A DNA stretch of 33,555 nt, taken from positions 1-33,555 of the forward strand of contig JBBIPZ010000024.1 in the NCBI GenBank assembly GCA_037442505.1, given 5' to 3'. The DNA is from JBBIPZ01 sp037442505 [NCBI: Deltaproteobacteria bacterium]. GTDB taxonomy: Bacteria > CALINM01. A program made the position numbers and the translations under genes. Below are positions 1 to 33,555 of the stretch, piece by piece (position 1 is the first letter of the stretch; every line of letters begins with the position of its first letter). The notes under the pieces were generated by a model. That model had not been told where the DNA came from. It ran no database searches and saw nothing but the letters and a program-made list of their open reading frames with translations.

Positions 1-267
1 ATAGTACATCAATATGGATTTACTGGGTTTAGATTGTCCAATCAATATGTTGAAATAATCCCACTTCCCCCTGTCACCCCCACCAACCATCCTATCGTAA
101 ACCAAATCGAAGGGCTGGTGGATAAAATCATAGAAACCAAAAGGCAGGACAAAAATGCCGACACCAGCCCCTGGGAGCAGGAGATAGATAGGCTGGTGTA
201 CGAGTTGTATGGGTTGACGGTGGAGGAAATTAAAATTGTTGAAGAACAAAAGGGCTCATGTCAATAA
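1..267 (+). CDS. C-terminal end of a type IIG / Eco57I-like restriction-modification methyltransferase (partial, cut by window edge)
   Basis: The reading frame is open from base 1 and stops at TAA 265-267. The TTG at 34 is internal, because upstream codons in the same frame also read as protein (HQYGFTGFR and on). The tail contains the pattern EIDRLVYELYGLTVEEI (residues about 60-76 of the visible part), the usual ending of Eco57I/TaqI-like methyltransferase-endonuclease fusions after the target-recognition domain. Just before it is a PLPP...PIVNQIEGLVDKII stretch, also typical of that helical tail. The catalytic NPPY motif lies outside the window, so activity cannot be judged. The last residues (QKGSC) overlap a degenerate copy of the GGGGACAGGTC-type repeat described at 310-340, so the extreme C-terminus may have been rewritten by that repeat. 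Confidence 0.6.
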   Translation: MVHQYGFTGFRLSNQYVEIIPLPPVTPTNHPIVNQIEGLVDKIIETKRQDKNADTSPWEQEIDRLVYELYGLTVEEIKIVEEQKGSCQ

Positions 268-340
268 TCTTTCTTAAGTTTAAGCACCTATATACATTTT
301 TCTCATCAAACAAAAAGGGGACAGGTCAATAATTCTTTTT
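246..340. repeat. Two imperfect direct copies of a GGGGACAGGTCAATAAT-type repeat
   Basis: Positions 310-340 contain GGGGACAGGTCAATAATTC between A and T runs. Positions 246-276 contain a related AGGGCTCATGTCAATAATC in the same orientation, about 64 bases upstream and covering the stop codon of the restriction-modification gene. The core GGGGACAGG is shared with the repeats at 30581-30665 and 33501-33519, so this is a dispersed repeat family. The rest of 268-471 is AT-rich and has no gene. Confidence 0.5.
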
Positions 341-401
341 CTTTGGAACTTTGTCCATCAGAATGGCAATTACAAACTTAAAAAAAATTACTAAAAAAAA
401 C

Positions 402-430
402 TTGCATTGCGAAAATTTAAGTATTAAACT
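402..430 (+). promoter_or_regulatory. Weak candidate promoter for the arsenic operon
   Basis: TTGCAT (402-407) and TAAACT (425-430) are separated by 17 bases, 42 bases before the arsP start codon. The match is only moderate in an AT-rich region. I found no convincing ArsR operator dyad here. Confidence 0.25.
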
Positions 431-471
431 CAACATATAAACAAAATTTTATATATTGAAGGAAAACAGTT

Positions 472-1425
472 ATGCTTAAAAACTTTGTTGAATATGTTGT
501 TTATACGCTTTTTGGTATGGAAAGAGGTAAGGCGTTATCTGATGCACTTGAGTTTTTTATTTATGATACTCTGAAGATTTTTCTTCTTTTATCTGTTATT
601 ATTTTTGTCGTCTCTTTTATAAGGAGTTTCTTTCCCCCGGAAAAGACAAAGAAAATTCTTTCACATAAAAAAGAATTTATTGGTAATATCCTGGCTGCAC
701 TATTGGGTGTTGTCACACCTTTTTGTTCCTGTTCTGCAGTGCCGCTTTTTATTGGTTTTATTGAATCAGGAGTGCCCTTGGGTGTTACATTTTCGTTTCT
801 TATCTCTTCTCCTATGGTTAATGAGGTCGCTTTGGTTATGCTGTGGGGGCTTTTTGGTTGGAAGATTGCTTTGATTTATATTTCGACGGGTCTTCTTGTC
901 GCGGTTTTTGGAGGTATTGTTATTGGAAGGCTTAAACTGGAGAAGTGGGTAGAAGAGTATGTTTATCAAATTAAGTTTGGTGGTGATGCTGGTGAAGTAA
1001 TCAAGCCTTCATTTAAAGAAAGGATTGTTTATGCTAAAGCCAATGTGTATGATATTTTGCGTAAGGTCTGGATTTATATTGTGATTGCTATTGCTATAGG
1101 CGGTTTTATTCACGGTTATGTGCCACAGGATTTTCTTGTTAGATATGCTGGAAGGGGAAATATTTTTGCTGTTCCTGTAGCGGTTGTGCTTGGTGTGCCT
1201 TTATATTCTAATGCTGCTGGTGTAATTCCGATAGTTTATGCACTTATGCAAAAAGGGCTTTCACTCGGAACTGTTTTAGCATTTATGATGGCTGTAACGG
1301 CCCTGTCACTTCCTGAAATGATTATTTTAAGGAAGGTTTTAAAGCCCAAACTACTTGTAGTTTTTGTGAGTATAATGACTGTGACTATAATTTTTGTTGG
1401 TTATTTGTTTAACCATCTTATATAA
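472..1425 (+). CDS. arsP: ArsP/DUF318-type permease (organoarsenical or related efflux)
   Basis: This 317-aa polytopic membrane protein belongs to the permease family PF03773. It carries the TPFCSCSAVP motif (Cys85 and Cys87) used by ArsP proteins to bind trivalent organoarsenicals, and a second conserved GVPLYSNAAGVIP stretch near residues 240-253. It should sit in the cytoplasmic membrane and extrude methylated or aromatic As(III) compounds, though some family members have unknown substrates. The start at 472 has a GAAGGA Shine-Dalgarno at 458-463. It opens a tightly packed operon with DUF2703, redox-disulfide and ArsR genes, a context common for this permease. Its stop overlaps the ribosome-binding site of the next gene, implying coupled translation. 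Confidence 0.85.
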   Translation: MLKNFVEYVVYTLFGMERGKALSDALEFFIYDTLKIFLLLSVIIFVVSFIRSFFPPEKTKKILSHKKEFIGNILAALLGVVTPFCSCSAVPLFIGFIESGVPLGVTFSFLISSPMVNEVALVMLWGLFGWKIALIYISTGLLVAVFGGIVIGRLKLEKWVEEYVYQIKFGGDAGEVIKPSFKERIVYAKANVYDILRKVWIYIVIAIAIGGFIHGYVPQDFLVRYAGRGNIFAVPVAVVLGVPLYSNAAGVIPIVYALMQKGLSLGTVLAFMMAVTALSLPEMIILRKVLKPKLLVVFVSIMTVTIIFVGYLFNHLI

Positions 1426-1436
1426 GGAGAATGTTT

Positions 1437-1823
1437 ATGATAACTGTTACTGTGGAATGGCAAAGGCTTGTTGATGAAAAGGGCGAAACCTGTGACAGAT
1501 GTAATAAAACTTATGTAAATCTTGAGAGGGTTATAAGTCTTGCCATGCCTTTCTTAGAAAATTTTGGCATCAGGATAGAATTTTTAAAAAAAGCCATTTC
1601 TATGGAGGATTTTCAGAAAAACCCACTACTATCTAACCAGATCATAATAGATGGCAAGCCTATAGAGCAGATGCTATCTCTTCAAGTAGGACAATCTACC
1701 TGTTGTGGGCCCTGTGGTGATAATGAATGTCGAACTATAATTGATGGGAATGTTGAAAAAGAAGATGTTGAAGAAAGGCTTATTTTGAAAGCTATTTTAA
1801 AAACTCTTGTAGAAAAACTATAA
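1437..1823 (+). CDS. DUF2703-family cysteine-rich small protein
   Basis: A 128-aa soluble protein matching the DUF2703 pattern: an N-terminal VEWQRL...GETCDRC segment and a later TCCGPCGDNECR cluster. It therefore has six or more cysteines in metal- or thiol-exchange-like arrangements. Function is not established; the family is frequently found beside ArsP-like permeases, so metalloid binding or hand-over is a reasonable inference. The start is placed at ATG 1437 rather than ATG 1431, because the AAGGAGA Shine-Dalgarno (1424-1430) abuts 1431 but lies about 7 bases from 1437. Thirteen bases separate its stop from the next gene. Confidence 0.75.
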   Translation: MITVTVEWQRLVDEKGETCDRCNKTYVNLERVISLAMPFLENFGIRIEFLKKAISMEDFQKNPLLSNQIIIDGKPIEQMLSLQVGQSTCCGPCGDNECRTIIDGNVEKEDVEERLILKAILKTLVEKL

Positions 1824-1836
1824 AGGAGGAATTTTC

Positions 1837-2070
1837 ATGGAAATTCTTGTTTTAGGTCCTGGTTGTGAAAATTGTAAGAAACTTTACGAAACAACAAAGA
1901 AGGCTATCTCTGAACTTGGGATTGATGCAGAAATTAAAAAAATCGAAGATATACCAACAATTATGAAGTACACTATGAATACACCAGCACTTGTTGTAAA
2001 TGGTAAAACTGTTCATAGTGGTAAACCATTACCTGATGTGGAAAAGGTGAAAAAACTTATCGGAGGTTGA
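1837..2070 (+). CDS. Small thioredoxin-fold redox-active disulfide protein (TIGR00412-like)
   Basis: A 77-aa thioredoxin-fold protein with GPGCENCKKL at the N-terminus (Cys10 and Cys13) and a MNTPALVVNGK segment carrying the cis-proline. Length and motif fit the 'redox-active disulfide protein 2' family (methanobacterial MTH895-like). It starts at ATG 1837 behind an AAAGGAGG ribosome-binding site. In this operon it could reduce ArsC or act on the DUF2703 or permease cysteines; that role is inferred only from position. Confidence 0.8.
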   Translation: MEILVLGPGCENCKKLYETTKKAISELGIDAEIKKIEDIPTIMKYTMNTPALVVNGKTVHSGKPLPDVEKVKKLIGG

Positions 2071-2072
2071 AA

Positions 2073-2258
2073 ATGGAGGTAAAAGTAAAGATCTTTTTTG
2101 CTAATATTTCTTCTGAAGAGGCACAGAAGTATCTCTGGGATTTTTTGGATAACCTGAAGGCACAGGAAAAAGTTAAAGACTATGAGTTTGAGATTAAAAC
2201 TGAAAAAGGAACAATAACTCACAGATGTGTCTTAGATAGTGGCAAAGTTATTGCCTGA
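2073..2258 (+). CDS. Unknown 61-aa protein in the arsenic operon
   Basis: A short acidic/basic mixed protein (VKVKIFFANISSEEAQKYL at the N-terminus) that I do not recognise. It has no signal peptide or membrane segment and a single cysteine near the C-terminus (THRCVLDSG). The start is ATG 2073, six bases after GGAGG (2062-2066); the TTG at 2067 overlaps that site and is unlikely. It lies between the redox-disulfide gene (2-base gap after the stop) and arsR (22-base gap). Its ribosome-binding site and position in the operon suggest it is translated, but no function can be assigned. Confidence 0.6.
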   Translation: MEVKVKIFFANISSEEAQKYLWDFLDNLKAQEKVKDYEFEIKTEKGTITHRCVLDSGKVIA

Positions 2259-2280
2259 AAACTTTAATCAAGGAGGTGCC

Positions 2281-2649
2281 GTGGCACTTAATGATGTGTT
2301 AGCTATTTATAAAGCCCTTTCAGATGAAACAAGGCTTAAAATATTGAAGCTCCTTGAAAATGGTGAACTTTGTGTTTGTGACCTTGTTGCGGCTTTCAAT
2401 ACTGTTCAGCCAAAGATATCTTTCCACCTGTCCATTTTAAAGGAGACAGGCTTGATCAAGGATAGAAAAGAGGGCAAATGGTCTTACTATTCTTTAAATG
2501 ATAATAATCTTTTTAAAAGGTTTTTGCTGCTATCAACCTTTGAACAAATTGATGATACTGAAATAGAGTTAGAAAAGCAAAGGCTTGCTAAATTTATTGA
2601 AGAAAAAAAAACAAAAAAGATGGTAGAACTATGCAAATGCTTAAAATAA
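2281..2649 (+). CDS. arsR: ArsR-family As(III)/Sb(III)-responsive repressor
   Basis: A 122-aa winged-helix SmtB/ArsR regulator. Residues 29-35 read ELCVCDL, the arsenite-sensing motif with Cys31 and Cys33 as in the classical E. coli-type ArsR. The recognition helix follows (VQPKISFHLSILKETGLI). A further Cys-Lys-Cys sits at the C-terminus. Translation probably starts at GTG 2281 behind AAGGAGGT (2270-2277); an upstream GTG at 2239 has no ribosome-binding site and would overlap the preceding gene. It presumably represses its own operon and dissociates on As(III) binding. The last 19 bases overlap arsC, indicating translational coupling. Confidence 0.93.
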   Translation: MALNDVLAIYKALSDETRLKILKLLENGELCVCDLVAAFNTVQPKISFHLSILKETGLIKDRKEGKWSYYSLNDNNLFKRFLLLSTFEQIDDTEIELEKQRLAKFIEEKKTKKMVELCKCLK

Positions 2650-3068
2650 TGTTTTTATGTACGGGCAACTCCTGTAGAAGCCAGTTGGCAGAAGGTCTTG
2701 CTAATTTTATTGGTAAGGGCAGGCTAAAAGCCTATTCAGCAGGCTTAAATCCAGCTGGTTATGTCCATCCTAAAGCGATAGAAGTAATGAAAGAGATTGG
2801 TGTTGATATCTCTAATTATGTTTCCAAACAGATTGACGAAAATTTACTAAAAGAAATGGACTATGTGATTACATTGTGTGGTGATGCAGAAGAAACCTGT
2901 CCAATGACCCCACCTGATATAAAAAGGCTCCATTGGGGGCTTCCCGATCCGGCAAAAGCAACAGGAAGCGAGGAAGATGTTTTAAAAGTCTTTAGAAAGG
3001 TCAGAGATGAAATAAAAGAAAGAATCGTAAATTTAATGAGGGAGGTAGTAGATGGAGAAAGTAAGTAA
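2631..3068 (+). CDS. arsC: Thioredoxin-coupled arsenate reductase (low-molecular-weight phosphatase fold)
   Basis: A 145-aa cytoplasmic enzyme reducing As(V) to As(III). The P-loop CTGNSCRS gives Cys10-X5-Arg16, and [11 protein letters not shown] gives the two relay cysteines Cys83 and Cys90. Together they form the three-cysteine relay of the Staphylococcus pI258-type ArsC that is recycled by thioredoxin. The LPDPA loop supplies the general-acid aspartate. It overlaps arsR upstream (19 bases) and acr3 downstream (17 bases). No strong Shine-Dalgarno precedes ATG 2631 (ATG 2637 is an alternative), so coupling to arsR is likely. The small redox protein at 1837 is an obvious candidate reductant. 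Confidence 0.95.
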
Positions 3069-4128
3069 AAGATTATCTTTTCTTGACAGGTATTTGACTT
3101 TATGGATCTTTCTTGCAATGTTTGTTGGTGTCTTTTTGGGATATATTTATCCACCAGTCACAGATTTTATCGACCTTTTTCAATATGGCACTACAAATGT
3201 GCCCATAGCCATAGGACTTATACTTATGATGTACCCGCCACTTGCAAAAGTTAAGTATGAAGAGTTGGGAGAAGTTTTCAGAGACAAGAAGGTTCTTACT
3301 CTATCACTTATTCAAAACTTGATAGTTGGTCCCATGCTAATGTTTTTTCTTGCTATAACATTTTTGAGAAGTTATCCGCACTATATGTATGGTCTTATAA
3401 TGATAGGTCTTGCCAGATGTATAGCGATGGTAATTGTCTGGAATGATTTGGCTTGTGGTGACAGGGAGTATGCAGCAGGACTTGTTGCCTTAAATTCAAT
3501 CTTTCAGGTGCTATTTTTCTCTGTGTATGCGTATATTTTTATCACAGTGCTCCCGCCAATCTTTGGTTTAAAAGGAACAACAGTACAGGTAACAATGGGA
3601 CAAATTGCTGAGAGTGTGTTTATTTATCTTGGTATCCCCTTTATTGCTGGTGTTCTCTCAAGAATCATAGGGCTTAAAACAATGGGTAGAGAATGGTATG
3701 AAAAAAAGTTTATTCCCAGGATTAGTCCTATTACACTGGTAGCACTGCTTTTTACCATAGTTGTTATGTTTACTCTGAAAGGAGAATATATTGTTAAGCT
3801 GCCTCTGGATGTAATTCGTGTCGCCATTCCTTTGTTATTTTATTTTGTTCTGATGTTTATCATTTCATTTTTTCTCAGTAGAAAGACCGGGGCAAATTAC
3901 GAAAAATCAGCAACTCTTTCCTTTACTGCGGCAGGTAATAATTTTGAGCTTGCAATAGCTGTTGCTGTAGCTGTTTTTGGGTTAAACTCTGGAGAAGCTT
4001 TTGCAGCGGTTATAGGACCACTTGTAGAAGTGCCTGTATTGATTAGTCTTGTTAAGCTGGCTCTTTATTTCCAGAAAAAGTTTTTTAAAGACCAGTATTG
4101 CAAGGTCGAAGGTGTTGAAGTACCATGA
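3052..4128 (+). CDS. acr3: Acr3-family arsenite efflux transporter
   Basis: A 358-aa membrane protein with about ten hydrophobic helices. The conserved Acr3 segment [19 protein letters not shown] holds the functionally important cysteine, and [14 protein letters not shown] is the family signature late in the protein. It exports As(III) made by ArsC. The start ATG 3052 follows GGGAGG and lies inside the arsC 3' end. The stop codon overlaps the ATG of a tiny downstream ORF (4125). It completes the arsR-arsC-acr3 core. Confidence 0.95.
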
Positions 4129-4268
4129 AATGCAAAGCTGTTTTGCAGATTACTGATAGTGAGTTAGAGGAGCTAAGAGAAGTTGTTTTAAAAAATGATG
4201 TACAATCGGCATTTAAGCTTTTGGCTAAAATCAATAAGGCTATAGATGATTTTGTTGAGCCTCATTGA
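4125..4268 (+). CDS. 47-aa hypothetical protein (first of a paralogous pair)
   Basis: An ATGA overlap with the acr3 stop starts a 47-codon ORF reading [20 protein letters not shown] and ending in DDFVEPH. I do not recognise it. It aligns along its length with the 58-aa product at 4322-4498: both begin MKxKAV, then an acidic segment, then hydrophobic residues at a similar spacing and a K/I-rich helix near the end. A coupled start and a paralogue next door support it being a real gene. Predicted mostly helical, cytoplasmic; function unknown. Confidence 0.55.
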
Positions 4269-4321
4269 AGGCCTGTATTTGAGCTCTCGGGAAGGGCACC
4301 TTTTATGGGAGGTAAATAGTT

Positions 4322-4498
4322 ATGAAAGGTAAAGCTGTGGTTACGTTTGAGATGGATGATATTATGCAGATAAAGCAAATATTAATGGATGCTGAGGGCA
4401 AAGAAGCCCTTGCTTTTTTAAAAAAGGTGATTAAGAAGATTGAGGAGTCTGAAAACAAAGGATTAAATGCTAATGAAGGGGCATCACTGCCAAAATAA
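4322..4498 (+). CDS. 58-aa hypothetical protein (second of a paralogous pair)
   Basis: ATG 4322 lies nine bases after GGGAGG (4307-4312). The product starts MKGKAVVTFEMDDIMQIKQI, continues with EALAFLKKVIKKIEES and ends with a polar tail. It resembles the 47-aa product just upstream, pointing to a local duplication. No cysteines, so direct arsenic binding is unlikely. Located between acr3 and an exported thioredoxin. Function unknown. Confidence 0.6.
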   Translation: MKGKAVVTFEMDDIMQIKQILMDAEGKEALAFLKKVIKKIEESENKGLNANEGASLPK

Positions 4499-4524
4499 TA
4501 AATTTTTCGATTTAAGGAGATTAA

Positions 4525-4899
4525 ATGAAGAAGACTATTTTCGTAATGATGATTTTTTTGTTTGTAAATGCTGTCAGTTTTGCTGCAGATTTTCTAACAC
4601 CAAAGCTGCAAAATGCCAAGAAAAATAATAAATTTGTGATGCTTGAGTTAGGTTCTAAGGGGTGTATCCCCTGTGAAAAAATGAAGCCTGTTATGGAAAA
4701 ACTTACAAAAAATTATGGAAAAAAGCTTGAAGTTATCTTTGTTGATGTTAGAGAAAATCCTGATATCGCAAAAAAGTGGGGAGTGTATGTGATACCAGTT
4801 CAGGTTTTTCTTGATAAAAACGGAAAAGAAGTTCATAGACATATTGGGTATTACCCTTATGAAGATATTGTTCCTGTACTGAAGAATATGGGACTTTAA
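4525..4899 (+). CDS. Exported thioredoxin-fold protein
   Basis: A 124-aa protein with a signal peptide (residues 1-20, basic start, hydrophobic core, cleavage expected after VSFA). The thioredoxin domain has a Cys47-Ile-Pro-Cys50 active site and a cis-proline segment YVIPVQVF. It should act in the periplasm as a thiol-disulfide reductant, with electrons supplied across the membrane by the CcdA-like protein encoded one base downstream. The start has an AAGGAG ribosome-binding site about six bases upstream. Its place right after the arsenic genes suggests a supporting redox role, for example keeping metalloid-exposed cysteines reduced; this is inference. Confidence 0.85.
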   Translation: MKKTIFVMMIFLFVNAVSFAADFLTPKLQNAKKNNKFVMLELGSKGCIPCEKMKPVMEKLTKNYGKKLEVIFVDVRENPDIAKKWGVYVIPVQVFLDKNGKEVHRHIGYYPYEDIVPVLKNMGL

Positions 4900-4900
4900 A

Positions 4901-5593
4901 ATGGAAGAATTCTTTAAAAATGTAGAGCTTTTAATCCAGCAGCACCATTTTATAGCCTATTTTGCCGTTTTTATAGGTGGGTTGATATCAGCTGCAAGCC
5001 CCTGTGTTTTAGCCGCAATACCATTAATAATTGGCTATGTTGGTGGTTATTCTGAAGGTGACAGAAAAAAGGCAGCTCTTTTTTCTCTTGTATATATAGT
5101 TGGATTATCAATCACGTTCACAGTATTTGGTATAGCCGCATCCTTCGTTGGTAAGCTTTTAATGCTCCTTGGAAAATGGGTATATATTGTTTTTGCTCTA
5201 ATCTTAATAGTTATGGGGCTAAACTTGATGGGAATATTAAATTTTTCTCTTTCTTTACAGAAGTCAACAAATGTAAAGAGGAGGGGGCTTTTAGGTGCAT
5301 TTCTTCTTGGAGTGATAACTGGTTTCATTTCCTCACCCTGTGCTACACCTGTATTGGCTGTAATTCTTACTTATGCTGCGACTGAAGGTGATATTTTATA
5401 TGGTGGTTCTCTGCTTTTCACTTATGCTATTGCTCATTGTAGTCTTATATTTTTTGCAGGCCTTTCCGTGGGAATAGCAGAAAGTCTTATAAAGTCTAAA
5501 AGCATTAACAACTTTTCTATCTGGGCAAGACGTGTTTCTGGATTTGTGATTGTTATAATTGGTGTTTACATAATCTATTCAAATATAGTTTAG
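4901..5593 (+). CDS. CcdA/DsbD-type transmembrane thiol electron carrier
   Basis: A 230-aa membrane protein with about six helices. Two half-repeats each carry a conserved SPC motif: [11 protein letters not shown] (Cys35) and [10 protein letters not shown] (Cys147). These are the reactive cysteines that move electrons from cytoplasmic thioredoxin to periplasmic partners. ATG 4901 follows the stop of the exported thioredoxin gene by one base with no clear Shine-Dalgarno, so translation is coupled. Partner choice (the neighbouring thioredoxin) is an inference from this arrangement. Confidence 0.87.
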
Positions 5594-5696
5594 GTGGTGT
5601 ACAATGAGACCTGTTTGTAAGTGTTGGTGGAAAGGATACCAAATAAATTTGCCGTTCAGTTTATTGAAATTTCTAAAAAAACGTAGGAAGCAAAAA

Positions 5697-6353
5697 ATGT
5701 TAAATTTTAACGAGCTTGTAGATATAGGTTTAAAGTTTCATGGTCATAAATGTACTGCTATGCCGATGGGTCTTAAAGCAGGTTTATATGCAATGGAAAA
5801 GTTAGGTGTTGAAAGTGTAAAGGATGGTCAGCTTCATACAATACTAGAAATTAGATGAAGATCATTGTGCTACATGTTTTGCAGATGGTGTTCATGTTGC
5901 CACAGGTTGCACGTTTGGTAAGGGAAACATTAGTAAAGCTGGATATGGCAAGTGGGGGCTAACTCTGATTGACAAAAAAACGAAAAAAGCTGTTAGGGTA
6001 GTGCCAAAGGCAGAAGTAATGCAAAAAAACAAAGAGACAGAGTTTATGAAACTAAGAAAATCAGGCACTCCGGCATCCTTAGTTCCAGAAGAAATTGTTC
6101 AACCTTATTTGATATGGTTATTAATGCTCCTTTTGAAATGCTTTTCAATGTGTCAGAGGTTTTTGATTATAATTGGCAGGATAAACCCCACAGCTTTGAT
6201 ACTGTTTGTTCCAGTTGTGGAGAGATGGTGGTAGAAAAAAACGCAAGGGTGAAAGCAGGTAATATTATATGTCTACCATGTTCTGAGTATGAAAAAAATA
6301 ATTTATCTGGGAGGGGGATAACCCCTCCCCAGCTTAAGTTTTATGGAATCTAA
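5697..6353 (+). pseudogene. FmdE-family protein gene broken by two compensating frameshifts
   Basis: Joined reading gives a coherent FmdE-like (formylmethanofuran dehydrogenase subunit E, PF02663) protein. Frame A begins at ATG 5697 (TAGGAAG ribosome-binding site) with [16 protein letters not shown] and runs into TGA 5856. Homology resumes one base later at 5857 (EDHCATCFADG, then GYGKWGLTLIDKK). It shifts back near 6104-6105 to the first frame (LFDMVINAPFEML, then CSSCGEMVVEK and CLPCSEYE). So there is one extra base near 5853-5856 and one missing base near 6104. Neither site is a long homopolymer. The zinc-ribbon cysteines survive, suggesting recent damage or sequence error. An upstream ATG 5604 with AGGTGG gives a 31-residue extension that I do not recognise. 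Confidence 0.8.
6307..6332 (+). terminator. Strong GC-rich hairpin before chrA (possible terminator or attenuator)
   Basis: CTGGGAGGGG (6307-6316) pairs with CCCCTCCCCAG (6322-6332): ten base pairs with a single bulged C and a five-base loop. It stands out in this AT-rich sequence. Only a short T-rich tract (6337-6342) follows, so termination is uncertain. It lies in the tail of the broken FmdE frame, 11 bases before the chrA ATG, which has no clear Shine-Dalgarno of its own. Confidence 0.45.
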
Positions 6354-7473
6354 AAAGTCAAAAATTTCATTAATCTCACTTCTGTGGGAGTTTTTAAAAA
6401 TAGGTTCTATCGGTTTTGGTGGTGGTATGTCTATCATCGCACTGATGGAAAAGGAACTTATAAGAAAGCGTAAAGTTATTGAATTAGAAGAGTTTCTTCA
6501 CGGCATCGCCTTTGGGCAGGTGCTTGGCCCTTTTGCTGTAAATATGGCAATATTTATAGGGATGAGACTTTATGGAGTTGTTGCTGGAGTTTTATCTGCC
6601 ATATTTTTTATGCTTCCTTCGGTTACATTAGTGATTATACTTTCAGCGATTTATTTTACTTATCATACCATACCTTCTTTGCAATCAGCTCTTTTTGGCT
6701 TAGGTCCTGTAGTCATAGCGTTAATTATATCTGCGGCATGGTCTATGGGTAAAAAGGCGTTAAATAATATCCTTGCCTACCTTATCGCGTTGATTGCCCT
6801 TGGTCTGGCTTTTTACAAGATAAACCCGGCTTATATTTTAGTTTTTGCTGGCTTAATAGGTATAGTGAAGGGGTTGCTAAAAGAAAATGAAAACTTGCCT
6901 TTTAAAAGGTTTTTAATGGCAGTTCCGTTTTTCTATTCAAATGCCAAAATTGCTACTTTACCAGAGCTTATATTCAATTTTTTAAAGACTGGCTTTGTGT
7001 TCTTTGGTGGTGGTTTTGTTCTTGTTCCTGTGCTTCATAAGGAGCTGGTTTTGCAACTAAAGTGGTTAACAGAAAGGGAGTTTATTGATGGTGTTGCTAT
7101 CAGTAATTTGACGCCGGGCCCTATTGCTGTACTTGCTACCTTTGCAGGGTATAAAGTTTATGGTACTTTTGGTGCGATTATTTCAACAACGACATTATTT
7201 TTGCCCGGTGTAATACTTATGCTCTTATTGACAAAAGGTTATGATCTACTTAAAGATGCTAAACTTTTTCAATATTTTCTTTCTGGTGTAACTCCTGCGG
7301 TTATTGGACTGGTAGTAAATGCTGCGATTAAACTTGCATCTACAAGCTTTACAAATCCCGCATCTTATATAATCTTTGTTTTTTCGTTGCCATTACTGAT
7401 AAGATTCAAATGGCACCCAGCCTTTGTGCTGGCAATAGGTGCTATTCTTGGCATGTTAGGGGTGGTAAGATGA
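6343..7473 (+). CDS. chrA: ChrA-family chromate transporter (two-domain)
   Basis: A 376-aa membrane protein with the duplicated CHR architecture. The N-half has FLKIGSIGFGGGMS and GQVLGPFAVN; the C-half repeats FLKTGFVFFGGGF and SNLTPGPIAV. Length is normal for the long-chain ChrA family, which effluxes chromate and possibly related oxyanions. ATG 6343 lacks an obvious ribosome-binding site and sits just after a strong hairpin. Unlike its neighbours on both sides it is intact. The stop overlaps the ATG of a truncated cysteine desulfurase (7470). Confidence 0.9.
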   Translation: MESKKSKISLISLLWEFLKIGSIGFGGGMSIIALMEKELIRKRKVIELEEFLHGIAFGQVLGPFAVNMAIFIGMRLYGVVAGVLSAIFFMLPSVTLVIILSAIYFTYHTIPSLQSALFGLGPVVIALIISAAWSMGKKALNNILAYLIALIALGLAFYKINPAYILVFAGLIGIVKGLLKENENLPFKRFLMAVPFFYSNAKIATLPELIFNFLKTGFVFFGGGFVLVPVLHKELVLQLKWLTEREFIDGVAISNLTPGPIAVLATFAGYKVYGTFGAIISTTTLFLPGVILMLLLTKGYDLLKDAKLFQYFLSGVTPAVIGLVVNAAIKLASTSFTNPASYIIFVFSLPLLIRFKWHPAFVLAIGAILGMLGVVR

Positions 7474-7526
7474 AAGAAATTATCTATTTTGATTACAACT
7501 CTACTACACCTGTTGATCCACTCTGA
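7470..7526 (+). pseudogene. 18-codon N-terminal stub of a cysteine desulfurase (NifS/IscS-like)
   Basis: The ATG at 7470 overlaps the chrA stop. It encodes MKEIIYFDYNSTTPVDPL and then TGA at 7524. The YFDYNSTTPVDP string is the well-known N-terminal signature of class V aminotransferase-type cysteine desulfurases; the remaining ~370 residues are absent. Directly after it, in another frame, begins the 3' part of an unrelated Fe-S protein. A deletion with its junction near 7520-7526 best explains this. Confidence 0.75.
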
Positions 7527-7948
7527 AAAAGGGGCTTTACGTGCCTAAGCATCAATTCTTTTCCATTGAAAAAGATTGTAGAACATTCAACATTTACAGG
7601 GATAATATAACACTCATAAAGCTTGTAGATGAATAAGAGGCTTTGCGTGACCTTGAGTATATATCTAACATTTTTGAAGAAGTTTTGAAAAACAAAGACT
7701 CAATAACGCCTGACTATTCGCAGATCAAACCACCTTCATCACTTGAAATTCTAAAATATCTACCAAAGACAAACTGTAAGATTTGTGGGGAAGAATCATG
7801 TTTTGCTTTTGCGGTTAAGGTAGCAAATGAGGAGAAAAATATTATCCTTTGCCAGCCCATATTTACTGAAGAATACAAAGAAAAACGTGGCAAATTACTC
7901 AACTTTCTGCTTGAAGCTAACCTGGATGTACCTTTAGAACTGGGATGA
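7523..7948 (+). pseudogene. Remnant of an Fe-S (PF04060-type) protein gene, N-terminus lost and in-frame stop
   Basis: In one continuous frame, codons from 7523 read LKKGLYVPKHQFFSIEKD and NIYRDNITLIKLVDE, hit TAA at 7634, then continue EALRDLEYISNIFEEV to the end at 7948. The distal part has LPKTNCKICGEESCFAFA with a fourth cysteine in LCQP, the C-x2-C-x4-C...C pattern of the FeS domain in corrinoid/acetyl-CoA-pathway-type proteins. Homologues I recall are single proteins of about 170 residues with both parts. The interrupted frame and missing start therefore indicate decay. A TTG at 7643 could still allow a 101-aa product carrying the whole cluster motif. Confidence 0.65.
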
Positions 7949-7980
7949 AAAAAAACAAGACAGCCTTATTGTATTTTTAA

Positions 7981-8036
7981 TTTTCATAAAACTTTCATTA
8001 TTTTTTCATAATTTTTCCAAAATTGAAAATTAAAAT
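7981..8036 (+). promoter_or_regulatory. Candidate Pho-box-like direct repeats with -10 element
   Basis: TTTTCAT (7981-7987), CTTTCAT (7992-7998) and TTTTCAT (8003-8009) recur exactly every 11 bases, with a weaker fourth unit TTTCCAA at 8014-8020. PhoB boxes are 7-base CTGTCAT-like half-sites with 4-base spacers, which is the same geometry. A TAAAAT (8031-8036) sits ten bases after the fourth unit, where a PhoB-activated -10 would be. The region is AT-rich, so chance is possible. Confidence 0.35.
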
Positions 8037-8074
8037 TAAAACGTAATCAAAATTAAAGTTTAGGAGGAAAAGTT

Positions 8075-8527
8075 ATGAAAAAAGTTTCGTCATCTATTTT
8101 TGTAGTATTTTTTGTGTTGGTAGCAGCATCAATTTGTTTTGCAGGTCCATGGAAAGGATGGAGAGGAAGTGGAGGTTGGGGGGTAAATAGTCAATACCAT
8201 AAATTTTTTGATCCGAAAACGATTGAAACTATCAGTGGTGAGGTTGTATCAGCTGAAAAATTTGTGCCTTTCAAAGGTATGAGCTATGGGGTTGTTTTGA
8301 CAATCAAGACAGATAAAGAGACGTTACAGGCTCATTTTGGCCCGGTTTGGTATGTAGAAAGGCTTGATGTAAAGTTGGAAAAGGGAGACAAACTTGAAAT
8401 TAAAGGCTCAAAAACCACATTTTTAGGTAAACCGGTGATCATTGTGTCTGAATTTAAGAAGGGTGATGCTGTTTTTGTTTTACGTGATTCAAATGGATAT
8501 CCAATATGGGCGGGTTGGAGAAGATAA
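8075..8527 (+). CDS. Small secreted protein, OB-fold-like, unknown function
   Basis: A 150-aa protein with a signal peptide (about residues 1-23, ending ICFAG). A Gly/Trp-rich segment follows (WKGWRGSGGWG), then a beta-rich domain containing ISGEVVSAEKFVPFKGMSYG, HFGPVWY, KGDKLEIKGSKTTFLGKP and a final WAGWRR. The strand pattern suggests an OB-like fold. Relatives in metal-metabolising bacteria are, as far as I recall, often labelled generically as 'DNA-binding' without proof, and export argues against that here. ATG 8075 has a TAGGAGG site. It is a single-gene unit between a candidate Pho-like promoter and a strong terminator. Confidence 0.7.
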   Translation: MKKVSSSIFVVFFVLVAASICFAGPWKGWRGSGGWGVNSQYHKFFDPKTIETISGEVVSAEKFVPFKGMSYGVVLTIKTDKETLQAHFGPVWYVERLDVKLEKGDKLEIKGSKTTFLGKPVIIVSEFKKGDAVFVLRDSNGYPIWAGWRR

Positions 8528-8548
8528 TAAAAGTAGCTGAAAACGTTA

Positions 8549-8589
8549 AACAGCCCTGCGCTTGATATCTGAAGGCAGGGCTGTTTTTT
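8549..8589 (+). terminator. Rho-independent terminator
   Basis: ACAGCCCTGC (8549-8558) pairs perfectly with GCAGGGCTGT (8574-8583), with a 15-base loop and a run of seven T (8583-8589). It ends the secreted-protein transcript. An apparent upstream extension of the antiporter frame (from 8562) runs through it and is therefore not coding. Confidence 0.93.
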
Positions 8590-8605
8590 TGTGCAAAACA
8601 AAACA

Positions 8606-8634
8606 CTTAATCATATTCTGCCTTTATTGTATAA
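8606..8634 (+). promoter_or_regulatory. Candidate promoter giving a near-leaderless antiporter mRNA
   Basis: A perfect TATAAT (8629-8634) is preceded at 17 bases by a poor -35 (TTAATC, 8606-8611). The start codon ATG 8646 is only 11 bases after the -10 and has no Shine-Dalgarno, so the expected 5' leader would be about five bases. Confidence 0.4.
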
Positions 8635-8645
8635 TCAATTTAGAC

Positions 8646-9605
8646 ATGCTTTTATTGCAGATTTTTCTTTTCATACTTGGATTTGTGTTCCTTATATACG
8701 GTGGCAATCTTCTTGTAGATGGTGCGTCTTCGCTTGCCAAGAATTTGAGGATTAGCGACCTCGTGATTGGTTTAACCATTGTATCTTTTGGAACATCAGC
8801 GCCAGAGTTAACAGTAAATATTCTGGCGTCTATCCAGAATAAATCTGATATTACGATTGGTAACGTTATAGGCAGTAATATTGCAAACATTTTACTTATC
8901 CTTGGAGCAACAGCGTTTTTAGCACCTGTTTCTGTCAAACATTCGACTATATGGAAAGAAATACCTTTCAGTATGCTTGCTGTGATTGTTTTTTTTATTA
9001 TGGCAAATGATCAGCTTTTTAATAACGATGGCAAAAATGTAATTAGCAGATCAGATGGTTTTTTGTTGGTATGTTTTTTTATAATATTTCTCGCTTATGC
9101 AATAAGTTTATCAAGGCAGAGCTCTGAGGAACAGCTTGTTCCAGCCAAGTATCGTATTATTATTTCGATAGTTTTAATTATCGTAGGCTCGGTCGGGCTT
9201 ACTGTTGGTGGTGAAATGGTAGTTGACTCAGGTTCAAAAATTGCGAGGGCATTGGGTGTGTCTGAGGCTTTTATTGGATTTTCGTTAATCGCATTAGGTA
9301 CGAGTTTGCCGGAACTTTTTACAAGCATTATCGCTGCATTAAAGAAAAATTCTGATATCGCCGTTGGCAATGTTGTGGGGTCTAATATTTTTAACATTTT
9401 ATGGATACTCGGTGTGTCAGCTATCATAAGACCTATTAACTACAAATTTGGGTACAATGTTGACCTTGCTCTTTTGATTAGTATAAGTTTTTTATTGTTC
9501 ACATTTATGTTTACAGGCAAGAAATTTCATCTTCATAAAGTTGAAGGCACATCATTGCTTATTGCTTATGTTTTGTACCTCTTGTTCCTGACGCTAAGAG
9601 GCTGA
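8646..9605 (+). CDS. Ca2+/Na+ antiporter, CaCA family (YrbG-like)
   Basis: A 319-aa membrane protein built of two inverted alpha-repeats. Repeat 1 has GTSAPELTVNILAS and GNVIGSNIANILLILG; repeat 2 has GTSLPELFTSIIAAL and GNVVGSNIFNILWILG. These are the cation-binding signatures of the Ca2+/cation antiporters. ATG 8646 is chosen because upstream codons (from 8562) overlap the terminator and because MLLLQIFLFILG begins the first helix. Length is normal for YrbG (about 325). It appears to be transcribed alone. Confidence 0.92.
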   Translation: MLLLQIFLFILGFVFLIYGGNLLVDGASSLAKNLRISDLVIGLTIVSFGTSAPELTVNILASIQNKSDITIGNVIGSNIANILLILGATAFLAPVSVKHSTIWKEIPFSMLAVIVFFIMANDQLFNNDGKNVISRSDGFLLVCFFIIFLAYAISLSRQSSEEQLVPAKYRIIISIVLIIVGSVGLTVGGEMVVDSGSKIARALGVSEAFIGFSLIALGTSLPELFTSIIAALKKNSDIAVGNVVGSNIFNILWILGVSAIIRPINYKFGYNVDLALLISISFLLFTFMFTGKKFHLHKVEGTSLLIAYVLYLLFLTLRG

Positions 9606-9661
9606 TAATAGAAAGCAAGAATTAAATACACACTTATCCGTGCAAAGCTCTATGTCTTTTA

Positions 9662-9690
9662 TTGCAAAAGACCTGTTAAAGATTTAAAAT
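9662..9690 (+). promoter_or_regulatory. Candidate promoter very close to the methyltransferase start
   Basis: TTGCAA (9662-9667), a 17-base spacer and TAAAAT (9685-9690). The ATG at 9698 begins seven bases after the -10, so a transcript from here would be leaderless even though TAGGAAA precedes the ATG. The -35 overlaps a small hairpin: GTCTTTT (9654-9660) pairs with AAAAGAC (9666-9672). Confidence 0.35.
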
Positions 9691-9697
9691 TAGGAAA

Positions 9698-10366
9698 ATG
9701 GAAAGAAGCGATTTTTATTTTGATATCTTACGTTTAAAAATGTTAAACGAGGCACTTATTTGCAAAGACTTTTTTATTGAACGTGGTTACACAGACATTT
9801 TTTTAAATACTGTGCCGTTTGAGATTTTGAAGATTTCGTTTCCCGTTTTTTCTCCACTTAATTATGTTCCTGAAGAAACAAAGAGTGTTCTTGATGTTGG
9901 ATGTGGTGCCGGACTTGATATGTTTCTGCTCAGAAACAACTTTTCTGGCGTCAAAGTTTTTGGCCTTGATTTGTCCATGCCTTTACTGATGGAAAATAAG
10001 AGATTTTCCGGGAATATAGGCAATTTAGTTTACGCAGAAGCAACTCTGCCGCCATTTAAACATGAATCTTTTGATTTTGTTGTGATTAACGGTGTTTTTA
10101 ATATCATTAAAGACAAAGAAGCTTTTTTAAACTCCATTTACATTGTTTTGAGAAAATATGGTTTTGTTTTTGTAGCCGATATCTTCAAAAAGAAAGATAT
10201 AGAAATACCGAAAGAAGGGGAAATTTTAAGCATAAAAGGGGCGTTTAGGCTAAAAGAACTTTTTAAACTATTTAATAAGTGCGGTTTTTCATACAGCAAA
10301 GGGACATTTGATGTTGCTTATACAAGAGAGTTTGGTTTGTTCGGAATTTTATGGAAAAAAAACTAA
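9698..10366 (+). CDS. Class I SAM-dependent methyltransferase
   Basis: A 222-aa soluble protein. Motif I VLDVGCGAGLDMFLL begins at about residue 64, then FGLDLS (motif II acidic residue), AEATLPPFKHESFDFVVING (motifs III/IV) and a late beta-strand segment. The substrate is unknown. It lacks the conserved cysteines expected of ArsM arsenite methyltransferase, so an arsenic role is not supported despite the nearby island. The last 16 bases overlap the DUF3786 gene, making a two-gene unit. Confidence 0.82.
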   Translation: MERSDFYFDILRLKMLNEALICKDFFIERGYTDIFLNTVPFEILKISFPVFSPLNYVPEETKSVLDVGCGAGLDMFLLRNNFSGVKVFGLDLSMPLLMENKRFSGNIGNLVYAEATLPPFKHESFDFVVINGVFNIIKDKEAFLNSIYIVLRKYGFVFVADIFKKKDIEIPKEGEILSIKGAFRLKELFKLFNKCGFSYSKGTFDVAYTREFGLFGILWKKN

Positions 10367-10950
10367 ATATAGGACCGTTAGAACCTGACAAAAACCCCCT
10401 TTTTTCAAAACCAGAAAGTATTCCTGATATTTACTGGGAAGGTCTGGAAGAAGAGAGTTACAAGATATCTTTTTTAGGTTTTGATGGTATGGTTTATCCT
10501 GAAGAGAGAAAGATAGTTATAAACAATCTACCTATTAAAGATAGTTTTCAGTTATACCTGATTATTTTGAGTTATTTACGTGCAAAAAAAATAACATTGG
10601 GCAACGACTGGGTTTTAGCAAAGGAGTTAAAGGGTGGAATACACTTTTTTGACCGCTCTCATCCTCTAACTGTGAGCGCAGTTGTTGATAAAATTAAAGA
10701 TAAAGAACAGTTAGCAAAAGCTTTTGATAAACTCAAGGGGTTTCATTTAAGCTATGGAGATTGTTCCTATCAGTTAGAGGTTTTTCCTGAAATATTTTTA
10801 CGTTACATCTTTTTTGAAGGCGACGACGAGTTCGAGTCGGAGTTGACGGTAAATTTCCAGAAGGGCATTGAAAATATGTTTTCTCTTGATGTTATCTGGG
10901 CTATGGTAAATGTGGTAAATAAAGTTTTAATAGTTTTGCTTGAAAACTAA
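10351..10950 (+). CDS. DUF3786-domain protein
   Basis: A 199-aa soluble protein with the DUF3786 pattern: an early YKISFLGFDGMVYPEE block, a central KELKGGIHFFDRSHP block and LEVFPEIFLRYIFFEGDDEF near residue 145. Function unknown; the family, as I recall it, is common in anaerobes with corrinoid or Fe-S enzymes. ATG 10351 is inside the methyltransferase gene, so translation is coupled. Confidence 0.75.
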   Translation: MEKKLNIGPLEPDKNPLFSKPESIPDIYWEGLEEESYKISFLGFDGMVYPEERKIVINNLPIKDSFQLYLIILSYLRAKKITLGNDWVLAKELKGGIHFFDRSHPLTVSAVVDKIKDKEQLAKAFDKLKGFHLSYGDCSYQLEVFPEIFLRYIFFEGDDEFESELTVNFQKGIENMFSLDVIWAMVNVVNKVLIVLLEN

Positions 10951-10957
10951 ATTTTTA
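10931..10957 (+). terminator. Weak A/T-stem terminator candidate
   Basis: TAGTTTT (10931-10937) pairs with AAAACTA (10943-10949) across a five-base loop, overlapping the DUF3786 stop codon and followed by AATTTTTATT. The stem is all but one pair A-T, so efficiency would be low. Confidence 0.3.
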
Positions 10958-10960
10958 TTA

Positions 10961-11024
10961 ATACTAAAAAAAATTTTATTATACTAAAATTTTGTTTGAC
11001 AAAGTTGAATAAAAGTTTTAGTAT
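10961..11024 (+). promoter_or_regulatory. mdh operon promoter with three TTTTAGTAT boxes
   Basis: TTGACA (10996-11001) and TAGTAT (11019-11024) are separated by exactly 17 bases, the best sigma70-like promoter in the window. The 9-mer ATACTAAAA occurs at 10961-10969 and 10981-10989. Its reverse complement TTTTAGTAT occurs at 11016-11024 over the -10. The 10981 and 11016 copies form an inverted repeat bracketing the promoter, a plausible repressor operator. Confidence 0.7.
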
Positions 11025-11035
11025 CAAAACAATGA

Positions 11036-11986
<951 letters not shown>

Positions 11987-11991
11987 ATTTT

Positions 11992-12837
11992 ATGAAAAAG
12001 ATTACAAAAGATCAGATTGTCCAAGCAGTAAAATCGCTTTTTCTTGATGCTGTTGTAGTATTGCCAGAAGATGTGTGCGAAGCATTAGAAACGGCTAAAA
12101 TGAGGGAAGAATCATCTTTGGGCAAAATGGTGTTAGAGAAACTTTTAGAAAATAAGGATATTGCTAAAAGTGAGGCACTTGCTCTCTGTCAGGATACAGG
12201 TTTTTCTGTAGTGTTTGTTGAGTGGGGAGAAAAGGTAGTTTTTGATGGCGAGAATCTTGTTGAGGCGATTAACGAAGGCGTAAGGCAGGCTTACAAGGAA
12301 GGATTTTTTAGAAAGTCTATCGTTAACGATCCCATTTTTGACAGAAAAAACACATCTGACAATACACCTTCAGTTATCAATTTTGAATTTGTTCCCGGTG
12401 AAAATGTAAAGATTATCGCTGCTCCAAAGGGTGGAGGTAGCGAGAATATGAGTGTTTTAAAGATGTTAAAACCTGCTGATGGACTTGAAGGCGTTAAAAA
12501 ATGTATTATTGAAGCTGTTAGTAATGCCGGTGGTAACCCATGTCCTCCAGTGATTGTTGGTGTTGGTGTTGGTGGAACTGCCGAAAAAGCTACATTACTT
12601 GCTAAAAAGGCTTTATTGAGAGAGTTGGGCAAGCATAATACTGATACTCGTTATGCAGAACTTGAAAAAGAGTTGTTGTATGAAATAAATAGATTAGGGA
12701 TAGGACCGATGGGGTTTGGAGGCAGCGTAACCGCACTTGCAGTGAACATAGAGTATTTTCCATGTCATATCGCAAGCCTACCGGTTGCGATAAATATTCA
12801 GTGCAATAGTGCACGCCATAAAGAGATTATATTGTAG
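11992..12837 (+). CDS. Class I fumarate hydratase, alpha subunit
   Basis: A 281-aa subunit of the oxygen-sensitive [4Fe-4S] two-subunit fumarase. Cluster cysteines are in LCQDTG, GGNPCPP and the C-terminal NIQCNSARH segment. The GGGSENMS and FGGSVTALAV motifs are also typical. It starts six bases after the mdh stop with no clear Shine-Dalgarno, so it is translated by coupling. It works with the beta subunit encoded immediately downstream, hydrating fumarate made by SdhABC or running in reverse. Tartrate dehydratase has similar subunits, but the mdh/sdh setting favours fumarase. Confidence 0.93.
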   Translation: MKKITKDQIVQAVKSLFLDAVVVLPEDVCEALETAKMREESSLGKMVLEKLLENKDIAKSEALALCQDTGFSVVFVEWGEKVVFDGENLVEAINEGVRQAYKEGFFRKSIVNDPIFDRKNTSDNTPSVINFEFVPGENVKIIAAPKGGGSENMSVLKMLKPADGLEGVKKCIIEAVSNAGGNPCPPVIVGVGVGGTAEKATLLAKKALLRELGKHNTDTRYAELEKELLYEINRLGIGPMGFGGSVTALAVNIEYFPCHIASLPVAINIQCNSARHKEIIL

Positions 12838-12846
12838 GCGAAAAAG

Positions 12847-13398
12847 ATGATAAAAAAGATAACTACTCCACTTTCTGATGAAGTAATTAAAGATTTGAAA
12901 ACAGGCGATATGGTTGAGATTACTGGTGTGATATATACGGCAAGGGACGCAGCTCACAAACGTCTTGTGGATTTAATTGAGAAACGAGAAGTTTTACCTT
13001 TTGATTTAGACGGTGCGATAATTTATTATGTTGGGCCTACTCCACCAAAACCGGGGGCTGTAATTGGTTCTGCTGGGCCAACAACGAGCTACAGAATGGA
13101 TAAGTATGCCCCATTGCTTATCGAAAAAGGGTTGAAAGGCATGATTGGTAAAGGTCAGCGTTCTCAGGATGTGAGAGATGCAATTGTTAGTCATAAGGCA
13201 GTATATTTCGCATCGATAGGTGGGGCTGCGGCACTTCTTTCAAAACATATAAAATCTTCTGAAATTGTTGCTTACGAGGATTTAGGCCCTGAGGCTATCA
13301 GGAAGCTTTATGTAGAGGCTTTTCCTGCCATTGTGGTTAACGACATTTATGGTGGCGATTTATATGAAGAGGGTAAAAAGAGGTATAAAAAGCTATGA
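12847..13398 (+). CDS. Class I fumarate hydratase, beta subunit
   Basis: A 183-aa partner of the alpha subunit. Family landmarks are GVIYTARDAAHKRL near residue 30, YYVGPTPPKPGAVIGSAGPTT, GKGQRS, and IGGAAALLSKHI in the second half. It forms the swivelling domain completing the active site. Nine bases separate it from the alpha gene, and its stop overlaps the sdhC ATG (ATGA at 13395), showing that mdh, fumarase and sdh genes form one operon. Confidence 0.93.
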   Translation: MIKKITTPLSDEVIKDLKTGDMVEITGVIYTARDAAHKRLVDLIEKREVLPFDLDGAIIYYVGPTPPKPGAVIGSAGPTTSYRMDKYAPLLIEKGLKGMIGKGQRSQDVRDAIVSHKAVYFASIGGAAALLSKHIKSSEIVAYEDLGPEAIRKLYVEAFPAIVVNDIYGGDLYEEGKKRYKKL

Positions 13399-13925
13399 AA
13401 AATAGAAAAATTTTACAGTTTTATCTTAGAAGATTACACGGGATAACAGGCATTTTCCCGATTGGTTATTTTCTTTTGTTTCATCTGAAAGAGGGGCAGA
13501 CCTTTGCAGAAAAAAGCGTTCTGCTTTCAATAATTTTCTTATGGCTACCTCTGGTTTATCATTCCCTGTATGGGCTTTTCATTACCTATGAAGGGGGAAT
13601 GAATGTTTGTTGTTATAACTACATTAGAAACTACATGTATTTTTTGCAAAGACTAACCGGCTTTCTCATCATCATTTTTCTTTTTATTCACGTTTATATG
13701 ATGAAGTTCGGAAGTTATGATGGTAGCTTTTTAGCCAACTTTATACTGTTTGCTGGTGTTTTAGTTTCGATATTTCATCTGGCTAACGGGACCTTTGGGT
13801 TTCTTATGGATATGGGAATAACAATTGGGGATAAGGCACAAAAGGTTGCAGTAGGAATAAGTTTTGTGCTATTTGTCATTTTAGCAGTATATGGGATTTC
13901 TAAGTACTTTAGTTTTGTAGGATAA
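13395..13925 (+). CDS. sdhC: Succinate dehydrogenase/fumarate reductase cytochrome b subunit
   Basis: A 176-aa membrane protein with about five helices. It resembles the single-polypeptide di-heme B-type anchors (Bacillus/Wolinella style): an early RRLHGITGIFPIGYFLLFH, a second histidine in LVYHSLYG, then HVYMMKFG and FHLANG. Histidines on four helices are suitable for ligating two b hemes. It anchors SdhA and SdhB and exchanges electrons with menaquinone-type quinones. Only one anchor gene is present, consistent with B-type complexes. Confidence 0.88.
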   Translation: MKNRKILQFYLRRLHGITGIFPIGYFLLFHLKEGQTFAEKSVLLSIIFLWLPLVYHSLYGLFITYEGGMNVCCYNYIRNYMYFLQRLTGFLIIIFLFIHVYMMKFGSYDGSFLANFILFAGVLVSIFHLANGTFGFLMDMGITIGDKAQKVAVGISFVLFVILAVYGISKYFSFVG

Positions 13926-13936
13926 AAGGACAGAAG

Positions 13937-15676
13937 ATGAATAAGAACTGTGACATTATAGTAGTAGGTGGTGGATTGGCTGGTTTGATGGCAACAATCG
14001 TTGCCTGTGAGAATAACTTAAAGGTAAAACTATTTACTTTACTCCCCGCAAAACGTTCACACTCAGTTTGTGCTCAGGGTGGAATTAACGCATCTTTGAA
14101 TATAAAAGGTGAAGGTGATAGTCCGGATAAGCATTTTTACGAAACGATATATGGTGGAGATTTTCTTGCAAATCAGCCTCCCGTTAAAGAAATGTGTTAC
14201 AACGCACCGGAAATTGTATATTTGCTGGATAGAATGGGGGTTATGTTCAACAGGACACCTGAAGGATTTCTCGATTTCAGAAGGTTTGGCGGGACAAAAT
14301 ATCACAGAACAGCTTTTGCTGGTGCAACAACCGGACAGCAAATATTATATGCCCTTGATGAACAGGTAAGAAGATATGAATATCACGGTCTTGTTGAAAA
14401 ATATACTGGCTGGGAGTTTTTAAGGGCAGTTATAGATGAAGAGGGGTATGCACGTGGGATAGTTGCTGGAAATATTAATTCTCTTGATATAGAAGTGTTT
14501 CCTGCAGACGCAGTAATTATGGCAACCGGTGGATGTGGAATGATATTTGGAAAAAGTACCAATTCAGCGATCTGCACTGGTTCCCCGAATGCAATACTGT
14601 TTCAACAGGGAGTGAAGTATGCGAATGGTGAGTTTATACAGGTGCATCCAACAGCGATAGCGGGGAACGATAAATTAAGATTGATTTCTGAATCTGTTCG
14701 TGGTGAGGGTGGTAGGATCTGGACTTATAAAGATGGGAAACCATGGTATTTCTTAGAAGAGAAGTATCCTGCATATGGGAATCTTGTTCCGAGGGATATA
14801 GCAAGTAGAGAGATTTTTCATGTATGTGTTGATTTGGGGCTTGGCATTGATGGCAAAAATCAGGTTTATTTAGACGTTACACACTTAGATGAGGAATTTC
14901 TTGAATACAAATTAGGTGGTGTTTTGGAGATATATGAAAAATTTATGGGGGAAAATCCCAAAAAGGTCCCAATGAGGGTGTTTCCTGCTGTTCATTATAC
15001 TATGGGTGGGTTATGGGTTGATTATAATCAGATGACAAACATTAAGGGGCTTTTTGCTGCCGGGGAATGTGAGTATCAGTATCATGGGGCAAATAGATTG
15101 GGGGCAAATTCTTTGCTTTCCTGCATACATGGCGGTATGGTTGCCGGTAAAAAGGTTTTTGAGTATGTTCAATCGTTAAGTAAATGTAGTGATGATGTGT
15201 CTACAGACGTATATCAGCAACATAAGCAGGTAGTTGTGGCTAAATTTGAACAGTATAAAAAGATGGAAGGAAAAGAAAACCCCTACAAGTTGCATCAGGA
15301 GTTAGGCGAAACGATGACCGAAAACGTGACCGTAGTTCGCCACAACAAAAAGTTGGCTCAAACGATTGATAAGCTAAAAGAGTTTAGGGAAAGGTTTAAA
15401 AACATAGATGTGCTTGATAAATCTGGCAATGCAAATTATAGCCTATTTTTTGTCAATCAGCTGTGGGGAATGATTGAACTTGCGATGGTTATAACTAAGG
15501 GTGCTTTGCTAAGAAACGAGAGCAGAGGTTCCCATTATAAGCCAGAATTTCCTAACAGAGATGATGCAAATTTTCTGAAGACGACAATCGCAACTTATGC
15601 AGTGGACGAACCGCAAATTAGTTACGAAGATGTTGATGTTTCATTAATAAAGCCCGTTTTAAGGAAGTATGACTGA
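13937..15676 (+). CDS. sdhA: Succinate dehydrogenase/fumarate reductase flavoprotein subunit
   Basis: A 579-aa flavoprotein. The dinucleotide motif is VVGGGLAG (residues 9-16). The covalent-FAD histidine is His42 in RSHSVCAQGG, and catalytic residues lie in VHPTAI, SVRGEGG, VHYTMGG and HGANRLGANSLL. It oxidises succinate or reduces fumarate at the membrane. The AAAGGA site before ATG 13937 and the sdhB ATG overlapping its stop (TGATG) place it inside the sdhCAB unit. It is a useful contrast to the second flavoprotein at 26128, which lacks the histidine. Confidence 0.96.
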   Translation: MNKNCDIIVVGGGLAGLMATIVACENNLKVKLFTLLPAKRSHSVCAQGGINASLNIKGEGDSPDKHFYETIYGGDFLANQPPVKEMCYNAPEIVYLLDRMGVMFNRTPEGFLDFRRFGGTKYHRTAFAGATTGQQILYALDEQVRRYEYHGLVEKYTGWEFLRAVIDEEGYARGIVAGNINSLDIEVFPADAVIMATGGCGMIFGKSTNSAICTGSPNAILFQQGVKYANGEFIQVHPTAIAGNDKLRLISESVRGEGGRIWTYKDGKPWYFLEEKYPAYGNLVPRDIASREIFHVCVDLGLGIDGKNQVYLDVTHLDEEFLEYKLGGVLEIYEKFMGENPKKVPMRVFPAVHYTMGGLWVDYNQMTNIKGLFAAGECEYQYHGANRLGANSLLSCIHGGMVAGKKVFEYVQSLSKCSDDVSTDVYQQHKQVVVAKFEQYKKMEGKENPYKLHQELGETMTENVTVVRHNKKLAQTIDKLKEFRERFKNIDVLDKSGNANYSLFFVNQLWGMIELAMVITKGALLRNESRGSHYKPEFPNRDDANFLKTTIATYAVDEPQISYEDVDVSLIKPVLRKYD

Positions 15677-16416
15677 TGAAGATACGTGTAAAAGTTGAGA
15701 GAAGAGAAACACCGATTTCAACACCTCATTTGGACATCTTTGAGTTAGATGTCGACGAAACAGCCAATGTGATTTCCGTTCTGATGGAAATTAGAAAGAA
15801 TCCTGTTACTGTTGATGGCAGGAAGGTATCGCCTGTTGTTTTTGAGTGTAGTTGTTTAGAAGAGGTGTGCGGTGCATGTACAATGAATATTAATAATAAG
15901 GCAAGACAGGCTTGTAGCGCTCTTGTGAAAGATTTAGGTAGAGAGATTTTTCTTGCACCTCTCAGGAAGTTCCCAATAATAAGGGATCTTGTGGTTGATA
16001 GAAGAAAGATTTTTGCTGGGTTAAGAAGGATAAAAGGCTGGATTCCGATTGATGGTACACACGGAATGGGTCCTGGTCCAAAAGTTTCTGAAAAGATTCA
16101 AAGGATTGGGTACAAGCTTTCGAGATGTATGAGTTGCGGTGTGTGTATGGAGAGTTGTCCACAGGTTAATGATAGGTCTAACTTTATTGGTCCGGCTGTA
16201 ATTGCTCAGGCTTTACTTTTCAATTTACATCCAACCGGGGCAATGATTAAAGAGGATAGATATGAAGCCCTTATGGAAGAAGGTGGAATTGGCGAATGTG
16301 GAAACGCACAAAACTGTGTGAAATCATGCCCAAAGCAGCTGCCTTTGACATACTCTATCGGCAAGCTGAATAGAGACACACTCATTTACAGCATTAAAAA
16401 ACTTTTAGAGTCGTAA
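15676..16416 (+). CDS. sdhB: Succinate dehydrogenase/fumarate reductase iron-sulfur subunit
   Basis: A 246-aa protein with three clusters. The 2Fe-2S cluster uses Cys60, Cys65, Cys68 and Cys80 (SCLEEVCGAC ... ACSAL). The 4Fe-4S uses Cys151-x2-Cys154-x2-Cys157 with a CP at 161-162. The 3Fe-4S is in ECGNAQNCVKSCPK. It passes electrons between SdhA and the heme anchor. An extra cysteine (Cys58) stands just before the 2Fe-2S site. Last gene of the TCA operon; 96 AT-rich bases follow with no clear terminator, so read-through into the Hdr cluster is possible. Confidence 0.95.
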   Translation: MKIRVKVERRETPISTPHLDIFELDVDETANVISVLMEIRKNPVTVDGRKVSPVVFECSCLEEVCGACTMNINNKARQACSALVKDLGREIFLAPLRKFPIIRDLVVDRRKIFAGLRRIKGWIPIDGTHGMGPGPKVSEKIQRIGYKLSRCMSCGVCMESCPQVNDRSNFIGPAVIAQALLFNLHPTGAMIKEDRYEALMEEGGIGECGNAQNCVKSCPKQLPLTYSIGKLNRDTLIYSIKKLLES

Positions 16417-16512
16417 AATTTTTTAGTGGGTGGCACGGTTAGGCATATTTTTTATTTAAAACATTAAAAAAATTTTTCATTTAATTTTTCTTAGTTTCTT
16501 GGGGGGATAAAA

Positions 16513-16926
16513 ATGATACTCGCACTGAACAAAGAGCAGTTCAAAAGTGAATATGCTCGTTCGATAAAAGAAGTCTCTGCGCAAAAAATCATGTCTTGTT
16601 ACCAATGCGGCAAATGCACAGCTGGTTGCCCTCTTGCAGATAAAATGGATTACGTTCCCAACGAGATGATGAGACTGGTAATGTTGGGAGAGATAGAAGA
16701 ACTTTTGCAAAGCAACGCAATCTGGCTTTGCACTTCCTGTTTTCAGTGTGGTACAAGATGTCCTAAAGGAATAGAAGTCCACAGGGTGTTTGAGGCTTTA
16801 AGAAGTCTGGCATTACGAAATGGCATTAACAGAACAGATATAGAGGAGTTGCCTTCAGACATACTTGATGAAGTTCCGCAGCAGGCGATAGTTGCCGGGT
16901 ATAGAAAGTTTGAGTCTCTGGAATAA
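16513..16926 (+). CDS. hdrC: HdrC-like di-[4Fe-4S] ferredoxin subunit (module 1)
   Basis: A 137-aa protein with two 4Fe-4S sets: Cys29, 32, 35, 39 (SCYQCGKCTAGCP) and Cys73, 76, 79, 83 (LCTSCFQCGTRCP). That is the HdrC pattern of heterodisulfide reductase. It carries electrons between HdrA and HdrB. It starts behind a GGGGGGAT site and opens a ten-gene, same-strand Hdr/fumarate-reductase-like cluster. No hydrophobic anchor, so the complex should be soluble. Confidence 0.92.
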   Translation: MILALNKEQFKSEYARSIKEVSAQKIMSCYQCGKCTAGCPLADKMDYVPNEMMRLVMLGEIEELLQSNAIWLCTSCFQCGTRCPKGIEVHRVFEALRSLALRNGINRTDIEELPSDILDEVPQQAIVAGYRKFESLE

Positions 16927-16961
16927 TCGGGCTTAAAGTAAGGGAAAGGAGCTAAAACAAA

Positions 16962-17846
16962 ATGGTAAGTTATCCTTATTTTCCGGGTTGTGCACTTAGC
17001 ACAAAAGCTAAAGCGTTAGATATATGTGCAAGAGAATCATTAAAACTGCTCGGTTTTGAATTGGTAGAGCTTACAAACTGGACCTGTTGTGGGGCTGTTT
17101 TTCCCCTCTGTGATGATGAGCATATCAGGCTCGTTTCCCCGGTAAGGGCGTTGTTTGAGGCATCTAAAACTTCCGATAAGCTTGTAGCGCTTTGTTCTGC
17201 ATGTTTTAACGTGTTGAGAAGGACAGAAAAACTTTTTCGTGAAAACAAAGAAAGACGTGAGAGAGTCTTAAACTATATGGACGAAGAGGTGCCAAAAAAC
17301 TTTGCCGACAATGTTAAAGTTATACATTTTATTGACATTATCGCTGAGGATTTAACTTTTACCGTTTTAAAAGAAAAGGTCAAAAAGCCACTTATAGACT
17401 TGAAAATCGCCCCCTTTTACGATTGTCTCACCTTCAGGCCACCAAAAGAGATGAATTATGACGATCCTGAAAATCCCCGTATATTCTCTAATTTTCTAAT
17501 GTCGTTGGGTGCTACACCGATAGATTTTCCATATAGAAGCGAATGTTGTGGGGCTCATTTAGCTGTAAGTGATAGAGATGCATCCTTAGAATGCTCGTAT
17601 AAAATTTTAAAAAGTGCTGCTGATGCTGGTGCAGAGGCTATGCTTACTGCTTGTCCTCTTTGTCATTATAATCTGGATAGCCGTCAATTGGAGATGATGG
17701 AGAAGTTTCCTGGATTTAAGCCTTTGCCAGTGTTTTACCTGACGCAGCCGCTTGGTATCGCTCTGGGGCTTTCTACTGAGCTACTTGGCTTTAGTAAAAA
17801 CAAAATTTCCCCACTTCCTCTCCTTAAAGAGAAGGGGCTTATTTAG
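16962..17846 (+). CDS. hdrB: HdrB-like CCG-domain subunit (module 1)
   Basis: A 294-aa protein with two CCG domains: Cys10, Cys42-43, Cys78, Cys81, then Cys155, Cys195-196, Cys231, Cys234. In HdrB these bind two noncubane 4Fe-4S clusters that cleave the CoM-S-S-CoB disulfide. The whole cysteine set is present, so a disulfide- or thiol-type substrate, or a quinone-independent electron exit, is plausible. The natural substrate in a bacterium without methanogenesis is unknown. The second domain reads YDCLTFRPP rather than the usual GCxxxRP. The GGAG site precedes ATG 16962. Confidence 0.9.
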   Translation: MVSYPYFPGCALSTKAKALDICARESLKLLGFELVELTNWTCCGAVFPLCDDEHIRLVSPVRALFEASKTSDKLVALCSACFNVLRRTEKLFRENKERRERVLNYMDEEVPKNFADNVKVIHFIDIIAEDLTFTVLKEKVKKPLIDLKIAPFYDCLTFRPPKEMNYDDPENPRIFSNFLMSLGATPIDFPYRSECCGAHLAVSDRDASLECSYKILKSAADAGAEAMLTACPLCHYNLDSRQLEMMEKFPGFKPLPVFYLTQPLGIALGLSTELLGFSKNKISPLPLLKEKGLI

Positions 17847-17854
17847 GAGTTGTT

Positions 17855-19804
17855 ATGAAAAAGGTTGGGCTTTTTATCTGTCATTGTGGCAGTAATATTG
17901 CTGGAACTGTTAATATAGAAAAAGTTAAAAACTACTTTTTAAGCGAGAAGGGCATAACGGTATCTGATGATTACAAATATATGTGCTCAGAGCCGGGTCA
18001 GAAAAAGTTAAGGGATGCAATTACTGAAAAAGAGTTAAACGGTGTGGTGGTTGCATGTTGCTCCCCTCGTATGCACGAAATTACATTCAGAAATGCTGCA
18101 TTAGCTGCAGGTTTGAATCCCTATCAGGTAGAAATCGCCAATATAAGAGAACAATGCAGCTGGGTTCATCAGAAAGATAAAGAAAAAGCAACAGAAAAGG
18201 CTATACAGATAATCAAGACAATGATTGAGAAGGTAAAAAGAGATGAGCCTTTAACTCCCATAGAGTTTGATATAACAAAAAAAGCGTTGGTCATTGGTGG
18301 TGGAATAGCAGGTATTACTGCTGCAGTCGATATTGCAAATGCTGGATATGAAGTGATACTTGTTGAGAAGAAACACTCTATAGGTGGCAAGATGCTACAG
18401 CTTTCAGAAACGTTCCCCACTTTAGACTGTGCCCAATGTACGTTAACGCCGAAAACTGTTGAGGCTGGTAGACATCCGAAAATAAAGCTTATGGTTTATT
18501 CACAGTTAGAGGAGGTTAAAGGTTACATTGGCAATTTTGATGTAAAGATAAGAAAAAAGGCATCTTATGTTGATTGGTCAAAATGTACTGGATGTGGATT
18601 ATGTCAGGAAAAGTGTCCAACAAAAACTGAATCTGAATTTGACAGAGGTATTGGAGAGAGAAAGGCGATTTATACGCTCTCACCACAGGCTGTCCCAAAT
18701 AAGCCAATAATAGATAAAGAAAGTTGCAGATTTTTTAGAGAAGGTAAGTGCAGGGTTTGTGAGAAGGTATGTCCTGTAGGTGCTATTAATTACGAAATGA
18801 AAGACGAAGTTATCGAAGAAAAAGTAGGTGCGATTGTAGTTGCAACTGGATTTGATGTACTGGATGTGGAAAAAATACCTGAATATGGTTATGGGGTGTA
18901 TCCAGATGTCATAGATGGACTCCAGTTTGAACGTTTGAACTCTGCGTCAGGCCCAACCGGTGGCGAAATTAGAAGGCCTTCTGATGGGAAGGTGCCAAAA
19001 GAGGTCGTTTTTATTAAATGTGTTGGTTCGAGAGACCCTGAAAAAGGCATCCCGTATTGTTCAAGGATCTGTTGTATGTATCTGGGAAAACATGCGCGTT
19101 TATACAAACACAAAGTTCCGGATGGTCAAGCATATCTGTTCTATATGGATATACGTTCGTTTGGTAAAGGATACGAAGAGTTCATTCAACAGTCAATGGA
19201 AGAAGCAGATCTTTTGTATATACGTGGTCGCGTTGCGAGGATTATGCAAGAAGGAGACAAACTTGTTGTTTGGGGTGCAGATACTTTATCAGGTAGAAAG
19301 GTAGAAATTAAGGCTGATATGGTTGTGCTGGCAACAGCAGCGGTCCCATCAAAGGGTGCAAAAGAGTTAGCAAATGTATTGAGAACAGCTACGGACGAAT
19401 ATGGTTTCTTCAGCGAAGCACACATTAAACTAAAACCAGTTGAGAGTATGACAGGTGGTATTTATCTGGCGGGGTGTGCTCAATCTCCAAAGGATATTCC
19501 AGATACGGTTGCACAGGCAGGTGCTGCGGCAGCTAAAGTACTTTCACTTTTTGGACAGGAAAAGATGGTGCAGGAGCCACTTGTAGCCTTTGTAGAAGAA
19601 GATTTATGTAGTGGTTGTGGGCTTTGTGTTACTGCCTGTCCTTTCGATGCAAGGCAGGTAGATGTTGATACGAAGATTAGTCTGGTTAATGAGGCGTTGT
19701 GTCAGGGTTGTGGTGCCTGCGTTTCAGTGTGTCCAAACAAGGCTTCTAAACTACGAAATGCTAAGCCAGAAACTTATATGGCTATGCTTGAAAAATACTT
19801 ATAA
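17855..19804 (+). CDS. hdrA: HdrA-like FAD/[4Fe-4S] subunit (module 1)
   Basis: A 649-aa protein of canonical HdrA layout. The N-terminal domain has CHCG (residues about 10-13) and CCSPRMHE. The FAD domain starts with LVIGGGIAGITAA near residue 145. The TLDCAQCTLTPK cysteines follow, then an inserted ferredoxin (CTGCGLCQEKCP, CRVCEKVCP), and finally two C-terminal 4Fe-4S motifs (CSGCGLCVTACP, CQGCGACVSVCP). HdrA is the flavin-based bifurcation subunit in known complexes. It sits nine bases after hdrB with a TAGGAG site. All cluster ligands look intact. Confidence 0.93.
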   Translation: MKKVGLFICHCGSNIAGTVNIEKVKNYFLSEKGITVSDDYKYMCSEPGQKKLRDAITEKELNGVVVACCSPRMHEITFRNAALAAGLNPYQVEIANIREQCSWVHQKDKEKATEKAIQIIKTMIEKVKRDEPLTPIEFDITKKALVIGGGIAGITAAVDIANAGYEVILVEKKHSIGGKMLQLSETFPTLDCAQCTLTPKTVEAGRHPKIKLMVYSQLEEVKGYIGNFDVKIRKKASYVDWSKCTGCGLCQEKCPTKTESEFDRGIGERKAIYTLSPQAVPNKPIIDKESCRFFREGKCRVCEKVCPVGAINYEMKDEVIEEKVGAIVVATGFDVLDVEKIPEYGYGVYPDVIDGLQFERLNSASGPTGGEIRRPSDGKVPKEVVFIKCVGSRDPEKGIPYCSRICCMYLGKHARLYKHKVPDGQAYLFYMDIRSFGKGYEEFIQQSMEEADLLYIRGRVARIMQEGDKLVVWGADTLSGRKVEIKADMVVLATAAVPSKGAKELANVLRTATDEYGFFSEAHIKLKPVESMTGGIYLAGCAQSPKDIPDTVAQAGAAAAKVLSLFGQEKMVQEPLVAFVEEDLCSGCGLCVTACPFDARQVDVDTKISLVNEALCQGCGACVSVCPNKASKLRNAKPETYMAMLEKYL

Positions 19805-19815
19805 AAAGGTTGCCA

Positions 19816-20334
19816 ATGAGTAGTAGGTTGCTATTGGACGTTAATAATATTACAGAACAGGAACTTCGCTTGTGTTACCAGTGTCAGAAGTGTACAGCTA
19901 CGTGTCCCGTTTCGGAGTTTATGGATATAAAACCTGATGTGGTAGTAAGAAAGGTTATTTTTGGCGAGGATGAATCTTTATTTCGCTCAAAAACAATATG
20001 GTTATGCACCGGTTGTGATACATGTGGTAGCAGATGTCCAAACCTTATAAGTGTTGGCAAAATTAACGAGTTTTTAAGGGAAACTGCTGTTAAAAAAGGT
20101 GTAGAACCTGCAGTGCCAGCAGCTTATGCGGTTCATAAGGCGTTTTTAAACAGCATTGAACGCTTTGGTATTGTTCACGAGGCTTCGATGCTTGCAGAAA
20201 TGAAACTCAGAACAAAAGATTTTTTTAGTGACATTGCGTTGGGTTTAAAAATGTTTTTAAAAGGTAAAATTCCATTGTTACCACATAAAGTTAAAGCTTT
20301 TGATGAAATAAAGAGGATGTTTAAGGCAAAATGA
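19816..20334 (+). CDS. hdrC: HdrC-like di-[4Fe-4S] ferredoxin subunit (module 2)
   Basis: A 172-aa second HdrC. The first cluster is Cys20, 23, 26, 30 (LCYQCQKCTATCP); the second is LCTGCDTCGSRCP at about residues 63-75. It is longer than the module-1 copy because of a basic C-terminal helical tail. ATG 19816 is preferred over TTG 19810 because an AAGG site (19806-19809) is correctly spaced for it. The stop overlaps the ATG of the next hdrB (20331). The two HdrC copies are divergent, so this is not a recent duplication. Confidence 0.9.
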   Translation: MSSRLLLDVNNITEQELRLCYQCQKCTATCPVSEFMDIKPDVVVRKVIFGEDESLFRSKTIWLCTGCDTCGSRCPNLISVGKINEFLRETAVKKGVEPAVPAAYAVHKAFLNSIERFGIVHEASMLAEMKLRTKDFFSDIALGLKMFLKGKIPLLPHKVKAFDEIKRMFKAK

Positions 20335-21158
20335 AAACGATCAGTTATTTCCCTGGATGTACATTGAGTTCCACTGCTTATGAGTATGGAGATTCGGCTT
20401 TAGCGGTAATAAACAAACTTGGGTTCAAGCTGGAAGAGATACCAGATTGGAATTGTTGTGGCGCTGCATCTGCTAAAAGTCTTGACCACAGTTTATCTAT
20501 TTTAATTCCTGCAAGAAATCTTAAGAATGCCGCTATGTTACAAGGCGATATTTATGTTCCCTGTGCAGGTTGTTATAACAACCTTATGAAAGCAAAACGT
20601 GCTTTAGAAAATAAAGAAAAACGAGCAAAAGTAGAGGCTGTTTTTGGAACTGTTTCAAGGATACCTGAGGTTTTTCCATTGATGAATCTGTTTCTGGATA
20701 AAAACGTGCTTGCATTGTTAAGTAAATCTTCTCTTTCTACAAATGTTAAGGTTGCTGCTTACTATGGTTGTGCCTTTTTAAGACCAGATGACGTGTTAAG
20801 GAATGAAAATCCTGAATTGCCTACTTCCATAGACAAAATAATCAATGCTGTTGGTGTACAGACTGTTGATTGGCCACTTAAATCATTTTGTTGTGGTGGT
20901 GATTTAAGTCTTGCGGATAGTAAGGTAGTGTCTAAGCTTTCTAACAAGATAATCAGTTATGCAAAAGAGGCTGGGGCAGAAGCTATCGTTACTGGTTGTC
21001 CTCTTTGTCAGGCAAATTTAGAAATGAGACAGACTGAGCAGTTTCCGATTTTTTATTTTACAGAAATATTAGGTATCGCTTTAGGGGTTGACAAAGATGT
21101 ATGGTGGAAAAAACATCTTGTTGACCCAGCTTATGTTGTTAAAAAACTAAAAGGTTAA
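20331..21158 (+). CDS. hdrB: HdrB-like CCG-domain subunit (module 2)
   Basis: A 275-aa protein with two complete CCG domains: Cys10, Cys42-43, Cys78, Cys81, identical spacing to module 1, then YYGCAFLRP, FCCGGDLSLA and GCPLCQANL. This copy is closer to textbook HdrB in the second domain (GCxxxRP) than module 1. It is translated by ATGA overlap from hdrC. Two different HdrB subunits in one operon suggest two noncubane-cluster sites, possibly serving different acceptors. Confidence 0.92.
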   Translation: MKTISYFPGCTLSSTAYEYGDSALAVINKLGFKLEEIPDWNCCGAASAKSLDHSLSILIPARNLKNAAMLQGDIYVPCAGCYNNLMKAKRALENKEKRAKVEAVFGTVSRIPEVFPLMNLFLDKNVLALLSKSSLSTNVKVAAYYGCAFLRPDDVLRNENPELPTSIDKIINAVGVQTVDWPLKSFCCGGDLSLADSKVVSKLSNKIISYAKEAGAEAIVTGCPLCQANLEMRQTEQFPIFYFTEILGIALGVDKDVWWKKHLVDPAYVVKKLKG

Positions 21159-21168
21159 GGGGATTACG

Positions 21169-23748
21169 ATGCCTGAACCTATCGTTATAATTGGATCTGG
21201 TTTTTCTGGTTTAGCGGCTGCTTTTCATTGTGCAGAGTTTGGACAAAAGGTTGTTATACTTGAGAAAAAACAAGATTTAGGTGGCTATTTTAAAGAGCTT
21301 AAAAGACAGTTTCCTACAAACTCCTGTGGAGTTTGTTTTATGCATCCGTCTTATCCTGCTTACTGTCCTCACATCGAGGCTTCTATTCATCCTAACATCG
21401 TGGCTATTACAAAGGCAGATGTTCTACAAATTAAAAAATCTGATACCGAGTATGTAATTAAGTTTAGACATAACAGTGAAGAGAAACATTTAAAAGCATC
21501 TGCGGTTATATTGGCAACTGGTTTTGATGTGTTTGATGTAGCGAAAAAGCCAGAATATGGTGGAGGTATTTACGATAATGTATTGTCCGCAATAGATATG
21601 GAACGCGCAATATATGAACATTTTTCTACGGGACGAAAACTATCTTTTGGAAATATTGCATATATTCAGTGTGTAGGTTCAAGAGATCTAAAATCAGGTG
21701 CGCCTTACTGTTCTTCTTTTTGTTGTATGTTTGCGATTAAGCAGGCAATGCTTTTAAAAGAGTTGGATAGCGAAGCAGACATCACAATCTTTTATATGGA
21801 TATTCGTGCATTTGGCAAAGATTACGAAAGATACTATTTAGAGGCAAAAAACAGAGGTATTAAGTTTGTTCGTTCCGCCGTTGCAACGGTCAGAAAGAGA
21901 CCGGCAACAGGCAGACTTGAGCTTTTATATACATATAACAGCGAGCCCAAAGAGGAAGTTTTTGACACAGTTGTTCTTTCTCAGGGTGCCAGATATGATG
22001 AGCAGACACTTAAGCTTTTAGCAGAACTGAATGTTACACCAGATTTTTATAGTGATACACCGTTTAAAGATAGAGAAATTGCAGAAAATATTTACATTGC
22101 AGGCACAGCCTTTGAGCCGATGGATATTCCTGATTCTGTTATTGACGGAGCTTATGTAGCATCAAAAATACTTGAAAATCGAGGATTTTTTACTCAACAA
22201 GCAGATTTGCCAAAGGTAAAGCTATCTAAGGTGAAGAAGATTGGACTGGTTGCTTATGCGGTTGATAATAATAATTTTAAATCCTTGAAAGACAACTATC
22301 CTGATATGCTACTTGTAAAAAATGTTGATGAATTAAGATTTTATATAGAGCAAGATTCCCCTGATGGTGTAGTAGTTGTAGCAGATGATATAAGAAGTAT
22401 TGAAGCAAAGTTTAAGCATTTAAACTATTTTGGCATGCATATTAACTCAGTCTTTTTTGTTCCTTTAGTCAGTAATGATGATATCAAGCAGGAAATTAAT
22501 TCAGCGATTTTTCGCATAAAAAATGTAAAAAAACAACATTACCAGACGAGACACATAAATCAGAAGGTATTGGTTATAGGTGGTGGCATTGCAGGGCTAA
22601 CCGCTTCTAAAAAGTTGTCTCGTTCAGGTTTTGACGTTATTCTTGTGGAAAAAGAAGATGTTTTGGGCGGCATGGCTCTAAAAATCGAGGATAAAAAGGT
22701 CTACATAAACAAGCTTGTCTCTGACCTTGAAAGCGAGAATAAGGTAGAGATATTAAAAGGTTTTGAGGTAAAGAATGTTGCCGGCAGGTTTGGTGATTTT
22801 AAATGTGTTGCAGAATCCAGGAGTGAAAAAAGGGAGTTTAAGGTTGGTGCGATACTTATAGCTACTGGCGGTACTGAAAGAAAGAATGTTTTGCCTTGCG
22901 AGGATGGTGTTAAGGTCTTTTCAGCCTTTGATTTTGAGACAAATAAGGAAAAAATAGCTTCATCAAGAAACGTCGTTATGTTGCAGTGTGTGGGTTCGAG
23001 AACACAGGAAAATCCAGTTTGTTATCGAGTTTGCTGTCAAAAAGCTATAAAAAATGCGATTTTTCTAAAAACTAAAAATCCTGAACTAAATGTTTATATC
23101 CTGCATAAAGATATAAGGACATATGGGTTTCGCGAAAATATATACCGTGAGGCGAGGAAGCTTGGAGTGAACTTTGTCAGATTTAGTGAACAGCCACAAA
23201 TAACAGTAGACAGTGAACAGGTTAAAATTTCTATGGTAGAAGAAGGGACAAACCAGCAAATTGGTCTTGTTGCAGATTATCTTATTCTTTCGACGGGAAT
23301 TAATCCCAACACAGATAATTTAGCTGTTAATGTTGACCGAGAGCTTGGTTTCATCGTTCCATATAATAAAAAGTCTGGAATTCTGGATGTTGCAAATGGT
23401 ATCTTTGCTGCAGGTTTGTGTGTCGCTCCAAACTATTCCGACGATGTGATAAAGCAGGCAGAGGTGGCTGCTTTAAGGATTGCGTTAAAGCTTTCGAAAA
23501 GACAGCTGGTAACAAGGTTTGATACAGCATTTGTGAATGAAAGATACTGTTGTGGTTGTGAATTGTGTATTAAGGCTTGTCCAGTTTCAGCAAGATATCT
23601 TGATGAAGAAAAGAAGATAGCCAAGGTTGACGAAACGCTCTGTGAAGGGTGTGGAACATGTGCTATGGTTTGTGCCAACAAGGCAAGTCAGCATAAACTG
23701 TATGAGCATAAGAGCATGCTGAAAACTATAGATATGCTGTTAGGATAA
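21169..23748 (+). CDS. hdrA: Double HdrA-like flavoprotein: two FAD domains, one degenerate N-domain, two terminal ferredoxin motifs
   Basis: An 859-aa protein with two HdrA cores. Core 1 (about 1-345) begins VIIGSGFSGLAAAFH, has NSCGVCFMHPSYPAYCPH and CVGSRDLKSGAPYC, and ends GTAFEPMDIPDSV. Residues about 355-460 (KKIGLVAYAVDNNN...GVVVVADD) resemble the HdrA N-terminal domain, but every cluster cysteine is missing. Core 2 begins at about 465 (KVLVIGGGIAGLTASKK) and lacks the DCAQC cysteines. The C-terminus has CCGCELCIKACP and CEGCGTCAMVCA. Core 1 may carry FAD plus a cluster, and core 2 FAD alone. It sits 10 bases after hdrB. Confidence 0.88.
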   Translation: MPEPIVIIGSGFSGLAAAFHCAEFGQKVVILEKKQDLGGYFKELKRQFPTNSCGVCFMHPSYPAYCPHIEASIHPNIVAITKADVLQIKKSDTEYVIKFRHNSEEKHLKASAVILATGFDVFDVAKKPEYGGGIYDNVLSAIDMERAIYEHFSTGRKLSFGNIAYIQCVGSRDLKSGAPYCSSFCCMFAIKQAMLLKELDSEADITIFYMDIRAFGKDYERYYLEAKNRGIKFVRSAVATVRKRPATGRLELLYTYNSEPKEEVFDTVVLSQGARYDEQTLKLLAELNVTPDFYSDTPFKDREIAENIYIAGTAFEPMDIPDSVIDGAYVASKILENRGFFTQQADLPKVKLSKVKKIGLVAYAVDNNNFKSLKDNYPDMLLVKNVDELRFYIEQDSPDGVVVVADDIRSIEAKFKHLNYFGMHINSVFFVPLVSNDDIKQEINSAIFRIKNVKKQHYQTRHINQKVLVIGGGIAGLTASKKLSRSGFDVILVEKEDVLGGMALKIEDKKVYINKLVSDLESENKVEILKGFEVKNVAGRFGDFKCVAESRSEKREFKVGAILIATGGTERKNVLPCEDGVKVFSAFDFETNKEKIASSRNVVMLQCVGSRTQENPVCYRVCCQKAIKNAIFLKTKNPELNVYILHKDIRTYGFRENIYREARKLGVNFVRFSEQPQITVDSEQVKISMVEEGTNQQIGLVADYLILSTGINPNTDNLAVNVDRELGFIVPYNKKSGILDVANGIFAAGLCVAPNYSDDVIKQAEVAALRIALKLSKRQLVTRFDTAFVNERYCCGCELCIKACPVSARYLDEEKKIAKVDETLCEGCGTCAMVCANKASQHKLYEHKSMLKTIDMLLG

Positions 23749-23760
23749 TTTGGAGGAGTT

Positions 23761-24183
23761 ATGGAAGATTTTGAACCAAAGATAGTCGGTTTTTTGTGTA
23801 ACTGGTGCACATATACAGGGGCAGATTTAGCTGGAACTGCCAGAATACAGTACCCGCAGAATATAAGGGTTATTAGAATGATGTGCTCTGGTGGGGTTGA
23901 TATGGTATATGTAATGAAGGCTTTACTTGAAGGTGCCGATGGTATTTTAATTGGCGGATGCCATCCGGGTGACTGTCATTATCAGAGTGGTAATTTTAAA
24001 GCAAGACGTAGAGTTGCAATTTTGAAAAAGATTTTAGAAGAGTTGGGTTTTGAAAAGGAACGCGTATGGCTAAAATGGATTTCTGCAAGTGAAGGTAAAA
24101 AGTTTGCAAATACTGTTACGGAAATGGTAGCGCATCTTAAAAAGTTGGGACCAAATCCTCTTAAAACACTTGGAAAAATTTAA
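23761..24183 (+). CDS. mvhD: MvhD/FlpD-like [2Fe-2S] electron-transfer subunit
   Basis: A 140-aa protein with the MvhD signature: CNWC (Cys13, Cys16), MCSG (Cys42) and GGCHPGDCHY (Cys67, Cys72). It binds a 2Fe-2S cluster and, in methanogens, links HdrA to a hydrogenase or formate dehydrogenase. Here no hydrogenase gene is present; the next gene encodes an FrhB/FdhB-like protein instead. Start has a GGAGG site. Confidence 0.95.
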   Translation: MEDFEPKIVGFLCNWCTYTGADLAGTARIQYPQNIRVIRMMCSGGVDMVYVMKALLEGADGILIGGCHPGDCHYQSGNFKARRRVAILKKILEELGFEKERVWLKWISASEGKKFANTVTEMVAHLKKLGPNPLKTLGKI

Positions 24184-24201
24184 AAACAGAGGTAACGATA
24201 A

Positions 24202-25305
24202 ATGGCTAAGGTTTTTAATGTTTCTTCGATTTTGGATTTTAAAGATATCCTGAAAAAGGCTCTCGAAGATAAAATCTTTGATGCTATTCTGGGGCTTTTC
24301 TGGATGCCTTCAAATGATATGTTAACGCTCGAATTGACATCGGAAATAGATGAGGTTGATAAACTAGAGATTATTGCTCCTATTATGCCCGTTCAGGCAG
24401 CAAGGGTGATTTCTAATATAAAGTTTACCGAAAGTAACCTGAAAATTGCCTGCATAGTTAAGCCTTGTGAACTCAGGGCTTCTGTTGAACTTATTAAACT
24501 TAAACAGATTATGCCGGAAAATTTATTTTTTATAAGTTATGACTGTGGAGGTGCAGTTAACGTAGCTGATTTTAAAGATGCAGTTAATAAAGGTAAAAAC
24601 TATATTGACGAGATTTTAAATTGTAACAAAAATTTTGAAGATTTTTCAGCAAAACACGACAAAATAAGATTTGCCTGCAGCGTTTGTGATAAGTTTATTC
24701 CATCGCTTTGCGATATAAGGATTAGAAGCTTTGGTAGCAATATTTTGCTACAACCAATGACTCAAAAGGGAGAATCGTTTTTATCTGGAATGAAGCTTGA
24801 ATCTGGAGACAAAGACTTATCTGAATATGAAAACAGGATCAGTACAATATTAGATGCGAGAAGGAACAATAGGAACAAAGAAAGGGAAATATTTAGATCT
24901 CAAGTTAATAGCATTGATGCAGTTTTAAAAGAACTTTCGTCATGCATAAGATGTCATAACTGTATGACCAACTGTCCGTTGGATTACTGTAAGGAGTGTA
25001 TATTTAAAACACCTGTTTTTGACCATCCGGTCGAAAACTATGAATTGTGGTTAAACAGAAAGCGGGTAGTTAAACTCCCTACAGATACCCTGTTGTTTCA
25101 TTTAACGAGATTGAACCACATGAGCAGCTCCTGTGTGTCCTGTGGGGCTTGTGAAAGTGCCTGTCCAGCTGGCATAAGGGTATCGAGAATGTTTATGTTT
25201 TTGGGTGAGGATGTCCAGAAAATTTTTGATTATGAACCTGGCAGGAGTTTACAGGAAGAGTTGCCTGTTGCAACGTTTAGAGAAAAAGAGTTAGAAAAGA
25301 TATAA
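24202..25305 (+). CDS. FrhB/FdhB-like (coenzyme F420 hydrogenase/formate dehydrogenase beta-type) Fe-S protein
   Basis: A 367-aa soluble protein. The segment IACIVKPCELRASVEL (residues about 90-105) matches the family's flavin/4Fe-4S region. Further cysteines lie at RFACSVCDKF, SSCIRCHNCMTNCPLDYC and SSCVSCGACESACPAGIRVSRMF. In known complexes such subunits contact F420 or NAD(P)H or pass electrons from formate dehydrogenase. No FdhA-like or hydrogenase catalytic subunit is visible here, so the electron donor or acceptor is unknown; NAD(P)H or a ferredoxin are possibilities. It is 18 bases after mvhD. Confidence 0.75.
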   Translation: MAKVFNVSSILDFKDILKKALEDKIFDAILGLFWMPSNDMLTLELTSEIDEVDKLEIIAPIMPVQAARVISNIKFTESNLKIACIVKPCELRASVELIKLKQIMPENLFFISYDCGGAVNVADFKDAVNKGKNYIDEILNCNKNFEDFSAKHDKIRFACSVCDKFIPSLCDIRIRSFGSNILLQPMTQKGESFLSGMKLESGDKDLSEYENRISTILDARRNNRNKEREIFRSQVNSIDAVLKELSSCIRCHNCMTNCPLDYCKECIFKTPVFDHPVENYELWLNRKRVVKLPTDTLLFHLTRLNHMSSSCVSCGACESACPAGIRVSRMFMFLGEDVQKIFDYEPGRSLQEELPVATFREKELEKI

Positions 25306-25325
25306 AATAGCAGGAGGTTTTCGAT

Positions 25326-26096
25326 ATGAAAGGAATACTTCTCACAGGAGACAAGCCTGTAATACCAGAAGGAACCAGATTTATTCCAGTTTATATAATG
25401 GGAAAAAGGTATATGATTCCTGAAAGCCTTACCATTCAAAAGGCTTTTGAATACGCAGGTTATAGATGGATAAGAGGTTGTGGTTGTAGAGGTGGGATAT
25501 GCGGTGCCTGTTCAACCGTTTATAGAATAATGGGGGATCACAAGCTTTATTTTGGACTTGCCTGTCAGACAGTTGTAAAAGAAAATATGGTTTTAGCCCA
25601 GATACCTTTTTATCCTTATAAAAGAAAGCTTCACGATGTAGAAAATCTTGAGCCAACGGCAGAGACGATGGCAAAAATATATCCCGAAATAATGAAGTGT
25701 GTTGGATGTAACACCTGTACTCGTGCTTGTCCAATGGATATCAAAGTTATGGATTATATAAATGCTGCGATAAGAGGGGATATTGAACGGTGTGCAAGGC
25801 TATCTCTTGACTGTATAATGTGTGGTCTTTGCACTTCAAGATGTCCAGCTCAGATAACACATTACAATGTGGGCATGTTGGCAAGAAGGTTAACGGGTGC
25901 AAAACTCTTTCAAAAGGCAACTCATTTAAAAGCAAGAGTTCAGGAGATAGAATCAGGAAAGTATCTGCCATTTATGAAAGAGCTGATAGAGATTTCTGAT
26001 GAAGAACTGAAGCGCCGTTATGTTGAGGAAAGAGAGTGGGAACCATTGAATTCCAAAGAAGTTAATTGGAAGCCTCAAGACGAAAGATATTTGTAA
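25326..26096 (+). CDS. SdhB/TfrB-like [2Fe-2S] + 2x[4Fe-4S] iron-sulfur protein
   Basis: A 256-aa protein. A plant-type 2Fe-2S domain uses Cys54-x4-Cys59-x2-Cys62-x17-Cys80. Two 4Fe-4S motifs follow: Cys125, 128, 131, 135 and Cys163, 166, 169, 173. A charged tail of about 60 residues ends the protein. It resembles the N-terminal part of thiol:fumarate reductase subunit TfrB, but without that protein's C-terminal CCG domain, which the HdrB subunits could supply. It lies directly before the matching flavoprotein, behind an AGGAGG site. In sdhB the third cluster is 3Fe-4S; here it looks like a full 4Fe-4S. Confidence 0.85.
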   Translation: MKGILLTGDKPVIPEGTRFIPVYIMGKRYMIPESLTIQKAFEYAGYRWIRGCGCRGGICGACSTVYRIMGDHKLYFGLACQTVVKENMVLAQIPFYPYKRKLHDVENLEPTAETMAKIYPEIMKCVGCNTCTRACPMDIKVMDYINAAIRGDIERCARLSLDCIMCGLCTSRCPAQITHYNVGMLARRLTGAKLFQKATHLKARVQEIESGKYLPFMKELIEISDEELKRRYVEEREWEPLNSKEVNWKPQDERYL

Positions 26097-26127
26097 TAGA
26101 AATCACTTTAAAAAAGGGGTGAAAAAA

Positions 26128-27780
26128 ATGTCAGGTTATCCAGAGTATTTAAGAGAATCTATAAAACTTGTAGAAAAAACACGTGCTGCAAGGGTAGAAA
26201 AGTCAAAAAGAGGAGAAATTTTTAAACCACTTTCTATGGATGGAAGGAAAGAAGTGCTTTCAAAATTTCATCCGGATTATATGGAAGGCACAAAGCGTAT
26301 TGTTAATGTTGGACCTGATAAGGGGAGCCTTTTTCCTAACGAGTTGGCAGACTTATTAGAGGCTCACAGCAGAATAAATCCGAAAGAATTTAATCTAAAA
26401 AATCCAGATATACAAACAGATGTGCTTGTAATTGGTGCTGGTGGTGCTGGTTCTTCTGCGGCGCTTCTTGCAGCAGAGAAAGGTTGCAAGGTAATTCTTG
26501 CAACAAAGCTCCGTCATGGTGATGCCAATACGGTTATGGCTGAGGGGGGTATTCAGGCTGCGGATCAGGAAGTAGATTCTCCTTATTACCATTTTCTCGA
26601 TACGATGGGGGGTGGACATTTTTTAAATGACAGAAGGATTGTTGCTGCGCTCACCTCAGATGCCCCGATTGTTGTTTCATGGTTAGAAAGATTGGGAATG
26701 ATGTTTGACAAAGAAAAAGATGGCAGGATGAAGGTAAGACATGGTGGTGGAACGTGTAGGAAAAGGATGCACTCCTGTGGCGATATGACTGGTTCTGAAA
26801 TAATGAGAGTTTTAAGGGATGAGGTCAGGAATCATCCTGAAAAAATTGATGTACTTGAGTTTTCTCCAGCAGTAGAGCTACTTCTTGATGAAAATGGTAA
26901 ATGTGGAGGCGCCATACTTTATAATTTAGAGACCGAAGAGTATATCATTGTCAAGGCTAAGGCGGTTGTGATGGCTACTGGTGGATTTGGCAGGCTTCAT
27001 TTTAATGGATTCCCGTGCACAAATCACTATGGGGCAACGGCAGATGGTATAGTTATGGCTTATCGTGCAGGTATAAAACTTAGGTTTATGGATTCTGTTC
27101 AGTATCATCCCACTGGTGTTGTATTTCCAGAGCAAAATGTTGGACTTTTGATAACAGAAAAGGTGAGAGGTTTAGGGGCTACATTATTAAATAAGAATGG
27201 TGAAGAGTTTGTGTTTCCGCTTGAGCCGAGAGATGTTGAATCTGCCTGTATAATCAGGGAATGTACTGAGCGTGGAAACGGAGTAATGACTCCAACAGGT
27301 AGATTGGGTGTCTGGCTCGATTCACCAATGATCGATATGTTAGAAGGAGAGGGTACGGTCAAACGTGAACTTCCTGCAAAATACATACAATTTATAAGAC
27401 ATGGCATTGATATATCTAAAGAACCTATGCTTATATTTCCAACAGTTCATTATCAAAATGGTGGTTTGTGGATGGATGAAAATGCTGCAACAGAGATTCC
27501 TGGCTTGTACAGTGCAGGCGAAGTATCAGGTGGTGTTCACGGTAGAAACAGATTGATGGGCAACTCCTTGCTTGATATTCTCGTTTTTGGGAGAAGGGCG
27601 GGGCTGGCTGCGGCAGAGTATGTGCAATCATCAAACATAGCTGCTCTAACACTGGAACACATTGAAAAATATGAAAAAGAGCTTAAAGAGGCTGGAATAG
27701 TCACTAATAGGGTGTCCCCAATGATACTGCCGGATTATATTCGTGAGGAAGTGAAAGAAAAACGTAAAATAAAAATATGA
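26128..27780 (+). CDS. Fumarate-reductase/TfrA-type flavoprotein with non-covalent FAD
   Basis: A 550-aa flavoprotein of the SdhA/FrdA/NadB superfamily. A basic N-terminal extension of about 95 residues precedes the FAD motif VLVIGAGGAG (99 on). Asn134 (ANTVMAEGG) replaces the histidine that binds FAD covalently in SdhA (His42 in the neighbouring sdhA), so FAD should be non-covalent. Catalytic residues for fumarate/succinate chemistry are kept: QYHPTG, KVRGLGA, TVHYQNGG and HGRNRLMGNSLL. TfrA or an aspartate-oxidase-like role is possible. ATG 26128 is used; the GTG at 26119 overlaps the GGGG ribosome-binding site. Last gene of the cluster. Confidence 0.85.
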   Translation: MSGYPEYLRESIKLVEKTRAARVEKSKRGEIFKPLSMDGRKEVLSKFHPDYMEGTKRIVNVGPDKGSLFPNELADLLEAHSRINPKEFNLKNPDIQTDVLVIGAGGAGSSAALLAAEKGCKVILATKLRHGDANTVMAEGGIQAADQEVDSPYYHFLDTMGGGHFLNDRRIVAALTSDAPIVVSWLERLGMMFDKEKDGRMKVRHGGGTCRKRMHSCGDMTGSEIMRVLRDEVRNHPEKIDVLEFSPAVELLLDENGKCGGAILYNLETEEYIIVKAKAVVMATGGFGRLHFNGFPCTNHYGATADGIVMAYRAGIKLRFMDSVQYHPTGVVFPEQNVGLLITEKVRGLGATLLNKNGEEFVFPLEPRDVESACIIRECTERGNGVMTPTGRLGVWLDSPMIDMLEGEGTVKRELPAKYIQFIRHGIDISKEPMLIFPTVHYQNGGLWMDENAATEIPGLYSAGEVSGGVHGRNRLMGNSLLDILVFGRRAGLAAAEYVQSSNIAALTLEHIEKYEKELKEAGIVTNRVSPMILPDYIREEVKEKRKIKI

Positions 27781-27855
27781 GAGCAGTTTTGCCAAAAATA
27801 AATTGGCTTGTAACTAACTATATTTGTTATTGATTGTTTGCAGATGTTTTTTTGT

Positions 27856-27884
27856 TTGACTTGTGTATATAATGAGCCTATACT
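27856..27884 (+). promoter_or_regulatory. Promoter of the cold-shock gene
   Basis: TTGACT (27856-27861), 17 bases, TATACT (27879-27884). A transcript from about 27891 would have a leader of roughly 40 bases ending in AAAGGAGG before ATG 27933. A short CGG/CCG hairpin lies in that leader (27899-27910). Confidence 0.75.
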
Positions 27885-27932
27885 TAAAGAGTAACATGCG
27901 GTTTTTGCCGTGAAATAAAAGGAGGTTTTAGT

Positions 27933-28133
27933 ATGGCAGTAGGTAAAGTTAAGTGGTTCAACGAGAAGAAGGGATTCGGTTTCATCTCTCAGGACAACGG
28001 TCAGGATGTTTTTGTTCATTACTCTGCAATTACAGGTGATGGATTCAAAACTCTATCTGAAGGTGATACAGTTACCTTTGACGTAACCAATGGGCCAAAA
28101 GGTCAACAGGCTGTTAACGTTAAAAAGAGCTAA
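27933..28133 (+). CDS. Cold-shock domain protein (CspA family)
   Basis: A 66-aa single cold-shock domain with RNP1 KGFGFIS and RNP2 VFVHYSAI, normal length for CspA. It binds single-stranded RNA or DNA as an RNA chaperone. It has its own promoter, a strong AAAGGAGG site and a terminator 20 bases after the stop, so it is monocistronic. A weak GCCAA/TTGGC hairpin (27791-27807) lies between it and the upstream flavoprotein gene. Confidence 0.97.
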
Positions 28134-28155
28134 GCTTTTTTTTTGACAGACACCC

Positions 28156-28192
28156 AAAACCCTGCTTATAAGATTTAGGCAGGGTTTTTTTT
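28156..28192 (+). terminator. Rho-independent terminator of the cold-shock gene
   Basis: AAAACCCTGC (28156-28165) pairs perfectly with GCAGGGTTTT (28179-28188), with a 13-base loop and eight T from 28185. It overlaps the stop codon of the opposing lipoprotein gene (28191-28193) and may also slow its transcript, although the minus-strand side has only four T. Confidence 0.92.
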
Positions 28193-28967
28193 ATTTTTGT
28201 TTTTCGGCAATATTATCACTTTTTACCTCTATACCATTTAGCTTCATAATCAGCTTTTGTGCAGCTATGCGTCCAGTGAGATACATGGGAGATTGTGAAG
28301 TATCTTCCAACTCATAAGCAGGCATCAATCCCTTCAAAGGGTTTTTGATAATTTCTATACCTATAAGTATCCCTTCCAATACGCTACCTTTTAATTTTAC
28401 TGGTGAATCTTTTACCTTTGCATAGGCTTCAATATTACCAATATTATTCTGCTTATTTTCACAAGAATCAAACATATCGATGTTAGTTAAGTAAGTATAC
28501 GATTCCCAATAATCACCCGCTGATCCCACCCCGCCATATCCATCTCCGTAAGTTTTTATAATAATTTTTGAAATTTTCCCTTTAACATCATAAAAACAGG
28601 GAGTTTCAAGATATTCAAACACGTTAAAACCAGCTTTTTTGAGCTCTTCAACAAAGCCATCTCTTACTTGAGCTGTAGCAAGTACTGCAAGCTTTTTCTT
28701 TTGCTCATAGGAAGGACCGCCAAAGTATGTTGGTTGTTCAACTTGCAGAATTCCTTCATGATGTTTTACCTCAACTTCTGCAACGTCAGTAATAAAATTA
28801 GCTATGCTTATTGGCTTCGATTTGTCCAATTTATTAAGTTCAGGATTAAGCGGCGGTAGCTTCGTGTAAGGAAGGTTTTTTGTAGATGGCAATTTCATTT
28901 GTGCACAACCAGAAACTGCATGTAAAAACAATAAAATAAGGGAGAATTTAATAAATTTCCAGAACAT
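28191..28967 (-). CDS. Lipoprotein of unknown function
   Basis: A 258-aa protein with a lipoprotein signal: a basic start, hydrophobic stretch and lipobox AVSGC, the cysteine at about residue 21. The mature part has a glycine-rich GDGYGGVGSAGDYW segment and a C-terminal YLTGRIAAQKLIMK helix. Not recognised beyond being exported and lipid-anchored. Start is ATG (28965-28967), with GAGG at 28973-28976; a TTG three bases upstream is less likely. It follows the Memo/AMMECR1 fusion gene by 30 bases on the same strand, so the two are probably co-transcribed and the products may act together at the cell surface or in the periplasm. Confidence 0.75.
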   Translation of the reverse strand: MFWKFIKFSLILLFLHAVSGCAQMKLPSTKNLPYTKLPPLNPELNKLDKSKPISIANFITDVAEVEVKHHEGILQVEQPTYFGGPSYEQKKKLAVLATAQVRDGFVEELKKAGFNVFEYLETPCFYDVKGKISKIIIKTYGDGYGGVGSAGDYWESYTYLTNIDMFDSCENKQNNIGNIEAYAKVKDSPVKLKGSVLEGILIGIEIIKNPLKGLMPAYELEDTSQSPMYLTGRIAAQKLIMKLNGIEVKSDNIAEKQK

Positions 28968-28997
28968 CAAAACCTCAAAATTGTTTTTAGTTTATAA

Positions 28998-30476
28998 TTA
29001 TTCTGAAAACACTTGTGCTGTAAAAATATAAATTTCTGTTTCACTATCCTTCCATGCAGAAGGAGGCAAACCAGCCTTTAAACTTGCCATTTTTAAAAAC
29101 TCTTCTCTATCCCATTTATTCTCTATTGCTACCTGTGGTAAAAGAACACCGCACCTAACGCCTTTACATAAATATAATCCATGCTTGCCGACTTCAATAT
29201 CGTCGATTTTCTCAATCTTCTTTGGAGGGCTGATAACCGAAATCTCGATTGTGATATCTGGGAGTTCATAAGACGACACTCTTGGGAACCTTGCGTCTCT
29301 CGTAGACGCAGCGATGGTCATTTCAATTACACCGTCAATCAAAGAGCGTTCTGGAGAGAGCATTCCTATGCAACCACGCAGCTCATTATTTTTTTTAAGT
29401 GTAACAAATACCCCACTTTTCTCCTTTAGTCTTTCGTCAACTGCATCATAATTTGGAATCTCTCTGTTAATAACGTATTTATTAAGTGTCTTTCGCGCAA
29501 TTTTTAGCAGTGTTTTTTGCTCGTTTATGTTAAGGAGTGTGGCATTCTTAGAAACATAAAACGTCACAGCAGCATAACCCACAACACTATCTTTTTGTCC
29601 AACTGTGTCACCAGAATTGGCATATCTCAAAATTTGTATTTCTGTAGGGAGCTTTTCCGCAATTTTCATTAGAGTGATAACCGCAGAAGCCCCACACATT
29701 TCGCAATTACGTTGTTGCAAATTTGTTGTTAGTTTATCTAACTCGAGATTTTTAATATTTTTCAGAGCTATATTGTCCATAATTTTTGCTCTTGAATATT
29801 CGTGGTAATGAGATAGATCTGTCGATGCAACGATGAGAATTTCACCAAAGTTGGCTTTTACCAACTGAAAAAGCTGCTCAGCAAGGGCAGAGTATTCTTC
29901 TTCAGAGATATCCTGACCAAACAGAATAGGGACAATTTTAAAACTATCCAGTGTCTTTTGTAAAAAAGGTAGTTGTGCTTCGATAGAATGTTCCGGGATG
30001 AAAGGAGTTGTAAAAGCTTTTAAAACTCTTGTTTTTTGTTGTAACTGTTTAGCCAAGTTATTATCAACATATACGCGTCCCAATGGAGTATCCCATGCAC
30101 CATCGGGATAAATTGCTATGCCTTTATAGCTCATATAATGACTTGATGCCAATATAATGACGGTCTTGTATGGCTTGCCTTTGATCTTGTTATAAGCATG
30201 TGCAGCAACAGAACCAGAATAAACATATCCCGCATGTGGTGCTATTATGCCCCATATATCAGTGTATTCAGAATCGTTACTATTGGAAGCCTCTTTCAGG
30301 TGTTTTTCAATAGTTTTAGCCAGCTCATTCTTATCTGCAGGGTAAAAGTTACCAGCTACGTAGGGTTTCCTAATACTAATACCTTCGACACCAGTTATGA
30401 CTCCTGAACAGGAAGATATGACAAAGGCTGCCATTAATAACTGTAGCAGATGCCATTTTTTATATAGAAAAGACAT
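28998..30476 (-). CDS. Lipoprotein fusion of AmmeMemoRadiSam proteins B (Memo) and A (AMMECR1)
   Basis: A 492-aa protein. Residues 1-24 look like a lipoprotein signal with lipobox VISSC. The Memo-like domain (about 35-310) has RKPYVAGNFYPADK, APHAGYVYSGSVA, ILASSHY, STDLSHYHEYSRA and CEMCGASAV, so the His/His/Cys metal site is kept. The AMMECR1 domain (about 315-492) has LRGCIGML, ASTRDARFP and CGVLLPQVAIE. Both families are usually cytoplasmic and paired with a radical-SAM enzyme; that partner is not in view. ATG at 30474-30476 follows AGGAG (30486-30490). It leads a two-gene lipoprotein operon. Function remains unsettled for the whole system. Confidence 0.85.
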   Translation of the reverse strand: MSFLYKKWHLLQLLMAAFVISSCSGVITGVEGISIRKPYVAGNFYPADKNELAKTIEKHLKEASNSNDSEYTDIWGIIAPHAGYVYSGSVAAHAYNKIKGKPYKTVIILASSHYMSYKGIAIYPDGAWDTPLGRVYVDNNLAKQLQQKTRVLKAFTTPFIPEHSIEAQLPFLQKTLDSFKIVPILFGQDISEEEYSALAEQLFQLVKANFGEILIVASTDLSHYHEYSRAKIMDNIALKNIKNLELDKLTTNLQQRNCEMCGASAVITLMKIAEKLPTEIQILRYANSGDTVGQKDSVVGYAAVTFYVSKNATLLNINEQKTLLKIARKTLNKYVINREIPNYDAVDERLKEKSGVFVTLKKNNELRGCIGMLSPERSLIDGVIEMTIAASTRDARFPRVSSYELPDITIEISVISPPKKIEKIDDIEVGKHGLYLCKGVRCGVLLPQVAIENKWDREEFLKMASLKAGLPPSAWKDSETEIYIFTAQVFSE

Positions 30477-30580
30477 AATAATTCACTCCTGATTTATGCT
30501 CTGGAAATTCAGCCCTCTTAAGTAAGCTTATAGTAACATTTTAAATGATTTTAGAAGTTTTTTACAGACAAAAAACAAAT

Positions 30581-30665
30581 AGGGGACAGGCACTTTATTT
30601 CCCCCCCCAATTATGAACATAATCGAAAACCTCCATTTTAATAAATGATAAAGTGCCTGTCCCCT
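30581..30665. repeat. Inverted-repeat element, 18-base perfect arms (GGGGACAGGCACTTTAT type)
   Basis: AGGGGACAGGCACTTTAT (30581-30598) is the exact reverse complement of the segment 30648-30665; 49 bases separate the arms, including a run of eight C (30601-30608). The element is 85 bases. It resembles small mobile or REP/RAYT-type palindromic repeats seen in many genomes. No transposase is in the window. Related single arms are at 310-340 and 33501-33519. It overlaps an upstream extension of the glnE frame, which is therefore not coding. Confidence 0.8.
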
Positions 30666-30698
30666 TTTGTTCCCTTTTATTTTGTGGTAGTTATTGTA

Positions 30699-30704
30699 TA
30701 TAAT
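30699..30704 (+). promoter_or_regulatory. TATAAT immediately upstream of glnE (possible leaderless start)
   Basis: A perfect TATAAT ends six bases before the ATG at 30711. No convincing -35 is placed and no Shine-Dalgarno precedes the ATG, so a leaderless transcript would fit. Confidence 0.35.
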
Positions 30705-30710
30705 AGTTTT

Positions 30711-33485
30711 ATGTTGATTATCGACGATGAACTCTATAATGATTTTCTTGATAGGCTTTTAAACGAAGGCTTTTCTAAAGACCAATCTGAGCTTCTTGCT
30801 TCCTTTGCTTCCATTTCTCCTTTTACAAAAAGGTGGCTTGTCAAGTTGAAATTGGAGGATGTGTTAAAAGAATATCGCACATTTTCTTTTGAAACTATCA
30901 AAGGAAAAATTGAATCAATACTCCTATGTGAAGATGAAGAATTATTCGCAAAAAAAATACGGCATCTTAAATACTCTGAAATCATAAAAATTGTTATCAG
31001 AGATGTTATCGGCATAAATAGCGTTGAAAAGACTTTGGAGGAGCTTTCTTTACTTGCGGATTTAGTCATATCTGCCTGTTGTGCGTATATAGAAAAGCGG
31101 TATAAAAGAAAAACGCCGAAAATATCAGTTATTGCTATGGGAAAATTGGGGGCAATGGAGCTGAATTTTAGTTCTGATGTGGATATTATTTATGTTTATG
31201 AGAGTACTGAGTTAGATAACATTGAAGATTTTAATAAAAAGGCTGTTTTGATCAACAAACTTTTGTCAACAAATACAGAAGATGGCTTTTTATACAGGGT
31301 AGATAATGATTTAAGACCGGGGGGGCGTTTTTCTCCGCTTGCAATGAGTGGCGAGGCTGTTAAGAATCATTATTTGCTTTTTGGTGAAGCATGGCAAAGG
31401 GTCGCACTTTTGCGTGCGAGGTTTTTAGCTGGTGATGAGTCGTTTGTAACAGAGGTACTTACTGAACTTTCACCTTTCATTTATAGCAAGTATATTGATT
31501 ATTCATTGGTGGATGATTTAAGAAAGCTTAAAGAGAGAATAAATGCAGAAAGCTTGAAGACTGATATCGAGGGAATTAATGTTAAGTTGGGGAAAGGAGG
31601 GATAAGAGAGGCAGAGTTTTTTGTTCAGGTTTTACAGATTATTAATGGTGGTAAAGATTTGAGTTTAAGAAAGGTAAAGTTTTCCGAATCTGTGGATGCC
31701 CTTGCTAATAGACAGATTATCGAACTCTGGGATGCTAAAAATCTGAAGGACGCATATTATTTCTTGAGGCGAGTAGAAAACTCGATACAAATGGAAGAGG
31801 AAAGGCAGGAATATCTTTTGCCTAAAAACGAAAAGGTACTAATAAGGGTGATAAAACGCTGTGGTTTTGATAGTATTAGCGAATTTTATGATAAGCTTGA
31901 ATTTTACAGAAATATTGTTAGCAATCATTTTAACAAGCTATTTGAGGATAAGATAAAGGTTAAAGATGATGGAATTTCTAAAGAGAATATACTCAACAAT
32001 GTTGTAAAAAAGTTTGGCAATAGCAGTTGCCAGATTGAGATAGTAGAGAGGTTTTTTGACTTAAGAGAAAAGGTTCAGACCAGGTATAAAGAAAGCTTTT
32101 CGAAGTTTGTCTATGAACTGGTTCACAGAATAATTGAAAAAGATAATAACGAAAAGATATTGAAACAGGTTGAAGATTTTGTGGTACTTCTCGTTAAACG
32201 ACCAACTTATATACCTCTTCTTGCCGAAAATCCTTTAATTATAGATAAGGTGTTAGACATACTAAACATAGGCGGTTTTTTAACACAAATACTGCTTTCG
32301 CACCCAGAATCTCTTGATTATTTCATATTACAAAAAGATAACATAGATAGAAAAACCTTAAATGGTTATTTAAAAGCGGTCAGAAGCGTAGTAGGTGGGG
32401 TTCCAGATTATGAAGATAAAATGTTTTTATTAAGACAGTTTAAAAATAGCGAATGGCTAAAAATCGCATTGCTAAAACATTCACAGGAAATAGATTACGA
32501 ATTAATGGAGCTATTTTTATCAAACCTTGCGGAAGCCATTTTAATCACAGTAATCCAGATATGTGAGGATGTTTTAAATGAAAAATATATAAAACCAAAA
32601 CAAGATTTTGCCTTAATTGGGCTGGGCAAATTGGGAACAAAAGAAATGAATTTTCATTCTGATATTGATTTGATTTTTGTATATGACAGTGATGACGAAA
32701 AAGCGGCCTTTTACAATACAAAGCTTTTGCAAAGGGTTATTACAGCTTTAACAACTACAACAAAGGAGGGGTATCTATATAAAGTTGATATGAGACTTAG
32801 ACCAACAGGCAGTCAGGGCCCTCTCGTAACGACTATAGAAAATTTTATCAATTATCACAAAGAAAATGCGTGGATTTTTGAAAAACAGGCATTGACAAAG
32901 GCACGAGTTTTAGGTGAGAACAGTTTCTTTAAAGAGAAAGTGGAGTCTATACTCGAGAATATTGTTTATGAAAATGACTATGACGAGAAATTGTTAAAAA
33001 GTGAAATCAAAGCGATGCGGAAAAAAATAGAGACCGAGCTTGTTACAGAACAAAAAGGTTCATTTGATATAAAAGCTGGAAGAGGTGGAATAATAGATAT
33101 TGAGTTTATTGTGCAGTATATAAAACTTAGATATGGGAAAAGTTACACTAATTTAAGACTGACTAATACTGAAGACTTCTTTAAGGCTTTAAAAGATACG
33201 AGGTTATTAATGGAAAGTTTGGTGGACGAGTTGTCAAGTTATTATACTTTTTTGAAGTTATTAGAAACTAATATCAGGTTGTATGCGGGCTATTCAAAAG
33301 ACAGTTTTAGGGTAGATGAACTTGACATTAACGTTATAAATTTAGTTTGCAGTGAATTTAAACTTGGACGAAATTTTTCATCTGATATAGTCAATACCAA
33401 AGGTAACGTTAAAAAAAGCTTTGAAAAACATTTGAAAAAAGTTTTGCTTAGAGTAAGAGAAATTTTCAACAAAGTGCTAAACTAA
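30711..33485 (+). CDS. glnE: Bifunctional glutamine synthetase adenylyltransferase/adenylyl-removing enzyme
   Basis: A 924-aa enzyme that adenylylates and deadenylylates glutamine synthetase under PII control. It has two nucleotidyltransferase domains, each with the GxGKLG...NFxSDxD signature: about residues 143-161 (GKLGAMELNFSSDVDIIYV, removase side) and 636-656 (GKLGTKEMNFHSDIDLIFV, transferase side). A GKGGIREAEFFVQ motif and a second GRGGIIDIEFIVQ motif follow the respective domains. Length matches the family. ATG 30711 (MLIIDDELYNDF) is preferred: upstream codons from 30645 are part of the inverted repeat and encode an implausible hydrophobic extension. No neighbouring glnA is visible. 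Ends 70 bases before the window edge. Confidence 0.96.
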   Translation: MLIIDDELYNDFLDRLLNEGFSKDQSELLASFASISPFTKRWLVKLKLEDVLKEYRTFSFETIKGKIESILLCEDEELFAKKIRHLKYSEIIKIVIRDVIGINSVEKTLEELSLLADLVISACCAYIEKRYKRKTPKISVIAMGKLGAMELNFSSDVDIIYVYESTELDNIEDFNKKAVLINKLLSTNTEDGFLYRVDNDLRPGGRFSPLAMSGEAVKNHYLLFGEAWQRVALLRARFLAGDESFVTEVLTELSPFIYSKYIDYSLVDDLRKLKERINAESLKTDIEGINVKLGKGGIREAEFFVQVLQIINGGKDLSLRKVKFSESVDALANRQIIELWDAKNLKDAYYFLRRVENSIQMEEERQEYLLPKNEKVLIRVIKRCGFDSISEFYDKLEFYRNIVSNHFNKLFEDKIKVKDDGISKENILNNVVKKFGNSSCQIEIVERFFDLREKVQTRYKESFSKFVYELVHRIIEKDNNEKILKQVEDFVVLLVKRPTYIPLLAENPLIIDKVLDILNIGGFLTQILLSHPESLDYFILQKDNIDRKTLNGYLKAVRSVVGGVPDYEDKMFLLRQFKNSEWLKIALLKHSQEIDYELMELFLSNLAEAILITVIQICEDVLNEKYIKPKQDFALIGLGKLGTKEMNFHSDIDLIFVYDSDDEKAAFYNTKLLQRVITALTTTTKEGYLYKVDMRLRPTGSQGPLVTTIENFINYHKENAWIFEKQALTKARVLGENSFFKEKVESILENIVYENDYDEKLLKSEIKAMRKKIETELVTEQKGSFDIKAGRGGIIDIEFIVQYIKLRYGKSYTNLRLTNTEDFFKALKDTRLLMESLVDELSSYYTFLKLLETNIRLYAGYSKDSFRVDELDINVINLVCSEFKLGRNFSSDIVNTKGNVKKSFEKHLKKVLLRVREIFNKVLN

Positions 33486-33500
33486 TCCGTGTTCAACATA

Positions 33501-33519
33501 AGGGACAGGCACATTATTC
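33501..33519 (+). repeat. Single arm of the GGGACAGGCAC repeat family
   Basis: AGGGACAGGCACATTATTC shares its first twelve bases, bar one, with the arm at 30581-30598. The opposing arm, if present, lies beyond the window. The remaining 33520-33555 is AT-rich and featureless. Confidence 0.6.
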
Positions 33520-33555
33520 ATTTTTCACAAATTTAATTCAAACTAAGTTGTTAAT

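Follow-up and report, generated by a model that had tools for sequence, protein, structure and literature searches.

A candidate soluble Hdr-coupled fumarate reductase encoded in one unit with fumarase and a membrane-type succinate dehydrogenase in a Deltaproteobacteria bacterium

Introduction

As a rule, organisms couple the reduction of fumarate to quinones in the membrane. For tubeworm symbionts and for Pseudoclostridium, publications of 2019-2020 put forward a link of TfrAB to Flx-Hdr (PMC6315080, PMC7282089). As far as the available text of these sources goes, the 'succinate operon' of Pseudoclostridium thermosuccinogenes brings together fumarase, an Hdr bifurcation complex and fumarate reductase, and is assumed to couple succinate formation with ferredoxin reduction, and Koendjbiharie and van Kranenburg (preprint, 2019) are cited there (PMC7282089); in tubeworm symbionts and Thioflavicoccus, flxABCD-hdrABC, tfrAB and korABCD are found in rTCA clusters, and the authors suggest one complex (PMC6315080). 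The accessible parts of two further sources describe a Cloacimonadota cluster of TFR, OGOR, Hdr and Mvh hydrogenase (PMC8542988) and HdrL of Desulfobacterium autotrophicum, an Hdr/glutamate synthase fusion (PMC2702500). In the literature surveyed, as far as its available text extends, no biochemistry or purified complex for such a set was found, and the exact phrase 'bifurcating fumarate reductase' gave no match in the literature searched.

Here we analyse a locus in a window of 33,555 nucleotides, the whole stretch of DNA studied (contig JBBIPZ010000024.1), in which Hdr genes adjoin a TfrBA pair. The original prediction considered the pairing of Hdr with a fumarate reductase in one operon to be the feature that deserves attention. 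The pairing is indeed present, but it is already in print. Compared by published description rather than by sequence, P. thermosuccinogenes takes electrons from NADH via Flx, whereas the window unit has no FlxA/FlxB; it has in turn a double HdrA, two HdrCB, an FdhB-like adaptor, mdh and sdhCAB. The window TfrA is 56-57% identical to those of tubeworm-endosymbiont, Thiococcus and RIFOXYD12 loci, and Hdr and MvhD/FlxD are common to them; however, loci of the tubeworm type carry Flx and Kor (L040, L041, L046, L049), whereas the window unit has neither but includes sdhCAB. TfrBA with Hdr genes is also common to the window and the Cloacimonadota cluster, as far as the latter is described. There, MvhAG hydrogenase is the likely donor, whereas the window unit is without MvhAG; we found MvhG in Cloacimonadota loci L010, L020, L045 and L055 and in Neomarinimicrobiota loci L012, L036, L042 and L059.

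The HdrABC-MvhD-FdhB systems of Methanospirillum (7bkb) and Methanothermobacter (8rvu) have the HdrB, HdrC and MvhD families in common with the window, whose HdrA and FdhB-fold adaptor match their chains. In contrast to these systems, the window unit has a double HdrA and no FdhA, and its exit is TfrBA instead of CoM-S-S-CoB; to our knowledge, bacteria would not be expected to have CoM and CoB. The TfrA model of the methanogen thiol:fumarate reductase TfrAB is the best NCBIfam match of the tenth protein of the cluster. Methanogen TfrB has a C-terminal CCG thiol site, whereas the window TfrB is without a CCG domain and CCG motifs are found on separate HdrB proteins. HdrL of D. autotrophicum, set beside the window HdrAA by description only, is likewise a long HdrA-type protein followed by mvhD, and some hdrA/hdrL loci have a formate dehydrogenase B gene, but the available description includes no TfrBA pair (PMC2702500).

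Results

The ten predicted open reading frames are real: all are on the + strand (as are all features given below), at 16513-27780, and neighbours are -4 to 35 bp apart. Their naming was mostly right, the exception being the ninth protein, which is only partly an 'SdhB'. The cluster does not start at 16513, since six same-strand genes (mdh, fumA, fumB, sdhC, sdhA and sdhB) precede it, never more than 96 bp apart. The result is a 16-gene same-strand unit, mdh-fumAB-sdhCAB-hdrCBA-hdrCB-hdrAA-mvhD-frhB-tfrBA (11036-27780). One related genome (G002) keeps it in full and another (G001) up to its contig end, both also beginning with mdh, and because it is kept in relatives, the gene order is beyond chance. 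Identity between the window and G002 is 88-89% for TfrA, HdrA (89%) and MvhD and 87% for TfrB, against 69-73% for HdrB and HdrC, 56% for the FdhB-like protein and 52% for HdrAA. A terminator-like hairpin (28156..28188; 13-pair stem, then a T run) lies 3' of tfrA; it has the longest stem of this type in the region, where such sites are no more numerous than in shuffles.

The unit opens with malate dehydrogenase of the lactate/malate type (11036..11986; PF00056 6.8e-44, PF02866 1.2e-35), fumarase alpha FumA (11992..12837; PF05681 2.8e-114) and fumarase beta FumB (12847..13398; PF05683 8.4e-58). The membrane anchor SdhC (13395..13925) matches PF01127 below cut-off (5.5e-4) and has four hydropathy maxima above 1.6. 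It is followed by SdhA of the Bacillus (menaquinone) type (13937..15676; NF006392 1025 bits, cut-off 855), which also exceeds the cut-off for TIGR01811 sdhA_Bsu (775.7 vs 541), and by SdhB (15676..16416; NF006391 372 bits, cut-off 244; Fer2_3 2e-26). The Bacillus succinate enzyme uses menaquinone, and the SdhCAB found beside the Hdr-Tfr genes is of the membrane quinone-linked SDH/QFR kind. Citrate synthase, sought by PF00285 alone, had no match in any of three close genomes, which are MAGs of unstated completeness; G002 encodes 2-oxoacid:acceptor oxidoreductases.

Both copies of HdrC have two CxxCxxCxxxC motifs and match their models below cut-off (16513..16926, TIGR03290 3.1e-23; 19810..20334, TTG start, NF041890 2.1e-19). 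The two HdrB copies match PF02754 and have complete CCG motifs, at residues 10 and 155 in the first (16962..17846; TIGR03288 2.4e-49, below cut-off) and at residues 10 and 147 in the second (20331..21158; PF02754 8.1e-25). HdrA (17855..19804) is full length and not fused to MvhD; its residues 3-632 align to 5odc_A (3.6e-204), and the N-domain, the FAD domain, the inserted and C-terminal ferredoxin domains and the ligand motifs are all present, even though all NCBIfam HdrA models stay below cut-off (best HdrA2, 772.6 bits vs 1100). HdrA models match both halves of the double HdrA, HdrAA (21169..23748), a single chain that combines two HdrA FAD units; both units carry a C-GSR...C...CC motif, and of the CxxCxxCxxxC motifs only the C-terminal pair is present; relatives of 995-998 aa (G004, G080, G116) retain the first ferredoxin insert and the middle N-domain. 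Features of HdrABC-MvhD complexes are thus found in both copies of HdrB (two CCG) and HdrC (two [4Fe-4S]) and in MvhD. The CCG subunits had been predicted to be disulfide sites, a role that is not needed, as electron carriage alone may suffice.

On the electron-entry side, the MvhD/FlxD subunit (23761..24183; PF02662 1.6e-55) is followed by an FdhB/FrhB-like adaptor in the FlxC position (24202..25305; PF04432 8.4e-6). In structure comparison the adaptor has the fold of FdhB (7bkb_E, TM 0.75; 8rvu_E, 0.72, both from Hdr complexes), and it is 20-24% identical to proteins in the FlxC position. FlxABCD-HdrABC is therefore represented by FlxD (MvhD) and a FrhB-like protein in the FlxC position, but not by FlxA: Pfam and NCBIfam revealed no FlxA, FlxB or MvhAG among the ten cluster genes. 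PF10418 has one match in each of the three closest genomes (MAGs, which may be incomplete), and since a pyrD-like ORF, judged by eye, adjoins it, the match is probably PyrK rather than FlxA. Entry of electrons from NAD(P)H, as had been proposed, consequently finds no support.

The TfrB-like protein (25326..26096) has no CCG domain and no SdhB-type Fer2_3 match in Pfam, and HdrC chains are the first matches of its structure model, so that of the label 'SdhB/TfrB-like' the TfrB part holds and the SdhB part does so only partly. C54, C59, C62 and C80 are spaced as for [2Fe-2S], and C125, C128, C131, C135 and C163, C166, C169, C173 form two CxxCxxCxxxC motifs for [4Fe-4S]; all twelve are kept in 66-67 of 67 alignment rows, the remainder being a gap or X. 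The TfrA-like flavoprotein (26119..27780; PF00890 3.8e-82) has about 95 residues ahead of the FAD domain and no Succ_DH_flav_C match. Its best NCBIfam model, NF004900 TfrA, scores 361 bits vs a cut-off of 718, short of equivalog level. The dicarboxylate-site residues, which we take to be H232, E245, R248, R287, H355 and R390 in E. coli FrdA, are present as in the SDH/fumarate reductase flavoprotein superfamily: H330, E347 and R350 are conserved in 70/70 rows, R371 in 69 (1 gap), H444 in 67 (3 gaps) and R478 in 66 (3 gaps, 1 L). The row with L is L060, where the ORF is split in two. At the position of the covalent-FAD histidine there is N137, Asn in all 69 rows with a letter. Judged from these residues, the fumarate/succinate active site of TfrA is intact, whereas the histidine for covalent FAD attachment is missing. 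Across all ten proteins, TfrB and TfrA included, the 19-residue hydropathy never exceeds 1.57. A membrane quinone-linked SDH/QFR was rejected for TfrBA, as both the covalent-FAD His and a membrane-type segment are missing, and so was 8-methylmenaquinol:fumarate reductase, SdhABE (NF042965 155.6 and 152.9 vs 500; NF042982 242.6 vs 1100).

Within one order (210 genomes), HdrA is present in all 21 genomes with close TfrA and in 2 of the 189 others (Fisher p 6e-27, kinship of genomes ignored), lying at most 7.1 kb from close TfrA in 20 of the 21. Thirteen further genomes were picked in which the Hdr set beside TfrBA is missing or incomplete; HdrA is found in all of them, in one case only as a short HdrA-like stretch with 35% identity. 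Across 69 loci, TfrB adjoins TfrA in 65 and at least one Hdr/MvhD gene is seen in 54. The other 15 speak against coupling, but in 12 of them the contig breaks off no more than 4 kb away in one direction or both; L061, L064 and L065 are the exceptions. In some loci tfrBA lies between hdrB and hdrA, followed by flx genes (L111, L112), or inside hdr genes (L006); in G080, and across two contigs in G004, the set follows mdh-fumAB and is itself followed by sucCD. Twelve genomes have no TfrA other than that of a cousin TfrBA pair, 46-50% identical; in 11 of them HdrA gave no match at 1e-100. The cousin pair directly precedes a NuoF-like NADH subunit in 3/3 scanned loci, and it has no labelled Hdr neighbour except, in L107, an HdrB-like CCG gene belonging to a divergent SdhAB-like set. 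That the pair adjoins NuoF there makes TfrBA look like a module that is portable. The expectation that the last two genes always travel with Hdr genes therefore applies to the close family (21/21 and 13/13 genomes) but fails for the NuoF-linked cousin.

Discussion

The original prediction of a soluble Hdr-type complex tied to a fumarate-type flavoprotein is borne out by low hydropathy, catalytic residues, the 21/21 co-occurrence and the neighbours; fumarate is suggested as the substrate because the latter are mdh, fumAB or sucCD. The likeliest function, as far as sequence can indicate, is that of a soluble Hdr-coupled fumarate reductase, which probably bifurcates to fumarate and ferredoxin. 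For a soluble Hdr-type electron-transfer complex with a fumarate reductase exit that bifurcates to fumarate and ferredoxin, we estimate a probability of about 0.62. By analogy with known families, from which bifurcation by HdrA, entry through MvhD and the electron route are inferred, an electron pair would pass from a cytoplasmic donor through the FdhB-like protein and MvhD to the FAD of HdrA, where it would be split. One electron would travel over HdrC, HdrB and TfrB until it reaches the non-covalently bound FAD of TfrA, where fumarate would be reduced to succinate; the second would be passed on to ferredoxin by way of the C-terminal ferredoxin domain. The double HdrA and the second HdrCB might, at a guess, provide an additional electron branch or serve for docking. 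This reading is favoured by the full-length alignment of HdrA to a solved bifurcating HdrA, the complete CCG and HdrC motifs, MvhD, and an adaptor with the FdhB fold of two Hdr supercomplexes. Counted against it are the absence of FlxA, FlxB and MvhAG from the cluster, the weaker conservation of HdrB and HdrC, expected on the path, compared with the other supposed core subunits, the NuoF-linked cousin, the membrane SdhCAB already in the lineage and, in the available text on Endoriftia, expression of tfrAB out of step with the rest of the rTCA/Hdr-Flx cluster (PMC11636981).

At the sequence level, a bifurcating complex would be indistinguishable from a simple donor:fumarate reductase. Hdr might merely wire NADH, formate or ferredoxin to TfrBA with no reduction of ferredoxin, much as the cousin pair beside NuoF suggests, yet the retention of the full HdrA with its ferredoxin domains and the constant presence of HdrA with close TfrA in the order make this unlikely. 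We find it improbable that two separate enzymes are co-expressed, an Hdr complex working on ferredoxin or a thiol/disulfide carrier and an independent TfrBA: complete CCG motifs in both HdrB copies, TfrBA that at times does not adjoin Hdr and the mention of a DsrC-like carrier in the available part of PMC11636981 would fit, but tfrBA lies within hdr genes in L111, L112 and L006, and close TfrA without HdrA was not found at the genome level in the tested order. The system could also run in reverse, oxidising succinate and combining its electrons with those of reduced ferredoxin on the donor-side carrier. Hdr chemistry is reversible in principle, and SdhCAB and fumarase adjoin. With standard potentials of +33 mV for fumarate, -320 mV for NAD and -420 to -500 mV for ferredoxin, the reductive direction yields, by calculation from these values, about -33 to -49 kJ per fumarate with NADH as donor; reverse running is therefore uphill, and as SdhCAB could already oxidise succinate, we regard it as very improbable. 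A different dicarboxylate substrate for TfrA, for instance that of an enzyme resembling L-aspartate oxidase, is scarcely credible: TfrA aligns well with L-aspartate oxidase (5kxj_A), matches TIGR00551 (295 bits) and has most site residues in common, but the TfrA model scores higher (361 bits), TfrB adjoins in 65/69 loci and the neighbours are mdh, fumAB, sdh or suc.

What is new relative to the available descriptions is an unusual and enlarged layout: a double HdrA, two HdrCB, an FdhB-like subunit for entry where neither FlxAB nor a hydrogenase is present, and a menaquinone-type SdhCAB in one unit with Hdr-Tfr. One may be tempted to see the double HdrA, the second HdrCB and the FdhB-like protein as an entry unit unlike Flx, Mvh and Fdh, and SdhCAB and Hdr-Tfr as a fumarate/succinate loop that joins bifurcation to the membrane, but we consider the odds to be long. 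In such a loop one enzyme would work on the menaquinone pool and the other on ferredoxin, two diffusible metabolites would serve as the connector, and no membrane Hdr or Rnf link would be required. For the coupled, bifurcating reading, the co-occurrence result and the compact operons L111 and L112 provide concrete targets for an idea that, by the sources available, has been in print since 2019. In vivo, such a complex might feed succinate into reductive 2-oxoglutarate synthesis and reduced ferredoxin into the 2-oxoacid:ferredoxin oxidoreductases of a lineage in which no citrate synthase domain was detected. If fumarate is indeed the exergonic acceptor, reduced ferredoxin would be made alongside succinate, and the energy balance of succinate fermentation and of reductive TCA steps would shift.

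Results

All ten ORFs of the Hdr-MvhD-FrhB-Tfr cluster named in the original prediction exist on the plus strand at 16513-27780, and Pfam and NCBIfam profiles place them in the families as named; taken as a whole, that reading was right in its observation and is supported in part in its interpretation. The ten ORFs are the 3' end of a longer same-strand unit whose first gene is mdh, from 11036, and whose order according to ORFs and profiles is mdh-fumA-fumB-sdhC-sdhA-sdhB-hdrC-hdrB-hdrA-hdrC-hdrB-hdrAA-mvhD-frhB-tfrB-tfrA. Intergenic gaps across the 16 genes range from -4 to 96 bp, a stem scan places a terminator-like hairpin 3' of the unit (28156-28188), and promoter-like sites are fewer in the region than in shuffled sequences. 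Elsewhere in the window, Pfam matches outline a likely arsenic/metalloid cluster at 472-4128 (ArsP-type permease, DUF2703, ArsR-type regulator, ArsC-like LMW phosphatase and SBF-family transporter), and one minus-strand protein (28998-30476) joins Memo and AMMECR1 domains behind an N-terminus that by eye looks lipoprotein-like.

The search of genomes for the ordered gene set, proposed with the original prediction, used the three closest relatives, G001, G002 and G003, as the phylum comparison set. G002 carries the complete unit order, spread over loci L072 and L002 on the same contig, and G001 keeps it as far as the contig end, inside hdrAA; frhB-tfrB-tfrA stands at a contig start in both G001 (L001) and G003 (L003), and for G003 there was no HdrAA match among the matches listed. 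In another phylum, HdrAA matches at ≤1e-100 occur in at least 3 of 297 genomes (G004, G080 and G116), a lower bound since the best three candidates per genome were scored. The order hdrC-hdrB-hdrAA-mvhD-frhB-tfrB-tfrA-sucC-sucD is found in G080, G116 and, over two contigs (L106 and L004), G004, the SucC and SucD identities in L004 being named by profile models. Upstream of the Hdr-Tfr set, G080 and G004 have mdh-fumA-fumB-hdrC, and the G116 contig ends within hdrA. In two lineages, then, the unit spans consecutive reactions that begin with oxaloacetate and end in succinate or succinyl-CoA.

The window HdrA aligns over its full length to solved HdrA, each HdrB copy carries two CCG motifs, both of them complete, and each HdrC copy carries two [4Fe-4S] motifs. 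In HdrAA, the double HdrA, the FAD motif and the C-GSR...C...CC cluster motif each occur twice, and the ferredoxin motifs are the C-terminal pair only. The HdrAA proteins of G004, G080 and G116 (995-998 aa) include the first ferredoxin insert, and an N-domain separates their two halves. In each of G080 and G004 HdrA is itself split over two ORFs (pairs at L104:12741-16262 and at L106:5166-8233), one ORF of the pair being without the N-domain and C-terminal ferredoxin and the other without the inserted ferredoxin, which is the layout of the fused double HdrA downstream. MvhD domains lie inside longer ORFs through one in-frame TGA, possibly selenocysteine, in G001, G003 and G004, and one HdrA of G021 also has a single in-frame TGA.

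On the exit side, the fumarate/succinate site of TfrA is kept: H330, E347 and R350 are present in 70/70 alignment rows, R371 in 69, H444 in 67 and R478 in 66, the remainder being gaps and one Leu at R478, from a locus (L060) where the TfrA ORF is broken in two. All 69 lettered rows have Asn where E. coli FrdA has its covalent-FAD histidine. NadB was rejected as an identity for TfrA, its profile scoring lower than the TfrA model. TfrB has conserved cysteines, four plus eight, and the first fold matches of its model (mean pLDDT 82) are HdrC chains, with low whole-chain TM-scores of 0.32-0.34. That protein 9 (TfrB) is an ordinary SdhB was rejected: there is no Fer2_3 match and HdrC is ahead in fold matches, where the chain at rank 11 belongs to a respiratory supercomplex that includes complex II.

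On the entry side, the model of protein 8, the FrhB-like adaptor (mean pLDDT 77), shares its fold with FdhB in Hdr complexes from two methanogens (TM 0.75 and 0.72), and the protein is 20-24% identical to proteins in the FlxC position. Profiles for FlxA found none in the ten-gene cluster, and PF10418 matched once each in G001, G002 and G003, beside an ORF resembling pyrD. Formate dehydrogenase was rejected as a general donor, a strong PF00384 match occurring in G002 only, with an in-frame TGA; further PF00384 matches in all three relatives (1e-12 to 1e-16) are over the cut-off. Among 69 loci with close TfrA relatives, FlxB is found in 20, MvhG in 9 and the MvhA label in 10, including L003, whose hydrogenase is of another type judging by its small subunit. 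In L003 (3328-6166, SKW305) a NiFe hydrogenase lies directly 3' of tfrA, its small subunit carrying an extra C-terminal domain. The FrhB-like protein is the only donor-type label in one group of loci, which includes the window's relatives. Donor-module labels cluster on the TfrA tree (20 changes vs a shuffled mean of 38; rows <480 aa, 5/71, excluded), a clustering that near-copies help and in which loci cut short blur the labels.

Whether TfrBA travels with Hdr was addressed at two scales. A single pattern-based scan for close relatives yielded the 69 loci, which are a biased sample; genes were labelled by phmmer best match to window proteins and reference ORFs, with spurious ORFs in high-GC loci, and organism names such as 'Cloacimonadota' are as given in records. 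TfrB adjoins TfrA in 65/69 loci, and an Hdr or MvhD gene lies within the locus in 54/69. Of the 15 loci lacking one, 12 have a contig end <4 kb away on at least one side; the others are L061, L064 and L065. In 13 genomes chosen for a missing or incomplete Hdr set at the Tfr locus, an HdrA match at ≤1e-60 exists there or elsewhere in 13/13, extends over >600 residues in 10 and is only a short 35% match in G016; HdrB is found in 12/13.

The second scale was the order of Thiococcus (G008), with 210 genomes. Close TfrA (E ≤1e-190) occurs in 21 genomes, and HdrA (E ≤1e-100, fixed before the HdrA search) occurs in 21/21 of these and 2/189 others (Fisher p 6e-27, kinship ignored); the two lie on one contig in 20/21, 53-7037 bp apart. 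Positives are lower bounds, up to six TfrA and five HdrA candidates being scored per genome, and the 1e-190 split was chosen after two identity classes (55-67% and 46-50%) had been seen; without it, HdrA is found in 22/33 genomes with TfrA at 1e-130 vs 1/177 others. In L111 and L112 tfrBA sits between hdrB and hdrA, followed by flx genes. The operon in these loci (L111:7601-16818, L112:7060-17004) is compact, hdrC-hdrB-tfrB-tfrA-hdrA-(mvhD)-flxC-flxB-flxA, and contains no korABCD, mvhD being called in L111 and not in L112. The check proposed with the original prediction, whether the last two genes always accompany Hdr genes, comes out in favour for close TfrA in this order but against for the cousin class, which 12 genomes of the order have alone (46-50% identical, matching from about residue 40), with HdrA at 1e-100 in 1/12.

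Discussion

An Hdr-coupled fumarate reductase is already known as a prediction. In the parts of the sources retrieved, tfrAB and korABCD are interspersed among flxABCD-hdrABC and one complex is suggested (PMC6315080), a model repeated in PMC11636981 with tfrAB as an exception to the common expression pattern. A succinate operon of fumarase, Flx-Hdr and fumarate reductase is described in PMC7282089, which refers to a 2019 preprint about a fumarate reductase that may take part in bifurcation. PMC8542988 reports a Cloacimonadota genus with TFR, OGOR, Hdr and Mvh together, and for Thiomargarita and its relatives PMC4914600 notes frdA/sdhA 5' of hdrA and mvhD. Within the text so retrieved, the literature search found no description of a double HdrA with two HdrCB, an FdhB-like entry and an embedded SdhCAB.

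Taking standard redox potentials, we estimate about -33 to -49 kJ/mol for 2 NADH + fumarate + oxidised ferredoxin -> succinate + reduced ferredoxin, so that bifurcation by the predicted complex is possible thermodynamically. As to the metabolic setting, ATP citrate lyase carries a citrate synthase domain, and both citrate synthase and an ATP citrate lyase with this domain were rejected for the close relatives (PF00285 in 0/3). G002 encodes CODH catalytic subunits at L081:5411-9110 (TIGR01702 over cut-off) and in L083; the L081 subunit lies 3' of ORFs that by eye resemble an NAD-linked oxidoreductase and a ferredoxin.

Identities between the window and G002 differ by protein: 87-89% for HdrA, MvhD, TfrB, TfrA and Mdh, 73-83% for SdhA, SdhB, FumA and FumB, 69-73% for HdrB and HdrC and 62% for SdhC, with the lowest values in the FdhB-like protein (56%) and HdrAA (52%). 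Because of these differences we read the HdrA-MvhD-Tfr core as probably constrained and the entry side as labile, a reading from sequence into which the middling HdrB and HdrC values fit untidily.

The cousin TfrA retains the window residues at all seven checked positions in four loci, with TfrB 5' of it. In three scanned loci (L107:8346-11932, L110:8129-11683 and L109:7905-11734) cousin TfrB-TfrA lies directly 5' of a NuoF-like NADH subunit (Complex1_51K). Found mostly in genomes without HdrA, and beside NuoF in the scanned loci, the cousin counts against the view that the wider family strictly depends on Hdr, and with its NuoF-like partner it might possibly be a soluble NADH:fumarate reductase without Hdr. 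Our observations suggest a modular TfrBA that is paired with different donors.
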